A stretch of DNA of 64,000 bases, from NCBI RefSeq assembly GCF_013402815.2, contig NZ_CP058601.1, positions 2,604,001-2,668,000 on the forward strand, read 5' to 3'. The DNA comes from Natrinema halophilum. GTDB lineage: Archaea > Halobacteriota > Halobacteria > Halobacteriales > Natrialbaceae. Below are positions 1-64,000 of the stretch, piece after piece. Both the position numbers and the translations under genes were made by a program. The first letter of the stretch is position 1. Every line of letters starts with the position of its first letter. Under the pieces are notes generated by a model. The model did not search any database, was not told where the DNA came from, and was given only the letters and a program-made list of their open reading frames with translations.

Positions 1-1518
1 GATCAGGGAGCCGAATTCGTCCCAGTAAGTAAACGCCTCCTCCTCTTCGGTCGTCCCGTAGCTTGTATCCTGGACGGTCAACCACCCCTCGAGACGGGTT
101 CGAAGCGCGTCCAGCGATCGGTCACGCACCGGCGTGTCTCCGACGTGCTGTGCGATCGGGATCGTCCGGAGGTGGTGATCGAAGTCCTTGCCGATCCAGT
201 AGGTGCTGCACTCGCTGCCGACGCCCTGTTCCCAGAGATCGGCACGCTCCTCCACGTCGACGTAGGACCGGAGCGTCGATCTGTCGTAGGTTCCCTCGTC
301 GGGCATGTGCGGGAGAATCCCCGGATAGGTCTTCGTCGTCTCGAATGTCGTCCCGGCGTGGACCTTCAGCGTCCCGCGCGGTGACCAGTACTCGAGGTCG
401 GTCAGTTCGGCGTCGGTGTGCTTCCACTGGTGGGGAAGCAATCCGGCGAGCGAGCCGGTCGCCCGGCTCTCTGGTTTGTTGTCGGTGACGAACTCGAACG
501 TCGAACGGACCTCGGACACGACGTCGCCGTTCGCGTCGGTGGGGGCGTACTCGTACGAGACCCGGGTGTCGCGAACGACGTTGTACGCGTAGTCCTCGAG
601 GCGATCGAGCGTCTCGATCGAGCGGTTCGGCAACGGTGCAACAGAGAGGTAGTCGCCGGAGCCCAGGCTGCTCGAGAGGTCGCCGGTACCGACCCCGTCC
701 CACGTCGCGTCGTCGGGTGCGAAGATGCCAAAGTGGCGCACGTAGTCGTAGTTCGTGTCGTTCCCGGTGACTGAGACGCCGAGGACGTTCCCGCGGTCTG
801 CCCAGACCTCGACGTTCTCGGGCCGCGCGACACCGCCCGAGAGATCCGCGAAACGGATCTCGGCGTCGCCACCACCGTACTCGGCGAAAATAAACGGCGA
901 CCCCTTGACGAGGGTGACGTCCATGCGCGCACTCGAGTCCGAACCCCAGGCGAGACGGGCGTGGAAATCGCCCCAGTCGTCGACGCGAGAGTCGCCGAAT
1001 CCGCCGGCAGAGTGGCCGAGTTCGATCCGGGGGGTGTAACGATGGTCGAGTTTGACGAAGCCTCTCTCCGCCACCGACTCGCCGGGATCGGTGAGCCAGT
1101 CGTCGGCGTAAATCGCCGTCAGCCCGTCGACCGTAGTTTCGACGTACCACGGGAGCGCCACGGTCGGGTTCGGCCCGCCGTGTTCGTGCCCGGAACCGGT
1201 AAACCAGTTGTGACTCCACCACGTGTTCGACGGCGGCGTCGGTGGTGCATCGTCCGTCAGGTAGGTTCCGTGGACGACCGGCGACGGCGAGACGTACTTG
1301 TACCGCTGGTCGTCCTCCGTAAACTCCGAACTGTCGGGCTGGGGCCGTCGCGCTGCGTAGCTACCCGCTCCCACGCGGACGACCTCCGGGTCGCTAAACG
1401 CGGCCGCCGCGGCGTCCGCCGCGAGGCCGATCGCCGCCGCGAGGCCGATTCCTTTCACACAGTCCCGGCGTGATAGTTCGATACTCCGCTCGTTGCCGTC
1501 TGATCGCTCTTCTGTCAT
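1..1518 (-). CDS. GH81-type endo-beta-1,3-glucanase, Tat-exported, 3' end outside window
   Basis: The reading frame is open from the ATG at 1518 down to base 1 (506 codons, no stop), so the C-terminal part lies outside the window. The N-terminus has a twin-arginine signal (SRRDCVKG, residues 16-23) followed by an Ala-rich hydrophobic stretch. Past residue 75 it reads PPSNTWWSHNW, then ALPWYVE and FHARLAWGSD, and near the cut LRSYVDVEERADLW and YWIGKDFDHHLRTIPIAQH; these fit glycoside hydrolase family 81, which cleaves beta-1,3-glucans (laminarin, callose, fungal walls). The family's catalytic Glu residues would lie in or beyond the missing part. It probably acts outside the cell on polysaccharide. 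The family call rests on motif recall and is fairly sure; activity is inferred. Confidence 0.72.
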   Translation of the reverse strand, partial: MTEERSDGNERSIELSRRDCVKGIGLAAAIGLAADAAAAAFSDPEVVRVGAGSYAARRPQPDSSEFTEDDQRYKYVSPSPVVHGTYLTDDAPPTPPSNTWWSHNWFTGSGHEHGGPNPTVALPWYVETTVDGLTAIYADDWLTDPGESVAERGFVKLDHRYTPRIELGHSAGGFGDSRVDDWGDFHARLAWGSDSSARMDVTLVKGSPFIFAEYGGGDAEIRFADLSGGVARPENVEVWADRGNVLGVSVTGNDTNYDYVRHFGIFAPDDATWDGVGTGDLSSSLGSGDYLSVAPLPNRSIETLDRLEDYAYNVVRDTRVSYEYAPTDANGDVVSEVRSTFEFVTDNKPESRATGSLAGLLPHQWKHTDAELTDLEYWSPRGTLKVHAGTTFETTKTYPGILPHMPDEGTYDRSTLRSYVDVEERADLWEQGVGSECSTYWIGKDFDHHLRTIPIAQHVGDTPVRDRSLDALRTRLEGWLTVQDTSYGTTEEEEAFTYWDEFGSLI

Positions 1519-2086
1519 TTGTTGTCACTCTGAAGGTCCACGCCTTCCCCGCCTCGTAACATCCCACTTCCCAGTTGTCCACGGAGCCATCTCCGGACTC
1601 CATCTTCGGCGCTTCGTCGTGTCGATCAATACAGTATGTGTGTGTTTCCCTTGCTAATTGTTATCCAATGTAACCACACAATATACAATGATGGATACTA
1701 AAATTTTGTCCGGTGGAGGAATATACATGAGCGGCACGTTCCGGCGATCTGGGGATGCACAGGGCGAGTACCCCGAATCGTTCGGGACGGCCGCGGTCCG
1801 TCGAGCGCCAGTCAAATGAACGCTCGAATCAGCACCAGCGGAGTGCGGTACGAAGGAAGCCGAACCGAAACCACAGCCACTCCGGAGAGACCGGAAAATG
1901 CGGAGTGCAGACTCCACCAACGGGTTCGAGAGCGACGACGAAAACGGCGAAATAAGAGTATGGACCGACTTCGAGCGGTGGCCTCCGTCGTCACCGCAAG
2001 GGCTGACAAGCAACCAGCGGGCGCGACGAGGCGTTTGATCGAATGTTGCCGAGGCCGGCTTCGCCGGCCGAAGTGAACGGTTCGTT
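1519..2086. other. intergenic region, with a perfect hairpin near the thermosome end
   Basis: I see no convincing gene here; the open frames on both strands have unlikely composition. An AT-rich patch around 1660-1700 may hold a promoter for the glucanase gene, though it is more than 140 bases from the ATG. At 2053-2069 there is a perfect hairpin (GGCCGGC, loop TTC, GCCGGCC), 18 bases beyond the thermosome stop codon, which could take part in 3'-end formation. Archaeal terminators are usually T-rich runs, and none follows this hairpin, so the terminator role is weak. Confidence 0.4.
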
Positions 2087-3775
2087 TTACATCATGCCGC
2101 CCATGCCGCCGCCCATACCGCCCATGCCGCCGCCCATGCCGCCCATGCCGCCGCCGGGGCCGCCGGGCGCCTCTTCTTCGTCGTCGTCGTGGGAGACCGC
2201 GAGGTCGCCAGCGGCGATGACGTCGTCGATGCGCAGCAGCATGACGGCCGCCTCGGTGGCGGACTCGATGGCCTGGGTCTTCACGCGAAGCGGCTCGTAG
2301 ACACCTTCGGCGTCCATGTCGATCGTGTCGCCGGTGTAGGCGTCGAGGCCAGCACCCGTGTCACCGCCGTCGTGAGCGCTGCGGAGTTCGACGAGCGAGT
2401 CGATTGGGTCCAGTCCGGCGTTCTCGGCCAGCGTCCGCGGGATAACCTCGAGTGCGTCGGCGAAGGCCTCGACGGCGAGTTGTTCGCGACCGCCGACGGA
2501 GTCGGCGTAGTCACGGAGCGCGAGCGAGACGTCGATCTCGGGTGCGCCACCGCCGGCGAGAACTTTGCCGTCCTCGATGGTCGTTCGGACGACACCGAGT
2601 GAATCCTCGATGGCGCGGTCGACTTCGTCGATGACGTGTTCGGTGCCGCCACGGAGGATCAGGGTGACTGCCTGGGCGTCATCGACGTCTTCGACGAAGA
2701 TGCGCTGGTCGCCAGCGATCTCCTTCTGGGCGACGCTACCGGCGAACCCGAGGTCGTCCTCGGACAGGTCGTCGACCGTCGAAACGGGTGTGGCACCGGT
2801 CGCGCGAGCCAGCTGCGACTGGTCGCTGGACTTGACGCGCCGGACTGCGATGATGCCCTCCTGTGCGAGGTAGTGTTGGGCCATGTCGTCGATGCCGCCG
2901 TCGACGAAGACGACGTCTGCACCGACGTCGTCGATCGTTTCGGCCATCTCGCGCAGCTGGGCCTCTTCCTGTTCGAGGAACTGCTCGAGCTGGTCGGGGT
3001 CGGTAACGTTGACTTCGGCGTCGATCTCCGTCTCTTTGATTTCGAGGTCCCCGTCGACGATGGCGACCGAGGCATCCTCGGCGAAGTACGGCATGCTGTC
3101 GGAGACGCGCTCTTTGTCGACGATGACGCCCTCGACGAGTTCGGAATTCTCGATGGAGCCACCGACGACCTTCTCGACTTTGATATTGTCCGTCTCGACG
3201 CCCTCGTCGTCGGCGACCGCCTGGACGGCCTCGACGACCAGTTCCGACAACAGATCCTTGGCACTTTCGGCACCTTTGCCGGTCATCGCCGTCGCGGCGA
3301 TCTGTTCGAGGACTTCCGTGTCGTCTTCGGCGACGTCGATGGCGATCTCCTCGAGTGCCTCGGTTGCTTCTTCGGCGGCCTCGCGGTATCCCTGAGCGAG
3401 GGTGGTCGCGTGAATGTCCTGGTCGAGCAGGTCCTCGGCCTGGCTGAGGAGTTCACCGGCAACGACGACGGCGCTGGTCGTTCCGTCGCCGACCTCGTCT
3501 TCCTGTGTTTCCGCGACTTCGACGATCATGTCGGCCGCGGGGTGATCGATTTCCATCTCCGAAAGAAGCGTGACGCCATCGTTCGTGACGATGACGTTAC
3601 CCGAGGAATCGACGAGCATCTTGTCCATCCCCTTCGGACCGAGCGTCGTCCGTACCGATTCGGCGACGGCCTTCCCGGCCTGAACGTTCATCGACTGCGC
3701 GTCTTTGCCAGAGGTTCGCTGGCTGTCCTCCGAAAGAACGATGAGGGGCTGGTTGCCCATCTGCTGTTGAGCCAT
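2087..3775 (-). CDS. thsA: Thermosome subunit (group II chaperonin)
   Basis: This 562-residue protein is a subunit of the archaeal group II chaperonin, the ATP-driven double-ring folding machine of the cytoplasm. Visible hallmarks are the N-terminal [16 protein letters not shown] segment, the ATPase motif [15 protein letters not shown] (about residue 95) and the Gly/Met-rich C-terminal tail of GGM repeats that points into the ring cavity. I start it at the ATG at 3775 ([10 protein letters not shown]) rather than at the in-frame TTG six bases upstream, because an ATG lies about 30 bases from a clear TATA box. Halophiles normally carry two or three thermosome genes, so the exact subunit letter cannot be fixed from one gene; the gene symbol is the generic one. 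Confidence 0.95.
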
Positions 3776-3800
3776 AGTCAACTGGTGGATTGATTGCTAT

Positions 3801-3810
3801 TCTATATAAC
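3801..3810 (-). promoter_or_regulatory. TATA box of the thermosome gene
   Basis: On the minus strand this reads GTTATATAGA, preceded by an A-rich stretch that could be a BRE. It lies about 26-31 bases upstream of the ATG at 3775, the spacing expected for a nearly leaderless haloarchaeal transcript. Heat-shock control is likely from family knowledge but no specific operator is visible. Confidence 0.6.
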
Positions 3811-3968
3811 TCTTTTGCTACGCCTTGGAAACGGATGCTCGATCATACCCCCGTCCGGCGTTTCCGAACCGATCGCTTACGGAGTATTTATAGTTAGATG
3901 GACCGCGCCAGCTATCTGGCCAAGTGAGAAGACCGGAGAAACAGCCGAAATACGTGGAAACACACCGT

Positions 3969-4526
3969 TCAGGACTGGCTGCCAGAGAATCGGTGGTACT
4001 CCATTCCCTGATGTTTCATCTCGTTGTGCTTCTCCTCGAGGAACGAGTAGACGGCACCGTGGGGCGCGCCATCCAAGAGCATCTCCGCAGCGTTACGGAC
4101 GGCGTCGACCTCCTGTGGCGCACCGATAATCCCGAGAGTCGAGCCGTAGATGACGACGTCTGCGCCGGTCAGTTCCTCCATCAGTTCTCGGGTTCGGCCA
4201 CCTTCGCCGATGAGCCGGCCCTTCTTTCGTTTCATGTCGTTTTTGTTTCTCGAAGCGGCGTCGATGTCGACGATGTCGAACAACATCATGTCGTCTTCTA
4301 GCAACCGAAGGGCGTCCTCGGGAGCGAACCCGCGCCCGATAGCGCGGACGATTTCCGGTCCCTTGAGGCCGCGGACGGGATCGCCGACAGTCTCGACGGC
4401 GACGGAGCCGTTCTCCGAGTCGATGTCGAGTCGCACTTCCGCTTCCGCTTCGATCTCGCGCATCGTTTCGCCTCCCTCACCGATGAGAACGCCGATGCGG
4501 TCCTGCGGAATCTTCACGTGCTGCAT
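3969..4526 (-). CDS. KH-domain RNA-binding protein (archaeal Dim2/Pno1-like)
   Basis: This 185-residue protein has two KH folds, each with its GxxG loop: IGVLIGEGGETM near the N-terminus and KKGRLIGEGGRTRE near residue 100. Length and arrangement match the archaeal homologue of eukaryotic Pno1/Dim2, a factor in small-subunit rRNA 3'-end maturation. It is the last gene of a minus-strand series RIO1 kinase, metallophosphoesterase, KH protein. RIO1 and Dim2 both act in late 40S maturation in eukaryotes, so the proximity supports the call. In many archaea aIF1A precedes RIO1 in this cluster; it is not seen here. The product class is certain; the exact step it serves is inferred. Confidence 0.88.
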   Translation of the reverse strand: MQHVKIPQDRIGVLIGEGGETMREIEAEAEVRLDIDSENGSVAVETVGDPVRGLKGPEIVRAIGRGFAPEDALRLLEDDMMLFDIVDIDAASRNKNDMKRKKGRLIGEGGRTRELMEELTGADVVIYGSTLGIIGAPQEVDAVRNAAEMLLDGAPHGAVYSFLEEKHNEMKHQGMEYHRFSGSQS

Positions 4527-4643
4527 GCAGACTGCTACTGGCTGGGTGAGGTTAAGACCTTGGACCGCAGGCCTCGGGTGAGGTCCGAAAGCGACGCGCG
4601 CATCCCGTGGTACCCCTCGGAGAACGGCAGAATTCGAACGAGA

Positions 4644-5147
4644 CTAGTCCTGAACGGACCGGAAGCGCACCGATTCCGACAGCGTATCGAGTATCGCAAC
4701 CGTTCGATCCTCCTCGGACCTCGCAAGGAAGTGTGCGCCCGGGTTGACCACTGTCGTTCGGCCATCCTCCGATAGTTCGCGCTGGTGGTGGTGGCCGTAA
4801 CACACGAAGTCGTACGTCTCACCCGCTGCGATCGCTCCGACCTCCGCTTTGCTCTCGCCGTGGAGGACGGCGACGGAAAGGCCGTCGAACTCGAGGTCGG
4901 CAAAGCGGCCGTGGAGCTGGCTCTCACCGCCCAGCGAGTCGAACGCGGCCTGGAGGTTGGCGGCGTCGCCGTCGTTGTTCCCGAGGACGCCGTGGAGTTC
5001 GAACTCGTCGAAGTACGGGACTACGAGCGGCGCGACGAAGTCGCCGCAGTGGATGACGATCTCGACCCCTTCCTCCTGGAAAATTTCGATCGCGCGTTCG
5101 GTCGCCGCCGCATTGTCGTGGGTATCCGAGATGATACCGATGTTCAT
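4644..5147 (-). CDS. YfcE/MJ0936-type metallophosphoesterase
   Basis: A 167-residue member of the small calcineurin-like phosphoesterase family. The metal-ligand motifs appear in order: DTHDN at residues 8-12, HCGDF near 34, GNND near 56, HGES near 95 and GHHHQ near 118. These proteins hydrolyse phosphodiesters using two Mn or Ni ions, and the physiological substrate in archaea is unknown. It sits between the RIO1 kinase and the KH-protein gene on the same strand with roughly 100-base gaps, so it may be co-transcribed. Nothing is missing from the active site as far as the motifs show. Confidence 0.88.
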   Translation of the reverse strand: MNIGIISDTHDNAAATERAIEIFQEEGVEIVIHCGDFVAPLVVPYFDEFELHGVLGNNDGDAANLQAAFDSLGGESQLHGRFADLEFDGLSVAVLHGESKAEVGAIAAGETYDFVCYGHHHQRELSEDGRTTVVNPGAHFLARSEEDRTVAILDTLSESVRFRSVQD

Positions 5148-5237
5148 ACTCGTTCCCGCGAGGGCGATCCACTAAGGCGTTCGGGAGCACCAACGGTCGA
5201 CTGCGATGGCTGGAAAACGATGCGAGCGATATCGAGA

Positions 5238-6113
5238 TCAGTCTCGAGACGGGTCCGGTTCGGGACTCGAGACGTACTCGAGCAGGTCGTCTTCGGTGAC
5301 GTCCAGTCCCTGCCGGGAGAAAAACGAGGCGACGTTCCGACAATCGCGCTCGAGGAAGTCACGGCTGTTGGGATGGTGGACGGTGACGGCCTGCCCGAGG
5401 TCGATGAGCACGAGTTGGCCCTCGTCGAAGACGACGTTGTACTCGCTCAGGTCGCCGTGGATCAGGCCGGCTGAGTAGAGCCGGCGCATGTACTCGCGCA
5501 TGACCTCGTAGGCGGTCTGGGGGTTCTCGATCTGGACCTCGCCGAGTCGCTTCGCACGACCGTCTTCGTTGCCGATGTACTCCATGACGAGCACGTTGCG
5601 CTCGGCGGCGATCGGTTCGGGAACGCGGACGCCGGCCTTCCGTGCGCGCCGGAGGTTCGCCAGTTCCTTCTTGGTCCAGGCCAGTACGACGTCTTTCTTC
5701 TTGCCGCCCAGTCCCTCGAAGCGCGGGTCTCCCTCGAGGTAATCGCGCATCTGCCGGAAGTTCGAGGCGTTGATCCGGTAGACTTTGACCGCGACCTCGC
5801 GGTCGTCTCCCAGCGCGTGGTAGACGTTGGCCTCTTTACCCGTCGAGAGCGGGCCGCCGAAGGCCTCGACGTAGCCGTCCTGGACGAGCTTGTACAGCGC
5901 CGCGAACGTCGCGTCGTCGAACACCGACTGCTCGACCTTGAACTGGTCGGCGTCCTTGATGCGCTCCTCGAACTGTTCGAACTCTCGGTCGCGCTTGCGG
6001 GCGATCCGATCTGCTTCGGTATCCGAGACATCGATCTCCTCCCACTCGTCACCCGGTGTATCGGCCTCCTCGAGATCGACCAGTCCGAACTCCGTTTCCG
6101 TTCCCTGTCCCAT
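5238..6113 (-). CDS. rio1: RIO1-type serine/threonine protein kinase
   Basis: A 291-residue atypical protein kinase of the RIO1 group. The nucleotide loop STGKEANVY lies at residues 90-98, the catalytic lysine at about 110 (VAVKVYR), the catalytic loop HGDLSEYN at 219-226 and the metal-binding IDLGQ at 237-241. RIO1 kinases are conserved in archaea and eukaryotes and act in ribosomal small-subunit maturation. The charged N-terminal extension (about 60 residues) is normal for halophiles. The start ATG gives MGQGTETEFG. It heads the RIO1-phosphoesterase-KH series on the minus strand. Confidence 0.93.
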   Translation of the reverse strand: MGQGTETEFGLVDLEEADTPGDEWEEIDVSDTEADRIARKRDREFEQFEERIKDADQFKVEQSVFDDATFAALYKLVQDGYVEAFGGPLSTGKEANVYHALGDDREVAVKVYRINASNFRQMRDYLEGDPRFEGLGGKKKDVVLAWTKKELANLRRARKAGVRVPEPIAAERNVLVMEYIGNEDGRAKRLGEVQIENPQTAYEVMREYMRRLYSAGLIHGDLSEYNVVFDEGQLVLIDLGQAVTVHHPNSRDFLERDCRNVASFFSRQGLDVTEDDLLEYVSSPEPDPSRD

Positions 6114-6285
6114 CTGGCCGCGTCTATGGGTCGGGCGCGGGTAAAGACTGGGTATCGTTCGATCGACACCGGACAGGAGCGACCGCGCGAGCGGTCAGGT
6201 CCACTCTTTTTGCCCGCTCGAATCCAAGACTTGCTATGAACAGCGGAGACGAACATCTGCGGGCGCCGACGGCAACGGACAACCG

Positions 6286-6666
6286 ATGACGCGCCACGAC
6301 GTGACCCTCGAGTGGCCCGGCGGCTCAACTCAAACGATCGAGGTCTCCGAAGACGAGACGGTGCTCGAGGCGGCCCAGCGAGCGGGCGCTCGGTTGCCCT
6401 ACGACTGTCGGAAGGGGACCTGTATCACCTGCGTCGGACGACTGACCGGGATCGGGGACGAGAGGGCCGCCGCCGACGCGAGCGGGACGGAAGCGCCACT
6501 CGACGCGACGGCCGCGTTCACCTATCGACGGCCGCCGGCGGCGCTGACCGATTCCGAACGGGCGGACGGCTACGTTCTGCTCTGTATTGCTCGCCCGCGA
6601 GCAGACTGCCGCATCGAGGTCGGCCCGCGGGTCCGCGCCGAAGTCGGAGACAGTCCCTGGGCGTAA
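6286..6666 (+). CDS. [2Fe-2S] ferredoxin, paralogue 1
   Basis: A 126-residue plant-type ferredoxin. The cluster ligands are Cys41, Cys46 and Cys49 in DCRKGTCITC and Cys100 in YVLLCIARP. It is an electron carrier of the cytoplasm. A second, clearly related ferredoxin lies at 8220-8606, with the selenium-binding-protein gene between them, all on the plus strand. Both share the opening EWP-G-x-T and the ending that begins DGYVLLCIA. The shared neighbourhood suggests that both deliver or accept electrons for one pathway, but that is inference. A loop of about 45 residues between the third and fourth Cys is typical of the family. Confidence 0.9.
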   Translation: MTRHDVTLEWPGGSTQTIEVSEDETVLEAAQRAGARLPYDCRKGTCITCVGRLTGIGDERAAADASGTEAPLDATAAFTYRRPPAALTDSERADGYVLLCIARPRADCRIEVGPRVRAEVGDSPWA

Positions 6667-6697
6667 TTCCTCGATCGCTCCCGGCACCCCGACCAAA

Positions 6698-6705
6698 TTT
6701 ATTTA
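6698..6705 (+). promoter_or_regulatory. TATA box before the selenium-binding-protein gene
   Basis: TTTATTTA lies 23-30 bases upstream of the ATG at 6728, in the short gap after the first ferredoxin gene. The spacing fits a leaderless transcript and favours the ATG at 6728 over in-frame codons further upstream. The oxidase gene therefore seems to have its own promoter. Confidence 0.5.
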
Positions 6706-6727
6706 CTCGTTCGTGGTCGGGAGAACC

Positions 6728-8194
6728 ATGAGTGACGCTAGCATACCTGACGACGTCGAGCCGGACCACGAACACGAGCACAGCCACCATGCTGAGGGAC
6801 CCGGCTACGCGACGCCACAGGCCGCCATCGAGGAAAGCGATCGAGAAAAACTGGCCTACGTGATGAGCCTCTACGTCGGCACGGACGTCGACGCGCCGGA
6901 TTTCGTGGCGGTCGTCGACATCGATCCCGATTCGGACACGTACTGCAAAATCGTCGACCGCATCGAACTGCCAAACCGGGGGGACGAACTCCACCATTTC
7001 GGGTGGAACGCCTGTTCGTCGTCGTGCCACGTCGAGGGCCTCGAGCGGCGACACCTGATCGTCCCCGGCCAGCGCTCCTCGCGGATTCACGTAGTCGATA
7101 CGAAAGAGCGGCGGAATCCCGAACTGGTCTCCGTGATCGAACCCGAAGACGTCTACGAGTACGACCTCTCCGCCCCGCATACCGTCCACTGTATCCCGGA
7201 CGGACAGATACTGATCAGCATGCTCGGCGACGCCGACGGCGAGCTTCCGGGCGGGTTCCTCGAGCTGAACGAGGACTTCGAGATCGAGGGACGATGGGAA
7301 CCGCCGGGCGAGATCGAGATGAACTACGATTACTGGTACCAGCCGCGCCAGAACGTGATGGTGTCCAGCGAGTGGGCCGCGCCGAAGACCTACTACCCGG
7401 GCTTCGACCTCGACGACGTCGAGGAAGGAAGGTACGGACGGAAGCTTCACTTCTGGGACTGGGAGGCCGGAACCGTCGAGCAGACGATCGACCTCGGCGA
7501 GGAAGGACTGATCCCGCTCGAGGTTCGGTTCCTTCACACCCCCGAGTCGACCCACGGGTTCGTCGGTGCCGCGCTCTCGTCGAACATCTTTCACTTCTGG
7601 CGGGACGAAGAGAGCGCGGCGCGCAGCGCCGCGGATGAAGCGAGCGGTGACGAACCGCGAGCCGCGGACGGGGAAGGGAAATACCGCGCCGAGAAAGTGA
7701 TCGACTTCGAAGCCCGCGAGCACCCAGACTGGGATATGCCCGTTCCCGGCCTGACGACCGACATCCTGATTTCGATGGACGACCGCTACCTGTTCGGCTC
7801 GAACTGGCTCCACGGCGACATCTGGATGTACGACGTCTCGGACCCGTCGAATCCGCGACGCGCGGACTCGCTCTCGGTCGGCGGCACCTTCGGCGAGGTA
7901 CAGGAAGTTCAGGGCCGCAAACTGAGCGCCGGACCGCAGATGATACAGCTCTCGCTCGACGGCGAGCGCCTCTACTGGACGACCTCGCTGTTCTCCTCGT
8001 GGGACGAGCAGTTCTACCCCGAGGAGGGCGAGCGGGGGTCGGTGATGTTGAAAGCCGACGTCGATCCCCGAAAGGGCACCCTCGAGCTCGACGAGGATTT
8101 CCTCGTCGACTGGGGCGAGTGCCCGGCGGGGCCGGCCCGTGCCCACGAGATCCGGTGGCCCGACGGCGACTGTACGAGCGACGTCTGGCAGTGA
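6728..8194 (+). CDS. Selenium-binding protein / methanethiol oxidase family (SBP56)
   Basis: A 488-residue protein of the SBP56 family, a seven-bladed propeller found in all domains; bacterial members oxidise methanethiol to formaldehyde, sulfide and hydrogen peroxide. Supporting stretches are YVMSLYVGT near the N-terminus, HHFGWNACSSSCHVEG with the family's Cys residues, HCIPDGQILISMLGD, and the ending GECPAGPARAHEIRWPDGDC. An Asp- and His-rich start (EPDHEHEHSHHAEG) may bind metal. A short hydrophilic insertion around residues 295-315 looks lineage-specific. I use the ATG at 6728 because of the TATA box in front of it. Two related ferredoxins flank the gene, which suggests an electron-transfer partner; substrate in haloarchaea is unknown. 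Confidence 0.88.
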   Translation: MSDASIPDDVEPDHEHEHSHHAEGPGYATPQAAIEESDREKLAYVMSLYVGTDVDAPDFVAVVDIDPDSDTYCKIVDRIELPNRGDELHHFGWNACSSSCHVEGLERRHLIVPGQRSSRIHVVDTKERRNPELVSVIEPEDVYEYDLSAPHTVHCIPDGQILISMLGDADGELPGGFLELNEDFEIEGRWEPPGEIEMNYDYWYQPRQNVMVSSEWAAPKTYYPGFDLDDVEEGRYGRKLHFWDWEAGTVEQTIDLGEEGLIPLEVRFLHTPESTHGFVGAALSSNIFHFWRDEESAARSAADEASGDEPRAADGEGKYRAEKVIDFEAREHPDWDMPVPGLTTDILISMDDRYLFGSNWLHGDIWMYDVSDPSNPRRADSLSVGGTFGEVQEVQGRKLSAGPQMIQLSLDGERLYWTTSLFSSWDEQFYPEEGERGSVMLKADVDPRKGTLELDEDFLVDWGECPAGPARAHEIRWPDGDCTSDVWQ

Positions 8195-8219
8195 TGGGTG
8201 CCGGCGATCGACCCGCGAC

Positions 8220-8606
8220 ATGACCGGGGCACCGAGCCACGACGTCCGCCTCGAGTGGCCCGACGGACGAACGCGGTCGATGGACATCCGCGAGGATGAG
8301 ACGGTGCTCGAAGGGGCCGACCGCGTCGACGTCGCGCTGCCGTTTGGCTGTCGGACCGGCGCGTGCGGGACCTGTACTGGGCGACTGCTCGAGGTCGACG
8401 AGTCAGATCCGGCGGATGCCGGGCGCGACAGCGGAGCGGGCGCTGTCGAAGCCGCGTTCGCGTACCGTCGACGACCGCGGGCCCTGAAGGATCGACACCG
8501 AGACGACGGCTACGTGCTCCTGTGTATCGCCTCGCCGCGGGTCGACTGTCGGATCGCCGTCGGCTCGAGCGTTCACGCCGAACTGGTGGAAAATCCGTGG
8601 AAGTGA
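8220..8606 (+). CDS. [2Fe-2S] ferredoxin, paralogue 2
   Basis: A 128-residue ferredoxin beginning MTGAPSHDVRLEWPDG, with cluster ligands Cys44, Cys49, Cys52 (GCRTGACGTC) and Cys102 (YVLLCIASP). It starts 25 bases after the selenium-binding-protein stop and is probably co-transcribed with it. It is a paralogue of the ferredoxin at 6286-6666: the same order EWPxGxT, EDETVLE, C-x4-C-x2-C, DGYVLLCIA, DCRI and a final PW. An upstream in-frame ATG at 8139 would overlap the oxidase gene and is unlikely. Confidence 0.9.
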   Translation: MTGAPSHDVRLEWPDGRTRSMDIREDETVLEGADRVDVALPFGCRTGACGTCTGRLLEVDESDPADAGRDSGAGAVEAAFAYRRRPRALKDRHRDDGYVLLCIASPRVDCRIAVGSSVHAELVENPWK

Positions 8607-8691
8607 CGGGGCGCGAAGGGCTCGAGACGACAGCGAAACGACCCGAACACAGTCAGTAACGTTAACGGGTGCGACCGGCTATCCTCGAGCA

Positions 8692-10776
8692 ATGGCAGCT
8701 GCCGACGAGAACGCGGACGAAGACAATCCCTATCTCCAGGATCCGCCGACGGACTTCGCGCCGGTCGCGGACCTCTCCGAGGACGAAGCCGAGCGGCAAG
8801 TGGAACTGCTTCGGGAGGCCATTCGCGAGCACGACCGCCGGTATTACGTCGAGAGCGAGCCGTTGATCGCCGACCGAACCTACGACGCGCTGTTCGCTCG
8901 GTTGCGCGACCTCGAGGAGGCCTTCGACCTCTCCCATCCCGACAGCCCGACTCGAGCCGTCGGGGGGGAGCCCCTCGAGGAATTCGAGACGGTCTCCCAC
9001 GTCGCGCCGATGCTCTCGATCGACCAGAGCGGGGAGGCCGAGGACGTCCGGGAATTCGGCGATCGGGTCGAGCGGGAAGTCGGATCCGTCCGGTACGTCT
9101 GTGAACCCAAATTCGACGGAATCTCCATCGAGTTCGTGTACGAGGACGGGCGCCTCGAGCGCGCGGTCACCCGCGGGGACGGCCGCGAGGGCGACGACGT
9201 CACCCGTAACGCCCGCACCATCGGTTCCGTCCCGCAGCGGCTTCACGGCGACTATCCCGACTTCCTGGCGGTTCGCGGCGAGGTCTACATGCCCAAAGAC
9301 GCCTTCCAGCAGCACAACCGCGAGCGCATCGAACGCGGCGATGAGGCGTTTGCGAACCCGCGCAACGCCACCGCCGGAACGATCCGACAGCTCGATCCCT
9401 CGGTCGTCGCCGAGCGCCCGCTCGAGGTCTTCTTCTTCGACGTCCTCGAAGCGAGCGAACTCGAAGACTCCCATTGGAGCGAGCTCGAACGCTTCTCCAC
9501 GTACGGCCTGCGGACGAACGACCGCGTCGAGATGGTGGACGGTGTCGAGGGTGCGATCGACTATCGCGATCGGCTGCTCGAGGTACGCGACGACCTGGAC
9601 TACGAAATCGACGGGGTCGTCCTCAAGGTCGATTCCCGAGACGCTCGCGAGGAACTCGGCCGGACGGCCCGCCACGACCGGTGGGCGTTCGCCTACAAGT
9701 TCCCCGCTCGCGCGGAGGTCACGAGGATCGCCGACGTGGCGGTCCAGGTCGGACGGACGGGCCGTCTGACGCCCGTCGCCCTGCTCGAACCGGTCGACGT
9801 CGGCGGCGTCACCGTGTCGCGAGCGAGCCTCCACAATCCCGAGGAGATCGCCGAGAAGAACGTCAACGTGGGCGACACCGTCCGCGTCCAACGCGCGGGT
9901 GACGTCATCCCGTACGTCGAGGAAGTCGTCGAGAAAGGGAGCGAGGGCCATTACGAGATGCCCGACACCTGTCCCGTCTGCGGCAGTCCCGTCGAACGCG
10001 ACGGTCCCATCGCGTTCTGTACCGGCGGCCTGGGCTGTGACGCCCAGCTGCGGCGTTCGATCGAGTACTACGCGGGCGACGACGGTCTCGACCTCGAGGG
10101 GCTCGGCGAGGAGAGCGTCCGCCAGCTCGTCGACGCCGGCCTGCTCACGACCGTCGCGGACCTGTACGAACTCGACCGGGAGGACCTCACAGACCTCGAA
10201 GGGTGGGGCGAAACCAGCGCCGAGAATTTGCTCGCGGAGATCGACGCCAGTCGCGAACCGGCGCTGGCCGACTTCATATCCGCCATGGGGATTCCCCACG
10301 TCGGCCCGACGACGGCCCGCGAACTGGCCCGCGAGTTCGGCCGGTTCGATGCGTTCCGCCAGGTCGCCGAGGAAGAGCCCGACCGACTCGAGGGCGTCGA
10401 CGACGTGGGCGAAACGGTCGCCGAGACGATCCACGATTTCTTTACGAGCGAGGCCAACGCAGCCGTGGTCGACGACGTACTCGGTCACGTCATCCCACAG
10501 GAAGCCGCAGTCGATACCGGCGGCGACGAACTCGAGGGACTCACGTTCGTTTTCACCGGCTCGCTCGAAGACGTGACCAGAAGCGAAGCCCAAGAGCTCG
10601 TCGAAGCTCACGGCGCAAACGCGACGAGCAGCGTCTCGGGCAACACGGACTACCTCGTCGCCGGCGACAATCCCGGTGCGACGAAGCGCGAAGACGCCGA
10701 TGCCAACGACGTCCCCATCGTCGACGAGGACGAGTTCCGGGCGCTGCTCGCAGACGAGGGAATCGACCTCGCGTAG
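8692..10776 (+). CDS. ligA: NAD-dependent DNA ligase
   Basis: A 694-residue bacterial-type LigA, which seals DNA nicks using NAD. The Ia domain (YYVESEPLIADRTYDALF, residues 51-68) is followed by the adenylated lysine in KFDG (Lys140), the OB fold, a four-Cys zinc finger (CPVC...CTGGLGC), helix-hairpin-helix repeats and a C-terminal BRCT domain (LTFVFTGSLEDVTRSEAQEL). The length is that of bacterial enzymes plus an acidic 25-residue N-terminal tail typical of halophiles. Archaea normally rely on ATP-dependent ligase; the NAD enzyme of haloarchaea (LigN in Haloferax) is regarded as a gene acquired from bacteria. The gene appears intact. Confidence 0.97.
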   Translation: MAAADENADEDNPYLQDPPTDFAPVADLSEDEAERQVELLREAIREHDRRYYVESEPLIADRTYDALFARLRDLEEAFDLSHPDSPTRAVGGEPLEEFETVSHVAPMLSIDQSGEAEDVREFGDRVEREVGSVRYVCEPKFDGISIEFVYEDGRLERAVTRGDGREGDDVTRNARTIGSVPQRLHGDYPDFLAVRGEVYMPKDAFQQHNRERIERGDEAFANPRNATAGTIRQLDPSVVAERPLEVFFFDVLEASELEDSHWSELERFSTYGLRTNDRVEMVDGVEGAIDYRDRLLEVRDDLDYEIDGVVLKVDSRDAREELGRTARHDRWAFAYKFPARAEVTRIADVAVQVGRTGRLTPVALLEPVDVGGVTVSRASLHNPEEIAEKNVNVGDTVRVQRAGDVIPYVEEVVEKGSEGHYEMPDTCPVCGSPVERDGPIAFCTGGLGCDAQLRRSIEYYAGDDGLDLEGLGEESVRQLVDAGLLTTVADLYELDREDLTDLEGWGETSAENLLAEIDASREPALADFISAMGIPHVGPTTARELAREFGRFDAFRQVAEEEPDRLEGVDDVGETVAETIHDFFTSEANAAVVDDVLGHVIPQEAAVDTGGDELEGLTFVFTGSLEDVTRSEAQELVEAHGANATSSVSGNTDYLVAGDNPGATKREDADANDVPIVDEDEFRALLADEGIDLA

Positions 10777-10893
10777 TCGAAGACCGAAGTCCGCTTTAGT
10801 CCGGTCGAGTCGAGACATCCCAGCGGTCCGTCGGCGGAACCGACCCCGGCTCCGCCTCGGAATCCGAATCGCGCCGGACCGAATTGAAACTGA

Positions 10894-11121
10894 CTATTTA
10901 ATGCGCACGAGTCGTTCATTCCAACATTCCTGACAAGTCATCGTGTTGGATTCGTACGTACAACCGCAGTTCGAACATCGATAAATCCTCGTCGCAGATT
11001 TCTTTCGGTACAGCCGTTCCAGGTACTTTCCGAGACGCTTCACGTGGATCAGTAGCGTGCCAGCTACACCTTCGAGCAGTCGGTAAATGTACATAAGCTT
11101 CGTGGTAATTGTATATTCCAT
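10894..11121 (-). CDS. Small zinc-ribbon protein, unknown function
   Basis: The frame encodes up to 75 residues, ending with a compact zinc ribbon: CSNCGCTYESNTMTCQECW, followed by the basic end NERLVRIK. The first part is basic and weakly hydrophobic. The start is uncertain: the ATG at 11121 gives the longest form, but an AATATACAA element at about 11107-11116 looks like a TATA box, in which case translation would begin further in. Small proteins of this kind are common in haloarchaea, and some regulate genes or bind nucleic acid. I do not recognise a specific family. Confidence 0.55.
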   Translation of the reverse strand: MEYTITTKLMYIYRLLEGVAGTLLIHVKRLGKYLERLYRKKSATRIYRCSNCGCTYESNTMTCQECWNERLVRIK

Positions 11122-11509
11122 TACATTATGTGTTCTCTGGCGTCGTTCGGTTCCGGAGCCGACGGCACCAAACAGGGAAATGAACGAACGATGGAACGGG
11201 CGAACGAGCGGCGATTCCGTACGCTCATCGGAGAACTGGAACCCGGCTGCTCGACGATTGGCGATACTATCCGCGACGGCTGAGGATGTCGAAAACAGCG
11301 GTCACGACGGCCACGGCCCCGACGTCGTCGGGACGAGCTGCTCCGACCCCCACTCCCATCCGAAGAATCGCGTTCCCACGGTCGCGACGATTGCGACGGC
11401 GACACCGACCGCCGTACCGAGCGGAGATGAGTCCCCGGCCGAACGAGGCGGGCATACCCGCTCGATTGGCTTTCGGCGACGTAACTGCAGCCGGTGGCGG
11501 TGTGAATAC
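11122..11509. other. intergenic stretch, no confident gene
   Basis: On the minus strand, around 11302-11440, one frame reads as a short hydrophobic segment (GTAVGVAVAIVATVGTRFFG) that ends at 11302. It could be the remnant or the whole of a tiny membrane protein, but it has no good start codon and the other frames overlap it. I leave it uncalled. Confidence 0.35.
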
Positions 11510-12493
11510 TCAGTTCGGCAGTCGCTCGGCAATCGTAGCGAGGGACTCGCGGCCCTGTACTTCCCCCTCGAGGTCGGGCAACGTTACGACCTCGAGGTCT
11601 CGAAACATCGCCCGAATCTCCGCGAGTCGCTCCTCGTGGCGACGGTGGCGCGATCGACAGCGCGGACACCCTTCGTGGGGGTCCTCGAGGACTCGGTTCA
11701 CGACCAGTCGTTCGACCGGGACGCCGGCTTCCCGAAGTCGTTCGACGAGTCGCTCCGTCTCCGAGATGGCCATCGACTCCGGGATGAGCACGACGCGAAA
11801 CTCGGTGCGCTCAGGATCGACGAGCAGTTCGCGGGCGCGCTCGAGACGAGCCTGAAACGCCGCGAGATCGTCCGTTTCGTCCCGATCACCGGTCATCACC
11901 GATATCGGGCCGAGAAACGCCGTCCGGGCGGCCGATCCGATCCGGCGAACCTGTCCGCGCAGCGACTGAGCCGTCTCGAGTGCCAGTCCCATCACCTCGG
12001 GCATGTCGAACAACCGTAAGGTGTGCCCCGTCGGTGCGGTATCGAAGACGATGGTGTCCCACTCGCCCGAATCGACGTACTCGACCAGAAGATCTAGCGC
12101 CGCTATCTCGTCGCTGCCGGCCGGCACGCCTCCGGCGAAGAATCGTTCGATTTCCTCGTCGGAGAGACGGACTCCCGCACTACGGAGGTCGGCAGCGAGC
12201 GCCTGTGCCAGTTTCTCGTAGCGCTCTTTTTGCGTCTCGGGATCGATCTCGACGGCCCACAGGCCGCCGGGAGTGTCGGCATTGGACCCGAGCGACGCCG
12301 CGATCTCGAGGCCCTCGAGTTCGATCGGATCGGGTCCCAGGTCCACCTCGAAAGAGTCGGCCAGCGAGTGGGCCGGATCAGTCGAGACGACAAGTGTCGC
12401 CTTTCCGGCGGCTGACAACGAGAGGCCGGTCGCCGCCGCGCAGGTCGTCTTGCCAACGCCGCCTTTGCCACCGTAGAAGATGCAATCGGTCAT
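11510..12493 (-). CDS. ArsA/Get3-family ATPase
   Basis: A 327-residue P-loop ATPase of the ArsA/Get3 family. The deviant Walker A GGKGGVGKTT lies at residues 8-17, with STDPAHSLADSF (switch I) near 40, FDTAPTGHTLRLF (switch II) near 150 and a CPRC pair near 270 that resembles the Get3 zinc-binding CxxC. In archaea this protein is the likely targeting factor for tail-anchored membrane proteins; no arsenite genes lie nearby. I use the ATG at 12493 (MTDCIFYGG); a GTG 15 bases earlier is possible. It is followed by no co-directional partner within 380 bases. Confidence 0.9.
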   Translation of the reverse strand: MTDCIFYGGKGGVGKTTCAAATGLSLSAAGKATLVVSTDPAHSLADSFEVDLGPDPIELEGLEIAASLGSNADTPGGLWAVEIDPETQKERYEKLAQALAADLRSAGVRLSDEEIERFFAGGVPAGSDEIAALDLLVEYVDSGEWDTIVFDTAPTGHTLRLFDMPEVMGLALETAQSLRGQVRRIGSAARTAFLGPISVMTGDRDETDDLAAFQARLERARELLVDPERTEFRVVLIPESMAISETERLVERLREAGVPVERLVVNRVLEDPHEGCPRCRSRHRRHEERLAEIRAMFRDLEVVTLPDLEGEVQGRESLATIAERLPN

Positions 12494-12616
12494 AGTGGCG
12501 CGTACCACGACCGCTCCCCTAAACGGACACCCCGACAGAACAGAAACGCCGCGACCGGCAGACGTGCGGAACTCGGATTGGGTTCAAAACGTTGAATAAG
12601 CCGCCAACACGCCGAT

Positions 12617-13588
12617 TCAGATGTCGACGCGATCGAATCGGTAGAGGGCGACCGCGGTCGGGACGACGATCCAGAACAGCAGGATCAAAACCGAGAACCA
12701 GTCCGTCAGGTAGAACGGATACTCGCCGCCGAACAGTTGCGCGTTGAAAGCGACGATGTTCTCGATCAAGTCCACGTCAGTGAGCAGCCTGAGACCATTG
12801 ATGTACGCCTCTCCGGGATCGATGGCACGGATAAAGTATGCCCAGTTCGGTGGCCGCTCTGCGAGTACCTCCTGTCCCTGAATCTCCCGCGTGTACGTCA
12901 CGGTGTCGAAAAAGAGGATGTCGCGCTGGCCGAGCAGTTGGAACGTTCCAAGGAGGCCGTTCCAGACGCCATAGAAGAGGAAAAACACGCTGATTATCCC
13001 CGCACCTGCTATGGTCGTCGACGGCGTCAGCGACGAGAGGGAGACGGCGATACTCGTGTAGGCGACGCCGTAGATGATCGACATCACGAGCAATCCGACA
13101 TAGTTGGCAACATCGAAGGTCCCGAGAATTGCGGCGATGGGAACTGCAGCAAGCGCGAACCCGACTGTTAGCGATACCGTCAGAACGGCCGACCTGCCGA
13201 GAAGCTTTCCGAGAATGACGTCCTTTCGCGAGTGGGGCAACGAAAGAAGGATCTTGATGCTCCCGGATTCGCGTTCGCCAGCGATCGACTTCCAGCCCAG
13301 TATCAACGCGATAAGCGGCACGATGATTTTCGTGATCCGAATGAGCCAGAAGACGATAACGTCGAACATCGAAACCTGTGCTGTGACATCTCTGCCGAGA
13401 GAAGAGAGAATACCCGCCGCGATGACCAGCAAGAGGAAGAAAAACGCGCTCAGGCCCCAGAACAACCACGAGCGGATCGAATCCTGAAAGTCTTTTCTCG
13501 CAACCGCACGAACGCTCACGGGATTGATCGAACTCGAGGCCGACCCCCGTTTCGTTTCGTCGGGCGCAGTTCCCACGTCAGCACTCAT
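12617..13588 (-). CDS. ABC-2-type transporter permease
   Basis: A 323-residue membrane protein with about six transmembrane segments, including a first segment at roughly residues 40-62 (WLFWGLSAFFFLLLVIAAGIL) and a last at about 295-315. The cytoplasmic stretch GERESGSIKILLSLPHSR followed by GKLLGR is typical of ABC-2 permeases of the NosY/YhaP kind, which export small molecules, lipids or peptides. Its first four bases overlap the stop of the ATPase gene at 13585, so the two are translationally coupled. Substrate is unknown. Confidence 0.88.
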   Translation of the reverse strand: MSADVGTAPDETKRGSASSSINPVSVRAVARKDFQDSIRSWLFWGLSAFFFLLLVIAAGILSSLGRDVTAQVSMFDVIVFWLIRITKIIVPLIALILGWKSIAGERESGSIKILLSLPHSRKDVILGKLLGRSAVLTVSLTVGFALAAVPIAAILGTFDVANYVGLLVMSIIYGVAYTSIAVSLSSLTPSTTIAGAGIISVFFLFYGVWNGLLGTFQLLGQRDILFFDTVTYTREIQGQEVLAERPPNWAYFIRAIDPGEAYINGLRLLTDVDLIENIVAFNAQLFGGEYPFYLTDWFSVLILLFWIVVPTAVALYRFDRVDI

Positions 13589-14517
13589 CGCGCGTGCACC
13601 CCTGTCGTTGATCCAGTCGTATACGACTGGAAGACGTCCTCGAGCGAGGCTTCGGTCGTCTCGAAGTCCTCGATCTCGATGCCGCGGTCCTCGAGCGCCG
13701 AGAGAACGGCCGTCTTCGAACCCTCGACGGTCGCGACGATCGTGGGCGGATTCCGTTCCTCGACGGTGACATCGGTGACGTCGCGGAGCGAGCGAACTGC
13801 CTGGAGAGCGTCGTCATCGATTCGGTCGACGGTCACGCGCAGCGTGGTGCCGCTTTCGACGGAGTCGCGCAGACCCTCGACCGAGTCGACGGCGACCATT
13901 TCGCCGTCCCGAAGGATGCCAACGCGATCGCAGACCGCCTCGACCTGTCCCATGACGTGACTCGAGAAGAACACGGTCGCACCTCGCTCGTTCTCTTCGC
14001 GAACGATTTCGCGCATCTCGCGGGCCCCGTTCGGGTCGAGACCGGTCGACGGTTCGTCCAGGATGAGGAGTTCCGGGTCGCCGACCAGCGCCATCGCGAG
14101 CATGAGCCGCTGAGCCATCCCCTTCGAATACCCGCCGGCCTTTCTGTCGATGTCGTCCTCGAGGCCCACGCGTTCCAATAGCGCTTCGGGGCTGTCGTCG
14201 GCGTTTTTCGAGTCGATTGCGAACTCGAGGTGCTGGCGGGCGGTCAGGCGATCGTACGTCTCGACGCCCTCGGGGAGCACGCCGGTTCGTTTTCTGATGT
14301 CCCGGCTGTGGCGCTGAGCGTCCATACCGAGGACGGTGACGGAACCGGCGGTCGGGCGGACGAAATCGAGGACGACGTTGATCGTCGTCGACTTGCCGGC
14401 GCCGTTCGGGCCTAAAAAGCCGAACACCTCGCCCGTTTTGACCTCGAACGAGAGGTCGTCGAGGGCGACGGTCTGACCAAATGACTTGGTCAGGTTGTCG
14501 ACTGTAAGAGCCTGCAT
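13585..14517 (-). CDS. ABC transporter ATP-binding protein
   Basis: A 310-residue ABC ATPase. Walker A is FLGPNGAGKSTT (about residues 34-45), the signature is GGYSKGMAQRLMLAMAL (variant YSKGM), and Walker B is LLILDEPSTGLDP followed by the switch His in SSHVM. A C-terminal domain of about 90 residues with the pattern DRIDDDALQAVRSL is typical of drug, antibiotic or copper-type ABC-2 exporters. It is first in a two-gene operon with the permease. A TATA-like TATTATAAT lies on the minus strand near 14562-14570, about 45-50 bases upstream of the ATG. Confidence 0.93.
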   Translation of the reverse strand: MQALTVDNLTKSFGQTVALDDLSFEVKTGEVFGFLGPNGAGKSTTINVVLDFVRPTAGSVTVLGMDAQRHSRDIRKRTGVLPEGVETYDRLTARQHLEFAIDSKNADDSPEALLERVGLEDDIDRKAGGYSKGMAQRLMLAMALVGDPELLILDEPSTGLDPNGAREMREIVREENERGATVFFSSHVMGQVEAVCDRVGILRDGEMVAVDSVEGLRDSVESGTTLRVTVDRIDDDALQAVRSLRDVTDVTVEERNPPTIVATVEGSKTAVLSALEDRGIEIEDFETTEASLEDVFQSYTTGSTTGVHAR

Positions 14518-14639
14518 ATTCGTCCGGTCATCGCGTTGCCCGATAAGGTTTTTGACATCATTATAATAGCTGAAACCATCGGTTTTCGCACGCTTAGACG
14601 GTTTTCATCGCTAACAGATAGGAATTATTACCTTCCGTT

Positions 14640-14909
14640 CTAGATCGGATCGTCAGGATCGTACCGGTCGGCGGTCCGTTCGACTTCCGCGGCATACCGA
14701 TCGCGAGTCTCCGCGTCGGGCACCCGCTCGAGTTCGGCTTCGGGAACGTCGACGGCGGCGGTGACCTCGGAGCCTGTCCGCAAGGCCGTCGAAGACCGAT
14801 GGCGCTGCTGGTAGCGTGAGCCGTCCGGCGTCGCGTAGACGAGCGTAACGAAATCGCGGTCACCGAGTTCCCGTTCGACGAGCCAGCACTCGACCGTCTT
14901 GTCACTCAT
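14640..14909 (-). CDS. Conserved haloarchaeal small protein, unknown function
   Basis: An 89-residue acidic protein beginning MSDKTVECWLVER and ending DRYDPDDPI. The first half predicts beta strands (CWLVERELGDRDFVTLVYAT), the second half a charged helix (AETRDRYAAEVERTADRYD). I chose the ATG at 14909; a TTG six bases upstream is also in frame. I recognise it only as a type of hypothetical protein common in halophilic archaea. It stands alone, with the ABC pair downstream on the same strand after 120 bases and a divergent gene upstream. Confidence 0.65.
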   Translation of the reverse strand: MSDKTVECWLVERELGDRDFVTLVYATPDGSRYQQRHRSSTALRTGSEVTAAVDVPEAELERVPDAETRDRYAAEVERTADRYDPDDPI

Positions 14910-15099
14910 ACGCAACGGGTTCGGGGTCGATCACCGAGAATGTTCCGTGTAGGGGCAATCCAGGGAGGCAGAGCCCGACGCGAACGCGATCGTGATAGCA
15001 CGCGACCGTCCCGTCTCGATCCGGAAGGCGGACCCTACTCGTGCGAACGAGCCCCGACGTACTTGGGGGCCGACGTCGGATCAGTGACGACGAGCACTG

Positions 15100-15855
15100 A
15101 TGGCCGACACCCGACGCGAGCGACTCGAACGCTGGAGCGAACACGTCGACCAGCTGTGCGACGATGGAGAGACCGTCGAGCGGCGCGTCGACCTCGAGGA
15201 TGCGACGGTGGTCGTAACGAACCGCCGTGTCATGGCATTTACACCGAGTTCGGACGGTCCGAACTTCCGTTACGTCGATCGACCGAACGTCGGATCCGTA
15301 AGCGTCGAAACGGATGACCGACTGCGTCAGTTCTGCGTGGGGATCGTCGCCGCCGCCGTCGGCGTCGGATTGATAGAGACGGCGAGGGCCGTCAGGTTCA
15401 CCGCTTACGTCCCTGAATTCGAGCCGCAGGGTAGCGATTCGGTCCCGGGAATGAACACCGTCGAAAGCCTCGTCGACGCTGCGCTCTCGGCGATCGAGAC
15501 CGCCCTGCTGTTGCTCAACTGGGGCATTTTCCTGAGCGGCGGCGTCGCGTTCGCAGTCGCTATTGCGTTGCTCGTTCGCTACGTTCGCTCGCGATCCCAT
15601 CGCATCGTCCTCCGAATACGCGGCGACGACGACCTCGTGCTCCCCCTCGGTGGCGCCGATCTCGAGGCGGATCGGGTCCCCGTCCTCGAGGCAGCGATTC
15701 GACCGGACACGAACGGCGAAGGGCGCACGGCGGACGATAGAAGTGGCGGCATCGCCGGTGGCGAGACGCGGCCGCGAAGCGACGGACCGGGCGATGAACG
15801 AGATCGAACCGATCGGCCAGGGGCGGAGTGGCTCGGAGACGAGGAGTCAGGCTAA
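15100..15855 (+). CDS. Two-TM membrane protein, unknown function
   Basis: A 251-residue protein. Residues 1-75 are a soluble domain resembling a PH-like module ([18 protein letters not shown], a signature also seen in bacterial PH-domain proteins). Two long hydrophobic segments follow, near 80-98 ([15 protein letters not shown]) and 135-162 ([20 protein letters not shown]), then a short soluble part and a disordered Gly/Arg/Asp-rich tail of about 60 residues. It ends 26 bases before uvrC and could share a transcript with it. No function can be assigned. Confidence 0.75.
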
Positions 15856-15881
15856 AACCTGCCGACGTTCTAGGGCCGTCG

Positions 15882-17630
15882 ATGAACGAGGATGGGGTTC
15901 GCGAGCGCGCCGGATCGTTGCCCCGCGAACCGGGCGTCTACCAGTTTCGTGCGGGCGAAACGACGCTTTACGTCGGAAAGGCCGTCGACCTTCGGGACCG
16001 AGTCCGCTCCTACGCCGATCCCCGAAGCGCGCGGATCCGACGGATGGTCGACCGCGCCGACGGAATCGAGATCGCCGTCACCGACACGGAGACGCAGGCG
16101 CTGTTGCTCGAAGCGAACCTGGTAAAGCGCCATCAACCCAGGTACAACGTCCGCCTCAAGGACGACAAGTCCTACCCGATGATCCAGTTGACGGCCCACG
16201 AGGCACCCCGCATCGAGATCACCCGCGATCCCGACGAGTCGGCGACGGTCTTCGGTCCCTATACCAACAAAGGTCAGGTCGAAATCGTCGTCAAAGCGCT
16301 CCGAGAAACGTACGGCGTCCGCGGCTGTTCGGACCACAAGTACGCCGGCCGTGATCGTCCCTGTCTCGACTACGAAATGGGGCTCTGCACCGCGCCCTGC
16401 ACCCGCGAGATCGGCCTCGAACGCTACTCGCAAGACATCACCGCCGTCGAGCGCTTTCTGGAGGGTGAAACAGGGGTCCTCGCCGACCCGCTTCGCCGAG
16501 AGATGGAAGCTGCCGCGGAGAATCAGAACTTCGAGCGAGCCGCTCACGTGCGCGACCGACTCGAGACCGTCGACGCGTTTCACGGCGAGGGCGGCGAGGC
16601 AGTCCAGTCGATCGGCGACGAGCGGGCGGTCGACGTTCTCGGCGTCGCCATCGAAGGCGAGGACGCGACCGTCGCCCGACTGCGCGCCGAAGACGGCAAA
16701 CTAGTCGACAGGGAACGGCACACGCTCGAGGCCCCCGGCTCCGCGAGGGACGACGAAACGGACGGGGTCCCCGCCGTTCTGTCGGCCTTTATCGTCCAGT
16801 ACTACGCCGAGCGCGAACTACCCGACGCACTCTTGTTGCCCGAGCGCCACGACGACGAAGAAGTCGCGGCCTGGCTCGAGGCCGAAGGAGTCGCCGTCCG
16901 CATCCCGGGCGCAGGGCGGGAAGCGAAACTCGTCGACCTCGCGCTGAAAAATGCCCGCCGAAACGTGGGCCGACGCGACGAATGCGGACTGCTCGCGGAC
17001 GCTCTCGAACTCGACGCAGCTCGGCGAATCGAGGGCTTCGACGTGAGCCACGCACACGGCAAGGCGGCGGTCGGCAGCAACGTTACCTTCGTCGACGGGA
17101 GCGCCGAAACAGCCGACTACCGGCGAAAGAAGCTCACGGAGCAGAACGACGACTACGATAACATGCGCGCTTTGCTCGAGTGGCGAGCACACCGTGCTGT
17201 CGACGGTCGCGACGATCGCCCCGATCCGGATTTGTTGCTGATCGACGGCGGCGACGGGCAACTCGAGGCCGCCCGAGACGCGCTCTCTGCGGTCGGCTGG
17301 GACGTCCCGGCAGTTGCGCTGGCGAAAGCCGAAGAGCGCGTGGTCACTCCGGACCGGGAGCTCTCGTGGCCAAGTGACGCGCCGCATCTGCACCTCCTCC
17401 AGCGCGTCCGCGACGAGGCCCACCGCTTTGCGGTGCAGTACCACCAGACCGTTCGGGACGAGGTCAAGACAGTGTTGGACGACGTCAAAGGGGTCGGCCC
17501 CGAAACCCGAAAACGCCTCCTCGGACACTTCGGCAGCGTCGAAAACATCCGCGAAGCGAGCCTCGAGGATCTCCGGAGCGTGGATGGGATCGGCGCGAAG
17601 ACGGCAGAGACCATCAAGTCGCGGCTCTGA
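15882..17630 (+). CDS. uvrC: Excinuclease ABC subunit C
   Basis: A 582-residue UvrC, the nuclease that makes both incisions in nucleotide-excision repair. The GIY-YIG domain starts at residue 18 ([17 protein letters not shown]), the UVR motif is near 205-230, the Cys residues [22 protein letters not shown] sit in between in broken order, the RNase H-like half holds [15 protein letters not shown] and [13 protein letters not shown], and two helix-hairpin-helix motifs end the protein ([25 protein letters not shown]). I use the ATG at 15882. Haloarchaea carry a bacterial-type UvrABC system; uvrA and uvrB are not in this window. Confidence 0.96.
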
Positions 17631-17739
17631 CGAGACCTCGGGAAGGGCGTTTCGTCAGTAATCCAGTCTGCATACCTGCACTATCCGTAAACGCTGAAAT
17701 TGCCTTTATTGCCTCTGGCAGCCTCTCATACTAGTGATC

Positions 17740-18141
17740 ATGGAAGTAAATTGGAAAGCTATCGTAGCGGGCTTCGTCGTCGCTCTGGCCCTCGCCGTCG
17801 TCAGCGGACTTGTCGTCGGAATGAACGCGACGTCTCTGGCACTGTCGTGGGGAACGATCGGCGTCGTCAGCGGTCTCGTCGCCGGTTTCATCGCCGGTGG
17901 CACGGTACCCACCGGTGCCGTTCACGGCGGAATCGCAACCGTCCTCGGTTCGCTCATCACGTTAGCGATCGTGACGTTCACGACGCTGCTCTTCGCGGGA
18001 CTCGTGCCGACGTTCGGCGTACTCGTCGGGGGTGTGCTCCTGCTCGCGTTCTACGCCATCCCTGGTGCACTCGGTGGTGCGATCGGATCGTGGGCCAGCG
18101 GACGCCGGGCTTCCCGGACGGTAGCCGGTGCGCGGGCGTGA
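17740..18141 (+). CDS. Four-TM haloarchaeal membrane protein (DUF5518-like)
   Basis: A 133-residue protein made almost entirely of Gly-rich transmembrane helices: residues 6-28, 34-58, 62-88 and 92-116 approximately. It begins MEVNWKAIVAGF and ends with the basic tail SGRRASRTVAGARA. Its size and the repeated G-x3-G patterns resemble the small DUF5518 membrane proteins of halophilic archaea; I cannot confirm this. The ATG at 17740 is preferred over a GTG at 17734. Function unknown. Confidence 0.75.
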   Translation: MEVNWKAIVAGFVVALALAVVSGLVVGMNATSLALSWGTIGVVSGLVAGFIAGGTVPTGAVHGGIATVLGSLITLAIVTFTTLLFAGLVPTFGVLVGGVLLLAFYAIPGALGGAIGSWASGRRASRTVAGARA

Positions 18142-18528
18142 AAGCGAAACTCGACAGACCAAACGTTTTCTCGGCGAACCGACCGTTTTGACCGCGGACA
18201 GGTCGGTTCCGTCCAAGCGGGGGACACGCAAAGATGAGCCATCGATCGCGCGCTGACGAACAGTCTCTGGCGCTCGCTCTCGTGTCCGTATTTGCTCGAG
18301 TCAGCGACTCATCGGCGAGAATGGGAGGAGCGGCAGGAAAAGGGAACAACTGGTGTATGGCGCAGTTGTGAAGTGGTGATGATGTGGTGATGATGTGGTT
18401 TCTGTGGTATCGTCGTCGTTGCTTCCTGCCGCGTACTTCCATCTTTGGGCGGAACGGCAATATCGGTGACCCCAACACAGTTTGGAAGCCGGCGATCGAG
18501 AGTACGAACCACCGGCCGTTCGAATCGA
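18142..18528. other. intergenic region with a short GTG-GAT simple repeat
   Basis: No gene is visible. At 18373-18394 an 11-base unit (GTGGTGATGAT) occurs twice in tandem and is followed by a third partial copy. This may be the place where the two convergent transcription units (the membrane-protein gene and the PspAB-like gene) end. Confidence 0.4.
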
Positions 18529-19182
18529 TTACTCCCAGGGGTGTGTTCCCCCCTCGCTGGGCCAGAGTGGATACCAGTACTCCTTCTCGCGCTCGATTTC
18601 GAGTTCGCCGTCCAGCGCGGACTCGAGCGTGAACTCCGCGCTCGAGTCGCGTTCCCGACCGGATCGGGGGGCGAACGGGTAGAAGCGGCCGCGTCGGAAA
18701 GAGTAGATCCAGTACGCCGTTCCGTTCATGGCGGAGGGTCCGCCCGCATCGTCTCGACGCCGCGACGCAGCATCGCCGTCGGCATACGCAAAGACGGCCG
18801 CGAGTAGCCGCGAACCGTAGCCGTGCTCGATAAAGGTGTCCGCAGCGAAGTGCATGCTCGTGATCAGGTCCTCGGGGTCGTCGTCCTCGAGAACGACCCA
18901 GTGGTAGCCGTGGTCGTCGGCCGTGACCGAAAAGTCGGTCCCGGTCTCCTCCTGACCGGCCTCGAGAATGGCTTCGACCTCGTCGACGGCGTCCCGAAAG
19001 TCGCTCGAGTCGACGCCCGAAAAGCAGAGCGCGCCGACGTCGAGTGACTCGTAGCCGAGATCGGCCTCCATCGTGAGGTAAGCAGTGCTCATTCCGAACA
19101 GGTCGTCGGGGTCGGCGTCGCGCCCAGCGTCGGTCTCGGCGCGCATCCCGAGTACGGCGCGGAGCCCGTCCAGCAGTCCCAT
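18529..19182 (-). CDS. PspA-associated protein PspAB-like
   Basis: A 217-residue acidic soluble protein beginning MGLLDGLRAVLGMRAE. It has the pattern ADPDDLFGMSTAYLTME, then a central SMHFAADTFIEHGYGSRLLAAVFAY and an aromatic C-terminus (YWYPLWPSEGGTHPWE). This matches the protein that in haloarchaea follows the HtpX protease gene and is annotated as PspAB. It lies 24 bases downstream of htpX on the same strand, so the two are probably one operon. A role in membrane or envelope stress with HtpX is the likely context; the biochemical function is unknown. Confidence 0.8.
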   Translation of the reverse strand: MGLLDGLRAVLGMRAETDAGRDADPDDLFGMSTAYLTMEADLGYESLDVGALCFSGVDSSDFRDAVDEVEAILEAGQEETGTDFSVTADDHGYHWVVLEDDDPEDLITSMHFAADTFIEHGYGSRLLAAVFAYADGDAASRRRDDAGGPSAMNGTAYWIYSFRRGRFYPFAPRSGRERDSSAEFTLESALDGELEIEREKEYWYPLWPSEGGTHPWE

Positions 19183-19206
19183 AGTTCGTGTGAGGAGCGC
19201 CTGTCG

Positions 19207-20094
19207 TTAGAAGGATTGCATTTCGCGCTCGAGGTCACGAAGCTGTTCGACCCGCCGTTCGGTCGGCGGGTGCGTCGAAAAGAGCCGGCCGACGATGCCG
19301 GACTTGAGCGGGATGATGAAGAAAGCGTTCATCTCTGCTTCCTCGCGCATGTCCTCTTTCGGAACCTTGTCCATCTGGCCGGAAATCTTCAGCAGCGCCG
19401 ACGCGAGCGCCGACGGGTTGCCGGTGATGGCAGCGGCCCCGCGGTCGGCGGCGTACTCGCGGTAGCGCGAGAGCGCCCGAATGAGCAGGTAACTGACGAT
19501 CCAGACGACCAGCGAGACGAGGATCGCGACGATGATACCGCCGCCACCACCCTCCCGGCCGCGGCCGTGCCCGCCGCCGAAGAACGCGCCCCAGCGAACG
19601 ATCATGAACGCGATCGTCGAGAGGAACGAGGCGATGGTCATCACCATCATGTCGCGGTTTTTCACGTGGGAGAGTTCGTGTGCGAGGACGCCGTCGAGTT
19701 CGTCCTGCTCGAGCATCTGCATGAGGCCGGTGGTCACGCAAACGGCAGCGTTGCGCTGGTTGCGTCCGGTCGCAAACGCGTTTGGGACCTTCGAATCGAC
19801 GACTGCGACCTTCGGTTTCGGGAGGTCGGCCTGCTGTGAGAGCCGTTCGATCGACGCGTGCAGCTGTGGATACTCGTCGGCGGAGACCGACTTCGCACCC
19901 ATGCTCTTTAGCGTGAGCGTGTCGCTGAAGTAGTACTGGACCAGCGAGAATCCGCCGAACAGTAACGCGAACATCCACAATCCGCCGCCGATGTAAAGGA
20001 CGAGCGCGCCGGCGAAGACGATGTACAACGCAAAGAGCAGAAACATCGTCACGAACATCCGAGCGCGCAGTCCCCAGTCCGCCTGCCAGTTCAT
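19207..20094 (-). CDS. htpX: M48 membrane metalloprotease HtpX
   Basis: A 295-residue zinc protease of the inner membrane. Two N-terminal transmembrane segments (residues 13-35 and 37-56) precede the zinc motif HELSH at 139-143, with the third ligand Glu in REYAADRGA. Two further hydrophobic stretches flank a Gly/His-rich loop (GGGHGRGREGGGGG) near residue 178-190. HtpX degrades misfolded membrane proteins. It is the first gene of a pair with the PspAB-like protein, an arrangement known in haloarchaea. The gene looks complete. Confidence 0.95.
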   Translation of the reverse strand: MNWQADWGLRARMFVTMFLLFALYIVFAGALVLYIGGGLWMFALLFGGFSLVQYYFSDTLTLKSMGAKSVSADEYPQLHASIERLSQQADLPKPKVAVVDSKVPNAFATGRNQRNAAVCVTTGLMQMLEQDELDGVLAHELSHVKNRDMMVMTIASFLSTIAFMIVRWGAFFGGGHGRGREGGGGGIIVAILVSLVVWIVSYLLIRALSRYREYAADRGAAAITGNPSALASALLKISGQMDKVPKEDMREEAEMNAFFIIPLKSGIVGRLFSTHPPTERRVEQLRDLEREMQSF

Positions 20095-20397
20095 ACTCGA
20101 AACGAGGGGCTCCGAGGAAATAAGTGCCTTGACGTCAAGCCCGAGCGGGTTCCGTCGCTCGGCGTCGACTACCCAGACACCTCGAAATTCCCAGCCGTAT
20201 CGAAGCTATCGAAACCAGGCCGCTTTCTGGCTCGAGCGTAGTGGGACGGTGGATGACACCGTTCGTTCGTGGTGCGCAATCGGGCGCGACGTTCGACGAT
20301 ACTATCGGGGGCGACGAGCGGCGGACTGAATGGACGCAAGACGGGTTGAACTGAGACGCGTGACGGGATGGCTCACGACGGATACCCACGTCGGCTG
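20095..20397. other. intergenic region, nothing recognised
   Basis: About 300 bases between the htpX start and the stop of the next minus-strand gene. No frame on either strand looks coding, and I see no repeat or stable hairpin. It presumably holds the htpX promoter close to 20100-20140. Confidence 0.35.
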
Positions 20398-20865
20398 TCA
20401 GCCAAGCCGCAGGGGACCGGATCGATCATCCCCGGCATCCGGATCGTAGATCCGGTAAAAGGCGGGAACGTAACAGAGCCAGGCAACGACGTACGCACTC
20501 CCAATGAGGACACTACGCGTATCGATGCCGGCGAGAAGTCCGTCGCCGATGCCGACGACGAGAACGATTCCGAGCAAGACCGGCAGCGGGGGATGCTCGA
20601 GCCAGTCGTACAGGACGCCCACGAGCGAGCCGACCACGTACCCGATAGTGTAGCGAGCGATTGCCGCAACGACGACGTTCCACCAGAAGAGTGCCACGAC
20701 CGAGCGACCCGATTCGATCCCGATCAGACCGAGCAGAGCCGTCGCGTCCGCGTAGAACGACCCCTGAAATCGCACCAGACTCACGACCGCGAGTCCGGCG
20801 GTCAGAAGCCCGACGATCCGGCCGGCTCTGACGCCGGCTCTGGCCGGGTCGTTTCGTTCGACCAT
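20398..20865 (-). CDS. Membrane protein of unknown function
   Basis: A 155-residue protein with about four transmembrane segments: residues 15-32, 38-75 (two helices with WWNVVVAAIARYTIGYVVGSL between and after), 93-112 and 118-136. It starts MVERNDPARAGVRAG and ends with a polar tail. No family is recognised. Its start lies 19 bases from a three-fold 17-bp tandem repeat that occupies its promoter region, so its expression may be set by that repeat. Confidence 0.72.
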   Translation of the reverse strand: MVERNDPARAGVRAGRIVGLLTAGLAVVSLVRFQGSFYADATALLGLIGIESGRSVVALFWWNVVVAAIARYTIGYVVGSLVGVLYDWLEHPPLPVLLGIVLVVGIGDGLLAGIDTRSVLIGSAYVVAWLCYVPAFYRIYDPDAGDDRSGPLRLG

Positions 20866-20883
20866 GGGTATACGTTACTCGTG

Positions 20884-20934
20884 GCGCGTTTATCGAACCG
20901 GCGCGTTTATCGAACCGGCGCGTTTATCGAACCG
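20884..20934. repeat. Three exact copies of a 17-bp tandem repeat
   Basis: The unit GCGCGTTTATCGAACCG occurs at 20884-20900, 20901-20917 and 20918-20934 without mismatch or gap. It lies between two minus-strand genes, directly upstream of the membrane-protein ATG at 20865. Each unit carries GTTTATCG, which on the minus strand reads CGATAAAC, TATA-like in an otherwise GC-rich sequence. It could be a set of protein-binding sites or three alternative promoter elements, or simply a slippage product. Confidence 0.85.
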
Positions 20935-20951
20935 TCGTGGACGCGAGGGGG

Positions 20952-21266
20952 CTACTTCAGCGTCACGGCGGTGCCGTACGCGATGACTTCCGACCCACCG
21001 TTTGCGATTTCGGAACTTTCGAGACGAACGTTGACGACGGCATCAGCATCCATCGATCGGGCATCTTCAGCCATGCGCTCGAGGGCTTCGTCACGAGCGT
21101 CGGAGAGCAGTTCGGAATACGCCTTCAGCTCGCCGCCGGTGATGTTCCGAATACTCTGCGTGATATCCCTGCCGACGTTCCGTGCTTTGACAGTGTTCCC
21201 TCGAGCGATGCCGAGCGAGTCGTCTATCTCGCGGTTGGGGACCGTTTCAGTGGTGACGAACTCCAT
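20952..21266 (-). CDS. YbjQ/UPF0145 family protein
   Basis: A 104-residue protein starting MEFVTTETVPNREIDDSLGI. Family features are VTTETVPG-like opening, the central GGELKAYSELLSDARDEALERM helix and the terminal strand VVNVRLESSEI...EVIAYGTAVTL. UPF0145 proteins form pentamers related to the heavy-metal-binding domain family; their function is unclear. I use the ATG at 21266, which has a TTTAATG element about 27 bases upstream; a GTG nine bases earlier is possible. Confidence 0.85.
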   Translation of the reverse strand: MEFVTTETVPNREIDDSLGIARGNTVKARNVGRDITQSIRNITGGELKAYSELLSDARDEALERMAEDARSMDADAVVNVRLESSEIANGGSEVIAYGTAVTLK

Positions 21267-21737
21267 GCGAGCCACCTGTTGCAGTGACTACATTAAAGTT
21301 CTGCATCAACCGGCGCCGTTCACAGCGAATCCCCCACTGCTATTCGTTCGTCCGTAATTGCTGTCCGTCACCAGGTTCATGCGGCGGGTTCCCGATCCGG
21401 GGGCACGGCGGTCCCGGGCAGTCGAAGCCCGACGAAGTACAACCGCATCGTTCGCCACGGCGGCAACCGTCTCGACCTCGAGATGACCGATCGAACCGTC
21501 GGATGCGGAGGCACACACTGGACCCGGCAAACGGGCACATTCACCGGCTATATTTCAACTGTTACAGCAGTTAGATTCAACATTATTTCATAATAAATAA
21601 ATAGGCCCCCGTCATGTTAGCAACTAACACGCACGGTGACGACATTGTGGGCAGCAGCGAGACGCCTCTACGGGGGTCCGTGGCGGTGCGTGGGACGCGC
21701 TCGACAACGAGTGACATCTCTATCCAGAGACACAAAT
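21267..21737. other. intergenic region with an AT-rich promoter patch
   Basis: No gene is supported. The first 40 bases serve the YbjQ-like gene. An AT-rich block at about 21575-21603 (ATTTCATAATAAATAAATAG) is the likely promoter for the secreted CBM protein on the plus strand, leaving an unusually long leader of roughly 110 bases before its ATG at 21738. Confidence 0.4.
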
Positions 21738-22970
21738 ATGACAACACGAAAACGTTCACGCAGACGGATTCTGAGCAGTATGCTCGCGACGGCGGCTTCG
21801 GGGTTGGCGGTTTCGTCCGTCTCAGCGGCAACGGGAGAGGTCCGTCTCGTTTCGTTCAGTTCAGCAAGCATTGACGCCAACCGTGACTTCGGCATCGACA
21901 ATCCAGAGCAGGTTCGAGAAGGCGATGTCCTGATCATGTACGTCGGCGGCGGGGGCGGCGTTCCCGAATCCGATCAACCCGGCTGGACCCGCTTCGCTTC
22001 CTGCCAGCAGGAGTACAACGGCCAGGACGAGTGTCTGGCGTACGGCGGTGCGGACCTGAACGGGCAGGTATTCTATCGGGTGGCGACGAACGACGAGCCG
22101 GATACGTATGAAATCAAGATCGGTTCCTCCAGCCATGCCTCCGCATCCATCATCGCCCTCAGAGGAGCCGATACCAGCGATCCCATCTATTCGTCGGCGG
22201 GACTCGTCAACGATTATGACGGTGGCGAGAGCCACTGTCCGTCGACGGACGGTGTCGAGGGCGGCATGCACATCTGTGGCTGGGTGCACGACGATCCACA
22301 GCGAATCCAAGAACCCGACCGCATGACGATTCGCACCGATCTCACCATCGGTGGTGACGCCCTGCAGACGGCCACCAACTCGCTGAACAGGACTGGCGAA
22401 ACTGACCGGATCGTGGCGGAACATACCAACGATCCTCCCGGCGGCAGTAGCGACCTCAGTATCGCTGTCGTCGTACGTCCCGGCCCCTCCGACGGTGATG
22501 GCGGCAATAATGGCGGTGAGGGGGACAATGGAAACGAGGGCGACAACGGAAACGAGGATCAGACCGGAAACGAGGATCAGACCGGAAACGAGGGCGGCAA
22601 TGGAAACAGCGGCGAGAACGGAAACGGCGGAAGTGACGGCAGTGGATCGTACCCGGACTGGCAGGAAGACGAAGTCTATCTCGAGGGCGACCGCGTGATC
22701 CACGACGGCGCCGTCTGGGAGGCCCAGTGGTGGACCCAGGGTGAGGAACCGCGAGACGAGCAGTGGTACGTCTGGAAGCGAGTCAAAGACACGAGCAGTG
22801 TCACTCCTGTCGATCCCGGTGCAGGTCCGACCCCCGCGTGGGATTCGTCCAAAATCTACCGCGAGGATGATCGAGTAACCCACGACGGCACCACCTGGGA
22901 AGCCCAGTGGTGGACGCAGGGACAAGAACCACGCAACGAGGCGTGGTACGTCTGGCAACCAGCCGAGTAG
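21738..22970 (+). CDS. Secreted protein with two CBM5/12 carbohydrate-binding domains
   Basis: A 410-residue protein. The N-terminus MTTRKRSRRRILSSMLATAA with a following AVSSVSA is a Tat-like signal peptide. Residues 30-250 form a beta-rich domain of a type that reads GDVLIMYVGGGGGVPE...GW and FYRVATNDEPDTYEIKI, similar in layout to adhesion domains of bacterial surface proteins. A Gly/Asn/Glu linker with short repeats (about 255-315) leads to two C-terminal modules, each with the pattern W-x5-Y-x2-GDRV-x-HDG-x2-WEAQWWTQG, the signature of chitin/cellulose-binding family 5/12. No catalytic domain is present. It probably attaches to chitin or another polysaccharide outside the cell. Confidence 0.82.
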   Translation: MTTRKRSRRRILSSMLATAASGLAVSSVSAATGEVRLVSFSSASIDANRDFGIDNPEQVREGDVLIMYVGGGGGVPESDQPGWTRFASCQQEYNGQDECLAYGGADLNGQVFYRVATNDEPDTYEIKIGSSSHASASIIALRGADTSDPIYSSAGLVNDYDGGESHCPSTDGVEGGMHICGWVHDDPQRIQEPDRMTIRTDLTIGGDALQTATNSLNRTGETDRIVAEHTNDPPGGSSDLSIAVVVRPGPSDGDGGNNGGEGDNGNEGDNGNEDQTGNEDQTGNEGGNGNSGENGNGGSDGSGSYPDWQEDEVYLEGDRVIHDGAVWEAQWWTQGEEPRDEQWYVWKRVKDTSSVTPVDPGAGPTPAWDSSKIYREDDRVTHDGTTWEAQWWTQGQEPRNEAWYVWQPAE

Positions 22971-23336
22971 CACTCACTGCGGAACGTGTAGTACCGCGGG
23001 GGCAAGCCCCGCGGTTTCACATACTGAAATACTCGTCCCGATTCGCGGCTGGAAATCCGATAGCTTCTATGCTGAAGAGCCGGCCACATCGGTTTCCGCC
23101 CGGAGCGACCGCCGTCCGCCTCGAACCGGTCGAGTCTGAACTCGCCGAACAGACCGGACTGCCGGCTACCGGCAGCCCGGTCGATTGCGACGTCAGTCTT
23201 GCAAAGCCGTCGACGAACTCGAGTTCGAAAACGGTGACACGTCGCTCTTCTCGCGGTACGCTGCGGAATTGAGATATTCGCCATCCTCGAGGACGGCGAG
23301 TACATTGCGCCGACAAAAATGTGGAGTGGGATCGTC
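22971..23336. other. Non-coding stretch with a strong hairpin; possible decayed IS200/IS605 end
   Basis: At 22993-23015 there is a perfect hairpin (ACCGCGGGG, loop GCAAG, CCCCGCGGT) just after the CBM-protein stop. Downstream the plus frame from about 23016 contains HILKYSSRFAAGNP and later TAVRLEPVESEL, which remind me of the tail of haloarchaeal IS605-type TnpB proteins and of the GC hairpin found near their ends. No intact transposase is present. The alternative is a plain transcription terminator for the CBM gene followed by non-coding DNA. I favour neither strongly. Confidence 0.35.
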
Positions 23337-23576
23337 CTAGAGCGGAACACAGATAGTCAGACAGTTTTTGTAGTGATGGCACTCCCAGGTATCACTTCTT
23401 CTGAGCGTATCCGTTATGTCCACCCTCTGTGTATTGACGCCGCGGTCGATCAGTTGTCGTTCTATTTCGTCTTCGATTTCTTCGATTTGTTCGTCACTGT
23501 ACTCTGCTTCTACGATGTAGCTTTCACCCGCCGACTCGTCTTCTTTCACTCTGATTGTGGGTCCGTCTGAGGCCAT
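23337..23576 (-). CDS. Small hypothetical protein
   Basis: A 79-residue acidic protein starting MASDGPTIRVKEDES, with an acidic helix EYSDEQIEEIEDEIERQL and a C-terminus holding two Cys and a His (WECHHYKNCLTICVPL). The composition looks coding for a halophile. No family is recognised, and no partner gene lies near. Confidence 0.5.
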   Translation of the reverse strand: MASDGPTIRVKEDESAGESYIVEAEYSDEQIEEIEDEIERQLIDRGVNTQRVDITDTLRRSDTWECHHYKNCLTICVPL

Positions 23577-23912
23577 AGTTCGTCGGTGTCACGGCTCCGG
23601 GCACGGACTTACGTACCCGGTCAATTCTACAACCTCATTCGTATTAGTAATATCTTATAGCAGTAGCACACATAAGTCTCGGTCGGTTATTCAGCCTGGC
23701 GTGTTTGTATTCCACACATTCGCCCACGTCATCTCCCTCTTTCCGGCAGGGGCTGTGGCCTTCGCTTTTCGGGTCTATCACTCAGTTCGTCTCGAGATCG
23801 ACGGTGACCGTGTTACCGTCAGGTCGTCCGTCTTGACTATCCCGAACGTATGACGGACCGCGGCTATCGCGAAATCGCGTTCATCCGTGGAACGAGGACG
23901 CGTTTGTATATC
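23577..23912. other. intergenic region, one doubtful small membrane-like frame
   Basis: On the plus strand, 23700-23853 reads VFVFHTFAHVISLFPAGAVA and onward into EIDGDRVTVRS, which could be a fragment of a membrane protein, but there is no convincing start. The remainder has no visible gene. The stretch separates the small hypothetical gene from the convergent metal-permease gene. Confidence 0.3.
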
Positions 23913-25235
23913 TCATAGCACTCCGAAGCCGAAGCTCGCGAACGGCCAGACGTAGTAGAGGGCCACTCCGACGATGAGTGCGGGAATCGTCGTGTAGATC
24001 GTGGCGACGATGGCCGCCTTCATGTCGATGGCCATCAACGGAAACAGCGCGTCCCCGTCCTGACTGATGGCGTTCGCCGTCAGCGCCGAGAACGGGATCC
24101 CCCCTTCGGCGTATATCCCGGCGAAGACGATCTGGGGGGCACAGCCCGGGATCAACCCGAGCAACGCACCGCCAAACGGAGCGAGCACTCCCGCAGCCGC
24201 TGCAACTGCGGCGATTTCGACGTTGAATATCACGATGCCGTACTCGTAGATGAGGTAGGCACCGATGACCCAGACCGTGACCATGCTCGTTTCCATGGCC
24301 GCGTGCTGGAACGTCTCGTAGGTGCTGGCGAAATCGTCGCGAACCCGGCCCGCGTCACCCTCGCCGATGAAGCGTCGGCCGACGAAATGGAGGTAGAACG
24401 ACGCGGACGTTCCGACGAGTCCTGCAACGGTGAACAGCCCGAAAAACGTGGGCCGAAACTCGAGTGGAACTTCGGGCGCGCCGCGAGCGAGGTACAGGAC
24501 CCCAGCGACCAGCCCTGCGACGGCGACGGCCCACCAGAGGACGTGAACGCCGTGACTGAACCGTCGCATCGCGGGCGAGACCGTTTCGACGGCGTCGTCG
24601 ATCCGTCCGTGGAGTCCGGTCCGGCTCCCCGTCCCGTGTCCTTGGCGGTGTCCATTGGAGTCGCAGTGGCTATTCGTGCGCTGGTACTCGGGAATGCTTG
24701 GGCCACCGTCGGCGACGTTCGTCGTCGTAAACCCGCCGTCGGTCATCGGCTGACTGACCCGAGCGACAGCCTCGTCGACGCGACCAACGCCGAGCCCCCA
24801 GATATCGATCGCGTAACCGAACAAAACGGCCGAGATGAAGGCCAATCCGTAGGCGTACAGCGCGGCTTCGGGAGCGAGCGCCAGAATGACGAACGCGGAA
24901 TCACCGGCCGTCGCAGCGAGCGTCGCCACGACGGTCCCGAAACTTATCGTGCCGCGGATATAGAGCGGCATCGCGATAATCGCACCGCCACAGCCGGGCG
25001 TCAGGCCGAGTAGCGCTCCCGCCAGCGGCTGCATGCGTTCGTTAGACTCGAGGTAGGAGACGATGCGCCCGCCCGTCACGTACTGGATATAGCTGAAGAT
25101 GAGGACGGTTATCGCGACGAACGCGCTCACCTGAACGAAGCCGTCACGCAGGGAGAAAATCAGGATATCGACGGCCTGCTGTCCCGTGATATTGAGCGCG
25201 TCCGAAAACACCGCGAGAATCCATAGTCGAATCAT
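23913..25235 (-). CDS. Putative manganese/heavy-metal exporter, 10-TM permease
   Basis: A 440-residue polytopic protein with two homologous halves of about five transmembrane helices. Each half bears a signature: GLTPGCGGAIIAMPLYIRG near residue 90 and GLIPGCAPQIVFAGIYAEG near 365. This inverted arrangement and the PGC motifs match the family annotated as putative manganese transporter or arsenic/metal efflux permease. The central hydrophilic loop is rich in His and Cys (NSHCDSNGHRQGHGTGSR), suitable for sensing or binding a metal. I begin at the ATG at 25235 because the upstream part of the frame has no membrane character. Ion specificity is unknown. Confidence 0.78.
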   Translation of the reverse strand: MIRLWILAVFSDALNITGQQAVDILIFSLRDGFVQVSAFVAITVLIFSYIQYVTGGRIVSYLESNERMQPLAGALLGLTPGCGGAIIAMPLYIRGTISFGTVVATLAATAGDSAFVILALAPEAALYAYGLAFISAVLFGYAIDIWGLGVGRVDEAVARVSQPMTDGGFTTTNVADGGPSIPEYQRTNSHCDSNGHRQGHGTGSRTGLHGRIDDAVETVSPAMRRFSHGVHVLWWAVAVAGLVAGVLYLARGAPEVPLEFRPTFFGLFTVAGLVGTSASFYLHFVGRRFIGEGDAGRVRDDFASTYETFQHAAMETSMVTVWVIGAYLIYEYGIVIFNVEIAAVAAAAGVLAPFGGALLGLIPGCAPQIVFAGIYAEGGIPFSALTANAISQDGDALFPLMAIDMKAAIVATIYTTIPALIVGVALYYVWPFASFGFGVL

Positions 25236-25539
25236 GAGAGAGTAGAACGTGAATCGGCGGCTGAATGGCTCCGGCAACGAGGCGAATCGTGTGCAACGGA
25301 CGAAATTTGCCCGACCGTTGTCGCGTTCCAGGTAGTCACACTGTCGGGACAGTCCGCGAACGCGCAGTACCACTCGTCGGCACCCTCACTACCATCGCCA
25401 CAGCCCTTATCGAGGCATCTCTCGAGGATGACTTTCGTTCTCGTGTCGGCTCGGAACGGGGATACAGTGTCTGCTATCAGCATGGATCGGTGAACAGGAG
25501 TAACTGAGATGGCTAATCATAAAACTCTTCTTATCAAAG
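25236..25539. other. intergenic region, nothing recognised
   Basis: About 300 bases between the metal-permease start and the decayed cassette. AT-rich DNA at 25515-25550 (AAACTCTTCTTATCAAAGTT) may mark the boundary of the inserted segment. No gene, tRNA or direct repeat is visible. Confidence 0.3.
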
Positions 25540-25935
25540 TTAATTATTAGATGGGGCTAATCCACGGCCGGGCTGAGAGGGAGAGAGTGCGTGCCAGGGG
25601 CCGAACCGCTCGAGAACGACCCGCCTCCCGCCACTGTCTGCAACGCAACACCGGCACCGGCGGTTTGGCGACAGCTGGGCATCATAGAGAAGGGAGCGCG
25701 TCTGGAGTTCGGCAATGCGAGCGGTGTTCGCGTCGGCTCTGTTCAAAGCAGCATCCGCGATTGCGTCTAGACCGCCGCGTCCCGTTTCGAAAGCGTCGAT
25801 ATCGTTCTCGAGAGAGTCGACGCGCTCCTGCGAAGCGGCGGTTCGATCGCGTCGTCGGGAGACGGAGCCTCGAAGGGCATCGTCACCGTGGACCACCGCC
25901 AGAACGGACGGACCCGTCGGACCCGTCGAACTCAT
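25540..25935 (-). pseudogene. Remnant of a coiled-coil accessory protein (cassette 1, third gene)
   Basis: The frame from the ATG at 25935 holds a recognisable coiled-coil segment: RVDSLENDIDAFETGRGGLD, then ALNRADANTARIAELQTR near residue 85. After that the sequence changes to Arg- and Cys-rich nonsense and stops at 25540. The segment IAELQTR also occurs in the broken gene at 52679-53010, where it is followed by ELEKGAHL. Intact relatives, as I recall them from haloarchaeal plasmids and proviruses, continue with a lengthy C-terminal domain that is absent here. So this copy has lost its 3' part. Confidence 0.55.
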
Positions 25936-26080
25936 GGCGGTCGTACGCTTCGAGCGTCGTCTCGAGGTTGCCAATCGCCTGCTCGACCGTCAACGAGGCG
26001 GGGATCGATCCCTCGAGGGTACGGATATCGTCGAGGACCTCCTCGAGCCTGATTCTCGTGCGGTCCCCCTCCGCGGTCAT
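25883..26080 (-). CDS. Small RLEEVL protein (cassette 1, second gene)
   Basis: A 65-residue protein starting MTAEGDRTRIRLEEVL. It predicts as mostly helical (RLEEVLDDIRTLEGSIPASL then AIGNLETTLEAYDRHEF). It aligns without gaps over about 45 residues with the 64-residue protein at 52488-52682: RIRLEEVLDDIRTLEG against RVRLEEVLADIETLDD. Its 3' end overlaps the start of the coiled-coil remnant. The gene seems intact, but its two operon partners are damaged. Function unknown; context points to a plasmid or provirus origin. Confidence 0.6.
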   Translation of the reverse strand: MTAEGDRTRIRLEEVLDDIRTLEGSIPASLTVEQAIGNLETTLEAYDRHEFDGSDGSVRSGGGPR

Positions 26081-26089
26081 CGGGGACCG

Positions 26090-26162
26090 ACCTCCGTGTG
26101 GGGGCTCGAGTCGGCGGGCTGTACGTCCGAACGGCTTCGTCCGTGCTGAGTTTAGTCGTCAT
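26090..26162 (-). pseudogene. 5' remnant of the first cassette gene (cassette 1)
   Basis: From the ATG at 26162 the frame reads MTTKLSTDEAVRTYSPPT and then runs out of frame into the next gene. The opening resembles MTTTIPPTEEVSDRAAENTD of the intact first gene at 52213-52491 in the second cassette. Most of the coding sequence (about 65 codons) is missing, so I treat this as a deletion remnant. The similarity is short and could be partly chance, but the shared position and order support it. Confidence 0.4.
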
Positions 26163-26275
26163 TGCTTCTGGTGACCAGAAGCGCGGTCCGGTGCTGGTAC
26201 ACCGGGCCGAGAGCGTTCTCGACCGTCCCACGCTTCCTCCTAACCAGTCTATTTGCAAAAACAATAATACTTAGG

Positions 26276-26327
26276 GTCTAAGGGACAAGGGTTGGGGACC
26301 AAGTCTAAAGCCATCGTCCCTTTAGAC
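26276..26327. promoter_or_regulatory. Inverted-repeat operator candidate upstream of the phiH-like repressor
   Basis: GTCTAAAG at 26303-26310 is separated by nine bases from its exact inverse CTTTAGAC at 26320-26327. A third, near-identical half site GTCTAAGGGAC at 26276-26286 faces GTCCCTTTAGAC at 26316-26327. The sites lie between the two divergent units of cassette 1, just before the winged-helix gene, the place expected for autoregulation. A TATA-like AATAATAC at about 26262-26269 precedes them. Confidence 0.6.
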
Positions 26328-26357
26328 GTGCGCACACTACCTATCGATCGAGATTCG

Positions 26358-26573
26358 ATGCTCGACGAAGACGATCTCGGACCAGCCGACGAGAAGTTAC
26401 TCGACATGTTGAACGAGGGGCGTGTTACTGCGCCCTTCGTCGCCGAAGAGACCGGCTACAGTCTACAGTACGTACGCGATCGTCTTGGACGGCTCGTGGA
26501 ACATGGCAACGCACGCAAAGTGTACGAAGGTCTCTACGAAATCGTCGATGACCCACGGAAAGATGAAAGATAA
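26358..26573 (+). CDS. PhiH1-repressor-like winged-helix protein (cassette 1)
   Basis: A 71-residue winged-helix protein starting MLDEDDLGPADEKLLDMLNE. The layout LLDMLNEGRVTAPFVAEETG, recognition helix SLQYVRDRLGRLVEHG, and wing KVYEGLYEIVDDPR matches the repressor type first known from halovirus phiH. The homologue at 51731-52030 shares the order DxxILxxxxxGRVxPxxxxxxL, QYxxxRxxRLxEHxxxxxL, YELxxDPR. Start codons upstream (TTG 26292, GTG 26328) are possible; the GTG would directly follow the operator. It is divergent from the damaged operon at 25540-26162. Confidence 0.75.
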   Translation: MLDEDDLGPADEKLLDMLNEGRVTAPFVAEETGYSLQYVRDRLGRLVEHGNARKVYEGLYEIVDDPRKDER

Positions 26574-26715
26574 GTGGTCTGACGTATAGTGGAAACTACC
26601 CTTTTATCCACGGGAGCTACAGGAAAGAACCGATATACGAGCTACGATCGCACGAACGGCGACCGCGAGAACGATAACCGGCATCGTTTTTCTGGTCGTC
26701 GTCCCACTGTCCGGT

Positions 26716-27687
26716 ATGCTCACCGAGTATCAGCATGCGTCTGGCGACCACTGCGGGTCCGCGTCCCTCCGAAACCTCGCGACCTATTACGAGTGGGGGG
26801 TCGACGAAGCGTCGTGCTTTGGTCTCGGTGCAGGTATCGGCTTCGAGTACGATGAGTCGGGACCCGCCTCTCGTACGATACTGGGTCGAAGTGCGCACCT
26901 CGAGGCGGCGTTCTTCGAGACGCTCGGAATCTCGATCGCCCAAACGGACGGCCAGTCGAAAGACGCGGCCTGGGATGCGCTCGAAATCCAAGTCGAATCG
27001 GGACCGGTGCTGTGTTTCGTCGACCTCTTCTACCTGCCATATTTCGGAAGCGATACTCACTTCGGCCCTCACACGGTCGTCGTCATCGATATGGATGACG
27101 ACTCTGTGACCATTTCGGACAGCGAGTTCGCCGAGCCACAAACGGTCTCTCGAACGACGTTCGACGACGCCTGGAGTTCGGATCACGGGTTCTGGCCGCT
27201 CGAACGCCGTTGGCTTGCCGTCGAAAACCCCACCCCAACGGTCGCGACTGACACCGCGACGCTGGCGGCAATCGAACTGGCGGCGGAGACGATGGAAGAC
27301 GGCGGCAAACCCGAAAGTGGCGTGGGTGCTATTCGAACGTTTGCGGACGACCTTCCGGCGTGGACGACGTGCGATGACGTGCGATGGACCGCACGGTTTG
27401 CCTACCAGAACATCGAGCGCCGGGGAACGGGAGGTGGTGCGTTCCGCCGACTCTACGCTACCTTCCTCGATACCCTCGGCGCGGACGCCGGTCTCGACCC
27501 CGGATTCGGTGAGCGGATGCACCGAATCGCCGACGGCTGGACATCCCTTGGCAGCATCCTGAAGGCAGTCAGCGACGCCGACGGTGCAGCCGAGCGCACC
27601 GAGTACCTCACGGAGGCGAGCGACTTCGCACACGACCTCGCGGATCGGGAGGAGGCGCTGTTCGCGGACCTCGCGAAGGCAGTGTGA
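26716..27687 (+). CDS. BtrH/DUF4872-like protein
   Basis: A 323-residue protein with the papain-like N-terminal domain of the BtrH family: HASGDHCGSASLRNLATYY (Cys13 is the likely nucleophile), CFGLGAGIGFEY, CFVDLFYLPYF and HFGPHTVVVID (His as the likely base). The C-terminal helical half fits DUF4872. BtrH transfers an acyl group from a carrier protein in butirosin biosynthesis; related bacterial proteins occur in natural-product clusters, but their substrates vary. No carrier protein gene is near. It is followed after about 105 bases by a CPBP-family membrane protease. Confidence 0.8.
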   Translation: MLTEYQHASGDHCGSASLRNLATYYEWGVDEASCFGLGAGIGFEYDESGPASRTILGRSAHLEAAFFETLGISIAQTDGQSKDAAWDALEIQVESGPVLCFVDLFYLPYFGSDTHFGPHTVVVIDMDDDSVTISDSEFAEPQTVSRTTFDDAWSSDHGFWPLERRWLAVENPTPTVATDTATLAAIELAAETMEDGGKPESGVGAIRTFADDLPAWTTCDDVRWTARFAYQNIERRGTGGGAFRRLYATFLDTLGADAGLDPGFGERMHRIADGWTSLGSILKAVSDADGAAERTEYLTEASDFAHDLADREEALFADLAKAV

Positions 27688-27793
27688 ACTGCTTCGGAGT
27701 CGCGTATGGAGGTCATACAACGAGGCCCTCGGACGATTCCGCCTCGGTCGATGTCACCCACCTTGATACCGTCGCCAGCGCCTACGAGAACCT

Positions 27794-28606
27794 ATGTCGG
27801 AACGGGCAACAAAGCAACTCGCGATATTCGTACTCGTTGCCTTCGGGTGGACGTGGACGTGGGATGCAGTGTACTACGGGTTCGGCTGGTGGGAGACACT
27901 CCCGACCACGCTCCCACGACAGTGGGGCGTTCCGCTCGGCGCAATCGCCGCTGTGCGGGCGAGCGACACCTCACTGCGAGCGTGGCTGTCGGGGATCTTT
28001 GCGTGGCGATTGCACCCCGGACTGTATCTCGTCGCCATCCTCGTTCCGCTCACCATTACGAACGTTCGACCGGTCCTCCGGGCGCTCGGCGGAGGAAACC
28101 TATCCTATTCTCCACCGGCGAGTCTCCCGCTCATCGTGCTCTTCGTTCTCGCGAACGCCCTCATCCTGGGTGGAATCGAAGAAATCGGTTGGCGTGGATT
28201 CCTCCAACCGAGGCTTCAGGAACGAGTGTCGGTCGTGACGGCCGGAATCGTCGTCGGTGTGCTGTGGTGGGCGTGGCATCTGCCGTTGTTCCTGGGACAT
28301 CGAAACTTCGTCCTCGAACCGGTGCCCGTGCTTCGGTATACGGTGTTCGTGATCGGCGCATCCACCGTGTTTGGGGCGTTCGTAAACGGGACGAACGGGA
28401 GTATCCTCCCGCTGATGTTGATGCATGCGGGGACAAATCTTGGGCCCGTTCTGAGCGGGTCCGGCGGTATGGGTAGCGGTTCGACGATGCTCCCGCTCGT
28501 TGTCGGTTCGGGACTGTGGTGGCTCATTGTCCTCGTCCTCGTACTCGTGTACGGTCGGTCGATGGTGCCGAACGAAACGTTGGACCGACGGAAGACTCGT
28601 CTTTAA
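27794..28606 (+). CDS. CPBP-family intramembrane metalloprotease (CAAX protease-like)
   Basis: A 270-residue membrane protein with about seven or eight helices. The family's motif 1 is EEIGWRG at residues 129-135, motif 2 is WWAWHLPLFLGH near 155, and motif 3 is HAGTNLG near 211. CPBP proteases remove prenylated or other C-termini, or confer self-immunity to bacteriocin-like peptides in bacteria. The gene follows the BtrH-like gene on the same strand; a joint role in making or tolerating a modified peptide is possible but unproved. Confidence 0.88.
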   Translation: MSERATKQLAIFVLVAFGWTWTWDAVYYGFGWWETLPTTLPRQWGVPLGAIAAVRASDTSLRAWLSGIFAWRLHPGLYLVAILVPLTITNVRPVLRALGGGNLSYSPPASLPLIVLFVLANALILGGIEEIGWRGFLQPRLQERVSVVTAGIVVGVLWWAWHLPLFLGHRNFVLEPVPVLRYTVFVIGASTVFGAFVNGTNGSILPLMLMHAGTNLGPVLSGSGGMGSGSTMLPLVVGSGLWWLIVLVLVLVYGRSMVPNETLDRRKTRL

Positions 28607-28813
28607 CGGAAGACAATATCCAGACAGATGCCGTTCTGTCCACGCATCTCGATGTCGTGCAGTCGACGAACGCGGTCCCGTATCCATGGTTGATGACATA
28701 CCGGACAACAGACCAGCCAATCATTTTATCCAGACGTATACAAATCAAAAATCGACCGCGAATACTCGAAATCATACGCAAAATTCATCATTTCTACCGG
28801 GAGTTGAGCTATC

Positions 28814-29035
28814 ATGTCCACCGACCAACCGATATCCGAAGGGGTCCTTCTCGATCTGATAACCATCATCCAACTGACTCTGGGTGTGCTGATTCCCATC
28901 GCGGCGATAGGGTGGGTCCACGCAATTCTCAGTACCTACTTCAGTCCGGATGAGGTACGGTTCTACCCCCAGATTCTGTTGGCTCTGATCGGACTAGCAG
29001 CCGTCGGTTATCTCCTCTCGTTTCTGTACGAGTAA
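28814..29035 (+). CDS. Two-TM small membrane protein
   Basis: A 73-residue protein with two clear hydrophobic helices, residues 12-40 (LLDLITIIQLTLGVLIPIAA) and 52-72 (QILLALIGLAAVGYLLSFLY), joined by a short polar loop with SPDEVRFYPQ. A GGGAG stretch at about 28799-28803 may be its ribosome-binding site. No family is recognised; the composition and a good start make it likely real. Confidence 0.6.
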   Translation: MSTDQPISEGVLLDLITIIQLTLGVLIPIAAIGWVHAILSTYFSPDEVRFYPQILLALIGLAAVGYLLSFLYE

Positions 29036-30148
29036 TCACAGACCGGCTTCGTCGCGACGTCGGAGAGAGTAGAGATGCGACAGTGGCAAAAGTTTGAATG
29101 GAACCATAGTAGTTATCACAAGATATTTCCGATGGATTTTATCACCTGCACTGTTGGCCAATAGCATTATAATCCCGTGACAGCAAGGGGAAAATGGCGA
29201 GTGGAAGGATTTGGTCGGAGACCACTGATCCGCTTCGAAATATCACTGTCCCTCGCCGAAGTCGAGATCGTTCCAACGTGAAGTCAATAGCCACATTGTC
29301 ACCCGATCTCGGACCCCGCCCCAATTGACACACCACCTGTGGGATGGGGACTCCGACGCCGGCCCCCTGTCGGCGTTTTCTCTACATCGATCACAATCGA
29401 CGACCAACCCGTCTCGAAGCCGATTTTTTGATCCCACATCGAACACTGGGACCGTCTTTCCGAGCGGAATAAATCCATCAGCGGATGTATCGATCCAGAA
29501 CGTGCAGAAAGAAGCGACAGCCACCAACTGCGTCCTGTGGCTCGCCAGCTGGCAGGGAATAATACCTGTTTTGCCCTTCTGATCCCTGTTGATCTGAAAT
29601 ACGCAACCGCATCCCGACTTTCCCAGCGGGACCCAGGTGGCAATCCTTCAGTCACCGCCGACGTCATCACGTATCGATGAGCAGATAACCCACGATGGTA
29701 CCGTACTCGAATCCGATCTCCCACACACGAGTGTTGGCGATTCGTCACTGACCATCGTCACCGCTTTCGACGCCATTTCGAAGCCGAGAGGGATGATGGA
29801 AGAAATGCGCCCGGGTTTAGGATTGACTCATTATCCAGTATATTTTGGACAGATCGGGCCCTGTCGCCGAGCAAAGCCGCTCGTTTTGCCCGCTCTCCCG
29901 GACCCCACCGTTTCACATGGAGACCACGAGACGTGGTCACGTCTGACGAAGGCATTCCGCCGCAGCGTCTGACGCATGTCTGACGGTTTTGGGTGGTCAA
30001 CCCCTTCGTTTCGCGTGGAACGACTCGAACGTCACGAGCGCGTACTGATCGCGGTCGACGGGAAAATCGACGCGGCCACCAGAGGCGAAGCAAGGAGTCG
30101 TAACGAGAGAACGGGTGGCTTAACTCCGTGAGCCCCAAACGGAGGACA
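29036..30148. other. 1.1-kb gene-poor region
   Basis: No frame on either strand has persuasive coding character. The minus strand around 29243-29527 reads SFCTFWIDTSADGFIPLGKT and further, and the plus strand 29637-29972 gives a 111-residue frame, but neither resembles a known protein or has a good start. The DNA is AT-richer than its flanks. It may be decayed accessory DNA. The last 30 bases hold the promoter and ribosome-binding site of the NMD3 gene. Confidence 0.4.
30141..30145 (+). promoter_or_regulatory. Shine-Dalgarno site of the NMD3 gene
   Basis: GGAGG three bases before the ATG at 30149. It decides the start in favour of MSESRAFCPRCG over an in-frame GTG at 30128. Confidence 0.6.
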
Positions 30149-31324
30149 ATGAGTGAGTCGCGTGCGTTCTGTCCCCGCTGCGGGGACCCGGTTCCCGATC
30201 GATCGGCGAGCGACGCGGACGACGGCCCGGATGAAGTCACCTCCGAACGTGCCAGTGGGCACGCAAACGATCCGCTACGACCAGGTGCCGAGGTCGAACT
30301 CTGCGATTCGTGTTACTTCGATGACTTCGACTTCGTGGACGCACCGGACAGAATAGACGTTCGCGTCTGTTCGCGGTGCGGGGCGGTTTATCGGGGAAAT
30401 CGATGGGTCGATGTCGGCGCAGAAGATTACACCGACATCGCCATCGAAGAAGTCAGCGAGGCGCTCGGTGTCCACGTCGACGTCGAAGACGTCGCCTGGC
30501 AGATCGAACCCGAACAGGTCGACCAGAACACGATACGCATGCACTGTTACTTCACGGGCGTCGTCCGCGGGACGCCCGTCGACGAGCAGGTAACGATTCC
30601 AGTCAAAATCTCCCGACAGACCTGCACTCGCTGTGGCCGGATCGCCGGCGACTACTACGCAAGCATCGTCCAGATTCGCGCCGAGGACCGTACCCCGACG
30701 ACCGAAGAAATCGAGCGTGCAGAAGAGATCGCCACTACCATCGTCGCCGACATGGAAGCGACGGGCGACCGCAACGCCTTCGTCACAGAGACGAACGAGA
30801 CCCCCGACGGTCTGAATATCAAGGTCTCGACCAACAAAATCGGCAAGAAGATCGCAAACAAGATGATCGAGGAGTTCGGCGGCACTGTCACCGACGCCGA
30901 AACGCTCGTGACCGAAGACGAGGACGGTAACGAGGTTTATCGGGTCACGTTCGCCGTCCGCCTGCCACCGTATACGCCCGGCGACGTCATCGACCTCGCC
31001 GATGACGACGGCGGCCCGGTCATCGTCCGCAGTGCTCGCGGCAACCTCAAGGGCGTCCGCGCGACGACCGGTGAGCGCTACGAGGCGAGTTACGAAGAAG
31101 GGACGTCGCCCGAAGCCCGCAGACTCGGCCGGCTCGAGGATGCCATCGAGACGACGGTCGTCACCGTCGAGGACGACAACGCCGTGCAGGTCCTCGATCC
31201 GGAGACGTTCCAGTCGAAGACCATCGCACGGCCGGACTACTTCGATCCGAATGCCGAGACTGTGCCGGTACTGAAGAGCCGCGCCGGTCTCCACGTCATG
31301 CCGCGAGAAGGACCTGGGGAATAG
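30149..31324 (+). CDS. NMD3-family ribosome-associated protein
   Basis: A 391-residue archaeal homologue of eukaryotic NMD3, the 60S export adaptor. Paired zinc cysteines are visible at CPRCGD (residue 8), CDSC (about 53), CSRCG (about 78) and CTRCGR (about 165), followed by the conserved middle domain NAFVTETNETPDGLNIKVST and a C-terminal part ending GLHVMPREGPGE. In archaea, where there is no nucleus, it probably acts in 50S maturation or quality control. The gene stands alone on the plus strand, downstream of the gene-poor region. Confidence 0.92.
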   Translation: MSESRAFCPRCGDPVPDRSASDADDGPDEVTSERASGHANDPLRPGAEVELCDSCYFDDFDFVDAPDRIDVRVCSRCGAVYRGNRWVDVGAEDYTDIAIEEVSEALGVHVDVEDVAWQIEPEQVDQNTIRMHCYFTGVVRGTPVDEQVTIPVKISRQTCTRCGRIAGDYYASIVQIRAEDRTPTTEEIERAEEIATTIVADMEATGDRNAFVTETNETPDGLNIKVSTNKIGKKIANKMIEEFGGTVTDAETLVTEDEDGNEVYRVTFAVRLPPYTPGDVIDLADDDGGPVIVRSARGNLKGVRATTGERYEASYEEGTSPEARRLGRLEDAIETTVVTVEDDNAVQVLDPETFQSKTIARPDYFDPNAETVPVLKSRAGLHVMPREGPGE

Positions 31325-31399
31325 ATTCATCCGCAGTAGCGCCGTTTGTGAAGCCATTATTTGATAAGTTTTTAACTATCTTCTGCATAATCTATTCTG

Positions 31400-32275
31400 A
31401 TGCGACGGAGAGAGTACTTGTCCGGATTGGGAACAGTCTGTGCCGGGTTACTGGGAGGAAACATCTCGTTCGGAGCGGGCGCAAAATTCAGTGAGCCAGG
31501 AGGAGGAGGCGACGGCCGAAACGACGAGCGAGAGAAAAAATACGTCGAGATGGCGTTTCGCTGTCGAGAATCGACCGCTAGCAGTGACCCCTACACCTTC
31601 GACGTAGCAGGCGTTTTCGTCAAGAGAGCACACCCGCTCTTTTCCACCACGGAGGTTACTGAGACGCCCCGTATGGCCAGGCCATCAGTGGGAAATCTCG
31701 GCGAAATCAGTCTCAGATTGACGCCGATCGGAGACGCGAGTATCACTCCCCCGAATCCGGACGCTCCGGAAACGCAGGTCAAAATCGGATTCGTGTCGGA
31801 CCCGCGTGACAGTGTTGACTCGTCAGAGTACGGTATTACCCGCTACGAAGAACTAGCAGATGAGAGACTCGTCGAAGAAACGATTCGTCACGATACACCC
31901 CTAGGCGTCGTCGAAGAGGTTCTGGGTCCCAGACGTCTTATCGGAGCGGCTCTGGAAAGGAGTGAGATAATGCGCACACACGTGGCAGATCCGTATTCTC
32001 TGGCTCGAGGCGCAGTTGCGATCAGTCTCTCGGACAATCTCATCTCGAAAACGAAGATTAGCCCCAGAGAGACCAAATACGTGTTCGATCCGGCGACTGA
32101 TACCACTTCTTTCGCGACGTTCGTGTACGTCGAGGGAGTACGAGTCAATGACGCCGTCGAAAGTCCTCTCGGTGGCCACGCTGTTGCCGTCGAATTGGAG
32201 GCGAAACCGACCTCGTACGGTGCGTTATCGGGTATCCAACCACAGCAGCGAAACGGGACGTATCAGATACTGTGA
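31400..32275 (+). CDS. Tat-exported protein of unknown function
   Basis: A 291-residue protein beginning MRRREYLSGLGTVCAGLLGG, a short twin-arginine signal with hydrophobic core; Cys14 could serve as a lipobox-like residue. The mature part is beta-rich and polar, with no motif I recognise. A promoter is likely at 31362-31380 (TTTGATAAGTTTTTAAC). Its codon composition is less GC-rich than that of the neighbouring NMD3 and Taw2 genes, which suggests recent arrival. No operon partner. Confidence 0.7.
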   Translation: MRRREYLSGLGTVCAGLLGGNISFGAGAKFSEPGGGGDGRNDEREKKYVEMAFRCRESTASSDPYTFDVAGVFVKRAHPLFSTTEVTETPRMARPSVGNLGEISLRLTPIGDASITPPNPDAPETQVKIGFVSDPRDSVDSSEYGITRYEELADERLVEETIRHDTPLGVVEEVLGPRRLIGAALERSEIMRTHVADPYSLARGAVAISLSDNLISKTKISPRETKYVFDPATDTTSFATFVYVEGVRVNDAVESPLGGHAVAVELEAKPTSYGALSGIQPQQRNGTYQIL

Positions 32276-32578
32276 CCAACTGCGTGCAATACGGCGAACT
32301 AGCTTGCCAACGGAGAACAGCCACGAGTTACGGGACGCCGAAGTCCGGAGGGGTTCCTCGAAGCGGCTACGATCGGTCGGACTTTTCGCGGGAGATTCGA
32401 CACGGTAGAGTGCCCCAATCGACCGCTCCGGGCGGCATCGGTTTCGTGAGAGAAGCATCGCTGGGCAGTGAATCCGACGATCGTTTTCGGGTGATCGCTA
32501 CCGTGTCGACAGATTTTTCGCCGTCACCGTCATTATTTCGCGGCAGAGACCCAGGTACACGCAGACGTACCATCCCAG
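32276..32578. other. intergenic region, nothing recognised
   Basis: About 300 bases between the exported protein and taw2. Frames on both strands are broken. T-rich DNA near 32510-32540 may hold the taw2 promoter. Confidence 0.3.
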
Positions 32579-33673
32579 ATGTGTCACGACGAATACCTTA
32601 GCGCAGTCATAGCGAAGCCTCGAGCCGACATCGCCATCGAATCGCTCCGGAGCGAAGGCGTCTACGACGAGTCGCGATGCGTGCGAGAGTACGACGATGC
32701 ACACGTTGCACTCCCAGTCGAGGAACCTCCCCAGCGTACCAGCGTTCGCGAGGTGATCCGTCAGCTCGAACCAGAGTTCAGAAATGCGACTCTCGAGTCC
32801 CTGCTCACAGAGCGGGGCTGGAGCGACGAGGAACTCGAATCCGCACCCGGCTCCTGGGCGGTGATCGGATCGGTGATTCTCGTGACAGTTCCCGAAGACT
32901 GTCCCGACGAAACCGAACTCAGCGAAGCGCTGCTCGAGTTACACGGCGAGGCAGACAGCGTACTCGCCGACGAAGGGATCGCCACCGACGGCGAAGCGGG
33001 GACCTATCGGAAGCCCCAAACCCGGCACCTGGCGGGTGAACGGAACACGGAAACGATCCACACGGAACATGGAACCCGATACGGGCTCGATCCCGCGTCG
33101 GTGATGTTAGCCCCCGGAAACCAGGCCGAGCGCGCTCGAATGGGCGACCTCGAGTCCGTGGCCGACGACCGGGTGTTCGATATGTTCGCCGGCATCGGCT
33201 ACTTCACGCTGCCGCTGGCCAGGGCCGGTGCGCGGGTCACCGCGACCGAGATCAACCCGGCTGCCTTCCGCTACCTGCTCGAAAACGCCATGCTCAACGA
33301 CGTCAGCGACCGGGTCGACGCATATATGACAGACTGCAGAGAGGTCGCGGGCGAAATCGAAGCCGATCGCGTCGTCATGGGCTACTACGGCAGGTCGGAT
33401 GGCACTGCCGCAGATGAGACCGATTCCGACCACGGGACGCGAACCGACGAGGCACACGAGTTCCTCCCGGCCGCCCTCGAGGCGCTGGTCCCCGGCGGCG
33501 TCGTCCACTACCACGAAGCGACCCCCGAACCCCTGCTGTGGGACCGACCGCTCGAGCGACTCGAACGGGCTGCAGACGAAGCCGGACGGGAACTCGAGGT
33601 GCTCGAGAAGCGGCGTGTGAAGAGTCACAGCGCAGGTGTTGCACACGTCGTCGTCGATGCTCGGTTCGAGTAG
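32579..33673 (+). CDS. taw2: Trm5/TYW2-family tRNA wyosine enzyme, Taw2-like
   Basis: A 364-residue class I SAM enzyme. After an N-terminal domain, the SAM site is VFDMFAGIGYFTLPLA near residue 200, then TEINPAAFRYLLENA, and motif IV is RVVMGYYG near 265. Trm5 methyltransferases have an NLP motif there; a GY-G form is typical of TYW2/Taw2, which transfers the aminocarboxypropyl group of SAM to demethylwyosine at position 37 of tRNA-Phe. The final HYHEATPEPLLWDRP also fits. I therefore prefer Taw2 to Trm5, with some doubt. The gene starts MCHDEYLSAVIAKPR. Confidence 0.82.
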   Translation: MCHDEYLSAVIAKPRADIAIESLRSEGVYDESRCVREYDDAHVALPVEEPPQRTSVREVIRQLEPEFRNATLESLLTERGWSDEELESAPGSWAVIGSVILVTVPEDCPDETELSEALLELHGEADSVLADEGIATDGEAGTYRKPQTRHLAGERNTETIHTEHGTRYGLDPASVMLAPGNQAERARMGDLESVADDRVFDMFAGIGYFTLPLARAGARVTATEINPAAFRYLLENAMLNDVSDRVDAYMTDCREVAGEIEADRVVMGYYGRSDGTAADETDSDHGTRTDEAHEFLPAALEALVPGGVVHYHEATPEPLLWDRPLERLERAADEAGRELEVLEKRRVKSHSAGVAHVVVDARFE

Positions 33674-34121
33674 TGCGATCGTTCTCGGCGTGGGCTTCAA
33701 TATGTCCATGCTGGACGATGTGACCAGGGTTTTCCATCGTCAGAATCCCTATTACTGCCTGTTGGCGTTCGTCTTCGGTGTGGTAGCGAGCATCCGCAGC
33801 GGGATACCCCCGCCTGGAAGGCGGCTAGGGTCCGTCCAGTCGAAGCGCACCGGAGGTAGCTGAACACGATCTCTCGACCCGAGAGCGCCTCGAGGCGGCC
33901 GCCGACGGTGCCGGGCGGGTTGATCGGAATCCCCCGAAAATAGCCATGCTAAGTGCTACAGCGCGGCGCCGATCGAACCGTGGTCGACGAGCGGTTCGAG
34001 TCAGCGACCTGTCCCAAACCGACCAGTCCAGCAACCATCGGTGTCCGAACCGACGACATCCGGTAGCGCAGAAGCGGTGGGGGTCGTGACATTGATACTT
34101 GCGGAGCGAATCCCTCCGTTC
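33674..34121. other. intergenic region, no confident gene
   Basis: A plus-strand frame starting at the ATG 33702 gives about 53 residues with a short hydrophobic patch (YYCLLAFVFGVVASI); its tail is basic and unlikely. No repeat or RNA gene is seen. The last 40 bases contain the promoter of the microprotein gene. Confidence 0.3.
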
Positions 34122-34208
34122 ATGGACAGAAATCAGCTCATCGCCCTCGTATTCGCACTACTCATGGTGTCTTCGATGGTCGCCTGGGGTGCGACCGCAA
34201 TTCTCTAA
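34122..34208 (+). CDS. 28-residue single-TM microprotein
   Basis: ATG to TAA encodes 28 residues, MDRNQLIALVFALLMVSSMV and then AWGATAIL: a short polar start and one hydrophobic helix spanning nearly the whole length. I recall very similar microproteins (MxRxxxxALVFxxLMxxSxxA) in many haloarchaeal genomes, which is why I report a gene this small. The codons are in normal halophile usage. Function unknown; it may sit in a membrane complex. Confidence 0.6.
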   Translation: MDRNQLIALVFALLMVSSMVAWGATAIL

Positions 34209-34257
34209 CGAGCGGGATGTAGGGCCGAGAAGGCGCTAACTGCTCGTCTCCGTCCCA

Positions 34258-36123
34258 CTATTCGTCCGTGTCCCAGACGTCAGCAAGCGGACTCGAGCGC
34301 GATGAACGCCGCGATCGACTGGACCGAGACGTCCCGCGGTCTGCGTCTCCCCGTTCGGCGGCCTCAGTCCCGTCCGAACCCCCAGTCGGCTGGGTTCCCA
34401 TCTTCGTTCCTGTCCCCGGTTTCGAGGCGCCGTCCCCCAGCGCTTCGTTCGGGTCGAACGCCGGCAGGGTCGGCTGTTCCATCCGGTCGACCTGCGCTTC
34501 GAACCAGTCGGGCATGTCCGTCCGAGCGCGTTCGAAGCAATCGAGCAGGCTCGAGTCGGCGAGGTACGTCGCGCCGTAGTCGTCGGGCGCCCGGACGACC
34601 CGGCCGCAGGCCTGAATGACGGTCCGAAGCGCCGTCCGATAGTACCACGCCCACTGGCCCTCCTCGAGGCGGTGAGCCACTCGCGAGTCGCCGGTGTTGA
34701 GGAACGGCGCTTTGCAGAGAACCTGCCAACGACAGAGATCGCCCTTGAGATCGAGCGCCTCTTCCATCTTCACCGAGAGGAAGACGTCGGGATCGTCTGT
34801 GGCCGTCCAGGCCTCGAGGGCGGCGTCGCGACCGTCGCGGTCGTGGACACGAATTCGGTCGCCGACGCCAAAGTCGGCCAGGAGGTCGGCCAGGCGCTCC
34901 TGGATGTCGTAGGAGTGTGCGTGGACGAGGCCCTTCTCGTCGGAGTGACGTTGCATGAGCCGGACGATCGTTCGGGCGATCTTCGGCGTCGTCTCCGATC
35001 GCTGCCCGTAGGTCATCTTTCCCTGCGTGACGTCGTACAGCGGCCGGTTCTCGACGGGGAACGTGTGATCGACGTCGATCAGTGCGACGGTTTCCGGATC
35101 GAGCCCGACCTGCCGGCAGAACGCGTCCTTGTTGAGGATCGTCGCCGACAGCAGCGCGAACTTGTTGCCGCGGTCCCAGACGGTGTGCTGGAGGTATTTT
35201 TCGGGGTTCATCGGCTTGACCGTCAGCGGACCGCCCTGTGGGTCGTCATCATTCTCGTCATCCTCGGCGGCCGCTCGACGGCTCCCGGCGGGGTCAGACT
35301 GGTCGACCAGCCACGTCGTCGGACTCTGCGGATCGCGGAAGTCGGAGACGAACCACTCGAGTTCGCCGATGAGTTCCTGCAGCCGGTCGCGTTCGCGCAC
35401 CTCGGCTGGGGACAGCGAATCCTGGGCGAGTAGTTCGTCTTTCCGGCGCGTACAGGTTCCTGCGAGGTTCTCGGCGTAGCGGACCGCCCGCTCGACGGTC
35501 TCGACCTCCGGAACGCGGAGGTCGTCCCAGAACGGGACGGTCCGCGGCCCCAGTTGAATGGTCGCGTACATCTCCGCCCACTCGGCGAGACCGTGGGCCT
35601 CGTCGACGACGACGACGTCACGGGTCCGGAATACTTCGCTGCCCGCGGTCTGCATGAAATAGGCGAGCGTCATCGCCGCGATCTCCCGGTTCGATGCGAT
35701 CGCTCGATCCGAAAAGTACGGACACCGGTGTTTCACGGAACAGTCGTACCCACGTTCGCGGACGCAAGGTGCCTGATTGACCGGCGTATTCCGCTCATTC
35801 GGCAGGATGCAGGAGTAGTTTGACTTGCCGCGGATGACGTTCAGATCGGCCAGCAGGTCGTCGGCCGCGACGTCGTCCAGCTGGGAGACCTGCGGGGTCG
35901 TGTAGTACGCACCCGTGGCGTCGCTCGGATCGCCCTCGTCGGCGCGACGGGCGCAGCCGGCCACTGCGCGGGCGAGCAAAGACTTCCCGCTACCCGTCGG
36001 GGCGCGCACGAGGACGACGTCGTTGCCGGCCGCGAAGGCGTCGCGAACGTCACGGAGGGCCTGTTGCTGCGCCCCGCGATAGCTCGGCGCGGGAAACGCA
36101 TCGAAGATCCGCTCGGGGTTCAC
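34258..36123 (-). CDS. XPD/DinG-type iron-sulfur superfamily 2 DNA helicase
   Basis: A 621-residue helicase starting at a GTG (MNPERIFDAFPAPSYRGAQQ). Walker A is APTGSGKS at 41-48. Four cysteines at 105, 120, 128 and 134 fit the 4Fe-4S cluster of the family, and the DEAH box lies at 174-177. The C-terminal motor has SATILNKDAF and the motif VI QACGRVVRAPDDYG. The tail is low-complexity, rich in Ser, Arg and Gly. XPD/DinG helicases unwind DNA 5' to 3' in repair or R-loop removal. Archaea often have several; this may not be the XPD orthologue proper. The start is set by the absence of homologous sequence upstream. Confidence 0.88.
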   Translation of the reverse strand: MNPERIFDAFPAPSYRGAQQQALRDVRDAFAAGNDVVLVRAPTGSGKSLLARAVAGCARRADEGDPSDATGAYYTTPQVSQLDDVAADDLLADLNVIRGKSNYSCILPNERNTPVNQAPCVRERGYDCSVKHRCPYFSDRAIASNREIAAMTLAYFMQTAGSEVFRTRDVVVVDEAHGLAEWAEMYATIQLGPRTVPFWDDLRVPEVETVERAVRYAENLAGTCTRRKDELLAQDSLSPAEVRERDRLQELIGELEWFVSDFRDPQSPTTWLVDQSDPAGSRRAAAEDDENDDDPQGGPLTVKPMNPEKYLQHTVWDRGNKFALLSATILNKDAFCRQVGLDPETVALIDVDHTFPVENRPLYDVTQGKMTYGQRSETTPKIARTIVRLMQRHSDEKGLVHAHSYDIQERLADLLADFGVGDRIRVHDRDGRDAALEAWTATDDPDVFLSVKMEEALDLKGDLCRWQVLCKAPFLNTGDSRVAHRLEEGQWAWYYRTALRTVIQACGRVVRAPDDYGATYLADSSLLDCFERARTDMPDWFEAQVDRMEQPTLPAFDPNEALGDGASKPGTGTKMGTQPTGGSDGTEAAERGDADRGTSRSSRSRRSSRSSPLADVWDTDE

Positions 36124-36340
36124 CGTTCGAGTTACCGCACGGCCGCGTCCTAAATGCTGCGAACCGTCGCGCCGACTGAAGCGACGCTGCGTCGGGCGAT
36201 TCTCGATAGTGACCACCCTCGAGCGATATCGAAACCGGCGTCTACCTGACGGTATCGACCGCCTACGGGACTCGGGTTCGAACAACCGGACGGGTAGCCG
36301 ACCGATTACAAATACGAAATCCGTCCTCGGCTTGCAGTAC

Positions 36341-36428
36341 GGAAGGGTCGCTCAGCGGAAGAGCACCGCGGTGCCATTGGTTCCGCGGCGGCACTATGCC
36401 TCGTGGCGTTCGAATCCCACCCCTTCCG
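36341..36428 (+). tRNA. tRNA-like sequence with abnormal anticodon region, possible pseudogene
   Basis: The ends pair perfectly as an acceptor stem (GGAAGGG at 36341-36347, CCCTTCC at 36421-36427, discriminator G). The D arm is good (GCTC, loop AGCGGAA, GAGC), and the T loop TTCGAAT is present, although its stem needs a bulged C. The middle is too long by 15 bases: CCGCG and CGCGG can form an anticodon stem, but the loop between has 13 bases and the following variable region could fold as GGC-ACTAT-GCC. No normal anticodon can be read. It matches none of the haloarchaeal tRNAs I know. It may be a decayed tRNA, one with a small intron, or an integration scar. Confidence 0.45.
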
Positions 36429-36602
36429 CTCGCGGCGTTGGGTGTGCCGTGACTTCGGTGACGGACTGCGCCCGTGTTCACGCTCCCACGGTGTGTCCGT
36501 CGGCCGAACTATCTGTCATGGGCGCGGCGGTCGGTGGCAACGCCGACCGCTGCAAAGATACCTCGACACCTCTGCTCGGTTCCGACGTACGGGACGGCAG
36601 AC

Positions 36603-36737
36603 TCAGTATTCGGTCATTTTTTGACATTCATCGGGGAGCTGATCGAGGAAGCTCTCGAGGAACGCCAGTGGCGCTTCGACTTCGATGTGTCCCGGTTCGT
36701 GAACGGCTTCGTCTCCGACCTCGAGCTGAAAGGGCAT
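36603..36737 (-). CDS. Short frame beside the distal end of CRISPR array 1, possibly a gene remnant
   Basis: The minus strand from the ATG at 36737 encodes 44 residues beginning MPFQLEVGDEAVHEPGHIEV and ending LPDECQKMTEY, with the acidic, patterned composition of a real halophile protein. It abuts the outermost degenerate repeat (36743-36772); the frame has no stop further upstream because the array itself stays open. It may be the 3' end of a gene whose 5' part was replaced by array DNA, or a small complete gene. No family is recognised. The 170 bases between the tRNA-like element and this frame are otherwise empty. Confidence 0.35.
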   Translation of the reverse strand: MPFQLEVGDEAVHEPGHIEVEAPLAFLESFLDQLPDECQKMTEY

Positions 36738-36742
36738 CGTCT

Positions 36743-39700
36743 CGAGATACCCCACGAGGGTCCGTCTGAAACGCCTGCGCTCCTCCTCGATATACCGAGC
36801 CAGTCGATCGCTCTCTCCCCACAAGGGTTCGTCTGAAACGGCCAGAATAGACGAATCGTCTGCCTCACACGGGATAAGCTTCAACCCCACAAGGGTTCGT
36901 CTGAAACTACCCTGAAGGCACGACCGTTGACATGGATTTCCGGGGGCTTCAACCCCACAAGGGTTCGTCTGAAACTCGAACAAGGTCCTCCGGACAGTGC
37001 TCGAGACCTGGCGCTTCAACCCCACAAGGGTTCGTCTGAAACCGCAAGATGGACCCGGACGATGTGGGTGGTTCTGCATGCTTCAACCCCACAAGGGTTC
37101 GTCTGAAACAGGAGGGACTCGACGCCCGCTTGCACCGACGCCTGGAGCTTCAACCCCACAAGGGTTCGTCTGAAACCATCTGCAATAACTGCTTGGCGGA
37201 TGAATTCGAAGAGGCTTCAACCCCACAAGGGTTCGTCTGAAACGTTCGAACGCAAGCAACTCGACAATCTCGAGGACGCTTCAACCCCACAAGGGTTCGT
37301 CTGAAACCTTCCTCTTCGCGCGCAACGGCGGTGCTCCGTGGGATGCTTCAACCCCACAAGGGTTCGTCTGAAACCGTAATATTCGTTTGCAGGTATTTTT
37401 CCATGGAGCTTCAACCCCACAAGGGTTCGTCTGAAACGAGCACGGCAGCGCCGGCGACTGGGTTCGACCGCGAGCTTCAACCCCACAAGGGTTCGTCTGA
37501 AACTCGATAATAACAATGACCACAGAAAACAAAGCGTTAGCTTCAACCCCACAAGGGTTCGTCTGAAACCGAGGTTGAGGTGGCCGCCCTCTGGTACCCC
37601 AAGGTGCTTCAACCCCACAAGGGTTCGTCTGAAACCGCCGTACTTCGTGCTCGAGCGATCTGTTCGCTCTTCCGCTTCAACCCCACAAGGGTTCGTCTGA
37701 AACCCGAACGGGCTGGTCAGCACGCCGCCAACTCGCGACGCTTCAACCCCACAAGGGTTCGTCTGAAACACTCATCGTACCACCTCCGGTAATTCACGTA
37801 CCATTGCTTCAACCCCACAAGGGTTCGTCTGAAACCGCTGGTCCGAAATGACCGGCTACGCTGGCGGGGCTTCAACCCCACAAGGGTTCGTCTGAAACCG
37901 CTGGTCCGAAATGACCGGCTACGCTGGCGGGGCTTCAACCCCACAAGGGTTCGTCTGAAACAACATCGCCGACATGAGGATTCCCCGCGGCCCGCTGCTT
38001 CAACCCCACAAGGGTTCGTCTGAAACCGTCGCCACGCTTTGCAGCGTTTACGAGTTCGGAGCTTCAACCCCACAAGGGTTCGTCTGAAACGCCACATGAC
38101 CTATGGCGGGATCATCCGCAACCGGCCGCTTCAACCCCACAAGGGTTCGTCTGAAACTGCTGCTACAACAGTCATTGTGTGGATTCTTTCGGAGCTTCAA
38201 CCCCACAAGGGTTCGTCTGAAACGGTTGCTATTGAGACGGATACCTTCCAGGGCCAGATGCTTCAACCCCACAAGGGTTCGTCTGAAACCGTCTAAATCA
38301 TGACTACAACACACTGGTACGTAGGGCTTCAACCCCACAAGGGTTCGTCTGAAACATTCATAAAACCATGGTCTATTCACGAAACAATCCATGGAGCTTC
38401 AACCCCACAAGGGTTCGTCTGAAACACGAAGTCTTTGGTGGACGCTGCAGGTGTGTCGTCGGCTTCAACCCCACAAGGGTTCGTCTGAAACCTGGACCCC
38501 GAACGAGACGGTAACTGTAGTCGAGTTTGCTTCAACCCCACAAGGGTTCGTCTGAAACTTTCACTCACTTTCATTACTACGTGTTCTTTACGAAAGCTTC
38601 AACCCCACAAGGGTTCGTCTGAAACCTGGATTCGTTCAGTCAGAGAGTCAATCTTAGACCGCTTCAACCCCACAAGGGTTCGTCTGAAACGATAGTGTTT
38701 TGAATCGGGCTCGAGCAGATGGGGCTTCAACCCCACAAGGGTTCGTCTGAAACAGTCTGGACGATACTTCTAATCTCGTCTTCCGTGAAGCTTCAACCCC
38801 ACAAGGGTTCGTCTGAAACGGGTTCATATCCGGCTATGCCGCGTCGTAATGTAAGCTTCAACCCCACAAGGGTTCGTCTGAAACCACTCCGCCACGAGCA
38901 TGCCTTTCTGCCAGAGTTTGCTTCAACCCCACAAGGGTTCGTCTGAAACGGTTGTGAACAGCCCGATAGCGGCACCAGAGGCGATCGCTTCAACCCCACA
39001 AGGGTTCGTCTGAAACCCGGATGTTTGGCTAGCGTCAACACCGGAAATCTAGGCTTCAACCCCACAAGGGTTCGTCTGAAACAACAACTAAACTATGGGT
39101 CATCAACTATATTTCAGGGGGCTTCAACCCCACAAGGGTTCGTCTGAAACAATGGCGATATCGCCATCTCCGCGACGGTAGCGGACGCTTCAACCCCACA
39201 AGGGTTCGTCTGAAACGATGGCAACCAGTGGGGAACGGTCAAACATCAATCGCTTCAACCCCACAAGGGTTCGTCTGAAACGTCGACACGTTCCGGGATA
39301 CGGTTGATCTGACGGTCGCTTCAACCCCACAAGGGTTCGTCTGAAACGATCTGATACACTATGGATCTGAAAGTTATCAGGACGCTTCAACCCCACAAGG
39401 GTTCGTCTGAAACTCCCCTCTTGGACTGGGGTTCTGGTGGCTCGCGCGCAAGCTTCAACCCCACAAGGGTTCGTCTGAAACCCCCGACAGACGTGATTGC
39501 GGATAGCAAAGGCCCGCCGCTTCAACCCCACAAGGGTTCGTCTGAAACATCAGTCATCTTGATGGGTATCCGGCGTGTGTTTGCTTCAACCCCACAAGGG
39601 TTCGTCTGAAACGCCCGAACAGCGCCGGGCGATCGTGACCTATGTCGACGCTTCAACCCCACAAGGGTTCGTCTGAAACCATAGAGGTTCGATCCCGGTG

Positions 39701-39744
39701 CGACGCCGTCGTAGGCTTCAACCCCACAAGGGTTCGTCTGAAAC
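36743..39744 (-). CRISPR. CRISPR array 1: 44 canonical 30-bp repeats plus 2 degenerate
   Basis: Canonical repeats run from 36878-36907 to 39715-39744. On the plus strand the unit starts GCTTCAACCCCACAAG and ends GGTTCGTCTGAAAC. Spacers are 33-40 bases. Two degenerate copies close the left end (36743-36772 and 36810-36839); degeneration there and the leader on the right show that the array is read on the minus strand, giving crRNAs with a 5' handle ending TTGAAGC. The repeat is the haloarchaeal type I-B kind. Spacers at 37836-37868 and 37899-37931 are identical. The array directly follows cas2, separated only by the leader. Confidence 0.98.
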
Positions 39745-39851
39745 CATGCCCTGTATTCGGGCTACAGACCCTAAGTGTGGAGGTCACGATAAAGAACTTC
39801 CGTCGACCTCCAATAGTCGATTGACCCCGGGGGGTCGATGATATTCTCCCA
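39745..39851 (-). promoter_or_regulatory. Leader of CRISPR array 1
   Basis: The 107 bases between the first repeat and the cas2 stop codon. They contain CCGTCGACCTCCAATAGTCG at 39800-39819, identical to 51205-51224 in the second leader, and a palindrome GACCCCGGGGGGTC at 39823-39836 that is nearly repeated there. Next to the first repeat both leaders have CATGCCC. A TTTATCG element on the minus strand near 39787-39793 is placed to start transcription into the array. Confidence 0.8.
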
Positions 39852-40112
39852 CTATAGGAACCGCTGGTCTTCTGTCGGATCCTCACCGAAGACGGTTCGA
39901 TTGAGAAGAGAATCTGATGAAAGCTCATAGATGATGGTCGATTCACCGGGTTCAAGCAGGTCTTCGATCTCCCCACGAAGTTGTTGTAGATCACCATCCG
40001 ATATCTCCCCCTCCAAGACAGAGTTTTGAACGTGGGTCAAATACCGTCGGCCGAGTTTCAGCGCTTTGTGCGTTCGATCTGCCTGGAGATCGTATACCAT
40101 TATCACGTACAT
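39852..40112 (-). CDS. cas2: CRISPR-associated endonuclease Cas2
   Basis: An 86-residue Cas2 (MYVIMVYDLQADRTHKALKL), a ferredoxin-fold protein that forms the spacer-integration complex with Cas1. The conserved Asp in MVYDLQ (residue 8) and the QNSVLEGEIS strand are visible. It is the last gene of the cas operon; its ATG follows the cas1 stop by a single base. A longer frame beginning upstream would run into cas1, so the ATG at 40112 is the natural start. Confidence 0.95.
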   Translation of the reverse strand: MYVIMVYDLQADRTHKALKLGRRYLTHVQNSVLEGEISDGDLQQLRGEIEDLLEPGESTIIYELSSDSLLNRTVFGEDPTEDQRFL

Positions 40113-40113
40113 C

Positions 40114-41106
40114 TTACCACCACCGCTTGAACGGTTCGTACCGTTCGCCAGCAAGGAGATGCTTCTTGAGCTTATACGCCTCGAGCCGTAATAGATATTG
40201 ATAGCTAACCTTTCGATTTAAGTTTGGATGGTCGACGGTTCGTTCGAGCGTCTCTTCAAACGCTTTAGAATAGGTTTCGCGGCCGTGTTCGGTCAGCAAA
40301 CACGAACCTAGTTCGGTTTCGAAGTCATCTCGAGTGATCTGCCCTCGATTGACGAGGCGGAAGAGAACGCGATCCGCGAGTATCGGTTTGAATAGGTCTG
40401 CAAGATCGAGAGACAGTGAATAGCGGCGTTCACCAGGTTCGTGAAGGTAGCTGATCGCGGGATCGAGTGCAGTCGCTCGTATCGCAGACACACAGTTCGC
40501 GTAAACCAACGAATTTCCGAACGAGATCAAGCTATTAATCTCGTTGGGTGGCGGATTGTATTCACGGTTCGAAAGGCGAAACTCTTCGGGTAAAATCTCG
40601 TTGAACGTGCGGTAGTATGCTTTTCGAGCGGTCGCCTCGATTCCCATCAATTCGTTAATGGGTAGACCATCATCAATACGAGAAGCAGCTTGCTCGAGGG
40701 CAGAAATTTCGGCCTCGAGATCGCGATCACGACTGTCGTAATAGACTGCATTTGATCGCATATTGTGAATACTTCCCGAGACGATCGATGCAGCCAGTTC
40801 TCGTCTATGTTCGGTATCATCGTAGGCTTGGACTTGCGAGACGACTGTTTGACCGGAGGTTTGGCCTCGCTCGGGCATTATTGATCCAGCGTAGTAATCT
40901 TCCCATCCGAAGACATGCAGGGCCACACCTTGGTCGTTCAAAAAGGAGATCAGCCGGGTATTGAAGTCGATCTGACCGTGAACGAACAGTGCTTCGGCGT
41001 TTTCGATTGGGAGGTGCTTCTTCTCATCACCGTCTGTCACGAGCCGGATAGTGTCGTCCTTACGTTCAATTCGTCCGTCTGAAAACACGTGGTAATTCCG
41101 ATCCAT
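40114..41106 (-). CDS. cas1: CRISPR-associated endonuclease Cas1 (type I-B)
   Basis: A 330-residue Cas1 integrase starting MDRNYHVFSDGRIERKDDTI. The N-terminal beta domain is followed by the helical catalytic domain with the metal ligands Glu in MGIEATARKAYY, His in SYLHEPGERRYSLSLDLAD and the nearby Asp, and the tail ends with YEPFKRWW. It inserts new spacers at the leader end together with Cas2. The start follows the cas4 stop with one or two bases between, so translation is coupled. Confidence 0.96.
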   Translation of the reverse strand: MDRNYHVFSDGRIERKDDTIRLVTDGDEKKHLPIENAEALFVHGQIDFNTRLISFLNDQGVALHVFGWEDYYAGSIMPERGQTSGQTVVSQVQAYDDTEHRRELAASIVSGSIHNMRSNAVYYDSRDRDLEAEISALEQAASRIDDGLPINELMGIEATARKAYYRTFNEILPEEFRLSNREYNPPPNEINSLISFGNSLVYANCVSAIRATALDPAISYLHEPGERRYSLSLDLADLFKPILADRVLFRLVNRGQITRDDFETELGSCLLTEHGRETYSKAFEETLERTVDHPNLNRKVSYQYLLRLEAYKLKKHLLAGERYEPFKRWW

Positions 41107-41108
41107 TG

Positions 41109-41657
41109 TCAACACCAGCAGAAATCGTGGTACGCACAGGAATCACAGAACGGCTTCTCCACGGCGGGTGGCGGCATTTCTTTGCTCACCACGTCGTAGA
41201 TTCCCCGAATCGCATCTTCGACTTTCATCTTCCGTTCGTCTGTGAGTTCGACCGATTCACGATTGCGTTCTTTAGGATGAGCGAGCACGCCATCCGTCGT
41301 GACTTCGGCAATCTGCTCGAGGTACCAGAGGTAGTACGAGAGTTGCATCTTCGCAGGTTTTGTAAGCGCCGAAGAAGGTTTGACCTCGATGACACGACCG
41401 TCTTCAAGTAAGTCAATCGAGATCATCCCGAGGTGGAGATTGCGCCGATTTTCATCATAAGCCGTATTATCTATGCGAGTCCCGCGGACGACGGTAGGGT
41501 TTTCACGGTCAATCTCGAGATTACGCGATTCGAACCAGAGTTCGCGCTTACAAACGTGGTAATACTGCATCATCACGCCCGTAACACGAAACGGGTTATC
41601 AACAGGATTCCCGCGAGCAGTCTCGAGTAGACGGGTAACGGGATCGGTTTCCGTCAT
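41109..41657 (-). CDS. cas4: CRISPR-associated exonuclease Cas4
   Basis: A 182-residue Cas4, a RecB-like nuclease with an iron-sulfur cluster that trims prespacers and helps choose the PAM. Cluster cysteines are Cys36 in YHVCKREL and those of the C-terminal CDSCAYHDFCWC. The nuclease motif is DLLEDGRVIEVKPSS, and QLSYYLWYLE is motif III. Its first four bases overlap the cas3 stop, showing translational coupling in the operon. Confidence 0.95.
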   Translation of the reverse strand: MTETDPVTRLLETARGNPVDNPFRVTGVMMQYYHVCKRELWFESRNLEIDRENPTVVRGTRIDNTAYDENRRNLHLGMISIDLLEDGRVIEVKPSSALTKPAKMQLSYYLWYLEQIAEVTTDGVLAHPKERNRESVELTDERKMKVEDAIRGIYDVVSKEMPPPAVEKPFCDSCAYHDFCWC

Positions 41658-44266
41658 AGGAACCGGCGTTCTACGGTGTTGTCAGGGACGACGAACCCAG
41701 TAGTAGGATCGAAGAAGTTCTTGAATTCCGGTCTCGATGGATCGACGTAGCGGAGATTCGTTTCGTGATGAACTGGGGGAAGGTCCATAAGTTCACGTGC
41801 TTCTTTCGAATCAGGCTGGTAGACCGGAATTGAAACCTGTCTCGACCGTAGTTCGTCGAGGAGCGGGTTTATCTTCGAGAATTCGTATTGATCAAATGCA
41901 TCCTGGATCGAATCGACAATCTCGCGTTCGTTAGTTGTTCGGCAGACGACCACGTCAACTACGTGGCGCTGGTCGATAAGCGATAGCGATGCGAGTTTAT
42001 CACCCCTCGCCTCGTCAACATACGTGACAAACTCTTCCTTTCCGACGTTTTTCTCATGATGTAATTTTTTGTGATATTGATCGACGGCTGTCCGAGAGAC
42101 AACCATCTCCCCAAGAGAATTACTGTCGGATCGAACGGATTCCAGAGTTTCGGCGGCGACCGGGAGGAGTGACGTCCCCCGGTTGTACACCGCTTCGGCT
42201 GGTGTCTTTTTTTGGTCATCGGGTGCATCAAGCCACCAGACAGTAACGTCACCTCGATCCTGTTCAAACGAACGGTTGCAGCGGCCAGCCGCCTGGACAA
42301 TACTGTCAATAGGGGCGAGATCTCGATAGACGCGGTCGAAGCTGATATCGACGCCTGCTTCGACAAGTTGGGTTGACACCGTCGCGAGTGTGTGATCACA
42401 CTCGGTGAGTGTTTTCGCCGTCTCGATGAGATGGAGTCGATCTATCGGACGAAGCCGAGTCGAGAGATGAAGCAGTGATCGGTCCCCGATAGTCGTAACT
42501 TGACCGGCGATCGCTGTAGGGTCGATATCATCGGCGTCATCGGTGGCCTTGAGTTGCTCGGCATATACCTGACCGACGTTCACCAGTTCCGGATTCGCAG
42601 TAGTAACGTGTTCCGTGAATTTTCTCGCACTGTCGATTGTATTACAGACCACTAGTGAGGAATCGTCAGCCTCGAATGCGTCATTGACCTCCGAAATTGC
42701 TTCCGCATAGGGTTTTGGATTTGCCTGATCAGCGATATACCGCTCTGTCGATGGGTCGAGGTGATAGTGCACGCGTTCAGCGGCCTCGAAGTGTCTGTCC
42801 GGATTGTCAACGAGTTCGGTCGCATCGTCGAATAACCGGGGCTGTGTTGCGGTCATCGCGATGACCGTTGCATCGTAGCGGTCCGTGAGAATCGACACGA
42901 GGCGCGGAACGAGCTTCCACCACTCGAGAGGGAGGCTTTGTGGCTCGTCAAGAATAACCACGCTGTTTCTGAGAGCAGGAAGTTTCATCGATTGTGAATT
43001 AGACGGTCCTGCGAGGCTCTCGAACAGTTGTACAAACGTTGTCACTGTCAGTCCAGCGCGCCAACTCTCAGCAAGTATTCCGGCGACGTCGTCATTTTCG
43101 TCAGCAACGTCGGGATCATTGTCGTTAATCGTCGTTTCCGAAAGGTGGTGGTGGGCAGTGAGGAGTCGGCCTGTAGTGTCAGTTTTGAAAACGTCCTCAG
43201 CCTCGTTGATCACTTGGTCGATGATACTGGTAAAGGGCAACGCGTAGATGATACGCTGACCGTCGAGTCGGTCTCGAACTTTAAGCCCTGCTGAGAGTCC
43301 GGACAACGTCTTCCCCATCCCCGTCGGAAGCGTAAGCGTTGCAACGCCCCCGCCTTCATTAGCGAATTTCCCGGCGTTCTCGAGAACGGCCGCTCGAGCA
43401 CGCGATCGGTGATAGTTCAGGCGCTCGCTGTGAGTGCCGTCCGGATCGGAACTTGACTCTCGCTCGAGATCATCGACGTACCCGTTCAGCTGTTCAAGAG
43501 TTGGTTTCTTTGCCTCGTAAGTGCCAGCAGATGGCCCAACACTGTTCGCCGCCGAGGCAGCGCTCGTCTTATCCGCGAGGACAAGCGATCCCCAGCACTC
43601 GAGCACCAGCGCGTAGCAGGACTCGGATACCGCCTCTCTGTTGATTCCGACACCGGTACCACTCGTTGCGACAGTCGATTCGATCTCCCCAAGTAGATCA
43701 CCGAATTCGGTACGGAACGAGTTCCACGATCCGGCCCCTGCCGTTGCCGTCTCGAACACCTCCTGAGCTAGTTCGGGTACGTGGTCGTTTATGTCATCGA
43801 GTTGCATCGCGATCATGGCCTGCTGCTTTTCCGCAGCATTCTGGTTCCCTTCCGAAACGTTACTACGGCGATGAGAGCGTTCAAACACGTATTTCGGGAT
43901 GTCTGGTAACGTACCATGATGCTTTGCGACAGCAACGAAGCCTGCCAGGCAGGTTTCAGTGTCGAACCCCCGAGCCTTGAGAGCATAGTATGCGGCGAAA
44001 GAGCCGACTGGCGCGTGATATCGTAACTGCTCAAATTTTGGGCTCCCGGATACCACTCCAAGGTACTGCTGGAAGTAGGTCGTCGCCTTCCCGAAGTCGT
44101 GAACGTACGCAATCGTCTCGACGATATCCCGAATCGGTTCTTCGGCAGGCGTCTTTGCATCCGCAGGAACTACGTATCGGACCCGCTCGGCGACATCTTC
44201 CAAGTGATCGAAAAGATGAACACCATTGTGTTTCTCTTCCGGGGGATGAGAATACCGAATTGGCAT
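41654..44266 (-). CDS. cas3: CRISPR-associated nuclease-helicase Cas3 with fused HD domain
   Basis: An 870-residue Cas3, the enzyme that degrades target DNA after Cascade binding. The HD nuclease comes first, with VHDFGK at 55-60 (His56-Asp57) and KHHGTLPD near 115. The helicase has Walker A PTGMGKT at 314-320, the DEPQ box at 440-443, motif III in AMTATQPRLF and motif VI QAAGRCNR. Both activities look complete. It is between cas5 and cas4. I begin at the ATG at 44266 (MPIRYSHPPEEKHNG), one base after the cas5 stop. Confidence 0.96.
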   Translation of the reverse strand: MPIRYSHPPEEKHNGVHLFDHLEDVAERVRYVVPADAKTPAEEPIRDIVETIAYVHDFGKATTYFQQYLGVVSGSPKFEQLRYHAPVGSFAAYYALKARGFDTETCLAGFVAVAKHHGTLPDIPKYVFERSHRRSNVSEGNQNAAEKQQAMIAMQLDDINDHVPELAQEVFETATAGAGSWNSFRTEFGDLLGEIESTVATSGTGVGINREAVSESCYALVLECWGSLVLADKTSAASAANSVGPSAGTYEAKKPTLEQLNGYVDDLERESSSDPDGTHSERLNYHRSRARAAVLENAGKFANEGGGVATLTLPTGMGKTLSGLSAGLKVRDRLDGQRIIYALPFTSIIDQVINEAEDVFKTDTTGRLLTAHHHLSETTINDNDPDVADENDDVAGILAESWRAGLTVTTFVQLFESLAGPSNSQSMKLPALRNSVVILDEPQSLPLEWWKLVPRLVSILTDRYDATVIAMTATQPRLFDDATELVDNPDRHFEAAERVHYHLDPSTERYIADQANPKPYAEAISEVNDAFEADDSSLVVCNTIDSARKFTEHVTTANPELVNVGQVYAEQLKATDDADDIDPTAIAGQVTTIGDRSLLHLSTRLRPIDRLHLIETAKTLTECDHTLATVSTQLVEAGVDISFDRVYRDLAPIDSIVQAAGRCNRSFEQDRGDVTVWWLDAPDDQKKTPAEAVYNRGTSLLPVAAETLESVRSDSNSLGEMVVSRTAVDQYHKKLHHEKNVGKEEFVTYVDEARGDKLASLSLIDQRHVVDVVVCRTTNEREIVDSIQDAFDQYEFSKINPLLDELRSRQVSIPVYQPDSKEARELMDLPPVHHETNLRYVDPSRPEFKNFFDPTTGFVVPDNTVERRFL

Positions 44267-44267
44267 T

Positions 44268-45086
44268 TCAGACGAACACCACGGTCCGACCGTCGACTCG
44301 GGCCGGGTCGACGTTCTTGACCGTGAGCGGACCGGCGTCAGGATTGTACGTGTACGCCGTGAATCCGGCAGTCGTTCGACCGCCCGCATCACGTCTCATG
44401 AACGCAGGCGATTCCTCGACCTGACATCGTGTCCCCGGCTCGAGAACGACATCTTCGACGGCGTTCGGAACGGCGGAGTTCACTTCGGTTTGATCGCCCC
44501 CGTGGTCAGTTTCGACTTCGAAATTGCCGTGATACTCGATTTCTGCGAGGTGCTCGGAGAGGCCAAGACTGGGAACGTAGTGACTTTTTCCCGCCTCAAG
44601 GGTATTTCGGAGTTCGCGATAGCGTTCGTCATTTGCAAGTGAAACATCGATGCGATAGGCTGGTTCCACGAGGACCTCGTAGTTGTGTTGCTGGCGAAGC
44701 GTCGTAGGATCTGGTAGCTTCACGCTGATTTTTCCGCGACCATTGAGCGATTGGAGATTCCCGGCTGACGTGGAGAGGGTGTTCATCGGCATGTTGATCG
44801 TTCGGATCTCGCGAACGGGTTCGATCGCAATAGCCGAGTTGCCGGGCGAAAACAACTCGTAGTAACCATCCCGTTCGATCCCCATAACGGCGGCGAGTAG
44901 CCCCGCAACTGTCGTTCGTGGGATAATCCGGTAGGTCTGCTTGACGATATTGCCTTCGATCCGCCGAAAGTGCCCCCACGGTCCCCGGATGGTAATGGAA
45001 AGGCAGCGATCCGGAACCTCGGTGGAATCAGCGCTTTCGCCGTTATCACCATCATTCGACCACTGTTCAAGCGATTCCTGCCCCAT
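44268..45086 (-). CDS. cas5: Cascade subunit Cas5 (type I-B)
   Basis: A 272-residue RAMP protein that caps the 5' handle of the crRNA in Cascade. After a 25-residue acidic tail it has the Cas5 opening CLSITIRGPWGHFRRIEGN, then QTYRIIPRTTVAGLLAAVMG, both typical of haloarchaeal Cas5 (Hmari subtype). It ends with PARVDGRTVVFV. It is preceded by cas7 with a gap of two bases and followed immediately by cas3. Confidence 0.93.
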   Translation of the reverse strand: MGQESLEQWSNDGDNGESADSTEVPDRCLSITIRGPWGHFRRIEGNIVKQTYRIIPRTTVAGLLAAVMGIERDGYYELFSPGNSAIAIEPVREIRTINMPMNTLSTSAGNLQSLNGRGKISVKLPDPTTLRQQHNYEVLVEPAYRIDVSLANDERYRELRNTLEAGKSHYVPSLGLSEHLAEIEYHGNFEVETDHGGDQTEVNSAVPNAVEDVVLEPGTRCQVEESPAFMRRDAGGRTTAGFTAYTYNPDAGPLTVKNVDPARVDGRTVVFV

Positions 45087-45088
45087 CG

Positions 45089-46165
45089 TTAGTTGGTGTC
45101 ATCCGGGAGAGTTGCAGTGTGTTCGTCGTATACATCAACGACTTCAACGGCGTCTGGTCCGATGGCGTCACGGAGAGCACTGTACAACACCTCGGGCCCG
45201 CCGACCTCACCGTCGTGAGAAAGTTCCAGGACGTCGCTTGCAACAACTCGAACCCGCTCGATCCGGCTGCTTGCATTTTCGAGACGGCTAACGAAATCGT
45301 CTATCTCGAGAGTCAAGTCCCGAACAGTGCGAAGTTCCTCATCGGGTTTCGACTGATCGCCGTCGAGTTCGATATCTCTGTCGAGTCCGCCGAGATGGAA
45401 ACTTTCCTCAGCGTACTCGACTCGGCAGTAGAGGCGAGGTTCCTGCCCAACCTTGCTCCGACTGATGGTCTGATTTTTGATCGCACGCCAACAGAGCGTG
45501 TCAATCCGCTCGACGTCGCCTTCGGTAAGTTTCGTATCTTTGGCACCGTGTTCGTCAACGAGCCCATGGAATCGGATTAAACCGTACTGGATGCGATGGT
45601 CGTCGAGATCGAATCCACCCTGCTGTTTGTTCTCCTGAGTCGCGATCACGCTTGTCAGGCTGTCGTACTCTTCGTTCTCGTTGACGGCGTGAATCGATTT
45701 CCCCGGCGAGAATTGAACGGGACCGGTGAAGTGATCCGGCAGGTGCTTTGCGTATTCGTCGTCGGTATCGACCGACATAGTCGCACCGAAGTAACGAACG
45801 TCGACGCTGTTTTCGAGGAATTCACCGAAAATATCCTCGCGAAACTGATCAGCTTCGTCGTCGTCTGATAGATCGTACTCGTCATAGTTGACGTCTTTCA
45901 GCCGATCCTCAAGCAATTCTCCTCGTGTGTACCGGTTCCCATCTTCCTGGACGTTTCGGATATAGACTCCGTGACCGTCATCGTCGAGTTGATCGCGAAT
46001 ATACCGCTTTAATCGAACGTCGGTGACGATTGCTTGCTGGGTCTGTGGATCGATCCGCGGCCGATTCGCACCACTAAGCGGATTCCCGTTAGGGTTCGCA
46101 TCGACAGCATCATACAGGAAGACCATTTCTGAGCGATTCTGAACGGTATCGGTTGTGTCTGACAT
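45089..46165 (-). CDS. cas7: Cascade backbone subunit Cas7 (Csh2-like)
   Basis: A 358-residue Cas7 of the type I-B Csh2 group, which polymerises along the crRNA. Recognised by RSEMVFLYDAVDANPNGNPL near the N-terminus, RPRIDPQTQQAIVTDVRLKR, and VRYFGATMSV. The C-terminus is acidic and disordered. The gene lies one base after cas8b and two bases before cas5, as in the Haloferax volcanii order. Confidence 0.95.
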   Translation of the reverse strand: MSDTTDTVQNRSEMVFLYDAVDANPNGNPLSGANRPRIDPQTQQAIVTDVRLKRYIRDQLDDDGHGVYIRNVQEDGNRYTRGELLEDRLKDVNYDEYDLSDDDEADQFREDIFGEFLENSVDVRYFGATMSVDTDDEYAKHLPDHFTGPVQFSPGKSIHAVNENEEYDSLTSVIATQENKQQGGFDLDDHRIQYGLIRFHGLVDEHGAKDTKLTEGDVERIDTLCWRAIKNQTISRSKVGQEPRLYCRVEYAEESFHLGGLDRDIELDGDQSKPDEELRTVRDLTLEIDDFVSRLENASSRIERVRVVASDVLELSHDGEVGGPEVLYSALRDAIGPDAVEVVDVYDEHTATLPDDTN

Positions 46166-46166
46166 A

Positions 46167-48314
46167 TTAATAATCCTCCTCGAGGTCTGCTTGTTGGTCG
46201 GTCTCTGTCTGGTTCCAGTCGGGATGATCGTTCATGCCGTAGGTGATTCCAAGTGCGTAGTAGAACCGGAGATCGTCGGTACCAATCTCCCACTCATCTG
46301 GGTCGGGATCGAGGATCGTCTCGCGGAGCCGATCGACAATGTGCTCAGCTTTCGTCCCGGGATAGGATTTCCCTCCCTTCTTCTCTTGGCGGGTATAGGT
46401 GAGCGTCTTTGCGATCGTTTCTTGGGTTATCTTCTTGATCCGCGACCGAGTAATAGACTTCACTGGGTATTGATCGACCAGTGTCGTCGAACGATCTTCA
46501 CTGTATTCCTGATAGCTCCCGATATCGCCTACGAGCGCGCCTAACAGGAACGCGCCCCGTCGTTCACTCGTGACCGACTCTTCACCGGACAGGGGAGTGA
46601 GCGCAGGTGTGTCTTCGATGAACGATTCAAGTTTCGTCTCGGCGGGGTAGCCCCCGTCGGTAGCTAAGCTGTCTGGTATGTCCATTGTGTGTTCTTCGTA
46701 GCGCGGTTCTCGTGTGATTGGTTCTTTACTCGGATCGGTCGTTGTCAATAACCCGAGATCACCGTCGGCCAATGCGCACAGTTGGGCAAACTGGCTCGCG
46801 ACCAGAAACGACGGGAATTCGTCGTACTCGTCGTCGGTTTCCTCGCTGATGATACGATCGACGTACTCCCCGAGGAGTATCTCAACGGGGATTGGCTCGC
46901 CGCCTAACACACTGACGAGCGCCTCGATCCGCGGGTCGTCGGCATCAGCGTCAGCATCGTCGCGTTCGCCGAATGTCTGATAAAAGTACCAGCCCGTCGA
47001 GACGGAATGGAGCCGTTGGTTATTAGTCGAAATCAGATCCCATGACTCGTTCGTCGGCAACGGAGCCGTCCAGTCGTTCTGAGTGTTGAATGCGGAGATG
47101 TTCTCGACAAGACGATTGTGAGTGAAAGCAAGTTCTCGTGGATATTGGAGCCGTCCATTTAGCGTTTCGCCGAAGACATCGTACCGTGACATCTGATGCG
47201 GCATCACGGCGGAGACGTAGAACCGGAGATCGGCCTCATCGATGTCGAGTTCACGCCGTTTAATATACGCATCCTCGATCGGAGTCGTGTCTTCGTCACC
47301 CGACAATGCTCGATAGAGTAGTCCGTACAGGTTGTACGCTTTCTCGGGCGATATGCGACCGAAAAAGTATGGAAGGTAGTACACTTTTGTCCCAAATGTC
47401 CGGTACGTACAGGCCTCGACGAATGCCTCGGCATTCATCACCGTCACTGCGGCATCCTCTGAAATTGGATGTGATCGCCACGCTTCTTCGATGTCGAGTC
47501 CCGGGAATTTCTCGAGCTGTTTGCCGAGGTAGTAATTCTGTGGATCTTCGGAGGTACCGACCGTTCGAGATGGTCGTCCCGTGACGAGATCGGTCGCATC
47601 ACCCGAGGAATCGTTTGCCTTGTTTTTGGTGACAAGTTTCGAAAGCTTTCGTTCACGCATCGCCTCAAGGAAGACGTCGATTTCACCGGGCCAACGATAC
47701 TCGCCATTTGGTTCAGTTCGCACTTGAACGGTCAAGAGTGCCGTCGCCGATTCGCCGCCAAGACTTTTTATCACACCGTCCTCAATTGACTCGAGAACTT
47801 GCTCATTCTCCGCGAGTTCAGCGAGTTGATCGATAATCCAGCCATCATCGTGGGCACCGGCGACTTTCTGCACCACGTCATCCATTGCCCACGCAGTCAG
47901 CCGTTCTTTCGCGTAGCGTGCAAGTTTTTCGGGATCGCTATTTCGGCCAGCCTGATGGGTAACGCTGTGGTCGATCCCACGCGCTGCGGAGTACTTGCAG
48001 TGGCTAACCTGCTGAACCAGTCCATCCGTGTATCGCGTCAGCTGGATGGGGCCGATATTATCGGTAGCCAATCGCGGTTGGTCATTCGAAACATCGACTC
48101 TGACGGCGATCAAACTGTCCTCAGTATCGATGAGGTCGTCCGCAGCATCCGGTGTAAGGTAGGGCGCGTATTCGCCGCCGCCCGTGGTTGCAAGCGTGTA
48201 GAGTTTTCCGTAGAGGTACTGCAGGTCCCTCAGCGATCCAATCGGCGAATTCGGCAACTCTTCTGCTAAATCCGCTTCGGAATATGTCTCTCGAAACCCC
48301 TCAGGCGAAAGCAT
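46167..48314 (-). CDS. cas8b: Cascade large subunit Cas8b (haloarchaeal type)
   Basis: A 715-residue protein starting MLSPEGFRETYSEADLAEEL. By its place between cas6 and cas7 and its size it is Cas8b, the subunit that reads the PAM and recruits Cas3. The sequence is divergent, with stretches such as VYYLPYFFGRISPEKAYNLY and FLLGALVGDIGSYQEYSED that occur in haloarchaeal Cas8b. Its ATG lies inside the end of cas6, giving a 14-base overlap. No zinc finger cysteines are obvious. Confidence 0.9.
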   Translation of the reverse strand: MLSPEGFRETYSEADLAEELPNSPIGSLRDLQYLYGKLYTLATTGGGEYAPYLTPDAADDLIDTEDSLIAVRVDVSNDQPRLATDNIGPIQLTRYTDGLVQQVSHCKYSAARGIDHSVTHQAGRNSDPEKLARYAKERLTAWAMDDVVQKVAGAHDDGWIIDQLAELAENEQVLESIEDGVIKSLGGESATALLTVQVRTEPNGEYRWPGEIDVFLEAMRERKLSKLVTKNKANDSSGDATDLVTGRPSRTVGTSEDPQNYYLGKQLEKFPGLDIEEAWRSHPISEDAAVTVMNAEAFVEACTYRTFGTKVYYLPYFFGRISPEKAYNLYGLLYRALSGDEDTTPIEDAYIKRRELDIDEADLRFYVSAVMPHQMSRYDVFGETLNGRLQYPRELAFTHNRLVENISAFNTQNDWTAPLPTNESWDLISTNNQRLHSVSTGWYFYQTFGERDDADADADDPRIEALVSVLGGEPIPVEILLGEYVDRIISEETDDEYDEFPSFLVASQFAQLCALADGDLGLLTTTDPSKEPITREPRYEEHTMDIPDSLATDGGYPAETKLESFIEDTPALTPLSGEESVTSERRGAFLLGALVGDIGSYQEYSEDRSTTLVDQYPVKSITRSRIKKITQETIAKTLTYTRQEKKGGKSYPGTKAEHIVDRLRETILDPDPDEWEIGTDDLRFYYALGITYGMNDHPDWNQTETDQQADLEEDY

Positions 48315-49116
48315 TCTCTCCCTCGAGTTCCGTCTCACCGGGTCGTGTCCGATCAGCGACGTTGACGAACCCCAGTCCAAGCGAATTTCGTTCCCCGAGC
48401 CCGCAATCGAGAGCGAGATTCAGGTGTCGCCGGTGGTGATCGTCTCGGACCGTGTAGTCGAACCGCCACTTGCTCAAGACGTACGTCATCTCCCGCCCTT
48501 CGGTTACCGTCACTGGGACGGCGAACGTCTTGATGAGTTCATAGCCGTCGAATAGCTCGTCGTCAACATCACTTGGACCTGGTAGATGCTCGTGTGCGAA
48601 CAGCCGATGTTTCTTATCGAGGTTCGCCTCGAGTTGTTCCACGAGCGGCCGGGTCGTGTGCTCGGGTTGCCAGAAGACCGCCGTCTCCCCGCCGGGATGG
48701 TCGATTCCGTATTCATCGCACCGCCACGGCGGAATTCGAACGAGCAGTCCGGTCCCAGTCTCGAGCGTTCCCCTGGTTCCGGGTTCGCCGACGTCAGGCT
48801 CGAGCGAGGTCACGTCCTCGACGTGAAACGGCATCTCGCCGATGTTCAATTCACGATCATCGAGGAGGTCCTCGGCCACGTGCGCGAGAAGTTCCTCATC
48901 ATGCGAGGCGACGAGCAGATTGCGCTCGTCTCCGTGTCGCATATCCCCCGGTGGAAACGGGTTCGACATTACGAACCCCGGCGGCTCACCGGAATCGTGC
49001 CGGCCGTCATACGCAGTCCCCTCGAGCGCACGCCACAATCGTCCACGAAGTTTGTGATGGTAGGCGTTGTCGTAGGCTGTATCCGCTCGAGCAGACAAGT
49101 GAGCCATGATCCGCAC
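48301..49116 (-). CDS. cas6: CRISPR RNA-processing endonuclease Cas6
   Basis: A 271-residue RAMP nuclease that cuts the repeat RNA. The first strand and helix read RIMAHLSARADTAYDNAYHH and lead on to KLRGRLW; the C-terminal Gly-rich loop is GLGERNSLGLGFVNV. I start at the GTG at 49116, which supplies the complete first beta strand; an ATG at 49107 would truncate it. It is the first gene of the cas operon, which is expected for haloarchaeal I-B systems, and the shared repeat of both arrays fits one Cas6. Confidence 0.93.
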   Translation of the reverse strand: MRIMAHLSARADTAYDNAYHHKLRGRLWRALEGTAYDGRHDSGEPPGFVMSNPFPPGDMRHGDERNLLVASHDEELLAHVAEDLLDDRELNIGEMPFHVEDVTSLEPDVGEPGTRGTLETGTGLLVRIPPWRCDEYGIDHPGGETAVFWQPEHTTRPLVEQLEANLDKKHRLFAHEHLPGPSDVDDELFDGYELIKTFAVPVTVTEGREMTYVLSKWRFDYTVRDDHHRRHLNLALDCGLGERNSLGLGFVNVADRTRPGETELEGENAFA

Positions 49117-49159
49117 CGTCAATAGTCACCCCTACTGATAATCATCCGAATGCCTCCGA

Positions 49160-49169
49160 TTTATAAAAG
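49160..49169 (-). promoter_or_regulatory. TATA box of the cas operon
   Basis: On the minus strand this reads CTTTTATAAA, about 44-53 bases upstream of the cas6 GTG at 49116. It is the only strong promoter element in front of the eight-gene operon, whose members are otherwise packed with overlaps or gaps of at most two bases. Confidence 0.65.
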
Positions 49170-49269
49170 CAACATCATAAAACTATTCGCCGACCACCAG
49201 ATGATCGGGAATCCAACTGAGGTTCGGGTGAAAGGTAGCGGAGTTATCCTCCGACGAATGGTTGTCTCT

Positions 49270-51149
49270 GCTTCAATCCCACGGGTTCGTCTGAAACAAG
49301 CGCAAAAAGCTTCGCACGCGATAAGTCTACCAGTCGCTTCAACCCCACAAGGGTTCGTCTGAAACTGATCGGTCGAGCTTGCTCGAGGTCAGAGACCAGC
49401 TGCTTCAACCCCACAAGGGTTCGTCTGAAACCGGCCCCGGAGCGGTCGTACCATCCGAATATTCACTGCTTCAACCCCACAAGGGTTCGTCTGAAACATT
49501 GAGCGCGACGGCGACACTATCACGCTTTGGCGGCTTCAACCCCACAAGGGTTCGTCTGAAACTGGTCCGAGTCGCGCCACCACTTGCATGGATATTCGCT
49601 TCAACCCCACAAGGGTTCGTCTGAAACGATAACATGACGGTGTCGATGACAGACCAATATTCCCGCTTCAACCCCACAAGGGTTCGTCTGAAACGTGACG
49701 GCACTGGGTCGGCCGGTGACGCGGTGACGGTGCTTCAACCCCACAAGGGTTCGTCTGAAACCAATTTCCGAAGTCGAGGAGTACGAAAAACTCCAAGCTT
49801 CAACCCCACAAGGGTTCGTCTGAAACGGTTTAAATCCGTACATTACATATCTTTACGGCGGCTTCAACCCCACAAGGGTTCGTCTGAAACCGTCTCGACG
49901 GTTGCACTCTCGAATTTGTTATTCTGGCTTCAACCCCACAAGGGTTCGTCTGAAACCGTCTCGACGGTTGCACTCTCGAATTTGTTATTCTGGCTTCAAC
50001 CCCACAAGGGTTCGTCTGAAACTTTGCCTTTTTGAAAGGTCAAAGACCTATATACAGGCTTCAACCCCACAAGGGTTCGTCTGAAACATTTATCGCTATT
50101 TCAATTTCATAGTACTTCTCATTGCTTCAACCCCACAAGGGTTCGTCTGAAACTACGGCATATTAGAAGCGACGTAGATATCAATGGGGCGCTTCAACCC
50201 CACAAGGGTTCGTCTGAAACTTTTTCGAAAGACCACTTAGACGTAGTTTCCTTATGGGCTTCAACCCCACAAGGGTTCGTCTGAAACTACGGCATATTAG
50301 AAGCGACGTAGATATCAATGGGGCGCTTCAACCCCACAAGGGTTCGTCTGAAACGTTGATGCCCTTGATACCGTCGTAGGTGCTCTTGATGCTTCAACCC
50401 CACAAGGGTTCGTCTGAAACGGGTTCGGTTCCCACCATCCATGTTGTACTATTCATGCTTCAACCCCACAAGGGTTCGTCTGAAACCATCCGTAATGACA
50501 CGCGAGTTCGTCCAGTTCAAACGGCTTCAACCCCACAAGGGTTCGTCTGAAACGAAGACCAGGGCCTCTCACAGACCAAATGGGCTGAGCTTCAACCCCA
50601 CAAGGGTTCGTCTGAAACAGTCGGTGCAAGAGGATTGGGAGTATCTGAACAGTGCTTCAACCCCACAAGGGTTCGTCTGAAACGATAGAGTCCCCATTGT
50701 CCCCATTTCCAACTTATCAGGCTTCAACCCCACAAGGGTTCGTCTGAAACGAGCAAGCACTATGGGAGTTAGTCGACAATCTTGAGGCTTCAACCCCACA
50801 AGGGTTCGTCTGAAACACGTGTCCGACGTGCGGAATGGCGTATCCGGACAGCGGCTTCAACCCCACAAGGGTTCGTCTGAAACTCGATCCGATCCGCGCC
50901 GAGTCGGACGGTCTTGGTGCTTCAACCCCACAAGGGTTCGTCTGAAACTGACCGAGTGATTGAGTGGAGTTCTCCGTATCTGACCGCTTCAACCCCACAA
51001 GGGTTCGTCTGAAACACGACTGGCGAATCTGAACGCCAGCGATACCTCACAGGCTTCAACCCCACAAGGGTTCGTCTGAAACCCTCTAATCTGTAGCCGG
51101 GCTTGGTAACGTCCTGAATGCTTCAACCCCACAAGGGTTCGTCTGAAAC
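49270..51149 (-). CRISPR. CRISPR array 2: 28 canonical 30-bp repeats plus 1 degenerate
   Basis: The canonical repeat is identical to that of array 1; copies run from 49336-49365 to 51120-51149, with spacers of 34-38 bases. The distal, left-end copy at 49270-49297 is 28 bases long: it lacks the AAG-like centre (CCCACGGGTTCG) and has T where canonical copies have C after GCTTCAA. Leader and transcription start on the right. Duplicate spacers: 49891-49926 equals 49957-49992 (adjacent), and 50154-50190 equals 50288-50324 (one spacer between). The array lies directly upstream of the cas operon's promoter. Confidence 0.98.
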
Positions 51150-51255
51150 CATGCCCGAAATCAGGCTATGAGGGTTTGTAGACTGCGTTCGTACTAATCG
51201 TTTTCCGTCGACCTCCAATAGTCGCTACTCCCCCGGGGGGTCGACGAAAATTAGG
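51150..51255 (-). promoter_or_regulatory. Leader of CRISPR array 2
   Basis: Starts with CATGCCC next to the first repeat, as in the first leader. The block CCGTCGACCTCCAATAGTCG at 51205-51224 is identical to 39800-39819, and a CCCCCGGGGGG palindrome follows at 51230-51240. Outside these elements the two leaders differ, which suggests that the shared parts are under selection for integration or transcription. Confidence 0.8.
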
Positions 51256-51512
51256 CTGAAATCTTGCCTGTTTAGATATCTAAGAGTGACCCGATCTGAG
51301 TTACATAGAGGGCCGAGAAATTGGTTTTTGATTATCGTCGATTTGGATTGCCTTCGAAGTCTTGCCGATTAGGCCAACGCAGCCTCGAAATTTCAATGCG
51401 AACGTCTTCGTGCGCGAGAGTCAACGATAGTAGTCGTTGAACGTCATTGCACACCCCGATGCGAATTCGCGGCCAGCGAGTGAGTGATCGGGGTTTGATT
51501 TGAATACTCGTT
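51256..51512. other. region between leader 2 and the cassette, nothing recognised
   Basis: A minus-strand frame covering 51332-51565 gives a 77-residue basic peptide of unlikely composition. I see no gene, hairpin or further repeat. Confidence 0.3.
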
Positions 51513-51734
51513 TCAGAAGCGTTCGCTCGAGTCGCCGGATTCGAATAGCGTACCGGCGTAGCCAAGATTCAGAAGTGACGCAGACCACTCACTCGCTGGC
51601 CACAGCAGTGCGAGCGGTGGGGACATCGTTTCACCGACTACTATAGAGTGAAACCCGAACTCAGTCGACGGAAAATGTTCGAGATAGGAAACCCAGTTCA
51701 GGAGTGAGTCGATACTGATGGCCCAGATGGTCAC
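51513..51734 (-). CDS. Possible small gene coupled to the repressor, or remnant
   Basis: A GTG at 51734 overlaps the stop of the winged-helix gene by the four bases GTGA and opens a frame of 73 residues (MTIWAISIDSLLNWVSYLEH and so on, ending FESGDSSERF). The overlap is of the kind used for coupled genes, and the peptide is hydrophobic and acidic. No family is recognised. It could also be chance. Confidence 0.35.
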   Translation of the reverse strand: MTIWAISIDSLLNWVSYLEHFPSTEFGFHSIVVGETMSPPLALLWPASEWSASLLNLGYAGTLFESGDSSERF

Positions 51735-52030
51735 TCATCCTGTTTACTCTCTTCTCGAGGATCTTCACGAAGTTCGTACACGCCAGTATCGAGCAAATTT
51801 TCGATGTGTTCGTGTTCAGCGAGCCGTTTCATCCGCTGATTGATGTACTGGCGCGAGACGACATTATCCTCGCTAACATCGGTATTTTCATCCGCGGCAT
51901 CCTGCTCGAGGAACCGGCGGATGAGGGTTGGCGAGACTCGTCCGTCATGCATGTACTCAAGAATCCGCCTATCAAGCTCGTTTAGGTCCTCGCCGGAGAG
52001 TGTCACAAGTGATTGGTTACTGTTCAACAT
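51731..52030 (-). CDS. PhiH1-repressor-like winged-helix protein (cassette 2)
   Basis: A 99-residue protein starting MLNSNQSLVTLSGEDLNELD. The helix-turn-helix runs DRRILEYMHDGRVSPTLIRR, then RQYINQRMKRLAEHEHIENL, with the wing LDTGVYELREDPREE. It is a homologue of the 71-residue repressor at 26358-26573, with an insertion of about ten residues (DAADENTDVSEDNVV) between the helices. It is divergent from the operon at 52213, exactly as in cassette 1. It probably controls its own and the neighbouring promoter through the palindrome at 52066-52077. Confidence 0.75.
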   Translation of the reverse strand: MLNSNQSLVTLSGEDLNELDRRILEYMHDGRVSPTLIRRFLEQDAADENTDVSEDNVVSRQYINQRMKRLAEHEHIENLLDTGVYELREDPREESKQDE

Positions 52031-52065
52031 TTACAAGAGTAACCCTTCTCAACGGCACGAATATG

Positions 52066-52077
52066 TTACAATTGTAA
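52066..52077. promoter_or_regulatory. 12-bp perfect palindrome between divergent cassette-2 genes
   Basis: TTACAATTGTAA is a perfect palindrome 36-47 bases upstream of the repressor ATG; a further TTACA half site lies at 52031-52035 next to that ATG. Position and symmetry fit an operator or overlapping promoter for the divergent pair. Confidence 0.5.
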
Positions 52078-52212
52078 AATCCTATTAGAAGTTTCTATCG
52101 TAAATTTAAAGAGTATTGATGGTGGATCAGTAGGCAGAGGCGTAGAATGGCCGGAAACCAATTCTCGGCCGGGTGCTGGAGCACCCGACCTGCGTCCTCC
52201 AGTAGAAGGACA

Positions 52213-52491
52213 ATGACGACTACGATACCACCTACGGAAGAAGTTTCGGATAGGGCTGCAGAGAACACCGATATCGTCCGCGGTCAATGTTCTCGAGGCA
52301 ACGATGGAATTGACGAACAAACGGAAGCAAAACTCCATAAAAAGGGCGATAAACTCGAAACAGGAGCTAATAGGGACCTGAAACGAGTTGCAACTGCAAT
52401 CACGACGATCTGTCTTGATCATGGTGAGTTGTTCTTGACGTCGGTCGATTTCTCAGTCGCTATCGTGAACCCGGAGGCCGATCATCCATGA
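52213..52491 (+). CDS. First gene of cassette 2, unknown function
   Basis: A 92-residue protein starting MTTTIPPTEEVSDRAAENTD and ending FSVAIVNPEADHP. It is acidic and helical in its middle (EAKLHKKGDKLETGANRDLK), with a hydrophobic segment ATAITTICLDHGELFLTSVD. Its stop overlaps the next start as ATGA. A short relic of a similar start occurs in cassette 1 (26162). I recall such genes in haloarchaeal plasmids, but no function. Confidence 0.6.
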   Translation: MTTTIPPTEEVSDRAAENTDIVRGQCSRGNDGIDEQTEAKLHKKGDKLETGANRDLKRVATAITTICLDHGELFLTSVDFSVAIVNPEADHP

Positions 52492-52682
52492 CACCCACCG
52501 CTCACGACCACACTCGAGTCCGTCTCGAGGAAGTGCTCGCCGATATCGAGACGCTCGACGACCAGCTACTGGCGCCGCTGTCGCTCGGGCCGGCGATCCG
52601 GAACGTCGAGGAGACGATCCAGGTATACGAGCGACTCGAGCCCGGCGAAATATGGAACGACGCGCGGGAGGGTGACCGATGA
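52488..52682 (+). CDS. Small RLEEVL protein (cassette 2, second gene)
   Basis: A 64-residue helical protein starting MTPTAHDHTRVRLEEVLADI, homologous to 25883-26080. It overlaps its upstream neighbour by four bases (ATGA) and its downstream neighbour by four bases (ATGA at 52679), so the three genes form one coupled operon. It is intact. Function unknown. Confidence 0.65.
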   Translation: MTPTAHDHTRVRLEEVLADIETLDDQLLAPLSLGPAIRNVEETIQVYERLEPGEIWNDAREGDR

Positions 52683-53010
52683 CGGCCGACCACGTGTGTC
52701 CGTCGACGGTCGGGAAACCCGTCCTCGAGCCCGCCGTCGAGATCGCTAACTAACGAGCATCGCCGAACTCCAGACGCGCGAACTCGAGAAAGGCGCGCAC
52801 CTGCGTTCCGAGCACGTCGATCCAGACGTGCTTGGGAAACAGATCGACCGCCTCGAGCGATTCACTAAAGACGACGACGGAACGTACGTGCGAGTTCCGG
52901 TACCAGTGCGTCTCTCGGTCGATCGGTTGTCGTCGGTCAGCCCTCGAGACCGCGGCGAGGCTGAGCTCCGAGGACACCTGCTGTCTCTCGGTCGTCTCGA
53001 GTGCTGTCTT
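52679..53010 (+). pseudogene. Frame-broken coiled-coil accessory gene (cassette 2, third gene)
   Basis: The ATG at 52679 opens MTADHVCPSTVGKPVLEPAV and stops at 52753. In another frame directly after, TSIAELQTRELEKGAHLRSE and then DVLGKQIDRLERFTKDDDGT continue the family sequence. The coiled-coil part that cassette 1 still has (RVDSLENDIDAFE to ARIAELQTR) is absent, so an internal deletion with a frame change broke the gene. From about residue 55 of the second part the similarity fades into the antisense of the neighbouring gene, so the end given is approximate. Confidence 0.6.
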
Positions 53011-53175
53011 CGCTGTCCACCGGTGGCCCGCGCAGTCATCCTGGGATGGATCGGAACGACACGGTTCAGGGTCGTCGCAGTGAATCCGAATGCAGCCGTC
53101 TATCCATCGTATCCGATCCGCACACGATTCGGCGGCCAGCGAACGCGGCTGCCACCGGTCTCGAGGCGCCTCCTG

Positions 53176-53607
53176 CTACTCGCATATCGTCTGTATTCGG
53201 TCTTCGACCCACTCCAGCAACTCGAAGAGAATGTCCAGATGATGGTCCGACTCGAGTGGTGTCGACGCGATATCAGACGAGGCGTCCGGTGGCGGATGAA
53301 AATGTTCCCGGGGTCCAACCGGTTTGGGGTGTCGATCCCAGCGACATTGCCAGGTCTCGTTCGGACGAAATTCGAGGTAGTGGACGGTGTAGTCACCGCC
53401 GACGAACCAGCGAACATCGACTCGAACGGCGGTGACGAAAGACGGGTACTGCGCGTCGTCCAGTTGTATCTCGAGAACGCGGGGCGAGATGCTGTCAGGC
53501 CGAAACTCCCAGTCCAAACAGAGCGGATGCGTCGCTGCACGCTGTGCGAGTATTTCGAGCGTCGAAACGTCCAGCGGTCCACTCGGGCCTTCGGTTCGCC
53601 CGGTCAC
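53176..53607 (-). CDS. DUF6516/toxin-like partner protein of a helix-turn-helix gene
   Basis: A 143-residue protein. I start it at a GTG at 53607, which overlaps the upstream stop as GTGA; this gives MTGRTEGPSGPLDVSTLEIL. Key pattern: LDWEFRPDSISPRVLEIQL, WFVGGDYTVHYLEFRP, CRWDRHP and HFHPPPDASSD, with an acidic tail. The HYLEF and HFHPP pattern is shared by haloarchaeal proteins that follow winged-helix genes, which resemble the DUF6516/TumE-like toxins. Role as a toxin is inferred from this and from the coupled HTH gene. An upstream ATG at 53697 would make the overlap 94 bases and seems unlikely. Confidence 0.62.
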   Translation of the reverse strand: MTGRTEGPSGPLDVSTLEILAQRAATHPLCLDWEFRPDSISPRVLEIQLDDAQYPSFVTAVRVDVRWFVGGDYTVHYLEFRPNETWQCRWDRHPKPVGPREHFHPPPDASSDIASTPLESDHHLDILFELLEWVEDRIQTICE

Positions 53608-54134
53608 GTCTTCGACGGCACGTGCCCGTCCTTCGATGACTCGGCGCGGTGAATTGCCCGCTTCAGGATCGTAATATCCCGCCGAATCGTTCGCCATTCC
53701 GTCAGGTCGTCCCACCGGTCGTGAAGCATGTCGTGGTTTTCAGCTGGTTCATCTGCGACGACGACAGCGTCCGGTTCGGGGACGTCGTATTTCTCTTGGA
53801 GTTTGCGGTCCTCGGAGATGAGTTCCTCCAGACGTGCGCGAAGCGTATTTGCACCGTGTTCGCGTGCAAGCGTCTCGACGCGCTTCCACCGGAAGTACGA
53901 CGGATTCCGCCGATACAGCGCTGGACGAGATCCCGTTGAGTCCGCGATATCCATTTCGACGAGTTGCTCGAGCGCTTGCCGAGCCCCGTTCTCCGAACAG
54001 TCCGCCCACTCCGCGAACTGCCGTGCGGATGCGGGTTCCGTGGTGCCGACGAGAAGATCGTAGACGCGCTGGAACGTCGTCCGGTCGGAATCCCACTGTC
54101 TGGTAGCGTCAGGCGGTCCCGGTCGATCCGACAT
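53604..54134 (-). CDS. Helix-turn-helix protein, antitoxin-like, coupled to the next gene
   Basis: A 176-residue protein starting MSDRPGPPDATRQWDSDRTT. A winged-helix domain lies at about residues 20-75 (LVGTTEPASARQFAEWADCS, then ENGARQALEQLVEMDIADST), followed by a coiled-coil-prone C-terminal half (ANTLRARLEELISEDRKLQE and WDDLTEWRTIRRDITILKRA). It precedes and overlaps the DUF6516-like gene by four bases. DUF7342-type regulators of this form pair with such partners in haloarchaea. The promoter is AT-rich DNA near 54165-54190 (AAAAAATATATGG on the plus strand). Confidence 0.68.
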   Translation of the reverse strand: MSDRPGPPDATRQWDSDRTTFQRVYDLLVGTTEPASARQFAEWADCSENGARQALEQLVEMDIADSTGSRPALYRRNPSYFRWKRVETLAREHGANTLRARLEELISEDRKLQEKYDVPEPDAVVVADEPAENHDMLHDRWDDLTEWRTIRRDITILKRAIHRAESSKDGHVPSKT

Positions 54135-54313
54135 GGCTCCCTCTTCGGGCGGAGAACGCATATATCTTGTCTGCAAAAAATATATGGTAGGGACAGGCGC
54201 TCGAAATTGCCTCGAGATCCACTCTCGAGGACAGTACCTAACACTCGAGAACCTCGCTTTTTGCTCCGAAAGAACGATCGACAGTGCGACGACCGGCGGA
54301 GCACCGGATCGAA

Positions 54314-54559
54314 TCACCGAGTGCCGAGTGTGGAGGACTCCCCGTCGACCTGTTCGAGCCGTTCGACGTCCTCGGCGGTCGGGTAATCGGGGATCGCTTC
54401 GAGACACGGATAGCAAAGCAGGTGTGACGTCCCGTCCTCGAGTTCGAGGGTTATCGCGGTCCCGACGGTGCCGGCGTCCCTCCCGAACGACCAGAGGTTG
54501 GCGATCCCGCCCGAAACCGTGACCGTTCGCCCGCAGCCGTCACAGGAATCCTTCGACAT
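54314..54559 (-). CDS. Small zinc-binding protein, unknown function
   Basis: An 81-residue protein starting MSKDSCDGCGRTVTVSGGIA with two Cys pairs: CDGC (6-9) and CYPC (about 49-52), typical of a zinc ribbon of halophilic archaea. It ends ESSTLGTR. It is divergent from the YkgJ-like gene, with an intergenic gap of 111 bases. Function unknown. Confidence 0.7.
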   Translation of the reverse strand: MSKDSCDGCGRTVTVSGGIANLWSFGRDAGTVGTAITLELEDGTSHLLCYPCLEAIPDYPTAEDVERLEQVDGESSTLGTR

Positions 54560-54670
54560 GTGAACGTATGGGTTCCGAACGGTGAAAATCGTTCCTCCGA
54601 ACATCCGGGCACTCGGCCGGTCGTCGGTATCCGCACAGCGGTTATACGATCCGCCGTCGTACCCCCTTGT

Positions 54671-55675
54671 ATGGAGGTGAACTGCGAGGGCTGTGCCGGC
54701 TGTTGCATGGACTGGCGACCGCTGCTGGCGGATGCCTCGAAATCGACCGGCTCGTCGGACGGCGACGACGGCGGCAACGGCGTCGAACCCAATCCCGAGC
54801 GCCGGCACCGGCGTCGGCGCGAGCCGTCGGGCGGCGGGAACGGGCGGGTCCCGGGACGGGACCCGCTCGACGACGATCCGAACTTCGTCCCGCTGACTCG
54901 CGACGAAGTGCGGGCGTTCCTCGAGGCAGGGATAGCCGACGCGCTCACCCCGCGGTTCTGGGAGGCTCGCGACGAGAGCGAAGGCGTCGACGTAGACGGA
55001 CGCAGTATCGCAGCCGTCGCAGGTCGGCCGGCATTCTTCGTGGGCCTCCGGAAACCGCCGAAGCCGGTCGCCCCCTTCGACCGCGAGGAGCCGCGGTGGC
55101 TGCCGACCTGCGTTTTTCTCGACCCGACGACGTTGCAGTGTCGAATCCACGAGAGCGAACTCTTTCCCGACGAATGCAGCGCGTACCCCGAGTACAACCT
55201 CGCACTCGAGCAGCAAACCGAGTGTGAGCGCGTCGAGGATGCCGTCGGCGGAGATCGCTTGCTCGAGGCCAGTCACGACGAACCCGAGGGTCTGTTGCTC
55301 GGCTCGCAGGCGCTCGGGACGAAGGTGTTCGCCCATCCGCAACCGGGTGAGCTCGAGGGCGTCGTCGACCGGACCGCGGCGGGTACTCTCGGACGGCGGG
55401 ATCGCGCCGAACCGATCGCGGTCGCCGCCGCCTCGAGTCCCGGCACGCTCGCTATTTCCGAACACCACTACCAGCGGGCGAAAGCGCGGGTGCTGGACGA
55501 TGAAGACCCCGAAGCGGCGTCGGAAAACGGCAGCTCTTGGGTCGGGCCGGCGATACGCGACTGGCATCGGCGCTACCGAGACGCAGATGAGGTGGTGCCG
55601 TCGACGGACGTCGCCGATGCTGTAGAGACCGCACGCGGCGCATCCGAAACGCCGGGCTGGGACGATCCCGAGTGA
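54671..55675 (+). CDS. YkgJ-family cysteine-cluster protein
   Basis: A 334-residue protein starting MEVNCEGCAGCCMDWRPLLA. The CxxCxxCC cluster at the N-terminus, joined by the later LPTCVFLDPTTLQCRIHESE and FPDECSAYPEYNL, marks the YkgJ/Fe-S or zinc cluster family. A long hydrophilic insertion at residues 22-70 (Gly/Arg/Asp-rich) is unusual and could be a linker. The C-terminal half is helical. The last codons lie in a 30-bp unit repeated four times (55651-55770). Function unknown; probably metal binding. Confidence 0.8.
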   Translation: MEVNCEGCAGCCMDWRPLLADASKSTGSSDGDDGGNGVEPNPERRHRRRREPSGGGNGRVPGRDPLDDDPNFVPLTRDEVRAFLEAGIADALTPRFWEARDESEGVDVDGRSIAAVAGRPAFFVGLRKPPKPVAPFDREEPRWLPTCVFLDPTTLQCRIHESELFPDECSAYPEYNLALEQQTECERVEDAVGGDRLLEASHDEPEGLLLGSQALGTKVFAHPQPGELEGVVDRTAAGTLGRRDRAEPIAVAAASSPGTLAISEHHYQRAKARVLDDEDPEAASENGSSWVGPAIRDWHRRYRDADEVVPSTDVADAVETARGASETPGWDDPE

Positions 55676-55770
55676 CCACTGCCGGGCTGGGACGATCCCG
55701 AGTGACCACTGCCGGGCTGGGACGATCCCGAGTGACCACTGCCGGGCTGGGACGATCCCGAGTGACCACT
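55651..55770. repeat. Four exact copies of a 30-bp tandem repeat across the YkgJ stop codon
   Basis: The unit starts GCCGGGCTGGGACGATCC and ends CGAGTGACCACT; copies are 55651-55680, 55681-55710, 55711-55740 and 55741-55770 with no mismatch. The first copy encodes the last residues PGWDDPE and the TGA. Because the unit is a multiple of three, each later copy repeats the same in-frame TGA. Perfect identity means the expansion is recent or maintained. Confidence 0.9.
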
Positions 55771-55861
55771 CTGTGACCGGTGGAAACGGTAGCCCCGACC
55801 AGAGACGGTCCTGCCGCTCGAGGAGGTCCCAACGAGGGCGAAAATCCGAGTTGGAACGTCG

Positions 55862-56035
55862 CTACTCCGACTTTATTTGCTCGAACTGATCCAGAAGATC
55901 TTCTGCGGAGTCGCCCGAGTCGTACTCGACCTGGCCGTGATAGATCGTTCGTTCGTCGTCGAAATCCGCATCGACAGTTGAAGCCTGCTGTTCGCGACGC
56001 TCGTGTTCGTCCTCATCATAGGCACCCATTGACAT
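55862..56035 (-). CDS. DUF5786-family small acidic protein
   Basis: A 57-residue protein starting MSMGAYDEDEHERREQQAS and ending EDLLDQFEQIKSE. It is a conserved haloarchaeal protein (DUF5786) with the pattern SVDADFDDERTxYHGxVEYD and then SGDSAEDLLDQF. A TATA-like CATTAATAG on the minus strand is near 56071-56079. Intact; function unknown. Confidence 0.85.
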   Translation of the reverse strand: MSMGAYDEDEHERREQQASTVDADFDDERTIYHGQVEYDSGDSAEDLLDQFEQIKSE

Positions 56036-56216
56036 GGTAAGTGTAAACATGTAGTGTGGACTCGACTATTAATGTAACGGTCCGTCATACCAATCACTGG
56101 TGTGAACTGTTCGGATAGGGTTAAAATCGCGAACGTGATACGGCCGGTTGATCGACCAGAACCGATCAACAGCTACTAACGAACAGTATATGGGACCCCG
56201 TACCGTATAGAGGATT

Positions 56217-57224
56217 GTGGCACGGCCGCTACGCTTTCGATATTCGCCGCAGTCCTGGAGCGACGGGCGAGTGCAACACGATATCCTCCAATCGCTCCAA
56301 TCGAACATCGGCGCTCGCGCTGCCACGCCGTGGTTCAAGATCGGCGGCGACTGGCAAACCCACCGCTTCGAAATGGAAAACGGTGACGTCGCTCTGTTTG
56401 CACGCACCGACGACGAAGCCTACTGGATGGGGAACACGGAAACGCCCCCCTCGCTGTGGAAGACCGATAAGTTCGGCTGGCAGGACGTTCCCTACCACGT
56501 GGCTCGGTGGGCAACGCGGGAACTGACCGCGACGCTTCACGAGCAAGACCCCTGGCTCGCCGATTTCCCCCATCTCTCGTGGTTCTTCCTGCCGGTTTTC
56601 ATGTCCAAAGACGGCCGTCATTCGACGCGTGCATTCTTCCGCGAACACGCCGCCGGATTCCCCGACGCCGACTGGCGCCAGACGACCCGCTTCTTCGAGA
56701 AGTTCCTGAAAACCGGCGTCTTCGACGATTACCGACACGTCATGTCGGGCAAACTCGGGACGAGCGACCACGTCGATCCCGTCCGGATGAGCGCCGCGAT
56801 GGCCGAATTCATCGCCGCGAAGATCCTCACCGACGCGAGCTACGACGTGGTCCCGGAGATCGAGGTCACGACCGGACATTCGCTCGACTTCCGGGCCAAA
56901 AACGACGACACGAACGTCCTCGTCGAAGTCACGCGCCCGCAACCGCCCCAGAACCGCACCGCCTCCGGCCCCGTAGCCGCCGTCCGTGACACGGCCGAAA
57001 CCAAGACGAACGGCCAACTGGCCGCACACGGCGGCGGCGCCGTCCTGTTCGTCGACTGTTCGAGCTTTCGTGACGATGCCTGGGCCGCCGTCCGCGGCGA
57101 GCAACCCGACGTGCGCCACCGTCCAGCGGTCGTCTACCGCACCCGACCGAACGGCCGCGTCGAAGGCTACCGAAAGGGCGCGGTGCCCCTCGAGTTGGGC
57201 GACGCCCTCGAGGTAGTCGACTGA
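56217..57224 (+). CDS. DUF5784-family protein
   Basis: A 335-residue protein with a GTG start (MARPLRFRYSPQSWSDGRVQ). It has the haloarchaeal DUF5784 sequence features ALFARTDDEAYWMGNTETP, HLSWFFLPVFMSKDGRHSTR and the C-terminal nuclease-like stretch LTDASYDVVPEIEVTTGHSL, LDFRAKNDDTNVLVEVTRPQ. The GHxLDFRA and VEVTRPQPP pattern looks like a PD-(D/E)XK fold (D then E-x-T/K), but no activity is known. The GTG is preferred because the family begins at that point. A plus-strand terminator is not evident. Confidence 0.82.
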   Translation: MARPLRFRYSPQSWSDGRVQHDILQSLQSNIGARAATPWFKIGGDWQTHRFEMENGDVALFARTDDEAYWMGNTETPPSLWKTDKFGWQDVPYHVARWATRELTATLHEQDPWLADFPHLSWFFLPVFMSKDGRHSTRAFFREHAAGFPDADWRQTTRFFEKFLKTGVFDDYRHVMSGKLGTSDHVDPVRMSAAMAEFIAAKILTDASYDVVPEIEVTTGHSLDFRAKNDDTNVLVEVTRPQPPQNRTASGPVAAVRDTAETKTNGQLAAHGGGAVLFVDCSSFRDDAWAAVRGEQPDVRHRPAVVYRTRPNGRVEGYRKGAVPLELGDALEVVD

Positions 57225-57250
57225 CGGCACGCCAAACGCATTCCGTTCGA

Positions 57251-59056
57251 TTACGAATCGTCCGACTCGAGGCGCCGACGCAATACGTACCCGATACCGC
57301 CGAGACTCGTTACTGCCGCAGGAATCCCCATTCCGGGAGTCTCGTCATCGGCATCCGACGAACTCTCCCTCAAAGAATCGTCGGAGTCGTCCCCCGAATT
57401 CGGCGAGGAATCGGAGGCCCCGTCGTCGGCAGCCCCCGACGAATTGGTGTCGGAGCCCGCATCGCCACCGTCTGTGGCGTTCTCTTCGGCACCGGATTTC
57501 GAATCGCCGGATTCACCGCTGTCTCCCGAACCCGACGATTCGTCTCCCGTGTTCGAACCCGAGTCGCCTGATTCGCCATCGGTTCCGCTATCCGACGATT
57601 CGTCTCCCGATTTCGAGTCCGAGTTGCCGGATCCGGACTCACCACCATTTTCGCTCGAGCCACTGTCGACGTCCAGCGCGTACAGGTGCGTTTCGGTTCC
57701 ATTGAAGAGTGTCCCGTTCCGGGCTGTCAGTTCAGTAGTGGGACTGTCTGTGGCAACGAATTGCTCCGTCTTACCGGTCTGTATGTCCACCGCGTCTACG
57801 ATAAACCCGGATTTCGATTGTTTATAGCTCGACACAAAGAGCGTGTCGTCTACGACCGGCGCATTGACGGTTCGATTTTGTTGTCCTGAATGGAGCGTTG
57901 TGAAGATGTAACCGTCACGTGTGGTGCTCCATTCTTCCTCACCCGTGGACTCGTTGATCCCGTACACGGTGTCGTATTCCATCAGAAGGACAGTGCCGTC
58001 AGAGACCGTGACCAGACCCGGACGAATCCGACCGTACTGCCACTGTTCGTTGCCGGTTTGAAGATCCACCGCGTGCACCCTGCCCCGTTCCACCTCGCCA
58101 TCAGTCTCCGTCTCCTCTAAAAACGTGCTCTGCAAAAAGAGGGTCCCATCGGCAACTGTCAACGGGACAACGGAGTACCCCTGACTAACTGTCCATTCCT
58201 CTTCACCCGTTGTCGCATTCAGGGCATGCAGGGTACCCTCCCTCCCGAAGTAGATGGTGCCGTCATGGAAGAGGTAGAGAAAGTGGAACTCGTGAGGTGA
58301 CTCCCATACTTGCTCGCCCGTGGCCGCATCGATGGCGAGCAGTGAATCGTCTTCGTTTGTGTCGTAATTTTCGCCGATTTTTGTGACGAAGACCTTCCCA
58401 CCTGTACTCTGTGAACGAGAATCGTAATGGTAGGAGAAATCGTTGAAACTGTAGTTGGCCTCATCCATGGACCACCGCTCCTCGCCAGTCTCAGCATCGA
58501 ACGCGTACAGGTTCTGCGTGCTGTACGGAGGGGTTTCGGCGCAGACGACGTCGTCGATCACCTTCATTCTGGAAATTGGGCCATCAGTAGCAGCGGGGTC
58601 GAGTCGCCATACTTCGTCACCCGTACTCACATCCAGTGCGAGCAAGATGCCCCGTTCGTTTTCTTCGTGACTGGAAAAATCGGTCCTCACGAACACCGTA
58701 TCGTTCGCTACGGTCAAACTCCCGATCGGCTGATCCCCAAGGTCGTACCGCCACGCTTCGTCCCCGGTGTCAACTTCCAGTGCGATCACGAATTCGCCAT
58801 CCGAGGACCCCGTTTTCGATTGCGACGCAAAGACACATTCGTCACCGGCCGTAATATGGTGTGGTCCAGGCGACGGAAATTCTCGTTGCCAGCGTTTGGC
58901 AGGCGTCGCTGTCTCGCGTGAAGCAACCGACGTACCGCTACCGATGCCTGTCGCTGCCAGAATACCGACACCCGTCGTCCCCTGGAGGAACCGCCGGCGG
59001 TGTAACCCGCTCGCAATTGGCTGCTGGCCATCGGCGCCGCATCCGTTTTCTTGCAT
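57251..59056 (-). CDS. Tat-exported PQQ-repeat propeller with PGM-type C-terminal anchor, copy 1
   Basis: A 601-residue protein. The N-terminus from the ATG at 59056 has a Tat motif (HRRRFLQG at about residues 18-25). Eight or so PQQ-like blades follow, each with patterns such as LLALDVSTGDEVWRLDP and LYAFDAETGEERWSMD. A Ser/Gly/Asp linker of about 130 residues leads to the terminus TPGMGIPAAVTSLGGIGYVL and RRRLE: a PGM motif, one hydrophobic helix and Arg residues, similar to the PGF-CTERM of archaeosortase substrates but with Met for Phe. It could be a cell-surface binding protein; no enzyme motif or PQQ ligands are seen. A paralogue is at 60779-62323. Confidence 0.8.
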   Translation of the reverse strand: MQENGCGADGQQPIASGLHRRRFLQGTTGVGILAATGIGSGTSVASRETATPAKRWQREFPSPGPHHITAGDECVFASQSKTGSSDGEFVIALEVDTGDEAWRYDLGDQPIGSLTVANDTVFVRTDFSSHEENERGILLALDVSTGDEVWRLDPAATDGPISRMKVIDDVVCAETPPYSTQNLYAFDAETGEERWSMDEANYSFNDFSYHYDSRSQSTGGKVFVTKIGENYDTNEDDSLLAIDAATGEQVWESPHEFHFLYLFHDGTIYFGREGTLHALNATTGEEEWTVSQGYSVVPLTVADGTLFLQSTFLEETETDGEVERGRVHAVDLQTGNEQWQYGRIRPGLVTVSDGTVLLMEYDTVYGINESTGEEEWSTTRDGYIFTTLHSGQQNRTVNAPVVDDTLFVSSYKQSKSGFIVDAVDIQTGKTEQFVATDSPTTELTARNGTLFNGTETHLYALDVDSGSSENGGESGSGNSDSKSGDESSDSGTDGESGDSGSNTGDESSGSGDSGESGDSKSGAEENATDGGDAGSDTNSSGAADDGASDSSPNSGDDSDDSLRESSSDADDETPGMGIPAAVTSLGGIGYVLRRRLESDDS

Positions 59057-59652
59057 GCCGATACAGTTTGATTCATTCCAGATAATAATACGATCCATAA
59101 AATTCATACCGAACGTAACTGCCGGGTGGGATATGTCGTCTGACGATTGCACCTCGTACAATAATGTCAGAAGTCAACACACGGAACGTGTAATGCACCT
59201 TCGACGTTTCGGAAGCGTGATCCACGCCTGCGCTGCTGGCGAACTAACGTTCCGCACACGACCCGACTGTCGGTGATCCATCGAGTCGGAGAAATATGCG
59301 GAACGAAACCGAGAGAAAGGCTTCCACAAGGGATGCTATCGAACTCTGTCAACAACCGTTTCGCTGGAGCCAAATTTATTTCGCGTCTAATTCAGAAAGT
59401 ACCAACCCATATCGAGAGTGCCGACGAATTGCAGAGTTGTTTCGGTAGTACCTGACACGGCCGTTTGCGAAGTGACGGTCAGTGCGTGATGGAACTCGAG
59501 GGAACGGACGCGAGACTACTCGAGCGAGACTCGATTCCAAAACGGGACGACGTCGGAGACGGGTTTCCGACCGGGACGGCTCGACGGCGTCGAACTCTCG
59601 ACCGCTGAAACTGACTCGCACATATTTGTGAGTTGAGACCGTGACCCACACT
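59057..59652. other. intergenic region, nothing recognised
   Basis: About 600 bases between the divergent PQQ gene and the alcohol dehydrogenase. Frames are broken on both strands. AT-rich DNA at 59060-59110 carries the PQQ-gene promoter, and ACATATTTGTGAG at 59620-59632 is likely that of the dehydrogenase. No repeat found. Confidence 0.35.
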
Positions 59653-60714
59653 ATGCGCGCAGCAGTCCTCGAGGAGCATGCGGAACCGCTATCGATCGAA
59701 GACGTCGACGCACCCGATCCGGCGCCGACCGGCGCGGTCGTCGAGGTCGAAGCCTGCGGCGTCTGTCGGAGCGACTGGCACGGCTGGCAGGGCGACTGGG
59801 GGTGGCTCGGTATCGAGACCGAGCCCGGCCAGATTCTCGGCCACGAACCCGCGGGTCGAGTCGTTGCCGTCGGCGACGAAGTCGAAGGAATCGCCGAGGG
59901 AGACCACGTCGCGGTCCCGTTCAATCTCGGCGACGGGGTCTGCCCCCAGTGTCAGCGGGGCCACTCCAACACCTGTGAGAACGTGATGCCGCTCGGGTTC
60001 ATCGAACAGGCTCAGGGTGCGTTCGCCGAGCAGGTTCACGTCCCGGTCGCCGATCACAATCTCGTGAAACTCCCCGACGACGTCTCGTCGGTCGATATGG
60101 CCGGGCTCGGCTGTCGCTTCATGACGTCGTTCCACGCGCTGGCCCACCGCGCCGACGTCGGCGCGGGCGACTGGGTGGCGGTCCACGGCTGTGGCGGCGT
60201 CGGTCTCTCGGCGGTCCACATCGCCGACGCGCTGGGCGGCAACGTCGTCGCGGTCGACCTCAAAGACGAGAAACTCGAGAAGGCTCGCGAACTCGGGGCC
60301 GTCGAGACGGTCAACGCCGAGGACGTAGAGAACGTCCCACTCGAGGTGAAAGGGATCACCGACGGCGGGGCCGCCATCGCGATGGACGCCCTCGGAATCG
60401 AAACGACCAGCCAGAATTCCGTACAGAGCCTGGACACGCGCGGCCAGCACATCCAGGTCGGGCTTACGACCCAGGAAGAACAGGGCATGGTCCACCTGCC
60501 GACCGACGCGATGGTCATGGGTGAAATCGAGTTCATCGGCTCGCTCGGGATGCCGGTGACCCGCTACGACGAGATCTTCCGGATGGTCGCAACCGGGAAA
60601 CTAAAACCCGAGGCAGTCGTCTCCGAAACGATCGGACTCGAGGACGTCAACGACAAGCTCGAGGCGATGACCGACTTCGAGACGGTCGGCATTCCGGTCA
60701 TCGACGAGTTCTAG
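59653..60714 (+). CDS. Zinc-dependent alcohol dehydrogenase (MDR family)
   Basis: A 353-residue medium-chain dehydrogenase. The catalytic zinc site is CGVCRSDWHGW and GHEPAGRV; the structural-zinc loop CPQCQRGHSNTC has three Cys in the usual pattern, and the nucleotide-binding motif is GCGGVGLSAVHIA near residue 180. Asp after the beta2 strand (VAVDLKDEKL) favours NAD. It oxidises alcohols or reduces aldehydes; substrate unknown. I use the ATG at 59653, a GTG being 12 bases upstream. The two PQQ-repeat genes flank it on the other strand, with no evidence of a shared pathway. Confidence 0.92.
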   Translation: MRAAVLEEHAEPLSIEDVDAPDPAPTGAVVEVEACGVCRSDWHGWQGDWGWLGIETEPGQILGHEPAGRVVAVGDEVEGIAEGDHVAVPFNLGDGVCPQCQRGHSNTCENVMPLGFIEQAQGAFAEQVHVPVADHNLVKLPDDVSSVDMAGLGCRFMTSFHALAHRADVGAGDWVAVHGCGGVGLSAVHIADALGGNVVAVDLKDEKLEKARELGAVETVNAEDVENVPLEVKGITDGGAAIAMDALGIETTSQNSVQSLDTRGQHIQVGLTTQEEQGMVHLPTDAMVMGEIEFIGSLGMPVTRYDEIFRMVATGKLKPEAVVSETIGLEDVNDKLEAMTDFETVGIPVIDEF

Positions 60715-60778
60715 ATCGGCGGCAGGAATCGCAGGCAGTATCGTCGACGGACCGGGACGAGCGGCTTCTAGAAAACCC

Positions 60779-62323
60779 CTACTTTGTTTCGTCGTCGGGT
60801 TCGGAGCGTTCCAGACGCCGGCGCAACAGGTACCCGACACCGCCGAGACCGCTCACCGCGGCGGGGATCCCCATGCCGGGTATCTCGTCCCCGCCACCGT
60901 CGGATCCGGTTCCGCTTTCCTCGCTCGAGTTTGCAGCGGACTCGTTGCCGGAGTCATCGCTCGAGGGAGTTCCGGACTCGTCCTCGGAACCCCCACCCGA
61001 GCCGGCCGGGCCAGCATCGAGCGCGTACACGTTATCTTCACCCGCGACGAAAACGGTTCCGTCCGAACCTGTCACGGTGTAGTCTTTGCTACCGTCGCCG
61101 AAGTGCCAGCCCTTCTGACCGGTGGCAGCCTCGACCGCAGATATGTCCGCTTCGAAACCATCGTTCACGATAAAGAGATCGCCAAGCACCATCGCTGAAT
61201 CAACTTCGGAGTCGTACTCAGTAGTCCATGTTTCGTCGCCCGTGGCAACATCTACTACGCTCACCTTCGCCGTGCCAGCGTAATGCTCCAGAAAGAGCAT
61301 CCCGTCTGTCTCCGTATGGAGTTCAAATTTTGTCCCTTCTGGGTGATAGTCCCCTTCGGCTTCGAGTTCGTAGTGCCACTGCATTTCGCCCGTGGCCGCA
61401 TCGACGGCGGAGAGCCTGTGGTACGTAGCTATCTCTCGCTCTTCGTGCCGCGTTGGTGGGGCCTCGACGCCGAGATAGTTCTCGATAACGAGGGTCCCGT
61501 CGACCACCATTCGTGGGTTAACCTCGGAATCGATCACGTCGAACTGCCAGTCCGTCTGCCATTCAACCGTTCCTGTTTCCACGTCAAATGCGTACAGGGT
61601 GCCCTTACTCCACGTGTAAGCGGTGGTATTCTCGACTACTGGCGTCCGTATCCACTCGACATCGTCGTCGGCCTCAAAGCGCCACGCTTCCTCGCCCGTC
61701 GCAATGTCCAACGCGTACAGAACGCCCTTACTCGAGACGAAAACGATGTCGTCTGCTGCCCGCGGGTCCGATGTCGAGGAGATCTCGTCGGCGTCGAAAT
61801 GCCACTGTTCCTCCCCCGTGGCGACGTCCACCGCGTACAGGGTACTATCGAATTCGCACAATACCGTGTCATCTATCACCGCCAGCAAGGTCGCGACGTA
61901 ATCTCGGTCGAGGCGCCACTCTTCTTCCCCTGTCTCCGCATCCAACGCGACCAAGTCGGGTGAGTTATCGACGAGAAGAACTCCGTTGATGAGTTCCATT
62001 GTCGATACGCGACGCCCGCTGTCAGAAAATGTCCACTTTTCATCACCTGTGGCTGCATCCCGTGCATATACGGTAACGTCATCGACGCTTCCCACATAGA
62101 TGGTCCCGTCAGCTGCCATCAGATTCGGCACATATTCCATTGGGTAGTCCCAGCGCCATATCTCGTCACCGGCTCCGATTTCCGTCGCGTTTGCTCCGGT
62201 CACGCTCGCGGCACCGACGGTCGATGCGATACCGATACCGGCTATGCTCTGGAGAACGCGTCGTCGAGCGGAGGTTCGATCACTGACTGGTTCTCGATAC
62301 TCATCGCTATTTGTACTGTTCAC
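60779..62323 (-). CDS. Tat-exported PQQ-repeat propeller with PGM-type C-terminal anchor, copy 2
   Basis: A 514-residue paralogue of the protein at 57251-59056. I take the GTG at 62323 (MNSTNSDEYREPVSDRTSAR); a longer form from ATG 62410 has a Cys-rich start that looks wrong for an export signal. The Tat core is SARRRVLQSIAGIGIAS. Blades have patterns such as VYARDAATGDEKWTFSD and LYAVDVATGEEQWHFDADE. A short Gly/Ser/Glu linker is followed by IPGMGIPAAVSGLGGVGYLL and RRRLERSE, almost the same anchor as copy 1. Function unknown; the pair is likely a local duplication. Confidence 0.8.
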   Translation of the reverse strand: MNSTNSDEYREPVSDRTSARRRVLQSIAGIGIASTVGAASVTGANATEIGAGDEIWRWDYPMEYVPNLMAADGTIYVGSVDDVTVYARDAATGDEKWTFSDSGRRVSTMELINGVLLVDNSPDLVALDAETGEEEWRLDRDYVATLLAVIDDTVLCEFDSTLYAVDVATGEEQWHFDADEISSTSDPRAADDIVFVSSKGVLYALDIATGEEAWRFEADDDVEWIRTPVVENTTAYTWSKGTLYAFDVETGTVEWQTDWQFDVIDSEVNPRMVVDGTLVIENYLGVEAPPTRHEEREIATYHRLSAVDAATGEMQWHYELEAEGDYHPEGTKFELHTETDGMLFLEHYAGTAKVSVVDVATGDETWTTEYDSEVDSAMVLGDLFIVNDGFEADISAVEAATGQKGWHFGDGSKDYTVTGSDGTVFVAGEDNVYALDAGPAGSGGGSEDESGTPSSDDSGNESAANSSEESGTGSDGGGDEIPGMGIPAAVSGLGGVGYLLRRRLERSEPDDETK

Positions 62324-62680
62324 GTGTACTGGAACGTGACGGCAGGTTATCCATACGTTGCAGATAATACAATTGGTGAAATTACAATTATATCGGTGGA
62401 ATAGCCTCATCGATAGTTCAACCGGTGTGCGAACTCCGTAGTACTGTCAGCCGTGGGATTCGAGGCTGATACGACTGACAAATCGCAGTATCGAGCGGTG
62501 CGTGGCGGTAACTCGCCCGAAGGTACCGTCGAGGCCGTCGCCAGGTTAGTTACGTTCGAGAACAGCCGTTATTAACGGCGTAAGTTTCTGGGTGGCCGAT
62601 TTCGGGAACGCTATCGAAACGGTCGACACCACGTCGGCGGTTGTCCATCGAGATTTACAATCGAGCAGAAACGGGTAATC
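62324..62680. other. intergenic region, nothing recognised
   Basis: About 350 bases without a plausible gene. AT-rich DNA at 62350-62400 (TAATACAATTGGTGAAATTA) carries the promoter for the PQQ copy 2. No hairpin or repeat is visible. Confidence 0.35.
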
Positions 62681-62968
62681 TCAGAACGAGACGGCGTCGG
62701 GCGAGTACGGACTGCCGACCGGCGTCGGGTCGCGGTCGCTGTAGCCGACGCGGCCGACGGCCTTGTCGCTGACGGCAGAGTAGACGGCGAAGCGGGCGTC
62801 TTCAGGATTTTCGAAGGTTTCGGACTCGAGGCGAGCGAGTACGTCACCGACCGTTTCGCTACCGTTCGGGAGTTCGAGGGTTCGATCGCCGTATTCGTCG
62901 ATCAGTTCCTCGGTTGTCGCGGGATACTCGTGGTCGTCGATGACCTCGCCGGTGCCATTGAGCAGCAT
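62681..62968 (-). CDS. DUF5789-family small protein
   Basis: A 95-residue protein starting MLLNGTGEVIDDHEYPATTE and ending YSPDAVSF. It matches the haloarchaeal DUF5789 family: EYGDRTLELPNGSETVGDVL, ETFENPEDARFAVYSAVSDK, then AVGRVGYSDRDP. A TATA-like TTTATAATTA on the minus strand near 62992-63001 lies about 27 bases from the ATG. Intact; function unknown. Confidence 0.88.
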   Translation of the reverse strand: MLLNGTGEVIDDHEYPATTEELIDEYGDRTLELPNGSETVGDVLARLESETFENPEDARFAVYSAVSDKAVGRVGYSDRDPTPVGSPYSPDAVSF

Positions 62969-63204
62969 TACACCCTATCTTCTGTGAACGATAATTATAA
63001 ACATTGTCCATCTATGTTTCCTAGTAGCACCCCAGACCTAATATACCTAATATTACCCTAGAGAAGTCGAGGACGGAAGCGGCGAAGTCGGGTACGAAAC
63101 CGGACGTCGTGGAGAAGCGACGGTATCGTGATGTCGACCGGAAAACGGGGGCAAGAAGCAAAACCGGAGAAACGCATTTAGGAGCCGCAGCGTTGGGATA
63201 CGGT

Positions 63205-63981
63205 ATGCCATTTGCGGACCTACACGTCCACACGACCCGTTCGGACGGGAGCCTCGAACTCGAGGCGATTCCCGAGGCCGCTCACCGCGGCGGCGTCGAA
63301 ATCGTCGCGGTGACGGACCACGATCGGGCACAGCCGTTCGACGAGCCGGTCGTCGAGCGCGACGGCGTAACGCTCATCCACGGGATCGAACTTCGAGTCG
63401 AGACGAACGGGGGACAACGGATCGATTTACTGGGGTACGGACTCGAACCGAGCGCCGACCTCGAAGCCATTCTCGATGACATCCAGACGAACCGTATCGA
63501 GCGCGGACGGGCGATCGTCGACTGCGTGGAATCGCGACTCGAACTCGATCTCGGCGTCACGGTCGCCAGCGGGTTCGGGCGACCACACATCGCGCGGGCG
63601 ATCGACGCACATCCCGATACGGAGAACGGGTATCAGGACGCGTTCGATCACCTCATCGGCTCCGACTGTCCGTGTTACGTGCCGCGGGACGTCCCGTCGT
63701 TCGAACGGGGTCGCGCGGCGCTGACCGAGTCGAGTCGGCTCGTCTCGCTAGCTCACCCGCTGCGGTATCGCGATCCGGAACGTGCGCTCGAACTCGCAGC
63801 CGACCTCGACGCCGTCGAGTTGCAGTACCCGTACGGCAGGGACGTCGACACTTCCCCCGTCGAGCGGACGATCGAGCGCTACGACTTGCTCACGACCGGG
63901 GGTAGTGATGCTCACGACGAGCACCTCGGCGTCGATGGACTCTCTCGACGGACGTACGAACGGCTCGGACTCCCGACGTGA
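63205..63981 (+). CDS. PHP-domain phosphoesterase
   Basis: A 258-residue protein with PHP metal ligands: DLHVHTTRSDG at residues 5-15, VTDHDRAQ near 40, GIELRVE near 65, an HP pair in SLAHPLRYRD near 185 and a GGSDAHD motif near 238. PHP proteins of this size cleave phosphate monoesters or act on nucleotides (the TrpH/YciV type). It starts MPFADLHVHTTRSD at 63205, with CATTTAGG at 63175-63182 as the likely TATA box. It ends 19 bases before the window edge and appears complete. Confidence 0.9.
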   Translation: MPFADLHVHTTRSDGSLELEAIPEAAHRGGVEIVAVTDHDRAQPFDEPVVERDGVTLIHGIELRVETNGGQRIDLLGYGLEPSADLEAILDDIQTNRIERGRAIVDCVESRLELDLGVTVASGFGRPHIARAIDAHPDTENGYQDAFDHLIGSDCPCYVPRDVPSFERGRAALTESSRLVSLAHPLRYRDPERALELAADLDAVELQYPYGRDVDTSPVERTIERYDLLTTGGSDAHDEHLGVDGLSRRTYERLGLPT

Positions 63982-64000
63982 GTCCCCACGACTTCGCCGA

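Follow-up and report, generated by a model that had tools for sequence, protein, structure and literature searches.

A folded RNA at the operon start unites two decayed cassettes of Natrinema halophilum with relatives in haloarchaea and some of their viruses

Two decayed gene cassettes of Natrinema halophilum and at least 60 relatives, in haloarchaea and in some haloarchaeal viruses, are united by a folded RNA at the operon start that had not been described. The genes around it are exchanged from copy to copy; among the cassette relatives, the leader RNA is the constant part. From the covariation of its helices, the leader may be regarded as a new RNA family with a strongly supported structure. 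Its layout looks like that of an RNA switch in which the closing helix P1 and a start-codon hairpin, P4, exchange a strand.

The cassettes of the window and their relatives

The window, the whole stretch of 64,000 nucleotides that was analysed, comprises positions 2604001-2668000 of the chromosome contig C1 from a 4.84 Mb genome whose nearest kin are Natrinema species. The initial annotation described two cassettes in mirror-image orientation, and this was borne out: each is composed of a winged-helix repressor divergent from a small gene, here called RLEEVL, and from the remains of a coiled-coil gene. The two RLEEVL genes encode a pair of proteins (25883-26080, minus strand; 52488-52682, plus strand) that aligns over 45 residues without gaps at 51% identity (E = 2e-13). 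The repressor pair (about 26331-26573, plus strand; 51731-52030, minus strand) aligns over 83 residues at 28% identity (E = 1e-10). Judged from these alignments, the pairing of the cassettes is far beyond chance. Both repressors matched PHROG 38164 (1e-30 and 4e-16) and also PHROG 2440, a "transcriptional regulator". The features of the two cassettes are as follows.

Cassette 1
26292..26573, plus strand: divergent winged-helix (PhiH1-like) repressor; PHROG 38164, E = 1.3e-30; start codon uncertain (TTG 26292 or ATG 26358)
26149..26238, minus strand: structured leader RNA; model R1, 33.4 bits, E = 2e-7, outside the seed; fold z = -3.67
GCTTCTGG-tca-CCAGAAGC, minus strand: P4 hairpin of the leader, one nt 5' of the ATG; the leader also has the P1-P2-P3 three-way junction
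25932..26162, minus strand: ORF1, 76 codons, start at 26162
25883..26080, minus strand: RLEEVL small protein, 65 aa; E = 2e-13 to the RLEEVL of cassette 2
25663..25881, minus strand: coiled-coil/winged-helix remnant (residues 31-96 of 284); E = 5.5e-7

Cassette 2
51731..52030, minus strand: divergent winged-helix repressor, 99 aa; PHROG 38164, E = 4e-16; BJ1 repressor, E = 1e-3
52135..52226, plus strand: structured leader RNA; model R1, 76 bits, seed member; fold z = -2.41
GTCCT..AGGAC, plus strand: P4 of the leader, abutting the ATG at 52213
52213..52491, plus strand: ORF1, 92 codons, beginning MTTTIPPTEEVSDRAA
52488..52682, plus strand: RLEEVL small protein, 64 aa
52753..52902, plus strand: coiled-coil/winged-helix remnant (residues 77-125); E = 1.4e-15

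ORF1 starts at 26162 (minus strand) and 52213 (plus strand), directly behind the leader RNA that the initial annotation had missed. The ORF1 of cassette 1 is considered decayed since only its N-terminal M-x7-E-x-V motif is conserved and the remainder overlaps RLEEVL out of frame. The damage reported for the third gene was genuine insofar as fragments are present in both cassettes; the proposed central deletion was not seen, the C-terminal part being undetected in either.

Neither the number of copies nor the number of genes in the operon held. RLEEVL occurs 13 times in the genome, some copies being on the chromosome and others on a second contig of 425 kb. In the intact operon, RLEEVL and the third gene are separated by a fourth gene, which was seen in neither window copy. 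Three essentially intact loci (L011, L014 and L015) have about 2.4 kb in common at 83-87% identity. Their order is a divergent regulator, ORF1, RLEEVL, a multi-cysteine ORF (L011:4165-4557) and a 284-aa protein (L011:4756-5610). The latter is the intact third gene, and it served as the reference for both window fragments.

The 284-aa protein has a coiled coil at its N terminus, and its C-terminal region of about 100 residues is winged-helix-like in an AlphaFold model from seven sequences (pLDDT about 85-90 there); the model obtained with four sequences was poor. A structure search with the model gave no match at E<=0.001. Searches of Pfam, NCBIfam, PHROGs and the PDB returned no family for RLEEVL and coiled-coil noise only for the third gene, which had no representative in the phage collection. 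A role for the third gene as a replication protein was considered and dropped, there being no match of any kind. It is carried as a "hypothetical protein" by many haloarchaeal megaplasmids (45 plasmid records) and is present in 26 of the 29 genomes of the genus Natrinema. On the plasmids pNMAG01 and pHTUR04, the RNA-led layout lies upstream of the third gene, and in pNMAG01 the ATG predicted behind the RNA coincides with the start annotated for WP_012996860.1. A zinc-ribbon protein (L032:4871-5623) that weakly matches a Cas12f1-like TNB domain (E = 1e-6) separates the RNA-led ORF1 of pNMAG01 from the third gene.

Elsewhere, the gene families do occur together. Each of the 13 RLEEVL genes of the genome has the RNA ahead of it, and so do almost all of the close homologues that were fetched from relatives. 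The repressor, RLEEVL and the third gene are exchangeable, and distant RLEEVL homologues are found with no detectable RNA.

As to origin, the suggestion that the cassettes are relics of integrated elements agrees with the full-length copies on megaplasmids and chromosomes, with RNA-led early-type operons in viral contigs and with a divergent repressor in 50 of 66 copies; an integrase adjoining the window copies was not established. In the ORFs that directly flank the two cassettes, no integrase, structural or replication genes were noted. To read the pair as a relic of mobile-element modules is supported. The CRISPR arrays between the cassettes look unrelated, as the spacers of the array beside the second copy match no fetched cassette. 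These arrays (repeats 36878-51149) contain a 30-nt repeat in 72 exact copies. Directly adjoining cassette 1 is a BtrH_N / DUF4872 protein (26716-27687; Pfam E 1e-27 and 1e-29). Adjoining cassette 2 on the minus strand (53176-54416) is a DUF7342 regulator-like gene followed by an overlapping, unassigned gene of 179 aa, which together resemble a two-gene unit.

Structure, promoter context and distribution of the leader RNA

In an alignment of the DNA upstream of RLEEVL, some 90 nt between the TATA box and ORF1 stood out as conserved. A structured 5' RNA of about 75 nt heads every copy. It consists of a three-way junction, in which P1 closes the adjacent hairpins P2 and P3, and the P4 hairpin that follows. 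The covariance model R1 was made from a seed of 11 copies, with L014 and L021 left out, and it recovers the leader of cassette 1 independently. Across 66 aligned copies, standard pairs make up 98.2% of the pair cells, and both sides have changed in 16 of the 19 pairs. Both-side changes were counted in 187 cells as opposed to 39 in shuffles, with none of 500 shuffles coming close; since the alignment (A4) was fitted to the structure of the model, these pair counts are inflated, with the margin still large. The covariation signal was lost when the pair register was slid by any offset. The leader thus has the covariation-backed structured domain that is expected at the 5' end of a riboswitch transcript. 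G-U pairs are frequent on the operon strand (28 of 66 copies at one pair), and since they would be A-C mismatches on the opposite strand, the leader is most likely an RNA read in the direction of the operon. A further hairpin in the coding region, P5 (CGAAA..TTTCG), had been proposed from 13 copies and was rejected, as it is not general over the 66.

A search against Rfam 15 identified no family at or above the gathering score on the leader, the only matches being CRISPR repeats and one nearby tRNA; relaxing the search to E 10 added nothing relevant on the leader.

In 41 of the 54 copies that have a TATA box, its centre is at -27 to -31 from the first nucleotide of P1. From this spacing, P1 is predicted to start at or next to +1. 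The 50 divergent regulators belong to two families (39 and 11), and both window cassettes present the arrangement of a phiH-type immunity region, in which a winged-helix repressor and an early operon run divergently. The genes behind the RNA vary and include RLEEVL operons, the third gene with another small ORF, and virus-type operons.

Ten copies, of which seven are in the genome of the window, form a subfamily that has a common TATA region and no adjoining regulator. Its members (L009, L013 and L016-L020 on C1 and C2; L046, L067 and L068 in relatives) consist of the RNA and ORF1, in some cases with RLEEVL. Their promoter is of the type CTATAAGTAACT, and L017 and L019 are 91% identical over 560 bp. 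This subfamily is possibly domesticated or a distinct mobile unit.

Within the genus, R1 gave 65 matches in 21 of 29 genomes. At a threshold of E<=0.001 per genome, matches were obtained across the Halobacteria in 68 of 292 genomes and 33 of 77 genera. In a phylum-wide sample of 148 genomes, R1 matched haloarchaea only. The leader is also present in three viral contigs (L080, L083 and L174). In L174 the RNA is followed by a SWIM-finger ORF1, PCNA, a DNA methylase and a primase, and the RNA of L083 is flanked on its other side by a divergent regulator. Such gene content is as expected for the leader of an early region.

The overlap of P1 and P4 and its possible meaning

The 5' arm of P4 lies within the 3' strand of P1. 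In 62 of 66 copies, as compared to a shuffled mean of 18, P4 stops 0-2 nt short of the AUG of ORF1, and in 58 of 66 it has at least 3 nt in common with P1 (against a mean of 9 and at most 17 after shuffling of the sequence from P1 to the ATG). The shared strand differs among copies (GTCC, GCTTC, GTCTT, GCCTT, GCTGG) and both of its partners change with it. When P4 arms were swapped between copies, a mean of 24 and a maximum of 33 still fit, versus 61 of 66 with their own. The computed energies of the P1 and P4 forms differ by a mean of -0.4 kcal/mol, with 50 of 64 copies within 3, values that are rough only, being calculated for 37 C and 1 M NaCl. Behind the AUG, the first 12 codons of ORF1 keep a constant spacing in most copies (M-x7-E/K/D-...) and the rest of ORF1 differs.

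Because the 3' strand of P1 doubles as the 5' arm of P4, the two helices may compete by strand exchange; at the level of sequence overlap, P4 is a mutually exclusive helix able to hide the start region. We consider it probable that the cassettes are decayed repressor-controlled early-operon modules of haloarchaeal proviruses or plasmids, in which the exchange between P1 and P4 adds a second, post-transcriptional control. In such a module, the repressor would decide whether the operon gets transcribed. The leader would start at the transcription start, and P1-P2-P3 would fold first. In the P1 state, proposed to be ON, the 5' end of the mRNA would be closed and the stretch before the AUG would be free. 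In the P4 state, proposed to be OFF, P4 would take the outer part of P1, the 5' end would open and a hairpin would be placed against the AUG. A trigger, either a ligand or a protein, or the kinetics of folding would set the choice, and the first gene would be controlled together with the coupled genes behind it. We infer the exchange and its effect on translation from the overlap; the direction and the trigger given here are guesses.

The leader might instead be a fixed 5' structure that protects the early mRNA from a 5' exonuclease, or that acts as a viral translation enhancer and helps to place the ribosome at an AUG without a Shine-Dalgarno sequence. P4 would then stack with the inner part of P1, and the two would coexist. 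The position of P1 at the predicted +1 suits protection of the 5' end. Moreover, P4 can coexist with about five inner base pairs of P1, and often only the outer 3-6 nt are common to both. A fixed structure has no need, however, for P4 to overlap P1 or for the overlap to co-vary between copies, and we regard this reading as unlikely. Self-repression of translation, with the leader as the binding site of RLEEVL or of the coiled-coil/winged-helix protein, would account for the position of every RLEEVL gene of the genome behind the RNA. The RNA also heads operons that lack both RLEEVL and the third gene, so that no encoded protein is always present, which makes such a loop very improbable.

Processive antitermination, in which nascent RNA binds RNA polymerase and permits read-through of a long early operon, has a precedent in the put RNAs of phage HK022. 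The leader would be well placed for it, lying at +1 of early-type operons regardless of the repressor upstream or the genes downstream. Antitermination does not account for the near-constant position of P4 against the start codon or for the constant spacing of the first 12 codons of ORF1, and the solo copies head operons of just two small ORFs; it is held to be quite improbable. Inverted repeats are typical of operators, and an intergenic site that adjoins a repressor could be an element acting as DNA, whether an operator, a cruciform or a recombination site. Against this are the G-U pairs throughout the operon strand, the three-way junction in a conserved order, the start at the predicted transcription start and the tie of P4 to the AUG, which together leave a DNA element with hardly any likelihood.

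Comparison with known systems

R1 gave no match on phiH1, phiCh1, BJ1, pNMAG01 or pHTUR04. For sequences on which R1 failed, a descriptor of the architecture was used, written after the family had been seen; accepted matches score at least 68.5, spurious ones up to 66.5, and shuffled sequence gave 3 matches in 236 kb. As in the cassettes, the immunity (L) region of phiH has RepR divergent from an early transcript, T4, with a long leader that starts in a three-way junction. The phiH1 record puts the mapped start of this early lytic transcript at 34556, the very base at which a strong three-way junction begins opposite repR (fold z = -5.3), and phiCh1 has a counterpart junction. In contrast to the cassettes, the phiH T4 leader has a further large hairpin, its first ORF lies about 175 nt downstream and the downstream gene is RepH and not RLEEVL. 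In both viruses the start codon is much further downstream, the link between P4 and the AUG was not seen and there is no R1 score. On architecture, phiH and phiCh1 may be placed with the family through the likeness of the junction and its position, and not through P4. The leader of another early transcript of phiH, T1 (150 nt, L131:13583-13732), is strongly structured (z = -4.0) with a closing helix at the mapped 5' end, and an annotated antisense transcript runs across it.

The Halorubrum virus BJ1 resembles the cassettes in having a repressor, ORF6, divergent from a leader with P1, P2, P3 and a P4 that abuts the ATG. ORF6 is related to the cassette 2 repressor (E = 1e-3). BJ1 differs in that it is too diverged for R1 and has other downstream genes, its layout having been found by eye and with the descriptor. 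The three-way junction is absent from the ChaoS9 leader.

On paper, the leader is similar to translational riboswitches, having a 5' junction domain and a start-codon hairpin that shares a strand with the closing helix. It is unlike them in that it has no Rfam riboswitch match, is found on mobile elements rather than at metabolic genes, and gives no indication of a ligand or binding protein. Hardly any natural RNA switch is known from archaea, the fluoride riboswitch of T. kodakarensis being the only one stated to be experimentally shown (PMC8241225). Control by an RNA that hides the start is possible in haloarchaea, since a synthetic riboswitch of this kind functions in Haloferax volcanii (PMC8241225). 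The CreT toxin RNAs are small RNAs of haloarchaeal CRISPR loci (PMC8501985). The leader resembles these in being a small haloarchaeal RNA, and cassette 2 adjoins a CRISPR array; it is unlike CreT in that no CRISPR-Cas link is seen at the other loci read and it heads ordinary multi-gene operons.

No description of this leader RNA was found in the literature, in a coverage outside which most subscription-journal papers and preprints lie, and a full-text search returned no natural RNA switch for archaeal viruses. There is an even chance, in our estimation, that the early operons of haloarchaeal viruses and plasmids have their first gene controlled by a widespread family of RNA switches, not described before, which adds an RNA layer to the decision between lysis and lysogeny or to establishment, with the repressorless chromosomal copies being relics or domesticated decoys. 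Many mRNAs of haloarchaea are leaderless, and the leader RNA provides a direct test of how translation starts on structured leaders in these organisms. It may also serve as a tag by which the early regions of proviruses and plasmids in haloarchaea can be found, together with the variable small genes behind them, and it points to a possible function of the leader in the classic early transcript of phiH.

Follow-up and report, generated by a model that had tools for sequence, protein, structure and literature searches.

The window, a stretch of 64,000 nucleotides of Natrinema halophilum DNA, holds on its plus strand a predicted RNA gene with the architecture of a tRNA, which is flanked upstream by promoter-like motifs and a divergent helicase gene, and beyond its other end by a CRISPR array (Table 1). 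The seven acceptor pairs, the D arm and the TTCGAAT T loop named in the original prediction are all present at 36341–36428, and the acceptor, D and T arms retain the residues of the tertiary core. The same prediction had noted a T stem requiring a bulge and a middle about 15 nt too long, and both features are confirmed: the T stem pairs only if one C bulges, and the element measures 88 nt, about 15 nt above a type I tRNA. A normal anticodon arm (5-bp stem, 7-nt loop, U33) is absent from this copy, in agreement with the claim that the arm is unusable. For the neighbouring helicase, the start at 36120 is a guess; the open frame extends to 36285.

Table 1. Features of the tRNA-like element and its upstream region (positions in the window)
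Feature	Position	Strand	Remarks
Divergent neighbour, XPD/DinG-type helicase (Helicase_C_2, DEAD_2)	34258..36120	-	Pfam; not claimed as part of the system
GGTAG motif upstream of the TATA-like box	36293..36297	+	in -60..-36 of 44/70 type-1 upstream regions
TATA-like promoter box CGATTACAAATACG	36303..36316	+	consensus at -38..-25 of 70 type-1 upstream regions
Predicted tRNA-like RNA gene, 88 nt	36341..36428	+	mature ends predicted from acceptor stem; CCA not encoded
Acceptor stem 5' strand GGAAGGG	36341..36347	+	pairs with 36421-36427; invariant in 23/23 aligned sequences
D arm GCTC-AGCGGAA-GAGC	36350..36364	+	equivalents of A14, G15, G18, G19 and A21 present
Hairpin replacing anticodon arm, CCGCGG-U-GCC-AUU-GGU-U-CCGCGG	36366..36388	+	without 7-nt anticodon loop; covaries among relatives
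Variable-arm hairpin GGCA-CUA-UGCC	36390..36400	+	folding, covariation
C48 equivalent, just before T arm	36402	+	
T arm GTGG(C)G-TTCGAAT-CCCAC	36403..36420	+	bulged C at 36407; T loop TTCGAAT
Acceptor stem 3' strand CCCTTCC	36421..36427	+	7-bp acceptor GGAAGGG/CCCTTCC
Discriminator G	36428	+	

The statement that the element matches no standard tRNA also holds. ARAGORN called no tRNA anywhere in the window, and the Rfam tRNA model (RF00005) gave no match in 36241–36528 even at E ≤ 10; the four Rfam matches obtained from this segment at that threshold all lie far under their gathering scores. When the whole window was searched with Rfam 15, the 72 matches at gathering score were all CRISPR repeats, and no family reached that score at 36341–36428. 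Across the genome, the tRNA model recovered 45 tRNAs at E ≤ 0.001, the element not among them, and one more sub-threshold match elsewhere at E ≤ 10. A covariance-model search had been proposed as a check on the element; the missing tRNA score counts against a tRNA but leaves an RNA gene unrefuted. The folding energy of the element is −41.8 kcal/mol as compared with a shuffled mean of −33.6 (z −2.21; 5 of 200 shuffles equally good), which is modest evidence and unconvincing by itself. Chance is excluded by conservation in 28 congeners together with the covariation described below. tRNA-Asn is absent from the tRNAs listed by the Rfam search of the genome, and two anticodon-loop patterns give no plausible one; perhaps this reflects a limit of the search or masked sequence. 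The completeness of the N. halophilum tRNA set was dropped as an argument because the search did not list all isoacceptors.

Homologues, for which the original prediction had called, were recovered by a DNA similarity search of 100 genomes with a 126-nt query, and matches were obtained in 63 of them, including N. halophilum itself. Each of the 28 congeners carries exactly one match, at E 2e-29 or better. The remaining genomes of the same family matched in 27 of 32 cases, some weakly or as degenerate copies and two only at E 2.6e-4 and 8.2e-4, and in other families the matches were all weak. The full pattern is present at 61 of the 64 loci, two others (L062 and L064) being partial similarities and one (L059) degenerate. 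The degenerate copy, in genome G032, provides an example of loss; it retains part of the T arm and, upstream, a box-like stretch. Pairwise identity among the 29 loci of the genus averages 0.97 over the first 25 nt, 0.91 over the middle and 0.94 over the last 32 nt; upstream, it is 0.81 in the promoter segment (−50 to −21) and 0.63 between −20 and −1. Downstream, the identity is 0.47 and then 0.26 in two 50-nt segments, and three other flanking segments range from 0.39 to 0.65.

The wider distribution was determined with a strict sequence pattern, because the covariance model R1 also matches ordinary tRNAs. R1 is poor at separating members from real tRNAs, and its matches in 316 of 391 genomes were not used as a member count; among 19 R1 matches inspected, the GGAAGGG core is present in 18, and one match at 58 bits is tRNA-Ser. 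Because the strict pattern fixes the acceptor and D loop as well as part of the T arm, it is blind to variation in them. It matched 179 of the 391 haloarchaeal (class) genomes, the listed reversed controls giving 0, and was found in all 22 genomes of the genus and in 87 of 101 genomes of the family. Of the 14 pattern-negative family genomes, G358 has a variant D loop and is still a member (L066). The gene is dispensable, its pattern being missing from 212 of the 391 class genomes. A phylum-wide sample contained the pattern in 37 of 392 genomes, with 0 of 311 among the genomes of the phylum outside the order; the reversed controls listed were again 0. In a named genome collection, at least 120 matches were obtained; 79 of the 80 titles listed are haloarchaea and one is an unclassified euryarchaeal MAG, and the haloarchaea among the matches listed include Natrinema, Natrialba, Haloferax, Haloarcula, Halorussus, Halobellus and others. 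Two members per genome occur in G082, G130, G191, G224, G278 and G294, each of which combines a short member (80–90 nt) with a long one (99–106 nt), and also in G286 and G312.

The shared structure was examined in 161 distinct elements of 78 to 105 nt. The pattern by which they were collected sets the acceptor, D loop and 3′ T-arm strand in advance but leaves the 5′ strand of the T stem open, so the T-stem bulge is a free finding. In all 161 elements the T stem sets 6 nt against 5 and forms five pairs only with one bulged base, which is the U of GCGuGG or GTGuGG in 91 elements and the C of GTGGcG in 70. By comparison, five symmetric T-stem pairs are present in 40 of 41 N. halophilum tRNAs and four in the other one; such controls comprised 41 or 42, depending on the test, of the 44 tRNAs called by ARAGORN in this genome. 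Immediately ahead of the T stem stands C in 159 elements and A in 2.

The middle of the element, by contrast with the fixed elbow and acceptor half, is free in sequence and length. All 154 distinct middles (28–55 nt) have a folding energy below the average for 60 shuffles of the same sequence, with a mean z of −2.85 and z below −1 in 93%, and the stem opens within the first four nucleotides in 150 of them. Some of the long members, L139 and L178 among them, fold no variable-arm hairpin. A 5-bp stem closing a 7-nt loop is possible, with three registers allowed, in 11 of 160 elements (5 with U33) and impossible in 149, L118 having been skipped as its D stem did not fit the script; all 41 N. halophilum tRNAs pass a slightly laxer test. 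ARAGORN gave contradictory calls on the relatives (Val, Glu, Arg, Gly, Lys, Cys, undetermined or nothing). These comparisons indicate that the middle is a structured hairpin and not a decoding arm.

Covariation was analyzed in 23 chosen sequences, three of the 26 first aligned (L057, L061 and L063) being omitted for their misaligned middles. Standard pairs occupy 97.3% of the cells, as compared with at most 56.9% in slid versions of the alignment, and double-change cells number 18 against a shuffled mean of 4.2, with 0 of 500 shuffles reaching 18; the omission of the three sequences flatters these values for the anticodon-arm helix. The paired changes affect the hairpin replacing the anticodon arm, the variable arm and a single pair of the T stem. 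Covariation lends no support to the acceptor, which never varies among the sequences found. RNAalifold, unaided, also arrived at these five helices, though the T stem and variable arm contain fewer pairs in its model. Conservation and covarying stems lend support to the suggestion of an unusual RNA, and they show that the element is real, not a product of chance or decay.

The upstream region contains the promoter-like features of Table 1. The GGTAG motif lies about 45 nt before the type-1 gene, and CTACC occurs 2–10 nt ahead of a GGTAG in 11 of 70 upstream regions; GGTAG and CTACC may form a regulator site. The tRNA genes of N. halophilum show, by eye, AT-rich boxes at a similar distance. Among the type-2 upstream regions (n = 90, pooled), no common promoter sequence was found, and individual AT-rich boxes are visible. 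The type-1 gene is probably transcribed on its own, as judged from its upstream sequence.

The neighbouring genes differ between families. A crude gene picker placed an XPD-type helicase resembling the window's upstream of the element, on the opposite strand, at 18 loci. At 42 other loci, a few of which may represent one genome twice, sdhA (succinate dehydrogenase flavoprotein; identified by its sequence) is found upstream on the element's own strand, no more than about 4 kb away. DUF7561 and DUF7531 proteins (Pfam) are found downstream in relatives, and Halorussus-type loci have other neighbours again; no neighbour gene points to a partner. In Halobium salinum, which has two members, sdhA is upstream of the long copy only. 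When the surroundings of sdhA were searched under relaxed criteria in 26 genomes (4 with and 22 without the strict pattern), by a strict-structure script or R1, which strongly diverged copies would escape, the element was found only in G073, a known carrier. Two further matches from this search are ordinary tRNA-like. The CRISPR neighbourhood, offered in the original prediction as a clue, proved uninformative: a CRISPR repeat lies within about 1.5 kb at 1 of 230 loci, the window's own, in a scan that covered only the common I-B type repeat, included some loci with short flanks and kept duplicates between collections. The CRISPR array beside the window's copy is a coincidence. Degenerate CRISPR repeats are located at 36750–36773 and 36817–36840, at the low-coordinate end of the array, and the Rfam repeat matches start at 36878.

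The 3′ end of the element recurs downstream in 28 of 182 distinct loci, giving 37 units of 93–166 nt. The 19-nt tail of the unit's own element is matched exactly in 26 of them, and the T-loop stretch is present as an inverted copy in 31. The units are small and structured, and each terminates with the 3′ end of the preceding gene, from T loop to acceptor, copied exactly or nearly so; they often vary in concert with that gene and occur up to two in tandem. Units lie within about 340 nt of the start of the element at L056, L072, L077, L164, L218, L223, L231 and other loci. The 17-nt 3′ end of N. halophilum tRNA genes likewise recurs within a short flank in 6 of 42 cases (L239, L250, L256, L258, L269 and L276). 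The units possibly represent a tiny tRNA-targeting element or a repeated processing structure. Because similar units follow ordinary tRNA genes, whatever spreads or maintains them treats the element like a tRNA gene.

Several other readings were weighed against these data. A decayed tRNA gene, or the attachment-site remnant of a mobile element near the CRISPR locus (the original prediction had suggested a decayed attachment site), seems very improbable: the element is conserved in 28 of 28 congeners with compensatory changes in its stems, its promoter box is conserved, the final 13 nt of its T-arm/acceptor strand occur only once in the window, and the strict pattern matches none of the viral contigs searched. 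Such a remnant would fit the general observation that tRNA 3′ ends are common attachment sites, the recurrence of 3′ ends downstream of the element and of tRNA genes alike, and the existence of a decayed copy (L059). It would also have a precedent in halovirus HF2, for which the available part of PMC8707807 describes a poorly folding tRNA-like gene as the attP. Carriage of the element on mobile elements was rejected in view of the viral contigs, which lack the strict pattern, and of plasmids and phages, which gave only short, weak matches. Just as doubtful is a translating tRNA with unusual geometry or with an intron, the latter having been suggested as a tiny one. The intact tRNA core, the various anticodons that ARAGORN gives some relatives and a possible gap in the tRNA set, with no Asn among the tRNAs listed, are what such a tRNA would explain. 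Its relatives, however, share no anticodon arm or loop, the ARAGORN calls contradict one another, a normal arm could form in only 11 of 160 elements as compared with 41 of 41 N. halophilum tRNAs, the T-stem bulge is universal, and the discriminator is not constant.

Two further possibilities are unlikely, though less so. The element might be a t-element acting in cis, in which a tRNA-like structure serves as the processing signal for release of the RNA downstream, as before 5S rRNA in Haloferax volcanii. In haloarchaea, according to the available part of PMC4326828, a t-element precedes 5S rRNA and is cut by tRNase Z and RNase P. The present element resembles it in being tRNA-like, haloarchaeal, outside the decoding set and a plausible substrate of both enzymes; unlike that cis signal, it carries a promoter-like box, is located away from rRNA and differs in sequence. 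Furthermore, the downstream sequence is unconserved in the genus, the GGAAGGG core is absent on either strand from six 5S loci of three genomes (no 5S match was obtained in a fourth genome, from the Haloferax group), and a different tRNA-like end lies ahead of the plus-strand 5S copy of N. halophilum. The element is distinct from the 5S-linked t-element: it is not directly upstream of 5S rRNA, other genes adjoin it and its sequence differs. An aminoacyl donor outside translation, for example a seryl acceptor with G73 and a variable arm as in tRNA-Ser, has a comparably small chance. The discriminator is G in 118 of the 161 elements, type-1 members have a variable-arm hairpin, and the 3′ third is weakly like the 3′ ends of bacterial-phage tRNA-Ser (E 0.2–0.8); on the other hand, the discriminator is A in 42 elements and C in 1, the long members mentioned above fold no variable-arm hairpin, and no biosynthetic neighbour was noticed. 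The least probable reading, and a most improbable one, is an archaeal counterpart of bacterial Y RNA, a tRNA-like RNA bound by a Ro/TROVE protein. Like the tRNA-like module of YrlA, the element would mimic the tRNA elbow in a stand-alone RNA with a free extra hairpin, and TROVE proteins occur in some RNA-carrying genomes (e.g., G043, G076 and G079). The YrlA module needs Ro/TROVE, which is encoded in 14 of 145 class genomes, none of them in the genus; N. halophilum has none though the RNA gene is present, and the acceptor stem here, unlike that of YrlA, is open-ended as in tRNA. Y RNA identity was rejected on these grounds.

The element is probably a stand-alone haloarchaeal gene whose product is a small structured non-coding RNA with a tRNA fold but no decoding ability; this RNA is likely to be matured like a tRNA and to bind a tRNA-binding protein through its elbow and acceptor. 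We infer transcription, partner and function of this RNA from comparative sequence data. Beyond this, we lean towards a previously undescribed, haloarchaea-wide family of stand-alone, non-decoding tRNA-mimic RNAs, in which elbow and acceptor are fixed, a free hairpin stands for the anticodon arm and the T-stem bulge is universal, and which would serve as a dedicated trans-acting regulator, or as a decoy or scaffold for a tRNA-binding enzyme. Action in trans is the most likely mode because the promoter-like box is conserved in the window's type, the flanks are poorly conserved and the neighbourhoods differ by family.

The RNA would be transcribed from the TATA-like box, trimmed by RNase P and tRNase Z as for a tRNA, and excluded from translation through its missing anticodon loop; the T-stem bulge perhaps weakens binding of aEF1A and helps to keep the RNA off translation. 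The elbow and acceptor half of a tRNA faces RNase P, tRNase Z, the CCA enzyme, the enzymes modifying the T and D loops, aEF1A and some synthetases. Since this half is fixed in the family and the decoding half is free, the mimic is expected to act through elbow and acceptor, which could be presented to a processing or modifying enzyme or to a synthetase. Its variable discriminator (G, A or C) argues against a substrate of one fixed synthetase. The role of the RNA may be that of a decoy, a scaffold or a non-translational substrate.

The proposed tRNA mimic can be further compared with type II tRNAs and with tRNA-like RNAs of animals. Type-1 members share with tRNA-Ser and tRNA-Leu a long variable arm, the tRNA core and a length of about 88 nt, whereas the element has no anticodon loop, has a T-stem bulge and is unmatched by the Rfam tRNA model. 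The mascRNA-type RNAs, which RNase P and tRNase Z release as by-products of a long RNA, also have a non-decoding tRNA fold; unlike these by-products, the element looks like a separate archaeal gene. To our knowledge, stand-alone RNAs that retain the entire tRNA elbow together with the acceptor stem but have given up decoding are few. Holzle et al. 2012 (Biochimie 94:940) reportedly treat tRNA-like elements and may include a Haloferax member of the present family. With this possible exception, the element is undescribed in the literature searched, including the available parts of PMC4946936, PMC4326828, PMC8707807, PMC7714728, PMC12482152 and PMC6490895.

The element is present in about half of the sampled haloarchaeal genomes, including species of Haloferax and Haloarcula, genera with genetic tools, and is either overlooked by ARAGORN or assigned contradictory anticodons. 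What use a cell has for a tRNA unable to read codons is a directly testable question. Separately, a t-element candidate is located at L281, in the roughly 60 nt that precede the plus-strand 5S rRNA of N. halophilum, where ACCGATACTGGTATTACGAC resembles, by eye, primer itele1 as given in the available part of PMC4326828.
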